Assembly: GCA_025449115.1 (NCBI GenBank)
Contig: JAHLKC010000005.1
Span: forward strand, 248,001-312,000
Direction of reading: 5' to 3'
Length of the DNA: 64,000 nt
Source: Chytridium lagenaria
Lineage: Eukaryota; Chytridiomycota; Chytridiomycetes; Chytridiales; Chytridiaceae
Below are positions 1-64,000 of the stretch, one piece after another (position 1 is the first letter of the stretch; every line of letters begins with the position of its first letter). Under the pieces are notes generated by a model that saw only the letters and a list, made by a program, of their open reading frames with translations, was not told the DNA's origin and did no database searches. Position numbers and translations under genes: made by a program.

Positions 1-677
1 TCTTCTTGTTCTTTCATCCTTCTTCTTGTCACCTTCTTCTTGCCCCACGTTTCTTGACGTCCTTCTGCTTGTCATTTTTCTTGCTGTACGGTTACCACGG
101 AGGTTCACGGTCGTTGTTTGCGGGGTTGACCTTTAAGCAGCCTAAAAAAAAATAGTTCGTTTAATACGATAAATAAGGGAATGAAGCTTACCAGCAGACG
201 CATAGATAGCTTCAATGGTGGGGTTGCGGCAACCTTCCCGCAAATGTTCTCGTGAGAGTTCTTCATGTAGAATTTCTGGTCACGACCGCAGTTGTATCTG
301 CAAATACAAGAGATGAGGAACCTAACTTGTAATGCATACCAGTATAACTCACCCATGAAATCCACGGATATCCCAGATCGCGTCATAAGCAAGACGTCCA
401 TCTTTCCTATAGCAAGGCATTAATAAGATATAAAAGAAGTGGGAGTGTTTTAAACTCCTTACTTGCTGCAAGCGTCTTTCACAACTTTGGGGAGATCACA
501 GGTGTCGAATCTTGTGAACCAGGTTCTGTATCTAATACCCCTCGTACAGCTTGTGGTGGTATTGGTAGAGGCGGTGACGGAGTTCCTGACGGTTCTCTTT
601 TTCTGGGCTTCGACCTGGACCGCGGTGAGGGAGAGCACCACCACGAGGGCAGCGAGGAGGACGTGGAGGAGACGCAT
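1..677 (-). CDS. Secreted six-cysteine protein with lysine-rich tail, copy A (partial at window edge)
   Basis: The start ATG at 677 opens a clear signal peptide: about 24 residues, with a hydrophobic core of Leu/Ala/Val ending in VEAQ. Exons read as 677-463, 406-353, 297-192 and 141 to beyond the window edge, all with GT/AG borders. The mature part has the family pattern CTRGIRYRTW, then FDTCD, then DAC, then KDGRLAYDAIWD, then NCGRDQ, then ENIC, then a last Cys after IEAIYASAG. The tail after the last exon border turns lysine-rich and runs off the left edge. Two one-base shifts are needed, one near 230 in exon 3 and one in the tail. The same domain and intron positions recur in copies B to E. 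Function is unknown; secretion is inferred from the signal peptide. Confidence 0.7.
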
Positions 678-1274
678 GTTATTGTCGCTCTACTTGAGCA
701 GTGTGTGATGAGGGACGAAGGCGAAGTGAAGTGCGATGGTCTCTCTCAAGATGAAAGAAGAGCAGCTTTCCTGCCTTTTGAGTTGAAAAGACTTTCTTTT
801 GATTGTTTCCTGACGGAATGATGAATGCAAGGAAGGTTCAGCTGTGACCCAGAATTCTGTCTGCGAGACACAATAATTTTTAGGTAAAAGACAACCCGAA
901 ATTGTCAGGAATCCAAACCAAGCCAAACCCAGTCTTTTCGGGTTGAGGAAAATGAGGTCTCATCAACAGCCAAACAGGCATTTTTGTGAATGAACGATGG
1001 TGTTTACTTTGATAGAAATTTGATTAATAAATAAATATTCGCTGCGTGTTCAAATGCGCGCAAGTTTATCGCGGAGAAAACAGGTATTTTATTGAAGACG
1101 TTAATAAAAATAGATTTAAAAATACAACAAAAAGTAATAATATGTAAAGTATCGGTCATTCGGTTGACAAAAGTTTAAAGCAACTCATGTAAAAAACGAA
1201 ACATCACGATACGCCCAAGAAAAAATGAGGGATGCGTTATGTAGTAGTGAATCCGTGATTATTGAAATAATCGT
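678..1274. other. Intergenic: upstream of copy A, downstream of copy B
   Basis: No gene is supported here. The right part (about 1000-1274) is AT-rich 3' flank of copy B and carries the conserved downstream element at 1201-1241. The left part must hold the promoter of copy A; I see no clear TATA box close to its ATG. Confidence 0.5.
1201..1241 (-). promoter_or_regulatory. Conserved element downstream of copy B stop codon
   Basis: Read on the plus strand the block begins CATCACGATACGC, continues through GAAAAAATGAGGG and ends TGCGTTATG. It lies about 35-75 bp after the stop codon of copy B. Near-identical blocks follow the stop codons of copy C (3343-3383) and copy D (6033-6074). On the transcribed strand ACGC and GCGT can pair around a loop containing TTTTTT. 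It is probably a 3' UTR or 3'-end-formation element; its role is inferred only from conservation. Confidence 0.5.
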
Positions 1275-2893
1275 TTAATCATCGTCCTCTGCCTTCTTAG
1301 CAGCCTTCTTCTTTGCGGCCTTCGGCTTCTTCTCATCATCCTCATCGTCCTTCTCCTTCTTCTCTTCCTTCTTAGCCCCCTTCTTCGGTTTCTTCTTTTC
1401 ATCATCATCCTCATCATCAACCTTCTTGGACCCTGACTTCTTCTTGGGTGCGACCTTCTTCTTTGCAGTCTTCTTGGGTGATTTGCCAGCGGGAGCTTTC
1501 TTCTTGTCAGCTTTCTTGGGCTTGTCCTCCTCGTCGTCGTCGTTGTCCTTCTTCTTGGTGATTCCCAGCGGGAGCTTTCTTCTTGTCAGCTTTCTTGGGC
1601 TTGTCCTCCTCGTCGTCGTCGTTGTCCTTCTTCTTTGCCACGGGTTTTTTCTCGACCTTGTTTGCCGTAACTTTGCCCTCCTCCTTCTCTCCCTTCTTTG
1701 AATCCTTTTCATCATCATCGCCATCTTCACCCTTCTTAGACCCTAACTTTTTCTTGGGTACGACCTTCTTCTTTGCAGTCTTCTTGGGTGATTTTCCAGC
1801 GGGAGCTTTCTTCTTTTCAGCTTTCTTGGGCTTGTCCTCCTCGTCGTCGTCGTTGTCCTTCTTCTTGGGTGATTTCCCAGCGGGAGCTTTCTTCTTGTCA
1901 GCTTTCTTGGGCTTGTCCTCCTCGTCGTCGTCGTTGTCCTTCTTCTTTGCCACGGGTTTTTTCTCGACCTTGTTTGCCTTAACTTTGCCCTCCTCCTTCT
2001 CTCCCTTCTTCGACTCCTTTTCATCATCGTCATCATCAGCAACCTTCTTCTTTTCACTCTTCTTGTCCTTGAGTCCCTTTCCAGCTGGGGCATTCTTAAT
2101 CTTCTTGGGCTTGTCGTCATTGTCGTCATCGTCGTCCTTAGCCACGGGTTTGTTGTCGAACTTCTTCACACCGTTCCTCATAGACCTTTTGCTGCCGGAG
2201 ACACGCCTGGGGCCTGCATTGGCGCTACATTCTACGTGTGGTGTTAGTACCTATTTCTAATCGAGTGATTGTGATAATATTAAAGGACAAGTATTTACTT
2301 GCAGCCGTGTAGAGACTGGTCACAGAACTCTTGACATTTTGGCAAAAGTTCGGAGGTACTTTGGCGTCACGTTTGCATACGTATCTGGAGCGATATTCGT
2401 TAGAATATTGTAACTTAATTCGTATTGAAACCGGCACATCTCAGGATTATAAGAGGGGAGGTGGGCCCAAAGAAGCAAACTCTCTAAGATAAGCTTACCC
2501 GTAATTCTTTCTGTTGTTAAAACCATCTGATAGGCCAAAGCATTTTTGCCCCTTTTTCGTGTAGTTAATATAAAACATTGTAAGAGAAAAAAGAAATATA
2601 TAGGAGAAACTGGGGATCTTTTCTATTTAACATCATGCAAACTCATTTTAACCTCGAACTGAGATCCCCAACCCCTTTCCCTTCCATAACATCAAAATAA
2701 CTTACTGCTTGCAGGCTTTGGTAACCTCTGACGGCATATCGCATACATCGTAGCGAAGAAATTTATCTCCATCTTTAATACCGACCCTGGTTCCCCTCCG
2801 GCAGTTTGCACCTGTGTCAAAGATTTTTGCGCCGACAAGACTGACGGACAGCACGAGCACTAAGAGTGCAGCGAGGTCGTGTATGGATCGCAT
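1275..2893 (-). CDS. Secreted six-cysteine protein with Lys/Asp-rich repeats, copy B
   Basis: The start at 2893 gives a signal peptide (MRSIHDLAALLVLVLSVSLVGA). Exon 1 ends near 2704 after CRRGTRV, RYDVCD and KAC. A short exon near 2550-2505 carries the ALAYQM segment. Exon 3 (about 2300) carries YVCKRD, NFC and SLYTAA, and exon 4 runs 231-1275 on the 2 kb side (from 2231 down), starting at KCSANAG. The rest is a charged, disordered tail: at least three repeats of about 30 residues with KKKDNDDDEEDKPKKADKKK followed by APAGKSPKK, plus linkers such as KKGEKEEGKVKANKVEKKP. The final residues are KKAEDDD. A two-base deletion near 1560, relative to the neighbouring repeat copies, shifts the frame; reading across it restores the repeat to the stop at 1275. 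The mixed Lys/Asp composition makes a polyampholyte. No known family is recognised. Confidence 0.7.
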
Positions 2894-3414
2894 GACGATG
2901 CTGATGTGGGGGTTGTCGACGACAATGCCAATGTTGTGTGAGTAAATAAAATATTATGTTTAAGATGGTGGTTGATTCAGCCGTCCCCAAGAAGCAAATG
3001 CTTTGAGTCAGACTCTTATTAACTTGAAAGACACAGGGATTGTCAGATTACTTGACAATACTTGTTTTAAGCTGCGCTTTTAGTTTTGTGGACATATAAA
3101 CAAATAATCCATTTTCAGAGATATTCATTAATATTTACGAAGGACATAACTAACAGAAACAGAAAATGCTCAGAGTACCAGTTTATTAAAGATTAACCTT
3201 ACAAAATATGTTGATTAAAGGGTTTAGTTGTTAAAAAACAAAACAAGACAAAAAACCTCTTTTATAATACGAAAAGACAAGACGAGTAAAGTACAATCAT
3301 CGGGTTACAACGATCTCGAAGAAATAAAACCATGAAAAAGAAACATCACGATGACGCGTAAGAAAAAATGAGGGGTACGTTAAGTGTTAATAGACCCGTG
3401 AGTACGACAATCGT
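2894..3414. other. Intergenic: upstream of copy B, downstream of copy C
   Basis: AT-rich, with no gene. It contains the conserved downstream element of copy C at 3343-3383 and must include the copy B promoter. I see no other structure. Confidence 0.5.
3343..3383 (-). promoter_or_regulatory. Conserved element downstream of copy C stop codon
   Basis: The plus-strand block starts CATCACGATGACGCG, then GAAAAAATGAGGGG, then TACGTTAA. It is the counterpart of the blocks at 1201-1241 and 6033-6074 and sits at a similar distance (about 30-70 bp) from the stop codon at 3415. The pairing arms are ACG and CGT. Confidence 0.5.
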
Positions 3415-5476
3415 TTAATCATCGTCCTCTGCCTTTTTAGCAACCTTCTTCGTAGCGGCCGCGGGCTTCTTCTCATCATCCTCATCCTCCTTCTCCTTCT
3501 TCTCTTCCTTCTTCGCCCCCTTCTTCTCTCCCTTCTTCGCTTCCTTCTTTTCATCATCGTCATCATCATCACCCTTCTTAGATTCTGACGTCTTCTTGGG
3601 TAACTTTCCAGCAGGGGACGTTTCGATATCGGTGGAACTCCCGGCACTGTTCTTCCTAGTGACAGACTTCATCGCCAGTCTCCCCCCTCCTTTTGCATAA
3701 GTAATGAGCCTGCGTTGCAAAAACCTCATCTCATCTTCAAGCTCTTGAAGACGGCTACTAGCAGTCTCTAACTTTATCTTGTCGCTATCTCTGCCAGTCC
3801 TTGCGAACAAGATTGTAAAGGCGTTGACTTGAATCTTTGCCTTGTCCAACTCTACCTTCAGCTTCAGAATCCTCTTACGGAGCTTAAAAATATTCTTGCT
3901 GGGCCGCGTTGTCGGGTGTTGATTTGGTCGAACGTTGGGAGGTCGATTGGCCCGGTTAAGAGGGGACGTTTCGATATCGGTGGAACTCCCGGCACTGTCC
4001 TCCTTAGCGACAGAATTCGTCGCCATGGTCCACCCTCCTCCCGTGATTGCACCTATGAGACTTTTTTTCAACTCATCCAGCTTTGCTGTGAGTTTTTCAA
4101 GACGAGTACGACGTTTTCTTAACTTAAATTCGGCGTAAGATTTAATCGAAGGATCGGCATTGAGTGCAATGATTTCGAGTGCCTTGATCTGACGCTTTAT
4201 ATCGTATACTCACTAATTCCGAACCTTTTTTACATGCGTTTACGGAGCCTTTTTTACACCGAGTTGCTGCCACCAGTTGGACGCTTAGTTGACGGAACAG
4301 ATTCGCGCCAATTCGTTTCGGACCATTCGTTTGACCGGCTGGTTAAGAGGGGACGTTTCGATATCCGTAGAGCTTCCGGCACGTTCTTCCTCGTGACAGA
4401 CTTCGTCCCCGCGGCCCACCCTGCCATGACTGCCTGTGCGAAACTTTTTTTCAACACCTCCAGCTCTTTTGTGAGCCCTTGAATATGAAGACGAAGAAGT
4501 TTAATTCTCATTAAGGCGTTCAATCTGATCGAAGGATAGGTCTCTGCCCTGATTTTTTGTTCCTCGATTTGACGGTTCTTCCCGTCTATCTGTTTCCGAA
4601 CCTTTTCCATGCTTTTACGGAGCCCATTTATACGAGGTGTTGCCAGAGTACCTGGACGCTTGTTGACGGCACGATTCGCGCCATTCGTTCGACCGGCCTG
4701 GTTAAGAGGAGACGTTTCGATATCGGTAGAGCTTCCGGCACCGTTGGCCTTTGAGCAAGCTATGACCAGAGTGTTAGGAGTTTTGGTAGAATGTAATAAA
4801 AGTAAAACCAAAATAGGTTGATGAATGTAAAATATTTACAAGAAAAATAGCTTACCGACTGCTTCGTAAAGTTTCCGTCACATTGGACTTTCCATTGACG
4901 ACGGTGCAGATGGTTTCCCAGCTGTTGCCGCGGAAGCGGAATTGGCGATGGCCGCAAACATATCTGTCGATGGTTGTTTAGAATCATTTAAACATATTTT
5001 TATAGTGAAACGAGGACAAGAGTACTACGCTTTTTCATAAAGCTTAAACCCTTTAACTTTGCTAAAGAAACTTACCCGTATCTCCTGTGGTTGTCCCAAA
5101 TCAAGTCATAGCCAGGCGGGCGTCAGCTCTTTGTCATTAAGGTTAAAACAAAATCATGTTAGAACTAATATCGTTAAAGGTTCAAGTTCTCTCGAACGTT
5201 ATGCAACGCGCCTAATGATAAGCACGTGCACACACAACGAAAAACCACCCCCTTAACATCTCAATCGCGCTCATAGAATCAAAACACTTACTTGCTGCAG
5301 GCTTTGAAGACCTCCAAGGGTAAATCGCAAACATCGTAGCGAGCTTCCCAAGACCTAGCCATAGTTCCCCGCTGGCAGTTTGAACCTACGCCAAAGACGA
5401 TTTTTGAGGCCACCGTGGCAAGGCTGACGGAGAGCACGAGCACCAGGAGTGCAGCGAGGTGATGTATGGATCGCAT
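3415..5476 (-). CDS. Secreted six-cysteine protein with coiled-coil and Lys/Asp-rich tail, copy C
   Basis: The signal peptide starts at 5476 (MRSIHHLAALLVLVLSVSLA) and is almost identical to copy D. Exon 1 has CQRGT, RYDVCD and KAC. Exon 2 (about 5140-5092) encodes the LAYDLIWDN segment but lacks one C relative to copy D, so it is shifted. Exon 3 (about 4960-4855) has YVCGHRQFRFRGNSWETIC. Exon 4 starts at 4759 with CSKANGAGS. The tail differs from copies B and D: a module made of GAGSSTDIETSPLN plus a basic alpha-helical, coiled-coil-like stretch (LRKSMEKVRKQIDGKNRQIE, LKVELDKAKIQ, LQELEDEMRFLQRR) recurs about every 370 bp. It ends in the shared KKAEDDD-type tail. Several one-base shifts interrupt exon 4 (for example near 4350 and 4230). 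Function unknown. Confidence 0.65.
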
Positions 5477-6104
5477 GATGCGCGATACTGATGAAAAAAA
5501 ATATGCTGTAGCTTATCGATCGCCGCGCCTTTTGCCGTGTAGGTGTGAGGGTCAGATGCAGACTGATACCGCGTTCGAGCAAAGGCTGGACAGGTTGAAT
5601 CATTAGAAGACACGGAAGTTGTCAGATTCCTGTGCGACAAATGTTTTGCTGTGTATATCGGTACGCTGGTATATTTCTAAAAAAGGTGTTTATGCCTACG
5701 TTAAAGAGCAATCTCGTTGTCGAGGAAAAAGGGTCATCCAAAGGGCAAGCTCTCAATCATTTGTTGCGTTCTCCTATAAAGCCTTCAACGGCAGTCTTTA
5801 TTTCTAAAGACACTTCTGATGTGAGTCAATACCTTTATGGCCTTTTAAAAAGTAACTTCAGTTAACATAAATATTCATAGTACCATTGTAATTGCTAGGA
5901 TAAAAAACATATTATTGGTCGGAGGGGTCAAATGATAAAACAAGCGTTCTGAAGGGAAAATAAGCAAGAAAATGAACAGAATAACCATCGGTTTACAAAA
6001 AAGTCTCTTAAAAGCACAATTATGAAAAAAGGACATCACGATAACGCTTTGGAAAAAATGAGGGGTGCGTTATGAAGTTAAACCCAAAACATAAAGGTTT
6101 CTAA
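5477..6104. other. Intergenic: upstream of copy C, downstream of copy D
   Basis: No gene is supported. Short open frames on the plus strand at 5619-5865 have no recognisable features. The conserved downstream element of copy D is at 6033-6074. Confidence 0.5.
6033..6074 (-). promoter_or_regulatory. Conserved element downstream of copy D stop codon
   Basis: Plus-strand CATCACGATAACGC, then GGAAAAAATGAGGGG, then TGCGTTATG. Here the arms TAACGC and GCGTTA are perfect inverted hexamers, giving the best stem-loop of the three copies. It lies about 30-70 bp past the stop at 6105. Confidence 0.5.
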
Positions 6105-7536
6105 TCATCGCTCTCTGCTCTTCTTAGCATCCTTCTTCTTGGACGCCCTTGGCTTTTTTCTCATCATCATCATCGTCCTTCTCCTTCTTCTCTTCCTTCT
6201 TAGCCCCCTTCTTCTCTCCCTTCTTCGCTTCCTTCTTTTCCTCGTCGTCACCATCTTCACCCTTAGTCGCATCCTTCTTCTTCTCAGTCTTCTTGGGTGC
6301 CTTTCCAGCGGGAGCCTTCTTCTTCTTGTCAGCCTTCTTGGGCTTGTCCTCCTCCTCGTCGTCATCGCCGCTCTTCTTTTTCGCAGCAACCACCTTCTTG
6401 CGACGGGTTTTTTCGCGGTCTTTTTCTTCTTCTCGGTCTTCTTTGCCACAGGCTTGCTTGCCTTCTTCTTCTCACCCTTCTTTCCTCTACAGCCTTCTTC
6501 TTCTCCTTCAATTTCTTTGCAGCAGCCTTCTTAACTTTCTGCATAAGCTTTTCATCTGCTTTCTAAGGTTTAACCATTTACGGGCCTTAGCAAGCGCTTT
6601 CTTGGCCGCATTACTGCCAGACTTTGCTCTCCTGATTTTGGCTTCCTTGAGCTTCTTCCGTGCTTCGGCCACCTTCTTGCTGAGCTCATCGTACTTTTTA
6701 CGGTCTGCGGGATTCATGTTTTTCTCGGCTGATTTGCGCATGTTGGCGGTACGGATAGCGCCACCCATCTGACGGGCTGCGGTGGTGGAATACGGTTTAT
6801 TGGTAGAGCCTGCAGCACCGTTGGCCTTTGAGCAAGCTATGTGACATATTAGAATCTTGCATGATGTTTTAAAGGAAAGATGTTGATGATGTACAAATAA
6901 CTTACAAACTGCTTCGTAAAGTTCTGTTACATTGGACAACTTTCCCTTCACGGTGGTGCAGATGGTCTCCCAGCTATTGCCGCGGTAGCGGAATTGGCGG
7001 CGGCCGCAAACATATCTGTCGATGGTTGTTTTAAGTAATCCAAACTTATTCTATGGTGAAACGGGACAAAAACTAAGAGGACGACGCTTTTTGATAAAGC
7101 TTAAGCTCCTATGCGAAAAGAGACTTACCCGTATCTCCGACGGTTGTCCCAAATCAGGTCATAGGCCAGACGCCTGTCAGTTCTTTTTTCGTAAAGGTTG
7201 AAGTACAAAGTCATGTTAGAGTTAAGTACCATTAGAGGAGAATCTAATGTTGAAGTTCCATTCAACGTCATGCAAAGCGCCTACTGCTAAGCACAAACAG
7301 GGAAAACTACCCCCTTAACGTTTCCCTCCCATAGAATCAAAAAAACTTACTTGTTGCAGGCTTTAGAAACTTCCAAGGGTACATCGCAAACATCGTAGCG
7401 AGCTTCCCAAGACCTGGCCATGGTTCCCCTCTGGCAGTTTGAACCTACGCCCAAAGACGATTTTTGAGGCCACCGTGGCAAGGCTGACGGAGAGCACGAG
7501 CACCAGGAGTGCAGCGAGGTGATGTATGGATCGCAT
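6105..7536 (-). CDS. Secreted six-cysteine protein with coiled-coil and Lys/Asp-rich tail, copy D
   Basis: The ATG at 7536 aligns with the start of copy C; an in-frame ATG at 7545 would add three residues. The signal peptide is near-identical to copy C. One extra G in a GGG run near 7450 shifts the frame relative to copy C, and removing it gives CQRGT and RYDVCD. Later exons encode RRLAYDLIWDNRRRYG (about 7175-7128), YVCGRRQFRYRGNSWETIC with VTELYEAVC (about 7018-6905), and from 6836 CSKANGAAGS. Next come a helical basic segment (DRKKYDELSKKVAEARKKLK), lysine-rich runs, and Lys/Asp blocks ending SRER. Copies C and D are recent duplicates over exons 1-3 with divergent tails. No known family recognised. 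Confidence 0.65.
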
Positions 7537-8691
7537 GATGCACAATGTTGATGAACTAAGCGGGGGAGGTTATCGACAGTGATGCCCGGCGGTGAGTGAT
7601 GTCGGCGTCTGGTATATAATATATAAAGTGTGATAGACACTTTAATTTTTCTTGGAATTGTCATATTTTCTGCGTGAGGCAAGCGATAATGCAGCCATGT
7701 GTTCTGTGAAGTGAAATAGTGCGTTGTAAATATGTGCATATGTGAAACGGGGTTTTAAATTCATTTATTTATTAGATTGTTAGCGTAATCCCAACTAGTT
7801 GTTGATGATGAATGCATGCAGCAGCAGTGGTGTTGTAAGTATACGAAAACAGAAACAAGCTGCATGCCCTCAATGGACAGCAAGCACTGTCTCGCGTGTC
7901 ATCATGGACGTGAGTAATACTCAAACGTACTTTAAAGTAATTTCCAGTGTACATGGATAGCACTTACCATAGTCAGTGTGTATCAATCAATCAATCAGGT
8001 ATTTATCTACATACAATTTCAAAAAGGACGTGTAAAAGTATAGGTACTCGAGGAGAGTGTCGTTCCTTCAACTTGTAAAGACACTTTTAGAAATAAACGA
8101 ATGCAGCCGCCCAAGAATTTAATGAAATTTGGACTTCAGATTTTCTACATAGAATTGTCACGAGTGAAATGAGAGTGAGACACATTTGTCCTTTTATTCC
8201 TCCTTTTGCCCTGCTCTCTGCTCTGCCCTGCCCTGGCTGAGGATATCAATTCCCATCGTGTCTCTCTTGCCTGCCTTCCTTACTACCTAAATACCTTTAT
8301 TGGATGGATGTCTCTTTAAAAAAATATTAAAATAATACTAGACGGTTTCTTTCCTCCATCCCCCATATCCTTTCCGTCGTCTTCCGTCTCCCATTCAGTC
8401 GTCGTCGTTCGTCGTCGTCGTCGATCATTCATTCATTCATACACCACATCCATCCATCCATCAACAACACTACACTCCTTCATCTGGTTGGCCTTTCAGA
8501 GTGGTGAGTTCTTATTCTCTATAGTCGTGTTCTACTACATTTCGTTTGTTTGGTGGTTGTCTACTTTGTCTGTCTTGCTGGAACACCACACTCATTCACC
8601 TTCTTCAAACAACTGCCACCGCCAATCACCTCATCTGGACCATCATCATCGTCATCACCGTGTACCATCATCAGACATCTGAGACTACAGA
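7537..8691. other. Divergent intergenic region between copies D and E
   Basis: 1.15 kb with no supported gene, presumably holding both promoters. Simple repeats occur at 7984-7996 (CAAT units) and at 8399-8462 (GTC, ATTC and ATCC units). A GT...AG pair at about 8501-8524 could be a short 5' UTR intron of gene E, but this is uncertain. Confidence 0.45.
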
Positions 8692-11600
8692 ATGAAGCCA
8701 TTCGCTTTATGGCTGGGCTTGGCCATTGCGGTCCTCGCCGTCTTCCTTTCCGGAAGCGTCGCAGCAGAACGAGCCGTAGCCCTCTCCAACTCCCCCCTCC
8801 GTGACTCTGACCTCGTCACCGACGCTGTCCTTTCAAAATCCGACCTTGTCGCCTCTGAACTCGCATCCGCCGACATCTCCTCCCTCCGTGCCGAAGCCGC
8901 CGCACCCAAGAAGAAGAAGAGCAAGGCTGAGAAGAAGGCCGAGAAGAAGAAGAAGAAGGCCGATAAGAAGAAAAGAAGAAGGCCAAGAAGGATAAGAAGA
9001 AGAAGGCGAAGAAGGACAAGAAGAAGAAGAAGAAGGCTGATAAGAAGAAGGCTAAGGCCATCATTCAGAAGGCTCTCAAGAGTTGAAGGACCTTCTGAGC
9101 AAGATGAAGGCGAACGCAAGAAGGCGGACTTTAAGAAGCTTCTGAAGAACCTTCGCAACAAGTACAAGAACAAGCTCTCTGCTAAGAAGTTCAAGAGCCT
9201 CATGAAGTCCATCCGCAAGCGTCTTCGAAAAGCCCAGAAAAAGTTGAAGGCCGCCAAGAAGTCAAAGAAAGGCAAGAAAGGATCCAAGAAGAACGCTAGC
9301 AAGAAGAAGGGCAAGAAGGGAAAGAAGGGCAAGGCTCCGAAGAAAGCGCCGTCCGTGCTTTCGGCAAAAAGCTCGCGAAGGGAAGAAAAGTGGTCTATGA
9401 AGGCTCTCATCGCTCGACTCCGCAAGCAGTTCGGATCTTTCCAAGAAGCAGTACAAGAAGATGGCCGCTCGTCTCCGTAAGCTGATCAAAAAACTTCGCA
9501 AGAAGGGCAAGAAGGGCAAGAAGGAAAGAAGGGCAAGGCCCCAAGAAAGCTGCTGTCCGTGCTTTCGGCAAGAAGCTTGCGAAGGGCAAGAAAAAGTGGA
9601 CGATGAAGGCTCTCATGCTCGACTCCGCAAGCGCAGTTCGGATCTTTCCAAGAAGCAGTACAAAAAGATGGCCGCTCGCCTCCGTAAGTTGATCAAAAAA
9701 CTTCGCAAGAAGGGCAAGAAGGGCAAGAAGGGAAAGAAGGGCAAGGCCCCAAGAAAGCTGCTGTCCGTGCTTTCGGCAAGAAGCTTGCGAAGGGCAAGAA
9801 AAAGTGGACGATGAAGGCTCTCATTGCTCGACTCCGCAAGCAGTTCGGATCTTTCCAAGAAGCAGTACAAAAAGATGGCCGCTCGTCTCCGTAAGCTGAT
9901 CAAAAAACTTCGCAAGAAGGGCAAGAAGGGAAAGAAGGGCAAGGCTCCAAGAAAGCTGCTGTCCGTGCTTTCGGCAAGAAGCTTGCGAAGGGCAAGAAAA
10001 AGTGGTCGATGAAGGCTCTCATGCCGACTCCGCAAGCGGTTCGCGGTCTTTCCAAGAAGCAGTACAGGAAGATGGCCACTCGTCTCCGTAAGCTTATCAG
10101 AAACTTCGCATGAAGGCCAAGAAGGCAAGAAGGGCAAGAAGGCAAGAAGGCCAAGAAGGCGAAGAAGGGAAAGAAGGGCAAGGCCCCAAGAAAGCCGCCG
10201 TCCGTGCTTTCGGCAAAAGCTTGCCAAGGGCAAGAAGAAGTGGTCGATGAAGGCTCTCATTGCTCGTCTCCGCAAGCGGTTCGCGGATCTTTCCAAGAAG
10301 CAGTACAGGAAGATGGCCGCTCGTCTCCGTAAGCTTATCAGAAAACTTCGCATGAAGGCCAAGAAGGGCAAGAAGGGCAAGAAGGTCAAGAAGGGCAAGA
10401 AACCCTCCAAAAAACAACGTCGTGCTATCGCCAAGCGTCTTGCTGACAGTTCGGTGAAGAAAATCTCCTTAAAGTCCATCATGTCTACTCCGCAAGAGGT
10501 TCCCCGGTCTCACGCGTCGTAGGTACCGCAGAATCGCCCGCAAGATCCGCGGCATGGCACGTCGCATCCGTCTCGCGAGGAAGGCCAAGAAGGCAGGCAA
10601 GAAGCTCAAGAAGGGTGCAAAGAAGGCAGGCAAGAAGATCAAGAAGAGCGCCAAGAAGGCTAGCAAGAAGGCTAAGAAGGGCCTTAAGAAGGCTAAGAAG
10701 GGGCTCAAGAAGGCTGGTAAGAAGATCAAGAAGGCTGGCAAGAAGGCCAAGAAGGCTCTTCAGGACCGTCGCGCGAAGCTTCGTGCGGCACTCAGGCACC
10801 TCGCTAAGAAGTACAGGAAGGGCCCCAAGGTCACCCTTGAGAACATCGTTGCGTTTTGAAAAAGAGAGTGCAGGGTCTTACAGAGCGTCAGTACAAGCGC
10901 CTTGCTCGTCGTATTCGTCGCAAGCTCGAGAAGATTCGTACCGCAAACCGCCGCAAGATCCGTATTATCCGTCGCAAGCTGCGTGGTGGCAGGAAGTTTG
11001 GACCTATCAGCGCCAAAGACAAGGCCATCATCCGTACCTTCCTCAAAGAACTTATGACTGGTAAATTTAAGGGCGTGAAGATCAATCTTTTGATGGTCAC
11101 ACGTGAACTCAGGAACCGTCTTCAATGGACCAGGAAGAGGACTAGGAGGATCGCGAGACGTATTGTGAGGAAGATTAAGAGGACTCTTAACAGGGCCGCT
11201 AGGAGGCAGAAGAGACTCAACAGGAGAAAGTCTGCTCTAAGGGCTGCCAGTACATCTACCTGTAAGAACGGAAAGAGCCTTACAACCTGGGGACGCAAGT
11301 ACAACGCCTGTGATGTTTCGTTGTCGCTGCCGGCGCGTGCAAGGGGTATGTTACAGTCTTTTAGCTAGTCTTTCAGCCTTAAAATCATACATCCTAAACT
11401 CGTTTTTTTTTGCAGTGATCTGAAGGACACCAAGCTCGCTCTCGACTCTTTCTACATGTCCGCTACCTCCCTCGGCTTCTCCTGCCCTGCTGATCGCAAA
11501 CCCGAACTCGCTAAAAGCATCTGCAAGAAAGTCGGTAAGGCCAGACTCGCCCTTAAGCAAGCCAGCATCAGCCCCGACAAGAACCCCAACGCTGTCACTC

Positions 11601-12802
11601 TCCTAGCTTACAAGTCTCTTGGTGAGTCACCCTTATCCCCCCATCTATGTCGATAAAATTTTAACCCGCCCCTTTTTTCAGGTTGCAAACGCTCTAAGGT
11701 TGGCAAAGACGAGGCTGCTTTCACTCCTGGGTCCAGCACCCCTCCCAAGGATGTCAAGAAGCCCGCTGCCGATGATGCCAAGAAGCCCGCTGCTGAAGAG
11801 TCCGCTGCCGCCCCTAAGGAGAGGAGAAGCGTTGACGATGACGATGATGAGAAGCCTAAGAAGAAGGATGTCAAGAAGGATAAGAAGAAGGATAAGAAGA
11901 AGCCTAAGAAGAAGAATAAGGTGAAGAAGGCTAGCAAGAAGTCCAAGAAGGCCGATGATGATGATGAAGAGGACAAGCCTAAGAAGAAGGTTACTAAGAA
12001 GAGCAAGAAGAGCAAGAAGGGTGGAAAGAAGGACAAGAAGGCTGGAAAGAAGCCTGAAAAGAAGGTTCGAAAGAAGACGGCCAAGGGTAAGAACCGTAAG
12101 ACCCCAGCCGGTAAGAAACCCACTTCCACCAAGAAGTCCACCAAAAAGTCCACCAAGAAGCCCGCCCCCAAGCGTTCTGGCCCAAAAACTCTGTCACCGT
12201 CGTTAAAGGATCCGCTGGAAAGAACGCCACCGCCAACGCTACTAGACCCAAGAACCGCTTCAACCTTGTCCGTGCTACCAAGAACTTCGACTCCAAGAAT
12301 GTCATTTCTAACTGTAAGCGTGGAACCAAAGTTAAGACCTGGGGTGTCGAATACGATGCTTGTGACTTTGTGGTCGAGGCTGTCAAGAAATGCAAGAGCA
12401 AGGACGGACGTTTCGCTTACGACAGTATGTGGGATTCGAGGAAGGCTATTGGGTGTGATTGTGGACCTTCGGTAAGTGTTCTCATGGGCTTCTTTTTTTT
12501 TTATCACTTTTCTAACTCCTCTATGCAGCAATACTTCTACAAAGCTTTATCGTGGGAAAACTACTGCCCTAGACTCCACACCGTCATGGCGGGTATGAAC
12601 GACACCAACCCCGCTACCGCCGGAAAGACCTACAACCCCTTGGAGTACTGCGTTGCGTTAGGTTTGTACTTTCTCACTTTTCCCATGACGCTTTACCAAT
12701 TTATTGACTCGCTTTCTTTCTTTAGGTTGCGAAGACCCTACAAAGAAGGTTGTCGCCTCCACCAACGCCTCTAAGAAAAACAAGGCGTCCGGCAAGAAGT
12801 AA
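8692..12802 (+). CDS. Large secreted lysine-repeat protein with two six-cysteine domains, copy E
   Basis: The ATG at 8692 starts a signal peptide (MKPFALWLGLAIAVLAVF). About 800 residues of Lys/Arg/Ala/Gly-rich sequence follow, including five tandem units of about 200 bp (9340-10480; each has a GKAPKKA and AVRAFGKKL part, then ALIARLRK and KKQYKKMAARLRKLIKKLRKK). A KKAGKKIKK-type stretch follows (10560-10760). Cysteine domain 1 spans about 11255-11690 (CKNGKSLTTW, YNACD, GFSC, SICKKV, YKSLGC). Domain 2 spans about 12310-12730 (CKRGTKVKTW, YDACD, KKC, GRFAYDSMWD, CDCG, YC, YCVALGC). A Lys/Asp-rich linker separates them. Introns: 11347-11415, about 11621-11681, 12471-12527 and about 12661-12724. 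Several one-base shifts occur in the repeats and one near 12185. The stop is at 12800-12802. Confidence 0.7.
9340..10480 (+). repeat. Tandem ~200-bp coding repeats in gene E
   Basis: The word GTCCGTGCTTTCGGCAA recurs at about 9351, 9555, 9763, 9961 and 10200, giving unit lengths of 204, 208, 198 and 239 bp. Each unit encodes a basic amphipathic helix segment and a KKGKKGKKGK stretch. Unit-to-unit length differences that are not multiples of three break the reading frame between copies. Confidence 0.8.
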
Positions 12803-14438
12803 ACGGGAACACACATAACCGTCACCTCCCTCCAACTACAATTATTTTTTTTTTGTAAAACCCTCTACCTCCACTCCAAAATCGAGCTTTTGATGCTCTA
12901 ATACCGACACACTTTTTTTTTTATAAACCCATCCCTCTTTTATTTTCATCTCACCCGTCGCCCACCCTTATAAAGGGCGAAAAGCATTGGGCGTTCTTTT
13001 GTTTTCATGTTGATTTTCGTGATTTGTCTTTTTTTTTTTTCCCTTCTTTTGGTTGTGCATTTGTGTATGATTGTACGTGGTAGATTAAAGATTGATATTA
13101 TGCCAGACTTACGCTTTCACTTGTTCTGTTGCTAGGTGTCGGTAAAGGAACATGTAAACGGAAACAACGATCTCAGAAATTAAGCAGGGAATTTCTCCAT
13201 GTGTGTTTATTTGGTGGCGCGGTGGCTGTAATTAGAGTATTGATTCAGTTCTTCGTTCTGGATATACCTCATTAGAGATCAGCTGGACGTTCGTCTTCTT
13301 TCTGCCGGTTTCTATAGGCTGTAGACGGAGACGAGGAGCAGAATACGACTAGGCGGGACGTAGTTTATTAAAGCTACAAAAACCCTCAAAACAGGGAGAA
13401 TACACGATTCTTATAATAAAGATGGTGGGTCACAATACGTGACGTGACTCCTCCCCCCCCCCCCCCAAGTCGATTCTGCTCCTCGTCTCCGTCTACAGCC
13501 TGAAGAAACCGGCAAATAGAAGACGAATGTCCAGCTTGAGCTCTTATGAGGTATATCCAGAAGAAAAAAAAACCCTAATCAATATCCTAAGGCCATATAA
13601 GGTATAGGTTGTTCAATTGCGAGCATCAGCAAACAGGTGGACGTTGAGCTCTTTTTAGCTTTTACTCTTTCATCATACCTTTTCCTCGCAAGCTTCGACT
13701 CGAAAGCAACGTCTCCTACCCTTCACGGAAACAATCGGTTAGTAATGGGACGGTTTTATTTATTTCGAATCATTGCAACCAAAAACGGGTTTAGATGACA
13801 TATTCCGGCTCCGTGTGTTTGGACAGCCATCGTTTGGCGTTGATCATGGGCAAAGGGGGCTTCTTTTTCCCACATTAATGACTGCGCCGCTGTGGGCACC
13901 ATGAATTTGTCGTCACTCCACTAATTTATGTTCCGTACATCGAGCATATCAACACGGTAAATGAGCAAAGTCGATACACAAAAGGTGACCGGTATATAAA
14001 ACGAAGTCTCTGGTGCGAGTGTTTCAGCGACGCCTTTGGCGTTGGGTAAGCGCCAATTGCCTTATGTATGTCCTAAATGCATATACAAGCTTAATGCGAT
14101 TGTGTGGAAATGGTGTCTAGAAGGTTTAGTGGGATGGTGTCTAGAAGACCGCGTTTTGGATCCTTTTGGCGGCGAGGTTATTGCTCTGTTGTTTTGCCGT
14201 GGATTTTAAAGAAGACGTTGAATGGTGGGCTAGAATTAATTCATTGTTTTGATGATGCGCGATGGGAGTATCTGAAGACACACGTAACGTATATATAGCC
14301 AGATAAATTGAGATTGAGTATAAATGACTATAAAAACTGTAAACGTCCTCTCTGCCTTTGTCATCATTTTTCCCTCGCATCCCCGGCTATCACTCTTTAT
14401 TTAAGCTACATTAGTTTCCATCGACCGTACCTACCATC
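12803..14438. other. Intergenic with inverted-repeat element
   Basis: T-rich 3' flank of gene E (12803-13080), then the inverted-repeat element at 13235-13586, then unremarkable sequence. Two TATA-like stretches (TATAAATGAC, TATAAAAAC) at about 14318-14337 lie about 100 bp before the next ATG and are its likely core promoter. Confidence 0.5.
13235..13586. mobile_element. Foldback/MITE-like element with ~115-bp inverted arms
   Basis: The left arm, about 13235-13350, is the imperfect reverse complement of the right arm, about 13468-13586. For example, CTGTAGACGGAGACGAGGAG on the left pairs with its complement on the right, and GGATATACCTCAT on the left with ATGAGGTATATCC. Roughly 85-90% of arm bases match by eye. 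The 117-bp loop includes a run of 14 Cs. No reading frame is inside, so this fits a non-autonomous inverted-repeat element. Target-site duplications were not identified. Confidence 0.6.
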
Positions 14439-14769
14439 ATGAAAGTCGCAAACTTCTTCTACATCCTTTCGTGGGCTCTCGCAGCTACAACCACATCCGC
14501 CTCCCCTCTCACCAACGATCTCTCGCTCTCCCGTCGCGGCAACGCCATGTCCGGAGCCAAAGCCTCCTTCCAAAACGCCGGACTAGCCGTCGCTGCCAAA
14601 AGGCCACGAATGCAACACGGCCGCAAGGCATCTCATCTCTGGTTCTAGTGCATGTTGCCCTGCCTACCAATCGTGCATTTCAACTCGAAGGGATGCGATG
14701 GCGTGTGGGAAGGAGTATAATACCTGTAAGGCGACGCATAAAGGTGCTGGGGCAGCTGTAGAGCGTTGA
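14439..14769 (+). CDS. Small secreted cysteine-rich protein
   Basis: The ATG at 14439 follows TATA-like sequence at about 14318-14337. The signal peptide is MKVANFFYILSWALAATTTS, cleaved near ASP. The open frame breaks at an AAAA run near 14600. Shifting one base there gives KGHECNTAARHLISGSSACC, then QSC, MACG and YNTC, ending AAVER with seven cysteines in about 55 residues. A second one-base shift near the stop would add a further segment with one more Cys (HGSDCADPTK). Its size, secretion signal and cysteine density resemble fungal small secreted proteins or effectors. No family is recognised, and it does not share the pattern of copies A to E. Confidence 0.5.
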
Positions 14770-16061
14770 GAAGGGCAAAACTCACGGGAGCGATTGCGCG
14801 GATCCGACAAAGGCGGCGACACCGGAGGGAGGGCGTGTTGTCCGGCACGGGCTTCGTGTCTTAAAAAGTCAAAGACTGCTGTGGCGATGAGGGAGTGTGA
14901 ATCTGGTTTTGTGCAATGCCTTGGTCGAAATGGAGCCTGAGAGGGCGTTGGGTTCTACGATGCATTTATGTTTATTTGCCATTTCAGTTCTTTGTATTAA
15001 AGTTAGTGAAGAATACTCATTTGCTTTTTAATAAAACGTATCCTGTCTGAAGTTCCAAGTGTACCCTTTGATTTTCGTTCTTTTCTAGGGATCTGATCCA
15101 ACATCGGCATGCTTGGAAAGAGGAGAGTGTAAAATAATTTATATGAGGCTGTACCTAAATGGGATCGAATACCTTCGGAACAGGAATATGAGGAAATTCC
15201 CGTCTGTATGTGTCCAGTCCACTTTGCGCAAAGGATGGTTATAACACGATATCTTGCCGCGTATGATGCAAAAGGTGCCATCCGCCTAACATTCACAAGT
15301 TTGATGTGAGCCTGTTTTTACTCGGAAAAATAAAATAGAAATATTTAGTTAGTTGGCAGCACACGCATGTAAAAGAGGTTTAGGATTGACGGCGAGGAGT
15401 TATCAAATCTCAACAGCAAGACAGTTTTGGCAGGAATCCAACATAATGACTCAGTCTGCCACGTATCCAAATCTTAATAAAGAAAATGGAGATGAGCACT
15501 CCCGGAAGCTATTCTATTGCCCTACAGAGCCCCTGTCCAAACACTCAAGGAGGGCTCCGATAGTGTGAAACGATCGGTAGCACTGGTCTCTATGATAGGG
15601 TCCGTAGTGTCTTTTGGCACAGCAACCCAGTAACCTGAGAATGTGTTGTCGTCACAAAAGGGATTGATAGCTGCATGTCCGAACATATCTGCCTCTGATT
15701 TAATTTAATCATCTTTTATAGCCGCACAACAAAAGGCCAAGGTTGATTCCAGATCTGTCTACCTATATTGACGGGCCCAGGCCTCATCATCGAGAAGGAA
15801 TCATATAAAAACAAGAAATATATGATACACGTTTGTAAAAACTGAGACTGAACAGTCGAGTGTTATTAATGCGCGTGTATGTCACTCTCTCTGTGGCTAA
15901 CTTTTACAGAATTTTTCGCTCATTATATCACAAAGGGGTTGGGGACGGTATGCCGAAGTCGCCAGCACACCTTATTAGACTTTTCACTGCACCGGATGAA
16001 TACACGTCCTCGAAATAATTTTTTACACACTCATAATGTTTACTACATATTTAACACCATT
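14770..16061. other. Intergenic, nothing recognised
   Basis: About 1.3 kb. Open frames on either strand here (15003-15296, 15353-15568, 15879-16175) have no start context, domains or composition that supports a gene. Confidence 0.4.
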
Positions 16062-19032
16062 CTAAGCTCCCTGCCCAAGTATATGCGCGAAAATCACCGC
16101 CGCCATCAGAACCTGTGGGCACTCTACAAAAGTTGTTCCCCCAAACGCCGCCTCATCCGTCTCCTCCAACTCTAACTCTGTAGTCCATCTTGTCTCTCTC
16201 ACACTCTTCCTCGCCAATTTCCTTCCGTGACTTTCTCCCACCAGTTTCTGTTCCCTAGACGACGCGAAACGCTGCACCACAATAAATTTTGAGTCCCTTA
16301 GATCGCCGGTGAGGGTGTATCGGTGGGTAGTGGATGTAGGCGTAATTTCGAGCTTTAGAGAGGAAGCTTGGGTGATGGTGCCGAGAGAATGGATGGATTG
16401 GGTCATGGGGCTTTTGGCAGTGATTGTAAAGTCTTTGGTTGAGTCTTTTATGGAAGTGATGTCTATTTCGGCGGTTGAAAAGAAGCGAGGACGAAGATCG
16501 GTGATAACATGCTCCTTTGTTTTCATAAAACAAAGTCAATATAAATGAACGATTTGGAGGGGAGACACAAGTAAATATAAATACTTTTTGCTCTCCCAGT
16601 TCCGAAGATCAATACTAAACAAATCTGAATCACACCCTTCAGCCTGTAACGCTGCCTTCTTAATCTTCGACCCCATAAAACACGTCACAAGTGTCATTCG
16701 AACACGACGTTTCGCAGCAGCAGCCGTTGCCGCCTGCGACCCCTCCACATCCAACGCCGCAACCTGTCGTGAAGGTCTCTTTCCTTTTGGGACATAATCT
16801 ACGTGTGAAAATGAATCCGATATGTTAGACGCAGAGAGACATGATGCAAGTTGTTGGAGATCTCGTTGAATTTTTTCTTGTTGGGCTTCGAGACGACGTT
16901 CAATGTCGCGTTTTTGGGCTTCGAGTTGGCGTTGGTATTCTGTGGTGGCGGGGGGCGCCGAGAAGATAGTGGGGAAGGGGTTTATTATGGATGTGTCGAT
17001 TAAAAGGGTGTTGGTTCGAGGGCTATATCAAAATTAGAATTTTTGGTTAGCAAGGTCATTAGAGGTATTTGCATTAATAAAACCTTACTTTGGTGGATTC
17101 GATGCAAGCTGCTTTGTTCCAGGGGTTAAAATGCCATGTGATTCCTCAATTCTTAAAAGGTATTAGCAATCTATTAGACAATGAAAGAGTTCTAGATAAT
17201 GTTACCTTGATTGCTCAAAACGGGAAGAAGATTCGTCTAATCTCAACAAAGCAATTTGAATTTTGACGCTGCGATGCTTTTCTGACATTTGGTACCAGGG
17301 AAAGTTTGAGTTTCGTATAGTATCGTAATGAAAAGAGAAAAATAAGGAAGTGCTTACTGTTAACCGACAACACAGAATCATCCGCAAAAGGAGCTTCTTC
17401 CAGTGCAGCGCGGTTACACCTTTATCCAACGACGAAGACGCGGTAAATGCTTTCGCTTCACATCTTTCAATTCTATAGGAATCCCAGGCTCCGTTTCGCA
17501 TAAAAAGTCCCGCCCCATTTGAAGATAATCCCCAGATTTGAGTTCAACAATCTCGCTCACTTGGCCAGACTCACCAAGTCTATGTCCGTTTAAGAAAGTC
17601 CCACCATTGGATCCGACATCGCGAGTAAATATCTATTCAGGTGTTTAAGAGATCTGTAAAGTATTTGCTGATTTTTAATTTTTACCTTTCCGTTCTCATT
17701 CCATATTTCGAGGTGATTCCGGCTTACAACCTGACTATCAAAAGTTTTAAAAAAAGGATGCCGCCTTGTGTTGCTACGACCGAATCTGGTAACATCGGAA
17801 AGGTCGACGGCGACGAGAGGAAACATGCCGTTGATTGGAATAAGGACGACTCGATCCCTCGCGGCAGATTTTGTCACAGAGCTGTTGCAAATAGTTGATG
17901 CTGAGGGAGGATCTGTCCCAATGGCAGCAGACGAAGCAATAATAGGTGCCGGTTTACTTCTAGACATTTGAGGTTGTAAAGACACGTCAGAGTCTAGAGT
18001 TTTCGCCAGCACGTCCAAATCGCGAGAGAGCTCTGATGATGGATCGACTGCAATTTTGGTGGATTCAAGGTATTCTGTCCAGCCTTTGACTTGTTAAGAA
18101 GAGTCTTTTTCCGCGACAACAGTGCCTCCTTTGATGGCCCTTCAAGCAAGGTGGTCGCATCAACAGAGTGCAAACGCGGCCGTGAAGTCTCAGCTACATG
18201 CTCTTGAGTCTCTCTCACTTCAGCAAGATTCTTGCGAATGCTAACGCCAGCCGGAAGGGGCCCGCATTTGGATTGACCCATCTGATACGCTGCGAACTCG
18301 AAATGAAGAAGTAACACGTCCTTCGGTCTTTATATTCACAAGCGTTGGTTGATGTTGAATCTGCGGCTTGCCTGTGATCTTTTCATCAGCTCACTGAGCA
18401 TATCAGCTTCTGAAAGGTAGTCTGCACGGTCTTTTTGCCATATGCTTTCACGTCGAGACAATTGATGCTTAAGTATTGATGCAAAGCTACCGATGAGCTG
18501 TTAACTGCAGCAAGTGCAGCTTTCACGCTATCCTCCGTCACGGTTTTGGAAAGCCGATGGAGTTCTTTCAAAACTGCTCGCTTGCTCGCTGCGACGAGCT
18601 TGAGCACTGAAAATGGTAAATTATAGTTCGGTAATCTTTTGGCAACTGTGTTGTCTCTTTCTTGTCGAATGACCTTGTCGACGATGGCGCCAAGTGAGAA
18701 CAACTGGGGATTAAGTTCCATCTTGTATGAAGGCAATTGTTCAGCTAGGACCATACATAGTACTTTGACAGAGTCCCATTGCTCCTTTACGTTGACCTCT
18801 GCAACGCTGTCGTCCGTTCCAATTCCCTTTCCACTGCTAGTTGATGCCGATGTGGGGCCAGTGTTACGCAGGAAAGATGCGATTAGCAACTGCGCTTCAA
18901 GGTCCAATTGATTCACAACATTATGAGAAGTGCCACATGTCGACCCAGAGCGAGCTCATCTGACGGGATGCGTTCTTCACCATGAGGCTTATCATTAACG
19001 CCGGTGGTGTCGATGCTTGAGCTTACATCCAT
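16062..19032 (-). CDS. FHA-domain protein with coiled coil (SLMAP/Far10-like architecture)
   Basis: The ATG at 19032 (MDVSSSIDTTGV) begins an N-terminal helical region (18.9-18.4 kb; LDLEAQLLIASFLRNTG). A Ser/Thr/Pro-rich linker precedes an FHA domain at about 17.91-17.50 kb with the phosphothreonine-binding signature: TRFGRSNTRRHP, VVSRNHLEIWNENGKV, and after an intron DVGSNGGTFLNGHRLGE and LKSGDYLQMGRDF. Downstream exons carry a coiled coil (YQRQLEAQKRDIERRLEAQQ) and a 150-residue C-terminal part of unknown fold that ends in a short hydrophobic stretch. The FHA text resembles the STRIPAK-associated SLMAP/Far9-Far10/Vps64 group, some of which are tail-anchored; that assignment is inference. 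At least four one-base shifts (near 18920, 18430, 18060 and 17420) must be bridged. An in-frame stop at 16536 is skipped if 16586-16515 is an intron. Confidence 0.6.
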
Positions 19033-19746
19033 GATGTTGTACTCGTCAAAGGCTCATTCGCCCTTCGTAAACAATAATAATTGCTGGAGTTATTTCATAG
19101 GGACTCCGTTGGAAGTAGAGTTTGTGGACAATAGCGCGTCCGCTTGATTGGGACGAAGAATGGAAACCACCTACCGTCCAGCGTTGCGCCGGAACAGATT
19201 TGAGAGATACTCTTGAGCTTCAAACACTTTTTGCGCCTGTGATGGCTTCCATGAAACTTCAGAGGATGACATGTTTACCAAGTCCTGACGTTATGTTTGC
19301 TTGGGCGAGCGTCTTAATTTTTTTTTCTTCTTTCAAAGCAAGAGGATTTGCCTGTCAACACAGGACTCCGCACCTGCAGAAAAAGGACCTCCGACTCTAT
19401 CGACTCTCATAGACGCAGCAGCGAGAGAGAGCATCCGACTCTAAGAGGGTTGTAACCATCACGGCCTTTGAGCTGGGTACTTGTTGAGCAACGGTTGAGT
19501 TCGGACTTGCAAAGCTGGCTTGGTAGGGCATCTCCATCTGCAGAGAAGGATCATAATTGAGGGAAAGACCAGACGCCGACCCTTTCTCTTGCCAAGGAAT
19601 GAGGCATCGGGACCGCTGAAAAGATCTCGCTCTCAAAGCTCAAGCAGATTGCGCTCGCCAGTAAGGAAAGCTCAGTTTGTGGTGAAGGTGGAGGACCTGT
19701 TTCTCCTGGGAGCAGGTTTTCGCCCAGAAGAGGCTCCGAAGCATCC
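19033..19746. other. Divergent intergenic region between FHA gene and membrane/coiled-coil gene
   Basis: About 700 bp between two opposing starts. Open frames on both strands at 19397-19746 are poor in features. A 5' exon of the plus-strand gene might lie here, because its frame is open upstream to about 19605 without an ATG. Confidence 0.4.
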
Positions 19747-22700
19747 ATGTTGTCGATGGGACAAAGCATGGAATCGGACAGAGTCGAGGGTGAAGTGGAT
19801 CAAGAGTCATGCCGGCGTTTCTCCTTCTCTTCGTCATCCTCCTCCAACACTGGGGTCCAAATAGATAGAATGGATGTTGACTCACTTGCTGAGCTGGAAA
19901 CCAAGGAGGATTGTCTTGGACCTTCAACCACGAAGTTTTCTGGAAGCCCTTCTAGAAATCGTGACTGCGACCAAGCTCAAGCTCAGCCAGTTGCAGCTCA
20001 TGGGGTTTTGGAAGGGAAATCCATCGCTTTGCATCCTACCCACTTAGAAACGCCCGAGAAACCGTCGACGGATAAAGTTGATATCGTTTCGACAGAGACG
20101 CCTGAAGATCTTGCATCTATCTTGAAGGAGTGGGCGGATGACTTCGACAAGGCCATTGAGGGTTTCTTCTCCAAGAACAAGCTTTTTGACCTCTTTGGGT
20201 TGTGGATGATGATATTGCTTTTAGATGCATCGTTGTCTTCGCCTACCCGTATCGAATGGCTTGGATTTTGTATTTTATCCTTTTCGCCATTCCATCGCTG
20301 CCTACAGCTTTCCTTCAGAGCGGTGTTTGCTTTGCTTGTGTTTTATGGGGTCTCTGACACGGCCTTTTTTGTTCTCTTCAAGACAATCGCACATCCAAAG
20401 CTCCTGCCAACAATCGCCAATATGATCGTTTACGGGCATGTAATTGGGTGCATCCGTGGTTTGGATCCTATCTCCTGCGGCCTCTGGGCTTCTTTGCTTG
20501 CCATCGACCTTGTGGCAAAAGAACCACCCGCTACGAACGTGGAAGCTATGCCGGCCATTCACTGTGTGTCATATGGCTTTTACCTTCTGCTTTCGGAGCT
20601 GTTTGCAACCATCACGGAGTACCGCAATGAAAGGCTAGCCTGCAACGATGTCATCAATGGAGAACTCCGACTCTACCCCACCTCCTTAATGACGTCTTCA
20701 CTCTTTTCAAAGGAAATGTCCGAATGCCTGGTTAACCCTACTGTGAAGAGACATGCAGACTCATGGGAATGTTTATTGGGGAAAAAAAACCTTTGAAAAA
20801 TCCTTCAAACTTCGATGGTGGGGTTGGCCCAGCCCCTTCCGCGTCATTGAATGCTTCCTCGGCACCAGTCACTGATCAATCGTCGAAATCCTATTCCAAT
20901 CCGCAATTCTACTACTTTTCAAACCACTACGATTCCATGAACCGCTTTGAACTTTGCGTTCTTAGAATATCACGCGATGCCGTCGCACTCACTTGGAGCT
21001 TGCCGAGATCTCTTCTTGCAACCCTTGGCGGCCTAGCCAAGTGCGAGGTAATGACATCGGAAGCTGATCAAGGGAAGAAGTCGGGCTTACGGCCGCCACC
21101 CCCCGTTGAGCCCATGTGTGCCTTAAAACGTCAGTATTCTGTCAGTTTTGTAGTTCTATTTCTTTAATTTTTTCTAAAACAATTCTGCGGTAATTACACA
21201 GGCGAAGAATTCGCAGCCGACGAGGGAACATCTACAAATACCAATCTTGTCTATCCTCCTATCCCACCACTTCATCAACCTGTTATCATTACACCCGCAG
21301 ATATTCGAATTACCGTCAACGGAGAGGATTGGCAAAGAGAACGAACCTGCCTATCACTACTTGATATGAATATTGTTTTAACTGGATTAAAGCTTGGGGT
21401 TCTCTCAGAGATTGTTATGTGGATTAAGGGATACGCCAGCATTCCTTTACGAATCTGCTCGACAAAAGATTGTGGTACGTACCATAGCTTTTGTAAAAGT
21501 TGATGTTTGATGTTTAAGTAACTGTTTTATAATTAGTTTCTTTGAGCCCTATGAGAAGAAGGATATTTGAAACGGATACTCGAAAATCTGAGCACACTTT
21601 TGAACCTGCCTCCCTTCTGGATTCCAAGATTTTGAGAAGAGAGGAAATTTTGGATACTTTGACTCATGAGCAGCAGAACAAGAAAAATATGCAGGCAAAT
21701 CTCAAGAAGATGCGGAAGGACTTTTCAAAAACTCTTTCTTCTCTTCGCTCGGAGATGGACGTAGTAAGAAAGTCAATGGTGAAGGATGCTGCTCTCGAGG
21801 TGAAATCAAAACAGCGAATGCAATTTCTCTACGAACAACTGAAGCAAACTGAGGTTGCTATTGGGAAGCTGAAGGACGAGGCCGCTTTTCTTATTGAGAG
21901 CGAGAAACGGCTATCAAATCAAAACGACTTGTTAGCAAAAGATCTGGTTGTACTAAAGGAGGGACTGAAAAAGGTGGAGAGAAGCGCGTCGAAATCAGCC
22001 GCCACTAACGCGAAGGTGATCGCCTCGGCTGAGGCGGACCTGAAGGAGGCGGAGGAGGCTCATTTAAACGCTAGGGACGAAATAGACCGCATGAAGGCCG
22101 AGATGAAGTCTATTAAAGGGGAAATGCAGGCTATGCAGCCCGTCAAACCTTTGAAGAAGTTGAAGAACAAATATTCATCAGAGCATTTGATGAAGAAGAT
22201 GGAAGTTGAGCTGGGTATCATTGAGCAAGACGTTGTGATGGCAAGGGCGGCTTGCGAGGGGGCTGTGGACAGAAACTCGAATATGAGGAGGACGGTGGCG
22301 GACGAAACCCGATTTAGGCAACGTCTTCAAGATGAGCTTAGACGTGTAGAGAATGATAGGGTCAGAGATTATTCTAGGGTGGATGACGTGCTTTCGAACC
22401 CCGTCTCACGTCACACGTCACAAGAGATGTCTGGGTGGGCATCGTTTGTCGGTGGTGGTATCCTTCCAGCTCTCGGGTCTGAGCTTCAAACGTGGGAAAA
22501 GATCAACCAGAATCTTTCAGGGAATGGTTCGCAAGGAACCTCATCCCTAAGCGTCTCCTCTCGATTAAGCACGGATGATGGCTGGCCGAAGATGGGGATA
22601 TACGACACCGGTTTTCGAGATTCGAATCCCTATTCGGCTTTTGGGCACGGTGCTCTCGCTGGTCTGGACATGCGAGTTTCTAGCAAGCCCTACGGGCCGA

Positions 22701-22924
22701 ACTCCGCCCACCTGGAGCTTGATGGGATGATATATAATCCGTCGCCTACTCCAGTTTTGCTTGCGACGGCTGCGGAAGATATCAAGCAGGGCTACGACGC
22801 CATGGATCCTATGCTTGGCTTAGCTGGGCATGATATTTTGTCCAGCTTGGGCTTGGACATGGATGCTCCGTCATCAGACTTTTCGAATAGTCTGAGCATT
22901 GTGGGGGGCTTGACCACACAGTGA
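19747..22924 (+). CDS. Multi-pass membrane protein with long C-terminal coiled coil
   Basis: The ATG at 19747 is the first in an open frame; a 5' exon is possible. Residues 1-140 are Ser-rich and acidic. About five hydrophobic segments follow (for example FGLWMMILLLDASL, FRAVFALLVFYGV and YGFYLLLSELFATI). At 20778-20787 an A8 run shifts the frame by one; reading continues as GEKKPLKNPSNFDGG. After introns at about 21132-21201 and 21476-21537 comes a helical coiled coil of about 250 residues (LKKMRKDFSKTLSSLRSEMD, EEAHLNARDEIDRMKAEMKS), then a Ser/Gly-rich tail to the stop at 22924. N-terminal membrane segments plus a C-terminal coiled coil are seen in fungal AcrB-type and macoilin-like proteins; I cannot confirm either. 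It converges with the cyclase gene 196 bp away. Confidence 0.65.
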
Positions 22925-23120
22925 TACCGCGAAGCATATAGGTTCAGGCTTTTGCTATTGCCAATGTAATTTATGAACGACCGAATACGATTAAGTTATG
23001 AGAGCCGCAGACTTTTGTCGATTGAGGCGAAATTCCTCATCACATTATATATATTTACACTCCGTGGTATGCAGAATTAATACAGGTCACGCACCGCATC
23101 GAGGATGAGACGATCTGAAA

Positions 23121-26100
23121 CTATGTAGGAAGCAAATAGCTTTCCCCATCTGTCCATCTCGCCAATCCGTTACACCCCATTTTAACAAAAGCGCCTTTAG
23201 CCAAAGGTAAATAACAGTTTTTTCTTGAAACTTGTTCTGTGAATCTTGCCATTACCGCGCTATAAACAGCGTCAATAAGCCCCATCGATTCTATCAACTT
23301 TTTCTGCTTTGATTTTCTTCTTGCCTTCTCCAAAATAGTCAGAGCTTGGTCAGGGTTCATTCCCTTAACAAGATTGTCTGCACACGCAATAAGCGGAAGT
23401 ACTGCTTCAGCAAATGTGTAGTAGGTCGAGAATCTCTTAATACACGTCAAGTAAGCCTTTGTAGCGAAAGAGAGCATTTTTGCGACGTTTGAATCGCTTT
23501 TATACTGTTTCTCTGAGAAAACGATAAATGGAAGCATGCACGTCCCTGCGATTGCCTAAAAAAAGAATGAAAATTGGGCCAACGCTTTCAGTAATAAACT
23601 TACTGTTACAGCCGAAATTTGATTCAACGGCATTTTTTCGCCCGCTTGGACCGTGTCGATAATGCTCTGTAAAGATTGAGTCACCATTCCCTGCCTAAAA
23701 TATAGCAGGGCACACAGTCCTGACGAAACCCTCTGAGTTAATGGGTCCATCGTATTGACATGATTCAGATAGTATTTCAAGATCTCGTCAGACGATTCGT
23801 GAGAGTCCATGATGGCGAAGGTAAAAAGAAGCGTGGAGCTGATCAGGCACTTCACACGATGATCATTGATCATATCGCAGACTTGAATTACTTTGTGGCA
23901 GATGTCCAAGACATCCCGAACGTGTCCCTCAAGGAAGATTATTTGAATATAGAAAAATTCGGCCTCTACAAACATATGTTAGACCTATGGAGAGCCTAAT
24001 AAAAAAATATTTGATGAAGCTGCGCATACGTGTATAAGTTAATCTGTCTGCAGATATTTCCGCAAACTTGGAGCATCGTTTTAAAAAATCCTTGGCCATC
24101 TGAATTTGACCTCGATAGCAGAGAACGTGCGACGCTGGTAAAAGGTCAAGGTTCATGGAGGATTCCACTTGCGGCAAAAGTCTAAGCGCGTAGTTTAAGA
24201 AGCTCACGCTAGAATTGCGCTTCCCCGAAAACCACAATAGCTGAGAAGTTCTCACACAGGATTTCACCATCTCTACAGGAAATTCCATGGAATTCTCAAA
24301 AGCAAAGTTGACGTAAAGAAGTGTCACAATTGGAATATCCTCGATTGCTTCAGACGGGTGGATGGTTGCCACCGTCCGCAAAACACCAAGTGATCGAAAA
24401 ATTACTTCCAATCTCATCTTTTCCTCCCGTGTTGTGTTTTTACCAAGCTTGAGCAAACCCCCGAACGTTTGAATTCTGTTCCAAGTAAGTCTCCAATAAT
24501 TTTTGTTTAGCTCTCGTTTGAAATCCTCTTTCGCTTTCGGAAATGTTACCCCCATCAGTGAGAGGGCTTTAAGCGATACAACCCTAGATTCATGGCCACG
24601 TTTCTCAAGAGTCACAAGGCTGTAACCTAAGAGAGACAGCCAAGAAGCCTGCCGAACTGTGGTAAGGCTGGAATCCTGATTGGCTTGTGAATCGCTTTCA
24701 TAGAACTTAATGAGTCTCTCCAGAGAGACCGATGCCTCTGTAAAAAGTTTGTGTCGAACATAGTACATGGCGAGTTGCTCCATAAAGTAGTAGTTTTTGT
24801 CACGAATTGAGGTTCTCATGTAGTGAAAGGTGAGGTTTGGGAGAATGCTCGAGCGGTTTTCGTCGGTTAAAATCGATTCGAAGTAAGATGCGATTTTAAA
24901 GTGAATTTCTTGTCGTTGAGCAAATGGGAGGGATTCGTAAATGGCACTTTTTCGAGATAAAGTAAAGTTTAATTAACTCTAAATCCACCAATGTAAACAC
25001 TTACTTGTTAAAATTGACGTGACGAAAGTAATACTCCATAAGTTTTTTTCAGCCTGATCATTTGAGTCATCTGTCGTTGGCTTCAGAAAATGAAACGAGT
25101 CATATTCCTTGATGCTCTCGGCAACCTCGTCAACGGTTAGATCTGACTCCATTACAGAAACAATATGTTTCAAGTTAAAGTGCTAATTTGAGGTTAAAAC
25201 CTTATACAACGAGGACAACAAGTGCAAATATTACCTGTCCAAATACAGATGCGACACGGAGAAGCTCTTGAAATGCCGGTAAAAGCCGATCAAAGCTTAC
25301 AAGAACCGCCGTCTCAACATTCCTAACAAGAATTTGGTCAAGATTGACCGCTTTTGACACAGGTTCGAGGAGTCCGTCCGCATTGCATTTAACGACAGGT
25401 GGAGAGCGGAAATAAATGCTATCTGCAAGCTGTTCAATAAACAACGGGCTCCCAGAAGATCTTGTTTGTATAGCCTCCGTGAGAATCGACGCGATACGAA
25501 TAACACCCCAATCACGGAACTTCCAGATCTAAAAGTTTAAAGTTAGACAGACGTAATGGCACCATAAAGACTCACTAGGAAGTCCTCCGTTTCTTTCAGA
25601 GATAATCCTGAGAGCTTTAAGACCAAGGGATTGTAGCTTTTTGTTATGAGGTCAATTCCTTTACTTTTGTACTGGCTCAGAGGTCTTGTCGAGAAGATTA
25701 TCATCAGTCGCGGACACACTTTCATTAACGCCATCGCAATGTCCATTGAAGTGTTGTCCATGAACTAGAAGCTCATGTTAAAAATCTTGATTGTGACCTC
25801 CATCGCCATAAAAAAATTATAATAGAGAACGAATTGAATAGAAGGCATTTTTCTCTAACCTGAGCATTATCAAACGTAATCGCAATATCAAACTTTTCCG
25901 CCATCGCTGCAATAACTTTTACAAGAATTTCATGTAAAATAGTTGTTCTGGCTTGAGCTCCCAAACTTAAAGTAACAGTGTTCTCCTCAACCTTAATCCA
26001 TGGCATTACGTCATGCAACACGGGACACAAATCCGTATTCTCCCCAAAATACGATAGAAACTTGTACAATTCCCCTGAGTCCCCGTAATCAAGATCAATA

Positions 26101-29100
26101 GAAATGGAGTCGCGAGGGCCCACTTTCTTTTTCTTCATTGCGGATCGCTGCGATGAGAGAATTGTTTCCACAATTCCAGTGCTAGCCGTAGAGGTGGAGC
26201 GTTGAGTTTTCGGGCGGAGAAGGCTGTTCCCAGTTTCGACGTAAGATGGAAGAAGTTCGTTGATAAATATGGTGTAGAGGGTTCTCATAACTCCTTGCAA
26301 ACAGTAGAACTTCAAGATTTAGTTAGCAAGATGTGACTACAAGAGGATATAATTTGTACTCACTGGAGTGAATCTATCGATTTCATTCCCTGGATAGAAA
26401 AGGAGAAGTTAATGCCTAGTTTTTAATAAGGCCAAAGAGAAATATTCACCTTGACCAGAGCTATGTCATTAAAGAGTTTTATAAAAAATATATTGTTAAA
26501 AACAAACTCCTTGACGACTCTGTGCGCTTACCAAAACCTGATTTTTTCGTTATCTTTCATAATCTGCTCCAAGAAGGTTGATTTCCCCATCCCCGTAGGC
26601 GCTTCGATTATGACCAAAACCTGTTCTCCTTTATCTTTCCACCGACTAACAGCTTCCACAAACTTAAAGACGCCATTTAGAAAGAGCATACACAATTAAA
26701 TCGATAAACCTACATTATGCGTCTCATTGGTATACCCAAAAAAAGGTTTCTCGCCCTTTATAGCAGCCCTTGTTGGATCTGTCGGAAGTCGAGAGGCCTT
26801 GGAGCTTAGGGCTGCCCATACTTGAATAGGTTCAGTCTTGCCTTTGACCTGGAGAGCGTAAGCAATAAAAAAGCAAACGCCAGTGGAAAACTTACAACTT
26901 GCCGACCAAACTCTAGATAGTTAAAGATGTCCGCAGTCGCGACTTTTGTCTCATTATCGCACAAAATTGACATCTCAGAGGTACACGCTAGAGACATGAG
27001 CCTTGCAGAAATGTTTACTACGTCGCCGAGAAGTCCAGCTTCACTGCGCAGATTGTTTCCGAGAATAGAGAAAAGAAGGTCGCCAGTAGCAACACTGATA
27101 GTGAACGGTCCAATGCCGTCCTTCTTCATATTTGTAGAAAGCGCGACGGACGCTTTTAGTGCGTACAGAGAGTTGTTTTCGTGACCCCATGGTGGAAGCC
27201 CAAACACAATTAAAAGACTTTGACCCTTGTCATCGACTATATGTTTACGGTTAAATTGTAACGTTAGAATTTACTGCAAATTATATGGAAATGAGAACAA
27301 ATGTAATCTCAAAAAGAAAGTCTACCGGAATATTGCTGGATAACTCCATCATAAGGAAGCATGGCATTAAAAGCCAACGCAAAAGCCCTCTGTGCCATCT
27401 CAGGGTCAAATTGAAACGCTAACTTTACAAACATAACGCTGACTTTCCGATATTCGCTCATAATGCTTCGGTTTGGCTCGGATTTATTTACGAAATCTCC
27501 AGCATTGCCTCCCATAATCGACATCTCGCTAGTAAGCGAGACGCGTCGATTCTTGGCCGATAATCCTCCATCCATACCATTAATTAGTGGTCCATCCTGG
27601 ATCGATGCTGTATCCAAGCTCATTCCACTTTTCCCAACTCCATGCCCAGCATCTGAAAATACGAATCCTAAAGATTTCCGTGTACCTCCTGTCATAAGCG
27701 TAGCTGGTGATGCCCAAACGCCGAATTTCTATGACGTCCCATTCCTCCTGCTCGAGGAGCCTTCCTAAGGTCTGACCCATAATCGCCTCCCGACTCATCA
27801 TTATCCACCCCACCGTTATCGTCGTTAGAAGCATTATTCATGACGGATTTTCGCCTATCCCCCCCCACCTACTCCTCCAACTTTAACCACAACTCCCATA
27901 GCCTGTTGCAATTTATGCACCAAACTTTGATTCATAAACAAACTCGTAAACTCAAACACATCACCCGCCCATCCTCCGCATCCATCTCCTCTCTCTCATC
28001 ATACAGTTCCTGAAACAGCGGGGACGCATAATGCCCCGTATTTCGTTCGTCAACAGAAGCAAGTGCAGATATAACGCCTGGTGGCGGGTGCGCCAACGTT
28101 AGAGTCTGACGCCGGACCTGCTGCTTAAAGTTTTCACGTTTTTGGATTTCACGAAAGACGAGGGAACGAAGATCCTGAAGGGATGTGCGATCACAAGTGA
28201 CGTGCCCGGCCTCATTTTTTTCGCATACGAAGAGCCCCCATTCCGGGATTTTCCAGTGAGTTCCTGATTCCCCATCCATCTTGGGAAATGCTGAGTTCGC
28301 CTGTTATGGTCATCAGCCTAACCTGACAAAAAAGGGCACCGTACCTGGTTTCGCTAAATCCAGCGCGTCACCCAGCGCGTCCAAGCAAGATCCATATACA
28401 AAGTAATCACATCTCTCCTCCGGAACTCCAATAACGCAATGGTTCAATCTCCTCCAGACATGGCGATATGAAGTTCCAGAACAAAAAGTGATCCGTTCCC
28501 TTTTTTCTTTCCTGCAGCTCCAGATCCTTGTGCCTGCGGTAAATTCTGACCAGACGTGTTCGCAGCACCTCCTTTTGCACCTTTACTCCCGGAGGCAGGA
28601 ACTACTGGCTTATCGCTTCCTCTACGCTTAAGAGAATGTACTGATTTCAATCCATCTCCATCGGCTGGCGGCTGTAGATCCTTTTGCTCCTGGTCAGTAT
28701 CCGTGAGGTGCTGATAATTAGAAAAATCGACTTTGGTTGACCCGCAATTCAATAGAATGCTAACCGAAACGATTAGACGAGACTCGGAAAAGGCATGCAA
28801 AGCTTACTCTACACAACAAACAAGGCACCGTCTAAGTGCTTGCTGCATATCTTTCCAATTTTTCCCATCGCTTTCAAAAATCACAAGAAGCGCATCCCCC
28901 AAAAACTTGATCACATCTCCGTTATGCGACGATATCACATCGATAATCTATTTTCGCGTTAAGTTCAATGATAAAAACTTCAAAGCATTTACCCTACTCA
29001 TGAAGGACGACACGGCCTGCGTGATTACCTCCGACGAGATCTTCCCCTTTTTAGCCTACATTACATGCCATTAGAAACATAGACAATCTTTGACGGATTT

Positions 29101-29275
29101 TTACCAGAATGGATGTCAACGATGAAAAGCCGGATATATCAATCATGGCCAACGCCCCCGTCGTTTCCTCCACAAATGGCATTCCTGAATCAAGTGCCTC
29201 CAACATCCTCTTCCGCTTCTCCGGCGACCGACTGACCCTGCGGACAAACTTTGCGACGAACCGGTCGTGCTGCAT
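23121..29275 (-). CDS. Soluble-type adenylyl cyclase (class III, ADCY10-like)
   Basis: Converts ATP to cAMP. The ATG at 29275 starts MQHDRFVAKFVRRV. The first cyclase domain has both metal-binding aspartate motifs, MIDISGFSSL (29.15 kb) and DVIKFLGDALLVIF (28.92 kb). After a Gly/Ser/Lys-rich insert it continues HCVIGVPEERCDYFVYG, recovered across a one-base shift near 28455. The second cyclase domain spans about 27.45-26.80 kb (VSVMFVKLAFQFD, GDLLFSILGNNLRSEAGLLG, VVNISARLMSLA). A P-loop ATPase follows (EAPTGMGKSTFL near 26590), then a long helical, TPR-like region to LLPT and the stop at 23121. Order and length (about 1,700 residues) fit the mammalian soluble cyclase plan. At least twelve short introns are visible. 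A second disruption lies near 27975. In animals this enzyme is bicarbonate/calcium-regulated; that property here is only inferred. Confidence 0.85.
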
Positions 29276-30064
29276 TGTGGAGTCCTTTTTTGTTGTTAAT
29301 AGGCTTTTGTGGGGTTTGCCTCCCAATCCCTTTTAAGAGAAGGGTTTGGGAGTGGGAATATCGCCGCTTAATGAGGTTGCGATGGGTGTGGATTATTCGC
29401 CGATGGTGTGATGATGTTGGATGTGGCGTTGCAAGCAAAGAACCCGTCCTATCTCATCCATGCATACGTCCAAAAGTCCTGAATTACAGTTTGACCCAGA
29501 TCGTTTGTTTCCCAACAGGAGAAACTGATCTTTCTTTACAACGTCACTTTTTCTAAGTAGTACTCCGTATCGCCGAAAGCTATCCAGCAGCCCACAAGTT
29601 TACGGCCTCAAGGTATGGAAGAAGTCGTTTTACTCGCAAATCATGGGATTTCCAGCCCCCATTCTCCTTTATGAGGCTATCTCATGGGGCTCGCCGGCCC
29701 AAAGACAGATCTACAGGATTCGACTTTAAAGTTCAACCAGTGGAATTGTGGCGATCTCAACGGGAGAAGAAAAAACCAGCTGGAATGGTTCAAAACGATT
29801 CTTGATTCCGTCGCTGACTGTATTCGCGACCGTCACGGTTTGTAGAAGAGACAGCAAGTTTATAGTTCAAATGCAAGTGATAATATTACTATGGTGAAAT
29901 ACAATGCTGTCAATGCGGGATGCAGAAATAGAATAAACAAACGCGAAAGCAAATGAATTCCAAGACCTTAAAAATATCAACCAACCGCCTCCCGTCATCA
30001 TTACAAGAAACTCACCCATCAGCCTTCATCACAAAACATAAACTCATCCTTCAGATTACATAAT
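29276..30064. other. Intergenic upstream of the cyclase, nothing recognised
   Basis: About 790 bp containing the cyclase promoter and the 3' flank of the F-box gene. Open frames here have no recognisable features. Confidence 0.4.
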
Positions 30065-31257
30065 TCAAACAACCACATCCGCAGCCTCAAACGAAAAAAT
30101 CAATGGTGATCGCCCCCTCGACGTCCTCCTCATACTTTCACTCTCCATCCATGGTGCCTCCAAAGGCGACTCCACAAAAGTCGTAGCAGACGTCACCTCT
30201 TCCTCCATCCCATCCATTCTCCCTGGACTCTCCGCAACAGTTGTAGCGCTATGCAATCCTTCATAAAAGTCCAATTTGCTTTTAATAGGCGGGCAGATCA
30301 GGACGGCGGTTTCGGGACTCGTTGGGAGGAGCTTCATGCTCTCAAGAATACCGGCAGAGGGACGACGAACAAGTTTTGAGACGAGGTGGATTTCGCACAA
30401 ACGTTTGTCGAGTTCCACGGCTTTGGAGTGGATAGAGGGGTTGTAGGCGGTGACGGTGTGGGCTTTCATGCCAGGTGTTAGATTGACTTGAAAACAAAGA
30501 GTAAAAGGGGGGACTTACTCTTCGCAACACCAGATTCCTTGAACCCTTCCACAGAAATCCGTGTACGAAGTTGCTTCTTTAGAGAATCAAGAGTCATTGC
30601 TTTTTTCAAGTTCACCACTTTTGGTACTAGACGAGGCGAACAAGATCCACCGTTTATCGTAGTTTCGGCCGGCATCAAGTTCTTCTGACTAAAAAAAACC
30701 AATTAACCACCACAAAAAACCCCCTTATCAAAACTCACCTCATCTGCGCCACTCCCGGTCGCTCCTCCAACCCCTTCATAACAGCCTTCCTCGTCCCCTC
30801 CTTCTGCAACCTCATAAAAGACTCATAAGCTCTCACCGCCGCCGCACCCCCAACATACTGTCCCTCACTCAATTTCCTATCAAGACAACGACCCCGCATG
30901 ACATTCATGGCGGCCAGATGTTCACGTGTGGAACGTTGTGGTAGGTTGATGAGGGTGTGAAGGTTGAGTTTGTTGCGACGGTGGATGGAGCGCCAGAGAT
31001 GGGCGTCTTTTGTAAGACGGTTCAGGAAACGACAGGTACGGGAGAGTGGGAGGAGGTCAACATCGTCAACGAACTAGGTTGCAGGTATGAGTTATATGAT
31101 GTGGGAAATGCCTACTCACCATCAGCATGAACATCCAAACTTCTTCGGGTATTTTAGCCATGTCTTGGTTGACGTAGCAGATTGTTCGGATCTCCTTACA
31201 CTCCAATGGTCCAACATCTATATCCATATCCATCATCTCTCGTCGCATGAGTGGCAT
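30065..31257 (-). CDS. F-box domain protein
   Basis: Likely substrate-recognition subunit of an SCF ubiquitin ligase. The ATG at 31257 (MPLMRREMMDMDIDVGPLE) is followed by IPEEVWMFMLM, an intron at about 31120-31072, and then VDDVDLLPLSRTCRFLNRL, TKDAHLWRSIHRRNKLNL. This is a typical F-box, with the Leu-Pro/Val start, the LSRTCR core and the W after H-L. Helical segments and a Ser/Thr/Glu-rich C-terminal tail follow (SATTFVESPLEAPWMESE) to the stop at 30065. Introns also lie at about 30745-30685 and 30520-30470. No frameshift is needed in the F-box exon. No substrate-binding repeats are recognisable. Confidence 0.7.
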
Positions 31258-31694
31258 GGTATCGTATTATTTTTTGCGTTTTATGAAGTGGAGGAGCGTG
31301 ATCGCTGGAGGCGTTGTCTGGATATTTTAGTTCGAATGTCAAAGTTGTAAAGATATATCAGATGGGTAGGGATGAATGATACAGCTATTGACAAGAATCC
31401 TTATCAGTGTTTCAAGTGCGCCAACCTCCTCACTAATTGTGAGGGCCACTTTGAAATTGTCTGTTCAGTGGCCCAATTTTCAAAGGCTTTTTTTTGAGGA
31501 AGGTTATTCCTGGACCTTAACACCACCATGGAGATAAAGAGATAAACTCAAGTAAACATTTCGAAGAATGAAAGAAACGTTCATTTATTTTTGTTCAAAC
31601 AAAAGACCCTCAAAAAGAAATAGAGATCGGAAAAGGGCATCGACAATGTCACAACATATCCGCGCTTGAATTGCCCATGGACACCGGCGTTTAA
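31258..31694. other. Intergenic between F-box and GST genes
   Basis: No gene supported. It includes the F-box promoter (which would also be downstream of the GST, same strand). Confidence 0.4.
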
Positions 31695-32520
31695 TCACTT
31701 GCTTTTCACAAACGTCTTCTGGTAAGCGGGTCTCTGACTCATCGGTCGTGATAAGCCTTGAGCTGCTCGTCATCCGTCCATTTCATCGCAAAACTATTTC
31801 CCAAAATTAATATGAAGTCACAAGGTCGAGATACTATAAAAACGAAGAAAAGCACTCACAGCAACTCGAACAGTAAACCCAAGAACAATATCTGCAAACG
31901 TAAACCTATCACCAACCGCGTAATCATGGCCCTTGAGCTCCTGCTTGATGGTTGGGATAACGTTTTTCTCAAACTTGGTTTTGTAGGTATCAAGGAAGGC
32001 GTCTATCAAAGAAATCTTGATTAAGGGTGTCCAAAAACAATATTTATAAGGAACTAAACACTCACGATCCCACTCCTTCTCATCCTTTGTCAACATATGG
32101 ACTAATGGTTCAATAAGAATTTGATCCATATGTCCGATAGCCGCGAAAATCACTTGATCGTATTTCGCGCGCTCTACAAGGTCTGACCCCCCAAAAAAAG
32201 GTCATCAGCATATTTAATCAAGTATAAACCACAATCCTCACCATCAGGTACAAACTCCTGGCTCCTCCCCAACTTCCCCATCAGTACTGCGCAATCGCAA
32301 CCGTCTCAGCGATCACGACATCCTCATCCACAAGCACCGGCACACGCGCACCAGGGTTGATAGCGAGGAATGAAGGGTCGTGTTGTTCGTTCTTGAAGAT
32401 GTTGACTTGGTGAAGGGTAAACGCGTCTGGGGAGATGGAGAGTTCGTGGAGGAGCCAGATGAGACGGTCCGAGCGGGTGCCAGGGTATTGGTAGAGGTGG
32501 AGGGAGGAGAGGGAAGACAT
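31695..32520 (-). CDS. Glutathione S-transferase (frame interrupted)
   Basis: Cytosolic conjugation of glutathione to electrophiles. The ATG at 32520 opens a thioredoxin-fold N-domain: LYQYPGTRSDRLIWLLHEL, NPGARVPVLVDEDVVIAETV (cis-Pro before V-L, and E-T for glutathione binding). A TGA right after AIAQY is removed by one added base, restoring LMGKLGRSQEFVPDG. Then come the helical C-domain exon (32153 down to about 31860; DQILIEPLVHML, YAVGDRFTFADIVLGF with the N-capping F-x-ADI motif) and a last exon (WTDDEQLKAYHDR). Another one-base shift near 31748 restores RPAYQKTFVKSK, the usual GST C-terminus, with the stop at 31695. The exon junction near 31800 is also one base out. There are three shifts in about 230 codons; it is either a pseudogene or carries sequence errors. 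Confidence 0.75.
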
Positions 32521-32912
32521 TTTTGAAAGGAGGAATAGAGGAGCTGATGAGAGAAGTGTGGTAAAAGGTGTTTGTGCTGCAGATAGGGGGAAGAAGAGCT
32601 CGTTTTATATGCAAAATGGGTGATTAATCCTTATAAAGCAAGATTTGAAAAGATTTAAAGCTAATACTTCCTCATTCAAGAAAACTGTTCAATTGGCTCC
32701 TCAAATACAATTCTGTTTGATTGGGCCCTCAAATGACAAGATGTGTAGTGCTTGTACTACCATAGGGTTCGGACATAAGGTCGTTTTTAAAGATATGCTT
32801 TCTTGTTTCTCCCAAAGACAAAATACAGGTATTCGAAAAAACACAACAAAACAATTCTATTATATTATATCATTTGATATATAATTACAGAGAAGGAAAA
32901 TATAATTGTCGC
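32521..32912. other. Intergenic upstream of GST
   Basis: GST promoter region and 3' flank of the first lipase. AT-rich; no gene seen. Confidence 0.4.
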
Positions 32913-35346
32913 TCACTCTACGATGAGCCTGCTGTCATCGGTAGGACACAGATATTGCGTCTCCAAGATATCGTACGGAACTCGGGAGGTTCGGGGAACG
33001 AAAAGATTGTTCCTATACATAAGAAAAGAAAAAGGAAAATGAGCAAAAACGAGAAACGAGATGGTGAAAAGAAAGAAAAAAAGAATTGGAAAAAGCGAAA
33101 AGCGAGGAAAGAAAAGAAAGATGGAAACGAATGTACTGAAAAGAAAGACGCCATGGACCAAAAAGAAAATGTCGCAATAGTAACTCACCATAATCCTCTC
33201 GCTATAGCATCATGCGAGCTCTTTGTTGGATGGAAACAATCCAACCCCGACAGCAAACTCCTAATCCCTCCACCCTTATTAGCAGCGGTCACAAGATCCA
33301 ACCCTCCCATCCCTGGATCAAACAAAACGCCAAACCCAGGATCCCTTTCGGCATTAATCTCATTCACAACCTTCTCCGCAACCCTTGCATATCCAGCCGC
33401 AAGCACATCCATCGCATCCCTCCCCTCTTGATTCTGCGCACACCCGCATAACGATAGAATGGAGGTGACTCTTTTGCAGTACGAGTTGGCTTCTTGCAGA
33501 GGTTTAAGTTGGGAGAGTTTAAAGGGGGTGAAGACGACGGCGACAGTGTCGCGGAGAGAGGATTGCATGGCACGAAGCATTTTTCGGAGGTTGTTCTCGT
33601 AATGATCCACTCCAAACACAAGTTTTTGTGCCCAATCCTTACATCCTGTGCAGAGATCATTGAACCCCAATTCCACGATCGCAAGTTTATACCGTCTCGG
33701 TGCAGTGCTGTTATGCGGGATAGGTGGCTTAGGCGCAGGTTTCGGTTTACTAGCGCCACCCCCAGGTTCACGACGAGACAATGTGGTGAAATCCAATGCT
33801 GCGTCATCGTTTTTCATCGGTCCTGATTTCCCCATGCGGCGTTTCCATGATGCGGTGATGTTGCCGCGACGGAGTTGATCGTCATCTTCGGAACCATAGT
33901 GCTCTTGCCGGAGGTATTGGGCGGACGGGCATTGAGAGGAAAGAGGGTCGACGGTGGTGAGGTAGTCGTTGAGGTAGTCGACCATTCCACCCCAGTTGAC
34001 GGTCCAGGCGCCGGATTGGGCAGAGTTGAGGCCTTGAACTTCGACATTGTCGGGTTGAAGGAAGGTACGAGCTGTGCAGATGGCTTTGGGGATGTTTTAA
34101 ATTAATTTCATTGACAAGATGTCTAGGAGAGGTGTGAATGGTCACTTACGGCCCCAGCATATATGAAAGTTCATGGTGCCTTTGGAAACTCCCGTGAGTT
34201 CAGGGTGTACCGTTTAAGGAGGTTGGCGACAGACTTGGAATCGGCTTCACCCCCTGTCGCAAAGTTTACACCACGGTATTCCCATAACGGGTTCATTTTG
34301 AACGACAAGAAATCTTTGATTGATCCAACTTTTGCAGCGAAACCGGCCATGATCGAGTCTCCAACGCCCATGATAACCTGAAAGATGTTAGGAGAGAGAC
34401 GGGAGAAAAGAGAATTTTACATCAATATCGTCGACACGAAGATCCCAAACGGATGTAGCGGGTTTGTTCCTGGGGTTCAAAGCAGGACATTGCGCAATGT
34501 CCGTACGCTTTACCATGGGTGCAGAGGTGGTTGCGGTGGGAATGCTGATGGTGCTGGAGGTTGTGCCATAAACTACTGTGGAGGTTGTGACAACGGCCTT
34601 TGAAGATGTTGAAGAACCGCCGTCATTTTTGGTGGTGGTGGTGGTGGTGGTGGTGGTGGTGGTGGTGTGGTGAGGGGAAGGAGATGGGTGGTAGCCTCCA
34701 TCGGTATTCCTACGAGAGGTAGTGGAAGTGTGGCGAGGTGAGGGAGATGGGTGGTAACCTCCGTCATCGTTTTTGCGGGATGTGGTAGTATGACGAGGAG
34801 AAGGTGAAGGGTGGTAGCCTCCATCTCCGTTCCTACGAGTGCTGGTGGTAGAAATGTGAACAGTTTGAGAAGAAGAGTGAGCACTGTAATGAGTGGTGGT
34901 GGATAAATGCGATCCAGAACTTGATTTTAAAGACGAAGATGACAGAGGAGAAGAAGATGGAACATAGGGAGGATATCCATCCGTCACAGTGGGTTTTGGG
35001 ATATTCGGGTACGAAGGTCCATCATCGTAAATGGAGGAAGGTGAAGGCGATGGTGAGGCCTTGACACAAGGCTTTGTTGCAACCTTTGCATCGTTCACTG
35101 CCTGCAATGGCTCACCAGCACCTGCAGCAAACTTGCCACCAGATGCTTGCAGCTTTGAAAGATTAATGGCGGGGGCAGCGTTTATATCGTCGACGGGGAG
35201 ATCCAAAGTGACTTTAAGCTTTTGCTCAATCTCATCAAGGAATGGAAAGTTGGGATGCGCAGGAGCAGGAAGCAGGGATAGAGTCGACAGATATAGCCAT
35301 GAGGGAGGTGATGAGCATGCAGCTCAAGGTTGCCCTTGACAGCCAT
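32913..35346 (-). CDS. SGNH/GDSL hydrolase, phospholipase B1-like, secreted, copy 1
   Basis: Probable secreted lipase/phospholipase B. The ATG at 35346 (or 35318, MLITSLMAISVDSIPAS) gives a hydrophobic N-terminus; one frameshift near 35270 joins it to HPNFPFLDEIEQKLKVTLDL. A Ser/Thr/Pro/His-rich linker (35.1-34.5 kb) has repeats of GDGGYHPSPSPRHT and a poly-Thr run encoded by GGT units. The catalytic domain has block I GVGDSIMAGF (nucleophile Ser), WEYRGVNFATGG, the Gly-x-Asn-Asp block VELGFNDLCTGC, and the Asp-x-x-His pair in GLDCFHPTKSSHD. The last exon ends at 32913 and encodes WNNLFVPRTS, matching the LWNN element of animal phospholipase B. Introns interrupt near 34385, 34160-34090 and 33180-33010. 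A paralogue lies just upstream (36139-37625). Confidence 0.8.
34625..34672. repeat. (GGT)n microsatellite coding for poly-Thr
   Basis: About 13 GGT/GGTG units inside the linker of lipase copy 1; on the coding strand they read as consecutive Thr codons. Length variation between strains is likely. Confidence 0.7.
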
Positions 35347-36138
35347 GCCTTTAGTGTAGACTCTGTTGGAGGATGCATGCTATCTACCTATCTATCTATC
35401 TATGTATCTAATATTCCCTGTTCTGTATATATGGATATCCCTCTATGTGCTATCTTCTATTCCCACACTGCTCACGACCCAAACCCTTTTACTTGCAGAC
35501 AGAAGGAATGGAGAATAGAAAAAAAAGGGAATACGTAGTCGAATAATAAAAAAAATATATCAAATGGTCGTAATAAAAGTAAAAGTAAAGACACCTTTGT
35601 TTTTTAATACTTTTATTATTTATTTATTTATTTATTTATTTATGCGATCGTTTGGCTGCGGACGATAAAATGAATAAATAAATATGGCATCTCACATGAG
35701 GGGTGCTTATAGGTAGCAGGCTATTATTTATTACTAATTACTAATAACATGCCAACCCACCAAAAGATGATGTTGACAATTCATTTTGACAGGGCATCGC
35801 CTGACTGCTGGATTCTTAATTCTCATTGGATAAATTTCATACGAGTTCGGACCAGGAAAAGAAAAAGTTTGCTGCTTTTCTAATTCCACGTGGCTGGGTT
35901 CTCGGGCATCGGCTCTTCTCTGTGACACCATCTCTGCTCAAGCTGAAACAATTACGTTTGACAATTCTCAGAATTGTTTTTTTTCTCCCTCCTTCTTTAT
36001 TCTCTATCTGCACATCATAATTTTGTATAAAAAAAAGTATCGTTCAATTGAACACAATGTTTGAGGAATGGTCTATACAATACACAAAAGTAAGGAATAT
36101 AAAACTTATAGGTGGGTAAGAGGGTGTTCGAGTCTAGT
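35347..36138. other. Intergenic between the two lipases
   Basis: AT-rich, no gene. It contains TATC/CTAT microsatellite sequence at about 35386-35412 and TATT/TTAT units at about 35612-35643. Confidence 0.5.
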
Positions 36139-37625
36139 CTAGTCGATACGAATGCGCGACGCGTCAGAGGGACACCTAATGTCTCTCTTATTCACGTCAT
36201 AATTACCACGCTGCGACAATGGAAGCATCAGATTACTCCTGTTTGTATGTATTAGTGCATCTATTTCAATACCAACATACACTTTATCAACTCACCAGAT
36301 GTTTCCCGCAATAAGATCGTGGGCAGTCTTTGATGGATGGAAGCAGTCCAGCTGCGACAAAAACTCATCCGCCGTCCCCTTTGCAATATTGATACCGGCA
36401 AATCCAGGATCAAACGCAACCGCAAAGTTCGGATCTCTTAACGCGTTCATTTCAGCCGCAACCTTTTTCGCCCTTTCCACATAATGCGCCGCAAGCTCGT
36501 CCATCCTCTTTCGGGTATTCGCAGCGTTCAAACATAAACACTCAATAAACAGCACTTTTCTTGCGACGCTGCAGTAGGGACTTGCGCTTGTGATGGCTTC
36601 AATTTGGGACATGTTGAACGGGGTGACGAGGGAGACGACGACCTTTGGGATGTTGCTGCGAATGGACAGGAGGAGGTTGCGGATGTTTTCTTCATATTTG
36701 TCGGCCTCGAAAATGAGATTTTGGGACCAGCCTGTGCATCCCAAGCAGAGATCGTTAAAGCCAAGAGCGAGCATGAGGAGTTTATAGTCTCCGGCGTCGG
36801 TGTAGGCAACGGGGTTTACTTTGATCAGGTGGTCTTTAAAGTAGTTGACTTGGTTGGCCAGTTTGCTACCCAGGCTCCGGACTCGGCAGCATTAAGGCCT
36901 TGAACGGGGACGTTGTCGGGGAGAGGAGGGCAGATGGCTGTGTCATGCAGTTAGAATCGAAACGAATCAATCCTATCGTAAACAGTGGTACTCACGTCCA
37001 TAGCAAAAGTTGAATAGACGGGTTCCCTTGGAAAGACCCTTGACATCCGGATTGAATGCTTTGATAAGATTTCCCATGACTTGGAGTCTCCATCACCACC
37101 GTGCAAAGTTCACTCCACTTTAAAAAGATGTCAATTACTCATCACCAAACTAGCCAAATTCATCAGCAGCATCTCACCGATACTCTTTCAACGGATTCGA
37201 CATCACAAGCTGCGACGGTTCCGTGATCCTCGATCCAAACCCGGACATGACCGAATCACCCACCCCATCACAGTCTACACACATAGGAAAAAGGGCATCA
37301 GTTCACTATACCGGGAAGAGTTTTCTCACCTTAATATCATCCATCCTCAAATCCCAAACAGACTGAGGCGGCAAAGCCCTGGGTTCAACTTGGGACATTT
37401 AGAAATATCAGACACGGTCTGCGTTGGGATGGGAACGCTGGTGTTGGCTGTTGCGGATCCCGTGGCAGTTGGAAGGGTGGCCGATGAATTGATAATAGCA
37501 GTTGGAATGACTGGGAAGATGCCTCTCTTTTCGAGATCAACGGGTTTTGCATGAACGGAAGTAAGGAGTGCAGCGACGGCTGCAGCTGTGAGGAAGAGAG
37601 ACATCTTCATGGTTGTCGATGACAA
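36139..37625 (-). CDS. SGNH/GDSL hydrolase, phospholipase B1-like, secreted, copy 2 (several frame breaks)
   Basis: The ATG at 37625 starts a signal peptide (MKMSLFLTAAAVAALLTSVH). A shorter linker than copy 1 follows, then ISKCPKLNP. One missing C near 37383 shifts the frame; correcting it gives SVWDLRMDDIK as in copy 1. Then come GVGDSVMSGF (block I Ser), a GVNFA exon with two shifts near 37110-37075, DNVPVQGLNAAESGAW with a shift near 36855, ALGFNDLCLGC, and DCFHPSKTAHD (Asp/His). The last exon (36240-36139) encodes SNLMLPLSQRGNYDV and ends RIRID. It is shorter than copy 1 because it lacks the His/Pro/Ser linker repeats. At least four breaks; all motifs are present once they are bridged. 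Confidence 0.75.
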
Positions 37626-39762
37626 AGTGACGAAATATTTGATATTTATTTATATCGCCCTCTTAACATTACAAAAAACAATTTTTTTCGCTTAGCCCTG
37701 TTTAGCATCATACGTTTAATATTGATTAGTTGTGCCGAGGTGACATGAAACAAATCCTCTTTTCGGCTTCCTAAAAGTCCTTCCTTCTCCTTTTCCTTTC
37801 CATCTTCGATCCGAAATGAGATGAAATCCATATGGTTTTACATGTGTAACGCTTGTCGGCGGTGGCTCATCACTTTGACAAGCATTTCAACTTATGTCAT
37901 TTGGCAAGCTCATGTCGAAACGTTGACGTGAAAGAAATTACTTTATAACATCACTGAAGTTGGGGGTGTTTGAGGGTTGGTTTACGGCTATGATTCCAAA
38001 TCTAAAATACAGCCAAAAAGATTCACTGCTGAAGACGTTGGAAGATGAGGTCAGAAAAACTAAACATGTGTGAAGTTTATCAAGTAGGTGCAGAGCCATC
38101 AAGTTTCTTTCTTTTTACCTTTCAATGAGTGCTTTACGTGAGCACAGACTAAGAATAGTTTCACAGTTATGTTTTGCACAATTTTAGCACGTGCCTCTCA
38201 CGCAATGAATATTGGTTAGTTACCTTTGTGACTAGGGACAGTGGAGATTACTTCGCCATAATCAAGTGTGGAGAGAGATAGCAGGAGCATGGCATTTCTT
38301 ACTGAGTTAAGCACGGTTTTCAGGTTGAGCAACTTTTTTAGTGGGGAGAGAAAATAGTTTATGTGGATTATTTAGCGTAATATCAACGTCAAATATGATT
38401 GCAGTCAGAGCTGTCAAAGGCCCCATCAAAAACACCATCACCGCATCAGAATGACTTGGAGGTGTTCATTAGTAAGTTGGTTCAACCTTTGTAATTTTTA
38501 TTAGCTAAGGTGGTAAAATCAGGATAACACAGTGAAAGCGGTTTAGGATTGTTAGCACAACGAGAAACTGGATCTGTGAAATTGACTTCCTTTGATATAG
38601 AGCAACGTAACGAGGCGTTTGTGGGTTTACCTTTTAACTGACTTTGTTTCAATGCTTATAGGAGTAAAATCTAGAATTTTGTGATAATTGGGGCAGCAGC
38701 ATCTTGGGTTAACCTGTTACGACTGGCTGTCTGAGCATAAAAAGGTGAAGTACTATTTGCTCATTTTTAAGACATTATTATCCAGCCTCCGCTGTAACGA
38801 ATCTAGTCTGAGTGGGGGTTTTTATTTTTGGCAAGTTAACAGTGACGGCGTTTATGAAGTCACGCACTGGGGTTTCTATTTTCGTTTCGTTTTTTTTTCT
38901 CGGTTATGTGATCTTACGCGTCTTGTTTTTTTGGGGTTGCTTTCAACTTCGACTTATGTTTGATCTTTTTGAGTTTTTATCTGGTTCGGGCTTGTGTTTG
39001 GTTTTTTGCTGTAATTCATTATATTGATTTATTATGGTATTGGTTATGTTCAGTGTCTGCTTTATCTTGGATTTTGTTGTTTTTGATTCGTTTTGCTGGC
39101 TTTTTTTGTCTATAGGGCAAAAATGAGGATTGGCGGGACGCACGTTGTTTCGGTCCAAGGTAGAGGAAAAGGAGGAGGACGAGGCCTCGTTGGGTCTTGG
39201 TGAGGAATAAAACCAGTAAGATGATTCAACAAGCACGGAGATTTGGGAAACCCTTCAATGTCGTCAATGACTTGCGGGATGGTATTATGTTATCCACCCT
39301 AGTCGATTAGAAATCGGCGAATCCAAACACACAGCGATGTGTAGTGTTCATTGAACGCGTTTTAAACGCATATAAATACATTATACATCATTGGCTAATA
39401 ATGTATTGCGTAAAACCAATGCCCATAGCTGGCTTGGTTGAAAATGTTTTGAGTAAAGGGAAGTTAACAACGGAAAACCATCGTACAATTTGCAGTCCGC
39501 ACTATTGGTTATCAAGGCTTTTGTTAGCTTATGCGTTTATGCTTCGTCTATTTATTACGTTTTACAAAAAATTGAGAATGCATTGAACACAACATGAATA
39601 AATATTTAAAGCTCTGTTCACACATCCATCAATCCGCGAAACATCACCTTGTCAAATATTACAACGAAAGATAGAAACGGTGCCGCCACAAAGTGTAGCA
39701 GCCAAACTACAGAAAGCAAAAAGAAGAAGATGGAGTCAAGCGGGATCCCCGGTCCCTTTAAA
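37626..39762. other. Long intergenic stretch, nothing recognised
   Basis: About 2.1 kb. Open frames such as 38688-39027 and 38943-39236 have no start context or domain. Base composition is T-rich around 38780-39110. I see no RNA gene. Confidence 0.4.
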
Positions 39763-40797
39763 TCACAGAGCCAAAAGAACCGCCAACGCCATCCCAATCA
39801 TCACATTAGCACCTGCAGCAACATTCATCAGTGCCCCAGACCCTGCTTTCAAAGCAGTTGTGCCTGTTGCAGGAAAGGTAGTGGTGCCTGTCGCGACACC
39901 TGTGGTGGTAGGAAGGATAGGGATGGACGGTGATACCTCGGAGGCATTGGAAGCTGGCATGCCATTTGACGGCAAGGTTGAGGGGTTTGCCTGAAGATTA
40001 GGGATGGTACGTAAACCAGGGTCCGTTGCGAGGAGGAAGTTGGTAGGTGCTTGCAATCATTACATCCGCGCACTAGAAAATATACACAGAGTTTAACGTT
40101 AAGAAAAAAAATTACGATATCAAATATCTTACCTGGTAGTATTTCCTCCCGCTCGCACCCTCAAACACGACCTGAATCAGCGCCCTGAACGTTCGGTGAC
40201 CGAATAACATCCAACGGCTCTTTTGTCAAATCAATGGCCGTCGTCATGTTGATGGGCAGCGGAACAGGAGCAAAGAATTGAGGAACAGCACCCCGACCAA
40301 TAGTGTAAAACTCCGCGTCCCTAAACCCTGTGGGGTATGCAATGTTGACAGTGTATTGTCCCGTATACTCAATGCCGTTATCATGACCTCCGTTCCTGCT
40401 CACATAAAAAAAGGTTAGAGTGGACGAAAGTAACAGTGAAAGTACAAAGATGACGGCGTGGAATAGGAGCTTAACTGATAGGAAAGTTGACGAGATTCAC
40501 AAAATCGTTGAAGCCTCCGCATGGTGCTTGAGATAGACGGCTGGCACTGAATCCTCTTGTTAAAGGAGAGGAGAGGACGAAGTCCGCGTTAACGGATGGT
40601 AAAAGCATTCCGAGTGCAAGGACAGCAACGGTCGATGCCGAGGAGACGAGGACATTGATGGATCGAAAAACATCATTGAAGGAAGGATGACGAGTGAGAT
40701 GGTAAGAAGTGGTGGATATCTTTGTTGTCGTTGTGACAGTGGATGGTGGCTGGCTGTTTGTAGGATGTGCAAACAAGTTGATGCAAAAGTGGCTCAC
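39763..40797 (-). CDS. BIM1/X325-like secreted protein, likely GPI-anchored, copy 1
   Basis: Belongs by motif to the copper acquisition factor BIM1-like (X325) domain, an LPMO-related fold without proven polysaccharide oxidation. The reading frame from 40797 includes a hydrophobic signal (STVAVLALGMLLPSVNA) followed by DFVLSSPLTRGF and APCGGFNDFVNLVNFPI. Exon 2 (about 40400-40138) has NGGHDNGIEYTGQYTVNIAY and FAPVPLPIN; after a one-base shift near 40195 it reads ALIQVVFEGASGRKYYQ, and exon 3 begins CADVMI, the family's QCAD signature. A Ser/Thr/Pro-rich stretch and a C-terminal hydrophobic tail (ANVMIGMALAVLLAL) follow. The expected mature N-terminal His is Asp here. Another shift lies near 40040. 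Tandem paralogue at 41088-42174. Confidence 0.7.
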
Positions 40798-41087
40798 CTG
40801 GTCGGATCCTTAAGGCTGGCCGGAAAATCAATTTTTTCATATATTTTTAAAAGGGTGATACATAGAAAATATGACAATTTCCCTGACTGCGAGCAAAGGT
40901 GAGTTGGGAAAGAGGTCTTCGCAACAGAAAAACGAATAATCAACAAAAACGTCTTTATCCAAAATCTCATTAGCAGAATAATGCGGAAAATGGAAAAGAG
41001 GCTAAAGTTGTTAAGATGTATCCGCGAAAGTCAGAATGAGGTAAAGAATAAGGTATGAATGATATCGAAAAGTACGTGTCAAGCAAC

Positions 41088-42174
41088 TTAAAAGGCTCCA
41101 ACCGCAGCAACCATAGCACCAGCCACAACTGCCTTGCACAACGATCCCACGGATAACAGATCACTCGCGGAGGACTTGGAAGTAGTTGTGGTGGCCCCCG
41201 GAGCAGAGGTTGTCGGGGAAGAAGTTCTGGTTGACAAGGCGGCAGTTGCGGTGGTGGTGGCGGGCCTTGTAGCTGGAATACTGGTGGAAGAAACAGAGTC
41301 AGATTCGGAAGGGATGGTAATAGAAGGTCCGGAAGGAAATGGAACGGACGTGGAATCAGTGGGTTGGAGGTTGGGGATGGACTGAAGACCGGCGTCATTC
41401 CTTGGTGGAAGAGAGGTGCTGCTTTCCACAATCACATCGGCACACTATGGATAAAAATCTAGGTTAGAAAGAGATCCCCAAATCAATAGGATCAAAACAG
41501 AAGCCGAAAACGACAATAAACCTGGTAGTATCGCTTTCCGTCCGATTCCAAAACAACCTGGATGATTGCCGGAATGTCTGGAGTACTCATAGTTCCGGGA
41601 GGGCCATTATCGAGGTTGATTTGGGAAGTAAGGTTGAAGGGAAGATTACGAGGAAGTAATGAATCCGGGATGACGTCGGTGACCAATGGGATATATTGTA
41701 AATCACGAATACCAGAGGGGTACCCAATGCTGACGGTGTAGCTGCCGAACTCTACGTAGCTCGAGATGGTAATGGTCGTCGCTGTTGCATTGAAGGATCA
41801 ACATATGCGTGGTATACGACATGATGTGGATGAGATAATGAATTTGAAGTTAACGACTTTGAAGTAAGGCTAAGGAGAATGGCGAGAGAATGAGGAGAGC
41901 AAACCTTTTGGCAAGTTAACAGGGTTTACGAACTCGTTGTTGTTACCACACGGCCCCGTGGTCAACGCATCCCTGTTAATCCTCTAGCCAATGGCGAAGA
42001 CAATACAAACTGAGCATTCGTTCCCTGCGGCAGGACAGTGCCTGCGATCGCGAAGAGCAATGCAGCAGCAGAGGTGATGGATGACGGTGACAACATTTGA
42101 TGAGTGAAGGAAGTGAGGTTTAGGATACGCTGATGATGCCTTTGTAGATGAGGTGGAGACAAACGAAGCGCCAA
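41088..42174 (-). CDS. BIM1/X325-like secreted protein, likely GPI-anchored, copy 2
   Basis: The start is probably the ATG at 42096 (MLSPSSITSAAALLFAIAGT), though the frame is open from 42174. After the signal, QFVLSSPLARG, a shift near 41980, then INRDALTTGPCGNNNEFVNP. Exon 2 (about 41780-41522) has YTVSIGYPSGIRDLQYIPLV and IPAIIQVVLESDGKRYYQ. Exon 3 opens with CADVIVESSTSLPPRN, then Ser/Thr-rich sequence and the hydrophobic C-terminus VVAGAMVAAVGAF. Mature N-terminal residue is Gln instead of the copper-ligand His. Same intron positions and order as copy 1, so a tandem duplication. Confidence 0.7.
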
Positions 42175-42513
42175 GTTGGATGGTGGGGCTGACTCCAGAA
42201 ATTAATGATGGGATCAGTCCAAAAAATAGTAAAAGTCAAGGTGCTCATGACTTTGGCACAGTAAAGACACGTTCTCTTTCCTATTTCAGCTCTGCAAAAA
42301 ATGTCATGTTCCGACAATAAACGATATCTATTTTCTACCATGGCAATTAGCCATAATTTTAAACTTAAGTCCTCACGTCCAGACGAGAGACCTCAAACGG
42401 TAAAAAGGGGATGGAATGGGGACTGGGATGAAATTGAAACGACTGGGAACGAGAAAGATAGAGATGGTAAAAACCCAAAGGATGCGAAGAGTAAAGAAAG
42501 TAAAAATAACATT
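42175..42513. other. Intergenic
   Basis: Promoter side of BIM1-like copy 2 and 3' flank of the beta-propeller gene; no further feature seen. Confidence 0.4.
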
Positions 42514-44408
42514 TTAACAAGTGATCTCGTAGACGGCGGTGGATCCAGAAACCTCGTTTCCGACCAGCAAAAGCGGGTTACCCGTCGGGCTCTCACTCTC
42601 ATAAACAAAGTCCATCCCCTCAGGTCCGAGGTCACCCTGCTTCTTGATTTCAGCATCCCACTTCCTGAGGTTAAGGTACTGAAGAAGGACAGGCTTGGTG
42701 ATATCAGAGATATCATACATCAAGATCCCAGACTGTCTTTCGAGACCGACGAAAACAAGCGGCGTCTTCCCGATTTTTCCAACCTTAAGAACCTCCACCT
42801 CGGGTCCCTTGTTGTCAGATCTCGTGTCAAAGCTCTTGGCCTCATCGTGACCAGAGTTGAAGTGGAGCGGTTCCGCAGTAGCAGTCACGTTCTCAATCTG
42901 ATCGGCAGAGTCAAAAACTGAGCGCCGGTAAGGGCGTCCCCAGATACTGAAGGAACGACCACCATAGGCGTGGAGAGTGTGGAAGATCTTGGTGCCGTTA
43001 ACCAAGTCGAAACCGTCGTCGTTGGAGACTGTAAGACGAGCGAGACCCTTGATCTCTTCAGGGGTGAAGAGGGTGGTGTTGAGCTTCAGCGCACTGACGC
43101 GGGACTCGTCGTTAAATGCCTTCCAACCACGGCCGTCACCCTCGTTCGCGGTGAAGATGTATTGGCCGATGGTCTTGTTACATTCGCCCTTTCCTCATAG
43201 TAGGCAATAGTGTCGGGCTAATAAAAAGTATATAAGAAAGGAGAACAAAGAGAAGCATGGGCGAAAACAACAATTAAAACGCACCATGTACATGCCAACA
43301 ACGTGCTTCCAGGGCTTAATATCAATCTTTCCATCCCTGTCAGAGACATCGAGACCGTTACCTGGGAGAGAGTGGTCTTTCAGACCAAGAGGGAAAATCT
43401 TATCAACAGTAGCGCTTGCGATATCGACAATGGCAAGTCCGTTGTTCTCCTGAAGGGAAACCCAGGCAGTCTTGGAGTCGGAGGAAATAGCAATATACTC
43501 GGGCTCAATGTCCTGAGCGACGGTGGTGGGCTTGGAAGAGATACGAAGGCCGACTGGCTTGTTGGCACCGTTGAATTTTTTGAAGTCGGCAACTTTGAAG
43601 GACTATTCGGATAGCAAGTTTAGCAATGATAAATTTCAATAACATAGGCAATATAAAGTAACTCACAGCATTGTCAACACCCTTAGATATGTCCGATGAT
43701 CGCGATGCCACCCTCGGGGTCGACTGAGTAATCATCATAGGCTCACCCTCGCAGGGAGCAAGAACCCAGCTTAAAAGTTACAAAACAAAATTCGTAAGTA
43801 AAAAGGGTATTAAAGTAGAGCGAAGCAAAGGTAAGCAGAGTCATGATCATCTACTTACTTTCCATCGGGAGAGAAGACGACACTGTCAGGCTGCGAGCAG
43901 ACCTGAACGGATTTTACAAATTTGGGGGTTCCTTCAAGGCTCCAGAACTCAATGTATCCAGGGTCAGTCTTGAGCACACCCTCAACAGCGACGGGCAGCA
44001 AGGTCGCCAAAGACGTCGACAGAGTTGATTGAGTTGGGACCTTTGGCAAAGTTGGCGCTAAAGTTGCCGACCTTGACGACGTTGGATGGGACAGAGATGT
44101 CGATTATCTGGAGGGAATGGAAAACAATCAGCGATTGCAACATGATGCATGGGTGGCATGTAACTCACGTCGATGGTCTTGTTCTCGGCGTTGGTGACGA
44201 GGACATGCTGACGGTTTTTATCGTACGAGATGATCTCAGAAGCGCCGACACCAAAGAGCCCGCTTTCGTATCCACCAACTCTTGTCATTTTAGGGGTTGA
44301 CGTGCAGACCTTGGCCGTGCTGCGAGGCCTGATGAGAGGAGCAGCATCCACGGTGAATATAGCAGCAGCAGTAATAGCCGCAAGTAGGATAGTAGGCGAT
44401 GAAGGCAT
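42514..44408 (-). CDS. Secreted choice-of-anchor-I type beta-propeller protein
   Basis: The ATG at 44408 gives a signal peptide (MPSSPTILLAAITAAAIF). The mature protein reads as repeated beta-propeller blades: YDKNRQHVLVTNAENKTIDV, SVDVFGDLAA, QPDSVVFSPDGK, EPEYIAISSDSKTAWVSLQE, and the hallmark C-terminus GPEGMDFVYESES and LLLVGNEVSGSTAVYEI. This family (choice-of-anchor I; related to animal mesenchyme-specific cell surface glycoproteins) is extracellular with unknown ligand. Introns lie at about 44168-44112, 43857-43770, 43670-43605 and 43285-43218. One-base shifts near 43985, 43730 and 43690 interrupt VAVEG and DDYSVDPEGG. It ends at 42514. Confidence 0.75.
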
Positions 44409-44862
44409 ATTCCTAAGTTCCAGGTCTTCTATAATTCTATCTATTGAAGGCTGATTTAGAATGGTCTCCTTTGATGACAGCGAAGGTGCTCTGAGTTCCT
44501 GGTTGTGGAAATGAAAAAAAAAAAAACCTTCCTGAAATGAAGAACGTGCAACCAGCATGCGCCAGTTGTAGCACCTTTTATGGCCATCACTGTCATGCGA
44601 AATCCCGCTTTCTGATCAAATATTGTTTCTTTATCAGCAAAGAGAGATTAGAGAGCATATTTCCAAAAAAACAAGCAAGTTCTCAATGTGACAGCGTTAT
44701 GGACTTCTTGTGGTGTTTATAAATATTTATTTATTATTTGTAGGTAACAAAAATAGCAACAACATAAGTGTATGGAGTATTAAATAATATAAATATAATA
44801 TACAGTGAAAGTGAACATTTATTTTAATATGCAACAAAAGAGTAAAAAGTCAGGCGCGTTCC
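44409..44862. other. Intergenic between beta-propeller gene and tRNA
   Basis: Promoter of the beta-propeller gene plus AT-rich sequence; no gene supported. Confidence 0.4.
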
Positions 44863-44935
44863 TGCCGCCCCCTGGAATCGAACCAGGGTTTCTCTCGGCC
44901 ACAACGAGAAGTAATAACCACTATACTAGAGCGGC
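44863..44935 (-). tRNA. tRNA-His(GTG): tRNA-His (anticodon GTG)
   Basis: On the minus strand the acceptor stem GCCGCTC pairs with GGGCGGC (one G-T wobble) and the discriminator base is A. The anticodon stem TCTCG/CGAGA closes the loop TTGTGGC with anticodon GTG. The T-arm carries GGTTCGAATCC. The D-arm is TAGTATAGTGGTTATTAC. No intron. The genomic base before position 1 is C, so the G-1 of tRNA-His would have to be added after transcription, as is normal in eukaryotes. Confidence 0.95.
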
Positions 44936-46424
44936 GCCAATTCATGAATTTTCACCAAAATAGTACTACATATACCAAAAAAAGTATTGGTAAAATTGCG
45001 AGTCTTGATTGGCTGAAAAGTTTTTGAGGTTCAATGCTTACATCAATCCTTGCATCGAGCTGCTAAATGATATGATCGACTGTAACTCTAGGCCATGTTC
45101 GACAAAATGTATGGCCATGGTCACGACAGAATCGCGCTCATCCAATGGTCGTTACTTCGCCTTTCCTGTTTTAGTCACTTTATCGACAAGATTACAAAAA
45201 CGTCGCTTTGGCCCTATTTGATGGAGCTATATGTTTGATGATATCGTCATAATAGCCCAGTCAATAGGACAGCTATGCGAATGCTAACTCCTTCATGAGG
45301 ATATCAGCCACCGCTTCAGATTCGTACCCACGAAAATTGTTGTGATCACTTGAGGAGAATCCCTTGACGCGAGGCCAAATCTCAACCTCATCCTGATCCC
45401 TTCGACTCGCGATTTCTGCACCGAATGGGTTGGGTACCCTCAACCTCCGCTTGCATGCACCATAGACCCTTCCGAAACCTTTTCACGTCGTGAGAGCTAG
45501 GTCTTAATATTCGTGGTCAAGAAGGCTCTGCCATCCATCTCCTTCCAAATCCTACCCAGTTTACGATCAACGAGATCCTGTTTCGCCGTCTCTACTGCTG
45601 ACACTGTCAGCCACATCAGCTCTAAGGAATGGGCACGCGTTCCCAACCAAAAAGGATCCGACCGAATTGCACGAATGTATGAGCACATGCTCGATCAACC
45701 CTTCCCATCTTGCACAAACCGCACTTGCAACACACCTCCATTCGTACCCAAAAACAATTGCGATCACCCTCACCCATTTCGTACTAATTGCACTTACTCG
45801 CCTTACCACACAACAACCTCTTCCCAAAAGAGCCTTTTCGGTTACCTAGGATTCCTGTTCACCCTTACCCGGCTTCAATCCCAACAACATGTCCAAGCAC
45901 GCTTGGTCCCGAAACTTACAGAGCTAGTTCACCTCGGCTTTATGGGAAAGCTGTCTCGAATGGCGCAGTATTCCCAGTCTATAAATTGATCTTGAGACCG
46001 ATGATGGACAATGGGTTCCAACTCACCATCGTGATCCCCCCTTAAAAATGTGGACGTTTCCAACTCCACGGCGCTCCGCACAGGCCTCTCCCTAGCACAC
46101 AACGCGGCTTATTCAGAGTCTAGAATCATGAAAAACCGATATCTTGCCCCTCGCTGCAAAGGCCGCACGCCCAATGTGACCAAAGGTTTGACACCTTTCA
46201 CCCATCTCATTCTTCAACCAGATAGAGAGGAGTGACAACTTTGTATCCAAGTCAAAATGATCGAGAACGATCGAGGCTGATAATAATTAAGGGGCAAAAA
46301 AATGTGAAAAATATGGATCAACCCAAGGACCAACCAGCAACTTGAAACCTTGCCTCTCCGTCATCATCACCACCATCATCATCATCATCATCATCACATC
46401 TCAAGAGACTCGGAGACTTGACAA
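44936..46424. other. Intergenic, possible remnant sequence
   Basis: About 1.5 kb without a supported gene. Two short similar stretches occur at about 45325-45355 and 45740-45770 (both around ATTCGTACCCA), hinting at an old internal duplication. A CAT/ATC microsatellite lies at about 46363-46398 just upstream of the next gene. Confidence 0.4.
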
Positions 46425-49193
46425 ATGTGGAGTGCTGTCACTTCCATCATCAACGGTGTAAGGCAACCATATTTGCAGCCATCCACCGACGACATTGATG
46501 CCTCCCAAAGTCCCGAAGACGACTATACCGCAGGTCGATCCCTATACGAAGCTGGCAACTATACAAAAGCAACTCTCTATCTCACTCGAGCATCCCAACA
46601 TGGTCATGCGGAAGCCATGAAGGTAACCTCATTCTCCCATACCAGCCTTAACCCCTTCTCGTTCACAGTACCTCGCCCTCTGTTACGACACCGACAAACT
46701 CAACGACGCCACCACCAAAACCAAATGGGAATCTCAACGCACCCATCTCCTCAACGATCCTGAAGGCATGTGCGCTCACGCCACACCCTTAGAGCAGCCG
46801 GTGATCACATTGAAGCTATCGTATGGTTCCGCCAAAGCCGCTACAGCCGGTAACCCTGAAAGCATGCATCAACTCGGCGTTTATCTTCGGAAAGTCGGTG
46901 AAGGCGATGAAGCCATGACGTGGTTCGAGTCGGCTGCTGAAGCGGGTTATGCGCTTTCGGAAATGGCGCTGGCGGAGGGTTATGAACAGGGTATTGGGGT
47001 GAGAGGAATGCAGAGTTGCGAGTGTTTGGAGGCAAAAGATCTTTGAAAGGGAAAAGGAAGCGCAGAAGACGAAAATCGAAGCGTTGCTTGCTATGGATGC
47101 CGCTGCATCAAAGGAAACTTCAGATGAAGCCTCTACTTCTGATCATCAAAACCCCAACACACCAACCACACCAACACTCCCAAACGCATCTCCACTCCTC
47201 CGAGGACCCGATCCACTCGCAAAAGACTACAAGGAAGCGCTTCGACTCCTCGAATGGGGATCATGGGTTAAAAGCCATTAAAATGCTTGACCGTCTCGCC
47301 TCCCAAAACCACGCTCCCTCCAACTCCTACCTCGATCCCTCCACAACCTCCCTCAAAAAACCCAACCGGCATGCTTTACATGTGCGCCCATTTCGGCAGA
47401 AACCCGTAAAGACGACCCCATGCCTCCTTTGCATGGTACACCCTCCGCCATGGCACGAGCAAGTAAAAGCGCAGCAATCCCACACCCCTCAACCTACCAA
47501 CATCCTCAACGGGGTCTTCTCTCCTCCTCTCTGTTCCGTTGACGATTCCACCGGAACTTGAGGAGACGATTGCAAGTGTTATACCGCAAGTGGTGGAACG
47601 GAAAAAGGCGGGGATGGTGGAGAAAGAGTTTAGGGAGTGTTTGGGGAATTTGGAGTGGGGGGTTTGGGGGAAGGCGTTTATGGGGTTGGAGAAGTTGGCG
47701 GAACAGGGACATGGGTTGGCGATGGTTTATTTGGATGCGGAGAGGTCGCCGATGAAGAATCCTTCGGGGATGTTGCATTTAGCGGAACGAATGGAGAAGA
47801 AGGCGGCGTTTATTGAAGGAGGTTTGAAGGATTCGTGAGGAAGTGGATTAGGTGAAGGTGAAGACGGTGAGGTGAAGAGAGTAAGGAGCAGAGTGAAGCG
47901 AACTTGTTGAAAATCCAAGCGCGAAAATGGAGACAACGAGCGGAAGAAGCTGGAAAACGACTTTCTGTCACATCCTTTTTTGGATCCGAACAATCCTTTA
48001 CCCACCACATCCGATTCACCATCCACACCGCGCGCCTCCATCTCCTTCCCCTCCTTCGCATCCACTTCCGCAGCGTCACCACCCACCCTCGACGCCCAAT
48101 ACAAGACTGCTCTTTCCCACATAGCCTGGGGTACCTACGACAAAGGCATCGACATCCTCCTCGACATCTCCCCCACCCACCCCGCATCCAAAACCTACCT
48201 CTCCCCAACCATCAGTCCATTAAAAGATCCAGCCGCCATGTACGTGATGGGGTGTCGTCTGGAACCCCATGAAGACGCTGCAGGGTGGCATCGACGCGCA
48301 TCGGAAGCGGGGAACCATCGATCCATGGTTCGACTTGGGAGGATGTTGAAGGAGGGTGTTGTGGGGAAAGGTGGGGTGCAGGATTTGTGGCAGGCTGTGG
48401 CGTGGTTTACGAAAAGTTGGGATGTTGGAGGGAATGCGGAGGCGGCTTATGAGATGGCGGTGGCTTATGCGAAGGGGGTGGAGGTTGAGGAGGAGGTTGG
48501 GAAGAGGGTGTCAAAGGCTGGGAATGTGAAAGATGGGAAGGGGTTGATTGATTTGGAGAATGTGGGGATTGCGCCTTTGGTTGTTGTTGAGGAGATTTGA
48601 ATGCGGTGCCGTCTCTCAATACCATGAGCGAGGCTGATAAACGACTGAGTGCTCTCAGTCTTATAGACCAAGCATCATCAGATTCCACCGAGACTGTCAC
48701 CCCATCCGGTATCCTTGAACCTAAACGCCTCAGCCATACCGAACCACACCATTCGGTCGGAAACGAATCAACAACTCTCCCTTCCGACACCTCATCCCCC
48801 CAACCTCCCTTGCACCTCTGAAACGCAAAAAAAGAAATCGTCGTCAAACAAGATGACCTGAAATCCCTTGAATGGGCCAAAAAAGGGCGCAACCCGAGAT
48901 CACGCTGGTTGTTCAATCTGGTGGGTGAAATGTTAGGGAAGGCCGGGGGGTTGTGAAGAATGAAGCGGCGGCTGTTCAGGTGAGTCTTTGAAGTTTTACG
49001 TATATTAATTTTGTTTTATTAGCCAATTTAAAGCGCGGCGACGCTTGGAGATGCTGTGGCCATGTTTAATTATGGGACGGCACTTTTGCATGGGATCGGT
49101 GTGGATGCGGATGAAACTATGGCATTGTTATGGCTTACTCGGGCTACGAATGCGTCAAAGGAGGCGGCGCAGGTGAAGAGTGTCGCGAAATGA
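46425..49193 (+). CDS. Sel1-like repeat protein, copy 1 (several frame breaks)
   Basis: The ATG at 46425 (MWSAVTSIINGVRQ) is followed by alternating helical repeats of the Sel1/TPR type: AGRSLYEAGNYTKATLYLTR, AIVWFRKAATAGNPESMHQL, EAMTWFESAAEAGYALSEMA, AFMGLEKLAEQGHGLAMVYL, DAAGWHRRASEAGNHRSMVR, WFTKSWDVGGNAEAAYEMAV, and at the end FKRAATLGDAVAMFNYGTAL. The Ala-x-x-Gly pattern and 36-44 residue spacing fit Sel1 repeats, which form solenoid scaffolds. One intron is clear (about 46624-46671) and another near 48980-49030. At least six one-base shifts break the frame (for example near 46785, 47010, 47265 and 47835). The 3' two thirds is duplicated at 54229-55960. A scaffold or adaptor role is inferred from the family. 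Confidence 0.65.
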
Positions 49194-50390
49194 CGCCATT
49201 CATAAATTTAAACGCGTATAGTACGCGCTTGTATTATAAAATCAATTGAAAATCGTTTATTGATTTCAGGGCAGCAAGCCCTTGGTTGCTCAATTATCTG
49301 CCTCTCTTGAAAGCATCTACCACTATACCCCATCGAGTCCGTCATGTCGTGAACTCGGGCCAAAATAGACGGGCCAATTTGTGCGTGTTTGAGACTTCGC
49401 CAAAAAAAAAAAAAAACAAACAATTCTGTTGCACTGTGGATTCCAAAAACAACAATTCTGTTATGTGCACTGTGGATTCAAGTTGTTTTTGAAAAAAGAG
49501 GTCCAACGCTGGAATCGCAAGTCTCATCGCATCCTCACCGTCTCTCAACATCCATCCGTCTTTCAGCAATGTCCTTAACTTCCATCAAGAAACTCTTTTG
49601 GAAGGTAAACCCCTCCCAAATCTTCTCTTAAAGATCCTATAGAAAAAGACCCCTCCCCATCTCAAGTCCCCATCATCGCACCTCCCACGTTCGACAGATA
49701 CAGATATCAGGCCATCACCGCTTATTACCGAGAACAGTTCAGAGGTCTCACTTTACACAATATCTTCAACCCAAGGTCTACAAGAGATTTGATGCCATTC
49801 AGTCGGTGTAAGGTGGGGGAATCTTTTGTTGGTGTTATACTAACGTTGGATAGGCGGACGCAACTCACACCGTCAAAGAAGCGTTGGAACCTGTCATCCC
49901 CGTGAGACCACTCATTTGTGATATGTTTGATGACGATGACACTTGTTCCGAATCATTCGACCCTCCTCCAAAACTTGATCCCTCACACCGTCAATACCGC
50001 GTTGCACTCAATTTGGGATCAATCAACTCCACCTCCTTTTCGTCAACCGAAACCGCTTTACTGAAGTCTGATCCCTCACACCGTCAATACCGCGTTGCAT
50101 TGCGTCAAAAACCCTCACCTCCCTCACATCCAATCACCGGCATTTCGGGAGTCAACTCCACGTCCTCTCCATCAGCCGAAACCGCTTTTATGAAACCTAA
50201 TCCCACACACCGTCAATACCGCGTTGCACTCAATTTGGGATCTATCAACTCCACCTCCTCTTCATCAACCGAAACCGCCTTTCCAAATTCTGATCCCTCA
50301 CACCGTCAATACCGCGTTACATTACGTCAAAAACCAACATCTTCTTCTATCCCAATATCGGGAATCAACTCCACGCCTACTCCATCAGCC
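47465..50390. repeat. Segmental duplication, copy 1
   Basis: Nearly identical (by eye above 95% over most of its length) to 54229-57045, same orientation. It covers the 3' part of the Sel1 gene and most of the repeat-peptide gene. Differences are mainly one-base gains or losses and one missing peptide-repeat unit. Confidence 0.9.
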
Positions 50391-50465
50391 GAAAACTCTT
50401 TGAAAACGGGTCCTGCATCACACCGTCAGTATCGCGTCATGTTACGTCCAAAACCCCTCCCCTGA
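49569..50465 (+). CDS. Repeat protein with HRQYRV motifs, copy 1
   Basis: The ATG at 49569 (MSLTSIKKLFWK) is followed by an intron at about 49605-49632. Exon 2 encodes PPTFDRYRYQAITAYYREQF and FRGLTLHNIF. After a second intron (about 49807-49855) comes KEALEPVIPVRPLICDMFDD with an acidic patch. The rest consists of five repeats of about 30-38 residues, each with a core of DPSHRQYRVAL (also NPTHRQYRVAL, DPSHRQYRVTL) and a linker of the type SINSTSSSSTETAF. It stops at 50465. No signal peptide. The exact reuse of H-R-Q-Y-R-V suggests a short binding or processing motif. No family recognised; copy 2 is at 56308-57120. Confidence 0.65.
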
Positions 50466-50595
50466 TATAAACATCATTGTTTTTGTAAATAAATTGTACA
50501 AGAGTTGTAAAGCACATGCTTTTATATAGTCAACAGATAGACTCTGTAAATGAAAATGGTAATGTATATCATATATAAAGAATAACGGATATTTC

Positions 50596-51570
50596 TTAAT
50601 AACTCTGATAATCACCACCACCACCACCACTGCTGGCATCAAATCCACCAGACCCAGCGTCAAATCCACCAGAAGCATCGAATGATCCACCAGAGTAATC
50701 AAATCCACTAGAAGCATCAGAGTAAGCTCCTCCAGACCCATCATCTAGATAATCGGTATCCTCTTCATAGACAGTCTCCTCCTGGCCATGGACATTCACA
50801 ATGACGCGAACTCTTAACGGTCTACCATTACGACCGACATGGCCACTGTGCAGAGGCCGGTGACGAGGGATGTGACGAGCGCCGTGGGCATGTTGAACAT
50901 GATGGACACGTGGAGTGTTGGGGTAATGATGTTGTTGATGATAGACAGGATTGTAGGGTTGACGGTATGTGACGGGTTGAACAAGACTGTTTCCCATTTG
51001 GTTGAGAGCGTTGGAGAATTGTTGGAGAGCAGATTGATGACGGTAGGGTTGATGCATGGGTTGAACGACTCTGTGGACGGGTTGAGCGTACACTTAAAAA
51101 AGAGAGATGGTTAGTGTGTGGAAAGGGGTGGATGACGTGGAGTACTCTTGAATAGAAAAAGTGAAAAGAGTTTTCTCATTACCTGGTGCTTGAACCATCA
51201 TGGGACGAGGAGCGTATGCAACAGGTTGTTGGATGTACTGGATGGGTTGTTGTTGTTGCTGTTGTTGAGGGGCAGCAACATACTGGATGGGTTGTTGTTG
51301 TTGCTGTTGTTGTTGTTGTTGAATGGGAGGAGGGTTGACAGCGTATTGCTGTTGAATGGGTTGTTGAGGTGAGGCATAATTAGGAGATGGCTTTGGAGGA
51401 GGTGTAGGTGGTGGTGGTGTTGCATGCCCAGCACTAGTAGTAGAGGTGACGTATGCATGATGTGGTTGTTGAGTAGGAGTACTACTAATAGGAGTACTAC
51501 TAATAGGAGGAGCAGCAGGTGGAATGTAGTAGTAAAGAGGCTGTTGAGGCCTAATCACAGTCGTGTACAT
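50596..51570 (-). CDS. Q/P/H-rich low-complexity (prion-like) protein
   Basis: The ATG at 51570 starts MYTTVIRPQQPLYYYIPPAA. Exon 1 (to about 51182) is rich in Pro, Gln, Ser and Thr with two poly-Gln runs (nine to ten Gln) around IQYVAAP and IQYIQQP. An intron (51181-51094) leads to exon 2: Gln/His/Tyr-rich (HQQHHYPNTPRVHHVQHAHG), a short ordered piece RPLRVRVIVNVHGQEETVYE, and a Gly/Ser/Asp tail with repeated GGFDASSG units ending YQSY. No signal peptide, no enzyme motif. The composition is that of aggregation-prone or phase-separating proteins. It lies between parts of the duplicated block but is absent from copy 2 of that block. Confidence 0.6.
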
Positions 51571-52177
51571 GATTTATATATATATACTATTTGAGTGAGT
51601 GAGTGATGAGAGTAGTGTGTGAATAACTAACTATTTATAATAAATGTAAATAGTATATGTATTCATGTCATATTATATATATTAGTATATATGACCGTTT
51701 ATCATGGTTAAATATTTATTTATTGAATAATAAATAAATGGATGAAATAAAATAAAATGTCATTTCATTCATGGATGTAAAATGGATGTTGTATCACCCT
51801 ATATATATTATGTGTTACTTGATTCCAAAACAAGAAGCTTTGATTATATGTACAACCATCATCTCGTTCGTTGGCTTGACGCTTGTTATTTAAATATGAG
51901 GTACATATGTATACTATTATGATAATGATATAACTATTTTTATATTAACCGATACATATAATAAAGACATGTAACAAATTAATGCAGTAGTGTATTTACA
52001 TAGTATTAGATATTTTATTTATTGATTTGTTTACATTTATATATTTCACAATACATACTATTGATATTGATTTGACTATGAGACCATTTATATACTTCAC
52101 AATAATACATACTATTGACTTGACTATGAGACCAACAACCCCATATTCATATCATTATCATCCACTCCACACTTCTT
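51571..52177. other. AT-rich intergenic
   Basis: Upstream region of the Q/P/H-rich gene with TATATATA stretches near 51576-51585 and 51675-51690. From about 52030 on, short repeats (ACTATTGACTTGACTATGAG) are shared with 57112-57130 and 63590-63605. No gene. Confidence 0.5.
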
Positions 52178-52834
52178 TTAATCCCACGACCCTCCTGCAC
52201 ACGCTGAACTACTACTAGTGCTGTAATCATGGGATGAGCTCGAGTAATCAGACGTGGACGTTGTGTAGTTGTTGTCTGACGTCCATGAATCATTGTTATG
52301 CGTGCTCCAGTTGTGTTGGGGCCGGGTGTATTCGTGGGTGTTGTTATGCGTGGATGACGTGGGAATCATCTTGAGACGGCGACGATGACGACGACGTGTG
52401 ATCGCAACTGCTACCAGTAAGAATAACCTTTGAAAGAGTCAGTAAAAAAACACCAATCATTTCATATCTAAAAAAAAACACTCACCCTATTGTTATTCTG
52501 CCCCACAGTATTCAAAGGCCTCGAGGTTTGCTGAGACCGCGCATTGTAGGAAGGTTGGATAGGCTTTTTAACGTCTTTGGAAGGTGGATGGGTTTTTTAA
52601 ACGTCTTTGGAGGGTTGGATGGGTTTTTTAACGTCATTGGAGGGTTGGATGGGTTTTTTAACGTCATTGGAGGTTTAGGCGGGTTGTCGGTGGTGGTGGT
52701 GGGTTGAGTGATCTTGCTCTTTTTCTATTAGACGGTGGAAGGTGAGTGTCTTTGGTTTTTTTAGGGGAAAAGGTACGCCAATGTGGGGAGGATAAACTTA
52801 CTTTGAACAAGTTCTGGATGGAGAATGTGGACAT
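52178..52834 (-). CDS. Small Ser/Asp/His-rich protein with KKPIQPS repeats, copy 1
   Basis: The ATG at 52834 (MSTFSIQNLFK) is followed by intron 1 to about 52730. Exon 2 encodes Thr/Pro-rich sequence and about four repeats of a 27-28 bp unit giving DVKKPIQPS-like peptides (52550-52680), then SQQTSRPLNTVGQNNN. After intron 2 (about 52490-52430) the last exon encodes CDHTSSSSPSQDD, then HNNTHEYTRPQHNW, SDNNYTTSTSDYSSSSHDYS and ends CAGGSWD. One repeat unit is a base longer and one shift near 52360 breaks the last exon. Other copies occur at 57180-57658 and 63602-64000, and a remnant at 53130-53240. Function unknown; the protein is disordered by composition. Confidence 0.5.
52548..52680. repeat. 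27-28 bp tandem repeats
   Basis: GGTTGGATGGGTTTTTTAAC followed by GTCWTTGGAG occurs four times in a row with small changes. Copy 2 of the gene (57520) keeps only a single partial unit, so unit number varies. Confidence 0.75.
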
Positions 52835-53848
52835 GTTTTTTTGAGAAGAGGGTGTTGATTTGCTTTGCTCTGGGACTAATAAAGGTAGGCTGTTGTTTGG
52901 GATGATGGAGAATAAACCTCCCCCATCATTCCTTTTTATTCTACACTCTCCTACTTTGACGCACATCCACATAAATTAATTACTTGCACGTTCTTCAAGT
53001 TCAACGTTGAAGGCTCTCATATGCCCAGTGAGGGAAATTGTCGAAAGGTTCGACTCTATTAGAAATTGTCAGATTCGGTCAGTTGTGTTGTGGATGGCAA
53101 CTGGTATCATCAATACACTAAAAAAACAAACAAATCAGTACAAACCCATCATATCCATCAAACACTCACCCCAATTATTATTGTGGCTTAAAGTATTGGA
53201 AGACCTTAAAGTTTGCAGAGACCGCGAAATGGTTTGACGCACATCCACTGTATTTGTTAAGTTGCACGTTTTCTAAAGTTCACACCTTGGCGGCATAGCC
53301 CTATCATCTCATTTTCCCATTAAGGGAGATTGTTGAAAGGTCCGGCCACTCTCCAAGTTTGACGTTTGAACAGCTCAAGGTTCGACTCTATTTGAAATTG
53401 TCAGCTAGTTTTGGTTCTAAGCCTGAGGTGATCAGGCGAGATTCATTGATCAATCGATGGTTGTTAAACAAAAGTGTCGGACTACACAAGGCACTCCATG
53501 TGTGCGTGGACAATATGTTTTGATTAATGAAACTTTGCAAATGAATAGAGTTGATCTTTATTGGGGACGTGATTTCAATGCTTACACAAACACAAGCTTG
53601 TAAACGTCAACACAACAGTAGGACGCATATTTTGATCATATTGCAAGTACCGGAGGAAAGAAAGCATGAGAAAGAAAATATAGAAAGCCAAAAAAAAGAA
53701 AAACACTTTCTTACAAAAAAAACCGTCAACACATTTTATTTTTTCGCAAGGCAACAAAAAGCGGGCAAAGAAATACATAATGCTTAAAAAGTAAGGATAC
53801 TACCAAGTGCAAAAAAAGACAAAAAACCCAACATTCATCCCATCCAAA
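52835..53848. other. Intergenic with decayed copies of the neighbouring gene
   Basis: The upstream sequence of the small Ser/Asp/His gene (TTTGACGCACATCCAC and GGGAAATTGTCGAAAGGTTC) appears at 52955-53050 and again in altered form at 53228-53345. Between them 53130-53240 resembles the end of that gene's second exon. The rest (53400-53800) has no gene. Confidence 0.5.
53130..53240 (-). pseudogene. Remnant of the small Ser/Asp/His-rich gene
   Basis: Plus-strand CACTCACCC, then ATTATTGTGG, then GCAGAGACCGCG mirrors the intron/exon-2 border of the intact copy (CACTCACCC, ATTCTGCCCC, GCTGAGACCGCG). No start exon is attached, and the gene's promoter-like block follows directly at 53230. Confidence 0.5.
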
Positions 53849-54142
<294 letters not shown>

Positions 54143-54228
54143 CTAATAATATGGTTGACGATTGGATAAATTTTTGCAAGTGGCATATTTCATGACGGTT
54201 TTCGAGAGAGACGCATGGGGTGATGGAG

Positions 54229-55960
54229 AAAAGCGCAGCAATCCCCACCCCTCAACCTATCACCAAGCATCCCTCAACGGGGTCTTCTTCCTCCTCTCTG
54301 TTTCCGTTGACGATTCCACCGGAACTTGAGGAGACGATTGCAAGTGTTATACGGAAGTGGCGGAACGGAAAGGCGGGGATGGTGGAGAAAGAGTTTAGGG
54401 AGTGTTTGGGGAATTTGGAGTGGGGGGTTTGGGGGAAGGCGTTTATGGGGTTGGAGAAGTTGGCGGAACAGGGACATGGGTTGGCGATGGTTTATTTGGA
54501 TGCGGAGAGGTCGCCGATGAAGAATCCTTCGGGATGTTGCATTTAGCGGAACGAATGGAGAAGAAGGCGGCGTTTATTGAAGGAGGTTTGAAGGATCGTG
54601 AGGAAGTGGTTTAGGTGAAGGTGAAGACGGTGAGGTGAAGAGAGTAAGGAGCAGAGTGAAGCGAACTTGTTGAAAATCCAAGCGCGAAAATGGAGACAAC
54701 GAGCGGAAGAAGCTGGAAAACGACTTTCTGTCACATCCTTTTTTGGATCCGAACAATCCTTACCCACCACATCCGATTCACCATCCACACCGCGCGCCTC
54801 CATCTCCTTCCCCTCCTTCGCATCCACTTCCACAGCGTCACCACCCACCCTCGACGCCCAATACAAGACTGCTCTTTCCCACATAGCCTGGGGTACCTAC
54901 GACAAAGGCATCGACATCCTCCTCGACATCTCCCCCACCCACCCCGCATCCAAAACCTACCTCTCCCCAACCATCAGTCCATTAAAAGATCCAGCCGCCA
55001 TGTACGTGATGGGGTGTCGTCTGGAACCCCATGAAGACGCTGCAGGGTGGCATCGACGCGCATCGGAAGCGGGGAACCATCGATCCATGGTTCGACTTGG
55101 GAGGATGTTGAAGGAGGGGGTTGTGGGGAAAGGTGGGGTGCAGGATTTGTGGCAGGCTGTGGCGTGGTTTACGAAAAGTTGGGATGTTGGAGGGAATGCG
55201 GAGGCGGCTTATGAGATGGCGGTGGCTTATGCGAAGGGGGTGGAGGTTGAGGAGGAGGTTGGGAAGAGGGTGTCAAAGGCTGGGAATGTGAAGATGGGAA
55301 GGGGTTGATTGATTTGGAGAATGTGGGGATTGCGCCTTTGGTTGTTGTTGAGGGAGATTTGAATGCGATGCCGTCCTCAATACCATGAGCGAGGCTGATA
55401 AACGACTGAGTGCTCTCAGTCTTATAGACCAAGCATCATCAGATTCCACCGAGACTGTCACCCCATCCGGTACTTGAACCTAAACGCCTCAGCCATACCG
55501 AAAGCACATTCGGTCGGAAACGAATCAACAACTCTCCCTTCCGACACCTCATCCCCCCCAACCTCCCTTGCACCTCTGAAACGCAAAAAAAAGAAAATCG
55601 TCGTCAAACAAGATGACCTGAAATCCCTTGAATGGGCCAAAAAGGGCGCAACCCGAGATCACGCTGGTTGTATCAATCTGGTGGGTGAAATGTTGAGGGA
55701 AGGCGGGGGGTTGTGAAGAATGAAGCGGCGGCTGTTCAGGTGAGTCTTTGAAGTTTTACGTATATTGATTTTGTTTTATTAGCAATTTAAACGCGCGGCG
55801 ACGCTTGGAGATGCTGTGGCCATGTTTAATTATGGGACGGCACTTTTGCATGGGATCGGTGTGGATGCGGATGAAACTATGGCGTTGTTATGGCTTACTC
55901 GGGCTACGAATGCGTCAAAGGAGGCGGCGCAGGTGAAGAGTGTGGCAAATGACGCCATTC
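54229..55960 (+). pseudogene. Sel1-like repeat gene, partial copy 2
   Basis: Copy of 47465-49193 lacking the first kilobase (start exon and first repeats). It retains AFMGLEKLAEQGHGLAMVYL, DAAGWHRRASEAGNHRSMVR, WFTKSWDVGGNAEAAYEMAV and FNYGTALLHGIGVDADETMA. Its frame is also broken, at different places from copy 1 in part (for example the loss of G near 54533 and near 55292). No promoter or start exon of the parent was copied, so expression as a full protein is unlikely. Confidence 0.7.
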
Positions 55961-57045
55961 ATAAATTTAACGCGTGTATACGCGCTTGTATTATAAAATC
56001 AATTGAAAATCGTTTATTGATTTCAGGGCAGCAAGCCCTTGGTTGCTCAATTATCTGCCTCTCTTGAAAGCATTCTACCACTATATATGCGTCATCGAGT
56101 CCGTGATGTCGTGAACTCGGGCCAAAACAGACGGGCCAATTTGTGCGTGTTTGAGACTTTGTCCACAAACAATTCTGTTGCACTGTGGATTCCAAAAACA
56201 ACAATTCTGTTATGTGCACTGTGGATTCAAGTTGTGTTTTGAAAAAAGCCTGGAATCGCAAGTCTCATCGCATCCTCACCGTCTCTCAACATCCATCGTC
56301 TTCATCAATGTCCTTAACTTCCATCAAGAAACTCTTTTGGAAGGTAAACCCCCCTCCCCAAATCTTCTCTTAAAGATCCTATAGAAAAAGACCCCTCCCC
56401 CATCTCAAGACCCCATCGTCCACCTCCCACGTTCGACAGATACAGATATCAGGCCATCACCGCTTATTACCGAGAACAGTTCAGAGGTCTCACTTTACAC
56501 AATATCTTCAACCAAGGTCTACAAGAGATTTGATGCCATTCAGTCGGGTAAGGTGGGGGAATCTTTTGTTGGTGTTATACTAACGTTGGATAGCGGACGC
56601 AACTCACACCGTCAAAGAAGCGTTGGAACCTGTCATCCCCGTGAGACCACTCATTTGTGATATGTTTGATGACGATGACACTTGTTCCGAATCTTTCGAC
56701 CCCCTACAAAACCTGATCCTCACACCGTCATACCGCGTGACGTTACGTCAGAAACACTCATCTCCTTCAATTCCAATCACCGGCGATTCGGGAATCAACT
56801 CCACGTCCTCTCCATCAGCCGAAACCGCTTTTCTGAAACCTAATCCCACACACCGTCAATACCGCGTTGCACTCAATTTGGGATCTATCAACTCCACCTC
56901 CTCTTCATCAACCGAAACCGCCTTTCCAAATTCTGATCCCTCACACCGTCAATATCGCGTTACATTACGTCAAAAACCATCACCTCCTTCTATCCCAATT
57001 TCGGGAATCAACTCCACCTCTTCATCAACCGAAACTGCCTTTCAA
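54229..57045. repeat. Segmental duplication, copy 2
   Basis: Direct repeat of 47465-50390. The left border falls just upstream of the orphan histone H3 exon; the right border falls inside the repeat-peptide gene, after which AT-rich sequence related to 52020-52180 continues. The Q/P/H-rich gene present after copy 1 is missing here. Confidence 0.9.
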
Positions 57046-57120
57046 ACAGCATATAGATACATAGATATTTATTATTTACTTACATATATTTATATACATA
57101 CTTCACACTACTACTATTGA
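56308..57120 (+). pseudogene. Repeat protein with HRQYRV motifs, copy 2 (shortened)
   Basis: Same start (MSLTSIKKLFWK) and same introns as copy 1. The first two motif units are fused and damaged (PSYRVTL in place of SHRQYRVAL), and two further units (NPTHRQYRVAL, DPSHRQYRVTL) are intact. The frame then runs out of homology at about 57045 into AT-rich DNA and ends at 57120 with a Tyr/Ile-rich tail. A one-base loss near 56515 affects exon 2. Probably non-functional or a truncated version. Confidence 0.6.
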
Positions 57121-57179
57121 CTTGACTATGAGACCAACAACCATATTCATATTATTATCATCCATTCCACAATTCTTTT

Positions 57180-57658
57180 AATCCCACGACCCTCCTGTAG
57201 TAGTATCACACGCTGAACTACTACTGTAATCATGGGATGAGCTCGAGTAATCAGACGTGGACGTTGTGTAGTTGTTGTCTGACGTCCATGCATCATTGTT
57301 ATGCGTGCTTCAGATGTAGCAGTTTCGATCACACGTCGTCATCATCCACGCATAACAATACCCACGAAAATACCTCGTCCCAACAATCAGTAAGATTAAC
57401 CTTTGAAAGAGTCAGTAAAAAAAAACCAATCATTTCATATCTAAAAAAACACTCACCCAGTTGTTATTCTGCCTCACAGTCTTAGAAGACCTCAAGGCTT
57501 GCTGAGACCGTGCATTGGAGGTAGGTTGGATAGTGGTCTTGTTCTTTTTCTATTAGACGGTGGAAGGTGAGTGTCTTTGGTATTGTAGGGGAAAAGGTAC
57601 GCCAATATGGGGAGGATGTACTTACTTTGAACAAGTTCTGGATGGAGAATGTGGACAT
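57180..57658 (-). pseudogene. Small Ser/Asp/His-rich gene, copy 2 (degraded)
   Basis: The start MSTFSIQNLFK at 57658 and the first intron are kept. Exon 2 is short and lacks the KKPIQPS repeats (SQQALRSSKTVRQNNN remains). The last exon has lost part of its sequence around 57310-57390 and is out of frame relative to copy 1, although stretches of nucleotide identity continue to the stop region at 57180. Confidence 0.5.
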
Positions 57659-57897
57659 GTTTTTTTGAGAAGAGTGTGTTGACTTGCTTTGCTCTGGGAC
57701 TAAAGGTAGACGGCTGTTTGGATGATGGGGAATAAACCTCCCCCGCCATTCCTTTTTATCCTACACTCTCCAAGTTTGACGCACATCCACATTATTTATT
57801 TCGTTGCACGTCAAGCTCAACATTGAAGGTACAGCCGCTCTCATATTATGCCCAGTGAGGGAAATTGTCGAAAGGTTCGACTCTCTCCGAAATTGTG

Positions 57898-57964
57898 ACT
57901 ATAATGTTGACGATTCAGCTATGGGAAATAAGCGGGACTCACTGGGGGCAGTAAGTCTAAAGCC
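57898..57964. repeat. 67-bp direct repeat, left unit
   Basis: Begins CTATAATGTTGACGATTCAG, includes GGGAAATAAGCGGGACT and ends GCAGTAAGTCTAAAGCC. Matches 58345-58411 apart from a few bases. Confidence 0.85.
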
Positions 57965-58254
57965 CGACCATACCGGCTGAACCTGGGGCTGAAAGTCACA
58001 GTGTGGTGTGTAACAGAGAAAATATTGAAAATAAATAAAATGAAAATAAATAATTTAAACGATATATAATATGGTGAAAATAAGGGAAGACGGTGTGGGC
58101 ACGTAAAATGTATTAAGTAGGTTGCGTAGAATAATAGAGGAGGTCAGGAGGGGTGGGTGACGGAAAACGACGAGAGGAGGACTGCACTGAAGATGTGATG
58201 GAAGAAAATGGGCAATCTGCCCATATTCCCATCTCCCATATTCCCATCTCCGCC

Positions 58255-58310
58255 GACTTCAATGCTTCACAGTGTCCGAACTAGTCCGGACGCTGTGTAA
58301 TATTGAAGTC
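58255..58310. repeat. 56-bp imperfect palindrome
   Basis: GACTTCAAT at the left pairs with ATTGAAGTC at the right; inside, CACAG pairs with CTGTG and GTCCG with CGGAC around a centre ACTAGT. It lies between the two 67-bp direct repeats and 190 bp from the end of the recombinase frame. Confidence 0.75.
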
Positions 58311-58344
58311 AACCTGGAATCTCAAGTCATATATTCAGATTATG

Positions 58345-58411
58345 TCTATAATGTTGACGATTCAGCTATGGGAAATAAGCGGGACTTCCAGCGAGCAGTA
58401 AGTCTAAAGCC
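58345..58411. repeat. 67-bp direct repeat, right unit
   Basis: Second copy of the unit at 57898-57964, 447 bp downstream, about 90 bp before the end of the recombinase reading frame. Confidence 0.85.
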
Positions 58412-58501
58412 AATGCTTAGGGGAAGAAAGTAGAAGAGCGCTAGTGAGCAAAAGTCCTAATGCTTATAATGATTGTTTATTGAGGTACAAAATAGAGTGT
58501 A

Positions 58502-59655
58502 CTAAAAAAAAAAGGCAGGGAGATCGGTACGCCATTTTAACAAAGCGCGTTGCCAGTTAATGGCGGTGATGCGGGATTGTGGCGTTACCGCGCGAGCTAA
58601 CTGAGAGTATTGGGCGGCGGTGGCAGGAGAGCGCCAATGGCCGGCGGCCATCGCCGCTGATATGCCATCATCAGCTACAACAGCAGAAATGGCCGAAGCA
58701 ATGCGAAGACCATGGAGAGTTTCGTTGATGTAGCAACGTCTTTCAGGTAAAGCGGTTGCAAAACGTTGTTGCATGACAGGGTAGGAGATGGTGGAGTTGG
58801 GGTCATAGGAAACGGGAGTGATTGACGGGAAAACATAGCGGCTGTCGAGAAGGGGATAGCCCATGGTGCGGGATTCCATAGCATATTCGCGTAATGCATG
58901 AATAACGCACGTTGTTTGAGTGGGGCTGGGACAAAGAATGATGCGTTCGACCATTCTGGCTTTGATGGTCTTCCCGGTATACAAGGAGATATGGATTCCA
59001 TTTCCATCAGGGAGCCACGTTATGGCGTTAGGGTCAAGACAATCAATGTCAGAACCACGATCACCGGCTTCCGATGTGAGAAGGCAGAACGCCACGTTCT
59101 GAAGAGCGACTAACCGTGTGTAGCTAGGGTGGACCTATCAATGCGGGTGCGTTGGGCATGGTCCGCAATGGAGGACCAGTAAGAAAGAGCTGCAGCGAGT
59201 TTTTCCGGGAAAACTGGAGTAGCTTTCACTGGAGTCAGAAGAGCGGCTTGGCCTTCGCGTTGTAGGAACTCAAGGTAAGAACGGACCATAGAGGAATCCG
59301 CAGGATTGCCAGAAAGAGTGAGGGGTGACCATGGGTCGCTCCAACCTGCAGATTGTAAGCCGGTTTTGAGGAGGCTGATGTGATTTTGAATTGAGGTAGG
59401 TGCGGCGCGGATAGGACAAAGAAGCTTTGCGTGTGACTCGGAAAGACGGTGCGGGCAGCGTGTGGGCGAAGGACAAAGGTCCTCTTTTGCGCTAAGGCGA
59501 TACCTTTGTGTGGACAGTCAAGGTGGTGATATTGGGTGTTGGCAAAAATGTCCTTGGAAATAAGATAATTGACCACCAAGGAGGGATTGGCAGTCGTCAA
59601 ATCGACGGGTGGGATGAGGGAGGAGAGAAACGCTGAGAAAGCGGAAACCGCTCTA
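58502..59655 (-). mobile_element. Tyrosine recombinase of a Crypton- or DIRS-like element (N-terminus cut by LTR)
   Basis: The C-terminal half (59095-58502) shows the tyrosine recombinase catalytic set: LLTSEAGDRGSDIDCLDP (box I Arg), ETLHGLRIASAISAV (His-x-x-Arg), and MAAGHWRSPATAAQYSQLAR (His/Trp then the Tyr nucleophile). Upstream, across a frame break near 59345 and a stop near 59110, the core-binding region reads VRSYLEFLQREGQAALLTPV and AAALSYWSSIADHAQRTRID. The most N-terminal part includes LTTANPSLVVNYLISKDIF. At 59656 the frame enters LTR sequence, so the start is missing or altered. No reverse transcriptase is attached here, which favours a Crypton, but DIRS-type elements also use this enzyme. 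At least two disabling breaks. Confidence 0.7.
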
Positions 59656-59759
59656 TGTGAGATATTGGATAACCTCACTGAGAGGCATGAATGCGTCACT
59701 TATATAGACGTTGTTCCCTTATCCTTATTTCCTTGTTCCCGTTCCATTTTTTCCCTCTC
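59656..59759 (+). repeat. Extra partial copy of the LTR head
   Basis: TGTGAGATATTGGATAACC and the next ~85 bp repeat the first ~104 bp of the LTR that begins at 59760, with several base changes. It could be an older insertion or a local tandem duplication. Confidence 0.75.
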
Positions 59760-60695
59760 TGTGAGATTATTGGATAACCTCACCAAGAGGCATGAATGCG
59801 TCGCTTATATAGACGTCGTTCCCTTATTCTTATTTTGTTGTTCCCTTTCCATTCTTTTCCCTCTCGGGTTTTCATAGTTTTTCCCCATAGATACGAGAGA
59901 GGTTTTTATAGAAGGAAGGGCGGTCGACGTGGTATGCCAACTTATGACATGCTACCACGTTGATTGAGATGCCTGTTGTTGTTATTTGATTCTCCTTTAT
60001 GTATAGTTTTATTATTTGTAGAAAGTTGAATAGATTTACGTGCACCTCTGTAGTCCTGGATTGATCCCACCCATACATCCAGGCATGGCTGCCCTTGGGC
60101 CATGCTTCTTCATTCTTCTGTTATTCAATATTGTGTTATTTAGTTGTACCTGCGGGCGCTCGGGGATTACGCCGCTGGGGAGACTACACCTTGAACCAAG
60201 ACACTTGAGTCTAAGAAGGCCTGAGCCCTGGATAGACGCCTCTGTGGCATGATTCCTTCGAAGGTTTGGGTAGTATAACCACCTTTGATTGCGATGACTG
60301 GCTATCTAGTTGCCTGTGAGTGGGAGTGCGGCATGAGCAGGGCATTAGGTAGAAGAGATTAGATGAGAACATGTTAAAACGGCTTATTGCGGCGATTACG
60401 AGGCCTTGTACACTACTAGGAGCGGGATGGACTCCCTCCTTGATGACCCTTCCACTCTGGCGCGTTGGATCTCCGCCTGAGTACCTTTTTCCTTCCTTTT
60501 TCCTTCCTTTCTTTCATTTAGATTAGTTTTAGAGCAGAACCACAGCAACTTAAATCCCCGCTGTCACTAAAGGCAGAATAGGGCTTGACTCTTGATCTAG
60601 GAGTACTTCCTAGACTCTAGTCTCGTCACCTATTATGTGGTTCTCTACCTCTGTATGCCGGGGCTTTGCAGAGGGGCCATTGAGAGAACTTCACA
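59760..60695 (+). repeat. Left long terminal repeat
   Basis: 936 bp starting TGTGAGATTATTGG and ending GAGAACTTCACA, so the ends are the short inverted repeat TGTGA/TCACA with TG...CA termini. Near-identical to 61035-61983. A TATATA motif lies about 55 bp from the left end. Differences from the right copy include several small indels and substitutions, so the insertion is not brand new. Confidence 0.85.
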
Positions 60696-61034
60696 CTGCC
60701 TTTTATTTATTAGATCTCGCGAAAACTGCCACACACAGCCAAAACAACAACTAACATCACTTAGACGGCGGAGTACATCCGTCCTTTAGGTGCTCTGTGG
60801 ACTTGCTCTGCTGGAGCAACTCCTTTACTCTTCTCCCCTACCCCCTAGTTGACGCTAGGTTGGGAGGGATGGGTCAAGAGAAGATCACAGTTTAGTGGTG
60901 CAGAGGGAGAGTATTGGGCAAATGGGATGGACATGGTTTGTTTAAGGAAATGGAGGGATAGGGGGCCAGCGTGAGATGAGGTGAGGGTTGCGAGGGAGGA
61001 AGAGGTGCCAATGAGAGAGGGTTGTGGGGAGAGG
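60696..61034 (+). mobile_element. Very short internal region of LTR element
   Basis: Only 339 bp between the LTRs and no coding frame. It ends in a purine-rich tract (GAGAGAGGGTTGTGGGGAGA) immediately before the right LTR, as expected of a polypurine primer in the plus orientation. No obvious tRNA primer-binding match was seen after the left LTR. This fits a non-autonomous (TRIM/LARD-like or internally deleted) retroelement. Confidence 0.65.
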
Positions 61035-61983
61035 TGTGAGATTATTGGATAACCTCACCAAGAGGCATGAATGCGTCGCTTATATAGACGTCGTGCCCTT
61101 ATTCTTATTTTGTTGTTCCCGTTCCATTCTTTTCCCTCTCGGGGTTTTTCATAGTTTTTCCCCATAGATACGAGAGAGGTTTTTATAGAAGGAAGGGCGG
61201 TCGACGTGGTATGCCAACTTATGACATGCTACCACGTTGGTCGAGATGCCTGTTGTTGTTATTTGATTCCCCTTTATGTATTGTTTTATTATTTGTAGAA
61301 AGTTGAATAGATTTACGTGCACCTCTGTAGTCCTGGATTGATCCCACCCATACATCCAGGCATGGCTGCCCTTGGGCCATGCTTTCTTCATTCTTCTGTT
61401 ATTCAATATTGTGTTATTTAGTTGTACCTGCGGGCGCTCGGGGATTACGCCGCTGGGGGAGACTACACCTTGAACCAAGACACTTGAGTCTAAGAAGGCC
61501 TGAGCCCTGGATAGACGCCTCTGTGGCATGATTCCTTCGAAGGTTTGGGTAGTATAACCACCTCTGTTCTTTTCTTGATTGCGATGACTGGCTATCTAGT
61601 TGCCTGTGAGTGGGAGTGCGGCATGAGCAGGCCTTAGGTAGAAGAGATCAAATGAGAACATGTTAAAACGGCTTATTGCGGCGATTACGAGGCCTTGTAC
61701 ACTACTAGGAGCGGGATGGACTCCCTCCTTGATGACCCTTCCACTCTGGCGCGTTGGATCTCCGCCTGAGTACCTTTTCCTTCCTTTTTCCTTCCTTTCT
61801 TTCATTTAGATTAGTTTTAGAAGCAGAACCACAGCAACTTAAATCCCCGCTGTCACTAAAGGCAGAATAGGGCTTGACTCTTGATCTAGGAGTACCTCCT
61901 AGACGCTAGTTTGTCACCTATTATGTGGTTCTCTACCTCTGTATGCCGGGGCTTAGCAGAGGGGCCATAGAGAGAACTTCACA
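61035..61983 (+). repeat. Right long terminal repeat
   Basis: 949 bp, TGTGAGATTATTGG to GAGAACTTCACA. Flanking bases (CCTCTC on the left of the pair, GAGGG on the right) do not form a target-site duplication, so the ends may have been rearranged after insertion. Confidence 0.85.
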
Positions 61984-63396
61984 GAGGGAGTAAAGTGGGA
62001 TTTATCGCGGAAGACGGTGATGTTGGCTCCATTGTCGATGATGATAGGGTAGAGGGATTGTGAGGTGTAGGTTGTTGGGTGATGAGGTTGTTGAGAGAGT
62101 TGAGGCCGGCGAATGAAATGAGGGTGGGGGTGTAAAGAGCCCAGTTTTCGTGCCGGGCTTAGTAAAAATCCTCCTCATCAATGTCGTCATAGAGGTTGCT
62201 GTTGTCATCTTCGTCCATGTCGTCGTTTGAGGTCTCATCTGTGTTGTCGATTTCTTCTTTGGTGGTCAAATGAATGCGTTCGGTTGCAATGCGGGGGTCA
62301 GGGGTTGCGCAGTCGTTTGGGGTGCCCTTGGCCACCGCAACAAAAGCATGTAAGTGTGCTTGTTTTTCCTTGTTTTGAGGGTCTTGCATGCTAGGTTCTT
62401 TTCGGTATGCTGGTCCTGTGTGCTGCGTGGGGTGGGGGGTTGTCAGGGTGGAAGGCGTTGGTAGTTACCATGGAATTTGTTGTTTCTATTAATTCCAGGT
62501 TGGCGTCCGAGGTTACGGGCAATGGCTCCGCGGCCTCGTGGGGGGGGGGGAAACGCGCCTGTCGTCTGCCTTGGGGAAGATTTCCTTGTCTTGAGCGATC
62601 ATGGCTTGGTGGTGGTCGATGGGTGCGCCATGGTAATTTATGTCGCGAGCTTCATTACGGAGGGCGTTGATAGCTTGGTGTATGGTTGTGATATCAGGTC
62701 GGTTGCGGTGAGCCTTTCGAATATGACCAAAGATAGAGGTAGGGAGACCGCGGTATAGGACATGGACGGCGGATTCAAAAGTGCGGAAGTCAGCGTATTG
62801 GGGACCGGTGGGTGTTGGGTTATTGACGAGATGTAGGACTTTGCTGTGGAGTCGGTAAAAGCGATCAACGTAGTCGTCAAGGATTCTCCATCACGCATAG
62901 TTAAGGAGGTAAAGTTGTCGATAACAGCTTGGCGTTGTTCAATGGTGTTAACGCTGTAATGTTCGCGAAGGAGTCGAAGGGCGTCGGCGGCAAAATGAAG
63001 TCTGGCGTTATCGAATGATCTTGATGGCGAGGTCGTTTTTGGCGCGTGTTCCTGGGAAGGGAGTCTGGCGGTTGCGGTCCATGGGGCGAAGGTGTAGTGA
63101 GTGCCTTGGCCGGCAATGACGAAGTCATGGAGACCATACGGTCCCATGGGGCGAAGGTAGTGAGTGCCTTGGCCGGCAATGACGAAGTCATGGAGACCAT
63201 TTGGGGTCCCGAGCTCGAGGGCAGCAATGGCGTTAGGGACACCGGGGTTGGCGGTATTGTCGATGTAACTTGGATTGAGGGTCTGGGCAGCTTTGTCGGC
63301 GCCGATGAGGCCGGTGATAAAGTTCTCCCAGGTGCCGTAGTCAGTATCATGGCCGAATGGGGTGATGTAGTTGACAATTGAGGGACGAGCAGTCAT
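61984..63396 (-). mobile_element. Retrotransposon gag and start of protease, truncated
   Basis: The ATG at 63396 (MTARPSIVNYITPFGHD) opens a gag-like protein: helical core (LHFAADALRLLREHYSV, AVIDNFTSLTMRDGESLTTT), then a CCHC zinc knuckle CFCCGGQGHPKR plus Cys after a one-base shift near 62310, an acidic stretch (DETSNDDMDEDDNSNL), and a retropepsin-like active-site motif IIDNGANITVFRDKSHF just before 61984. There the frame stops at the LTR boundary; integrase, reverse transcriptase and RNase H are absent. Gag helical pattern and knuckle suggest a Copia-like element, with low certainty. A 54-60 bp tandem duplication at 63083-63200 repeats GLHDFVIAGQGTHY. Confidence 0.65.
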
Positions 63397-63601
63397 TTTT
63401 GCGAGGGTGGTTTTGTTAAGTTGTTTGTGTTTGAATAAAGCGTGTTGTCGAGCGTTATTCAGACTCTTAATCTTCTAAGATTTGTTGAGGAAAGGTTACT
63501 TTATTCTGACGACTGCAGTCGCCCTTTTATACCCATCGCGGTAATACTATAGATATCATTTATTACATATCTTATATACTTCACACTAACTATTGATTTG
63601 A
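63397..63601 (-). promoter_or_regulatory. Leader/possible LTR remnant upstream of gag
   Basis: On the minus strand a TATA box (GGTATAAAAGGGCGAC at about 63518-63533) and an AATAAA about 30 bp later precede the gag ATG by about 120 bp. This resembles the U3-R start of an LTR. The expected remainder of that LTR is replaced by the gene copy at 63602. Confidence 0.4.
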
Positions 63602-64000
63602 CTATAGACCAACAACCATGTTCATATTCATATCGAGTCCACAATTGTTTTTAATCCCACGACCCTCCTGCACACGCTGAACTACTACTACTACTGTAAT
63701 CATGGGATGAGCTCGAGTAATCAGACGTGGACGTTGTGTAGTTGTTGTCTGACGTCCATGCATCATTGTTATGCGTGCTCCAGTTGTGTTGGGGCCGGGT
63801 ATATTCGTGGTGTTGTTATGCGTGGATGACGTGGAATCATCTTGAGACGGCGACGATGACGACGACGTGTGATCGCAACTGCTACCAGTAAGAATAACCT
63901 TTGAAAGAGTCAGTAAAAAAAACACCAATTTCATATCTAAACAAACACTCACCCTGTTGTTATTCTGCCCCACAGTATTAAAAGGCCTCAAGGTTTGCTG
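63602..64000 (-). CDS. Small Ser/Asp/His-rich gene, copy 3 (partial at window edge)
   Basis: Close to the last exon and second intron of the copy at 52178-52834: exon 2 end (LNTVGQNNN region, 63955-64000), intron about 63954-63893, then CDHTSSSSSPSQDDST and, in shifting frames, the Asn/Thr/Ser-rich C-terminus. One extra base near 63830 relative to copy 1 changes the frame of the end. The start exon lies beyond the window. Confidence 0.5.
   Translation of the reverse strand, partial: QQTLRPFNTVGQNNNRVSVCLDMKLVFFLLTLSKVILTGSSCDHTSSSSSPSQDDSTSSTHNNTTNIPGPNTTGARITMMHGRQTTTTQRPRLITRAHPMITVVVVVQRVQEGRGIKNNCGLDMNMNMVVGL

Follow-up and report, generated by a model that had tools for sequence, protein, structure and literature searches.

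Five adjacent genes of the freshwater chytrid Chytridium lagenaria encode proteins that combine a hydrophobic leader, a six-cysteine domain and strongly charged tails or repeats. The domain is under purifying selection and matches nothing in the databases searched, and it apparently defines a lineage-specific family that is locally duplicated, with all detected copies at one locus. The genes, here called A to E, lie in a window of 64,000 nucleotides (bases 248001-312000 of a 530,921-base contig; the genome comprises 41.9 Mb in 356 contigs). A sequenced strain of this species is Arg66 (PMC9993110), and forms growing on the green alga Oedogonium have been likened to C. lagenaria in print (PMC10470594).

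Genes A, B, C and D are arranged in tandem on the minus strand, and gene E lies on the plus strand, head-to-head with D. Together they hold six copies of the domain, one in each of A to D and two, E1 and E2, in E. Gene A (1..677; exons 677-463, 406-353, 297-192 and 141 to the window edge) encodes a leader, the domain and a Lys/Arg tail, and extends approximately 250-280 bases beyond the left edge of the window into the adjoining locus, L009. Gene B (1275..2893; exons 2893-2706, ~2555-2499, 2384-2299 and 2231-1275), in which exon 2 has an uncertain acceptor and a frame break, finishes in a Lys/Asp polyampholyte tail with the end KKAEDDD. The tail of gene C (3415..5476; exons 5476-5292, 5128-5076, 4963-4856 and 4759-3415) consists of repeated segments followed by a polyampholyte stretch with the end KKAEDDD, and that of gene D (6105..7536; exons 7536-7351, 7182-7129, 7015-6906 and 6836-~6105) of a predicted basic helical hairpin ahead of its polyampholyte end. 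Gene E (8692..12802) runs from a leader through cationic helical repeats, E1 and a Lys/Asp linker to E2, and given its many frame breaks we infer that it is a single gene of roughly 1,300 amino acids. E1 (11243..11710, plus strand) has introns at 11346-11415 and 11622-11681 and one frame break near Cys2, and E2 (12298..12802, plus strand) has three exons that are open throughout (introns 12472-12528 and 12662-12725) and a short Lys-rich C-terminus. An N-terminal hydrophobic leader is present in each gene; judged by eye, those of A, B, C and E start with a short basic n-region, continue in a long hydrophobic core and finish with small residues, and that of D lies in a different frame from its domain.

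The six-cysteine domain and its identity

The domain follows the pattern Cys1-x-R-G-T, Y-D-x-Cys2-D, K-A-Cys3, L-A-Y-D-x-x-W-D, Cys4-G, I/Y-Cys5, Tyr, Cys6, from which single copies deviate. Ten columns are invariant across all six copies, the six cysteines together with G, D, G and Y; no His or Ser is invariant. In leave-one-out profile scoring, with C and D withheld jointly, the copies reached 84.3 (A), 83.8 (D), 77.0 (E2), 74.2 (C), 58.5 (B) and 31.6 bits (E1), values that lean upward because the copies were spliced by us with the homology in view. None of 2000 shuffles per copy equalled the real score, the best shuffle of any set reaching 13.4 bits (1968-1997 of each 2000 were scored). Translated whole-genome searches, which match unspliced exons and are independent of our choice of target splicing, linked A to the exon of E2 at 3.1e-11, the best link obtained. 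The D query found E2 (4.6e-10), B (6.2e-5) and A (0.0025), and the E2 query found C (2.5e-4) and D (8.6e-4). E1 is the weakest and most diverged copy; it was absent from the results of the A, D and E2 searches and is placed in the family by its profile score and its introns.

Three intron positions are common to A to D: one follows Cys3 and one precedes Cys4, both in phase 2, and the last precedes Cys6, in phase 1. E1 has the first and third of these, E2 has the third together with an intron of its own after Cys4, and a phase-1 intron therefore stands directly before the Cys6 codon in all six copies. Two public models in the protein database (nr), both C. lagenaria hypothetical proteins, match exons of A (BC829DRAFT_380695, here P0001) and D (BC829DRAFT_221282, here P0002) in sequence. 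They join exons 1-3 of A and exons 1-4 of D as in our splicing, with exon 2 of D beginning two to three codons earlier than we had first typed it. The model P0001 diverges from the homologous reading past the frame break in exon 3 of A, and P0002 has no leader because a frame break in exon 1 of D separates the leader from the domain. The initial annotation had proposed both a shared six-cysteine domain and three common intron positions in A to D; the leave-one-out scores and cross-copy genome matches bear out the former, and reading of the exons the latter.

When a profile of all six copies was run over the 1993 open stretches of the window, 13 matched at E<=1, all inside the cluster; as the profile contains the copies, this shows only the absence of further matches in the window. 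Adjoining E, at 14440-14943, is a secreted-looking Cys-rich gene with the leader MKVANFFYILSWALAATTTSAS and two CC-doublet stretches, which is frame-broken and is not listed by the domain profile. Whole-genome searches with E2, A, D and the basic stretch of E gave matches only at the cluster, and since they score the best candidates only and missed the known copy E1, diverged copies elsewhere could escape them. A 21-base box is found in the 3' flanks of B (1219..1239; sense strand TAACGNANCCCTCATTTTTTC), C (3362..3382) and D (6052..6072), in each case on the minus strand. At up to 2 mismatches these are its only three occurrences in the genome, and a reversed control gave none; it could be an element of the 3' UTR or a remnant of duplication.

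Single-sequence hmmscan against Pfam-A gave no match at the curated cut-off for the six domain copies, P0001, P0002 or the B tail, C tail, E basic and E1 stretches. The best sub-threshold rows were HOCHOB (E 0.2, in one of the six copies), New_glue (15.1 of 31 bits, covering residues 1-44 of P0001, mostly leader) and TipAS (16.0 of 23.8 bits, covering the helical tail of P0002). There was no match at cut-off in NCBIfam and no credible match in a PDB sequence search. At E<=10, nr searches with 49 and 4153 candidates returned only the cluster's own P0001 and P0002, and no relative in another species; these searches need shared 5-residue words and are therefore of low sensitivity, so that distant relatives in other chytrids could escape. 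Within the Pfam, NCBIfam, PDB and nr searches, the earlier suggestion of an undescribed family is thus supported. Fungi commonly have secreted Cys-rich families that are specific to a lineage, and an unmatched domain of this sort does not amount to a new kind of system.

Two groups of known secreted proteins were considered and set aside. Oomycete elicitins are secreted, mainly helical and have six cysteines, with a different cysteine spacing and no known Lys-rich tails. Pfam holds an elicitin profile, and no elicitin row appeared in the hmmscan, although very remote kinship could escape a single-sequence search. The CFEM, hydrophobin and CBM18 proteins are secreted Cys-rich proteins of the fungal surface or wall with eight cysteines each; here six are invariant, and no such Pfam row was obtained.

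AlphaFold2 models, from alignments of 10 or 11 rows that were mostly exon fragments, had a mean pLDDT of 76.9 for P0001 (pTM 0.41) and 69.8 for P0002 (pTM 0.42). The fold prediction proposed with the initial annotation thus gave an outline of the head, two short strands and then five helices in both models, and no clear fold match. A search with the models found no convincing solved or viral structure, which, with alignments this shallow, does not imply a new fold.

Charged tails and a possible function

A and E are polycations, whereas B to D end in polyampholytes. The tail of A is almost wholly Lys/Arg, and P0001 has a net charge of +43 over 187 residues. For its tail, AlphaFold2 predicts a single long helix (residues 136-184; block pLDDT 82-99), although predictors may be overconfident about isolated helices in charged sequence. 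The tail stretch of B (224 residues, the last of which lie past a frame break) contains 71 K, 36 D and 23 E, a charged fraction of 0.60. Net charges of the polyampholyte stretches of B, C and D are +17 of 224, +11 of 201 and +2 of 89 residues, and three stretches of E, of 78, 101 and 153 residues, carry +33, +45 and +51.

The cationic repeats of E form a tandem array of five helical units by anchor (9389..10400, plus strand; the end of the last unit was set by us), for which Tandem Repeats Finder gives a period of 207 bases and 4.1 copies. Start-to-start spacings are 206, 208, 198 and 238 bases. The second-helix motif occurs at eight places, with copies beyond the array at 9175, 10509 and 10877. 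The tails had been annotated as disordered; they are strongly charged, as that description held, but those of A and D are predicted to be partly helical and E has helical repeats.

We tentatively favour a reading in which these proteins are secreted and form a coat or adhesive of polyelectrolytes that is specific to the lineage. The six cysteines would form three disulphides in a small head of a hairpin plus helices, and this head could anchor or multimerise the protein. Extracellularly, the tails would bind polyanions, whether acids of the algal wall or mucilage, the wall of the fungus itself or nucleic acids, and would also bind one another; an electrostatic coat or adhesive might then form on the algal substrate, enclosing the encysted cell or thallus. 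Six conserved cysteines and a leader, in the absence of any invariant His or Ser, suggest a stable extracellular head that is structural rather than catalytic, and the encoding of polycationic and polyampholytic tails side by side suggests electrostatic binding and assembly. Adhesion, coating of the wall or cyst and polyanion binding would all be compatible with the charge pattern. Against a coat or adhesive, no polyacidic partner is seen in the cluster, and charged low-complexity tails are also known in intracellular proteins, for example those of the nucleolus. In addition, the searches gave no relative from another species in which the architecture would be conserved, and some of the frame-broken copies may be dead.

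Alternatively, the proteins might be secreted cationic agents: the amphipathic basic helices of E, like the Lys/Arg tails, would target membranes or nucleic acids, whether bacterial, of competitors or of the algal host, and the cysteine head would serve as carrier or anchor. We consider this unlikely. It agrees with the very high net positive charge and with the strong amphipathicity of four helices of E, second or late ones picked by eye (hydrophobic moments 0.67, 0.68, 0.82 and 1.01; 0.0-1.5% of 5000 shuffles as high); the basic part of P0002 is also fairly high (2.2%). However, the three first helices of E (27-35% of shuffles as high) and the tail of P0001 (15%) are no more amphipathic than shuffles, the repeat block of E is the most frame-broken part, and B to D end in polyampholytes, which are unusual for lytic peptides.

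Frame breaks in the assembled genes

In the assembly, none of the five genes has an uninterrupted reading frame. The initial annotation did not report this; its account of five neighbouring genes with hydrophobic leaders, six domain copies and Lys- or Lys/Asp-rich tails otherwise stands. Frame breaks are located in exon 3 of A, in exon 2 and the tail of B, in exons 2 and 3 and the tail of C, in exon 1 (at the junction of leader and domain) and the tail of D, and at many sites in E.

Comparison of C with D gives identities of 95, 83 and 88% for exons 1-3, against 77, 77 and 57% for the introns and 77% for the start of exon 4, which encodes the tail. The combined C-D dN/dS is 0.20 over 81 in-frame codons. 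Piecewise values, from four comparisons of intact pieces (between C and D, or between B and either of them), are 0.11, 0.19, 0.23 and 0.25, and a fifth piece, the C-D leader, has zero changes. Exons 1-3 of C and D differ by one triplet indel, which keeps the frame, and by three single-base indels, each of which lies in a short homopolymer.

These data bear on whether the cluster is decaying, with the breaks as real mutations and most copies as pseudogenes. Each of the five genes does have at least one break, and the public models either leave the homologous reading after a break (P0001) or start late (P0002). In addition, units 0-2 of E have a two-base gap in common and units 0-3 a run that is one base short; such shared indels point away from random sequencing error, which would not yield them. 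Yet the low dN/dS in the four piecewise comparisons, the better conservation of domain exons than of introns and the position of the one-base C-D exon indels in homopolymers all argue against decay, which we regard as unlikely. Uncorrected assembly indels are clearly favoured, although the shared indels of E keep the matter in play.

The window also contains a near-identical 2.5-kb duplication (47465-50002 and 54229-56738), which is unrelated to the cluster and includes a repeat-rich open frame. By blastn its copies differ by 23 mismatches and 49 gap openings, whereas global alignment counts 60 substitutions against 33 indels, of which 23 are single bases and 15 of these fall in homopolymers, indicating that the indel excess depends on the aligner. 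Indel-rich by blastn, this duplication likewise speaks against decay, and it would fit an unpolished long-read assembly. For charged, repetitive genes that are frame-broken in the assembly, the consequence is that two public models are off, one of them without its leader.

Known systems and neighbouring genes

Sandcastle-worm glue is described in one report as made of polybasic, polyacidic and ampholytic proteins, and the cluster resembles, by description, the cement proteins Pc1-Pc5, in which secreted proteins of polycationic and ampholytic kinds are made together, as would be the case here (PMC11277488). The cement proteins use DOPA and phosphoserine chemistry. To our knowledge, the cement proteins have no six-cysteine head. 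Complex-coacervate adhesives are made of secreted partner proteins of opposite charge; in the cluster there are polycations (A and E) and polyampholytic tails (B to D), and no polyacidic partner is seen. That these genes supply the chief components of an underwater glue of fungal origin, with the two kinds of secreted protein and a shared head that could cure by disulphide exchange, and that a single chytrid lineage invented it as a means of attachment to algae, strikes us as rather improbable.

Mycobacterial heparin-binding haemagglutinin, a bacterial protein, has Lys-rich C-terminal repeats and no known cysteine head. The likeness to this adhesin is again one of description, its repeats being reported to bind heparin (PMC3293801). 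An intracellular role (nucleolar, DNA-binding or ER-resident), with the leader as a signal anchor or misread, is very unlikely: Lys-rich disordered regions are reported to abound in nucleolar snoRNPs (PMC11528048), but the signal-peptide-like leaders of A, B, C and E, as judged by eye, count against it and the six conserved cysteines fit an oxidising compartment. As regards the favoured coat or adhesive, one account names the proteins and carbohydrates of chytrid parasite adhesion as an open question (PMC10512372); chytrids of algae must stick under water, and the cluster provides a concrete candidate for adhesion.

To the left of the cluster, in L009, lie an ankyrin-like repeat gene with 28-residue units (1-509) and an MsrA-like gene at about 5900-6650, both named by eye. 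Elsewhere in the window, an open frame at 58502-59134 resembles, by eye, a retroelement tyrosine recombinase and has no Pfam match. Two GDSL lipase matches on the minus strand (33188-34096 and 36295-36891) flank a Ser/Thr/Pro-rich open frame at 34388-35323. A Choice-of-anchor I domain is matched at 42517-43194 (E 5.6e-36).
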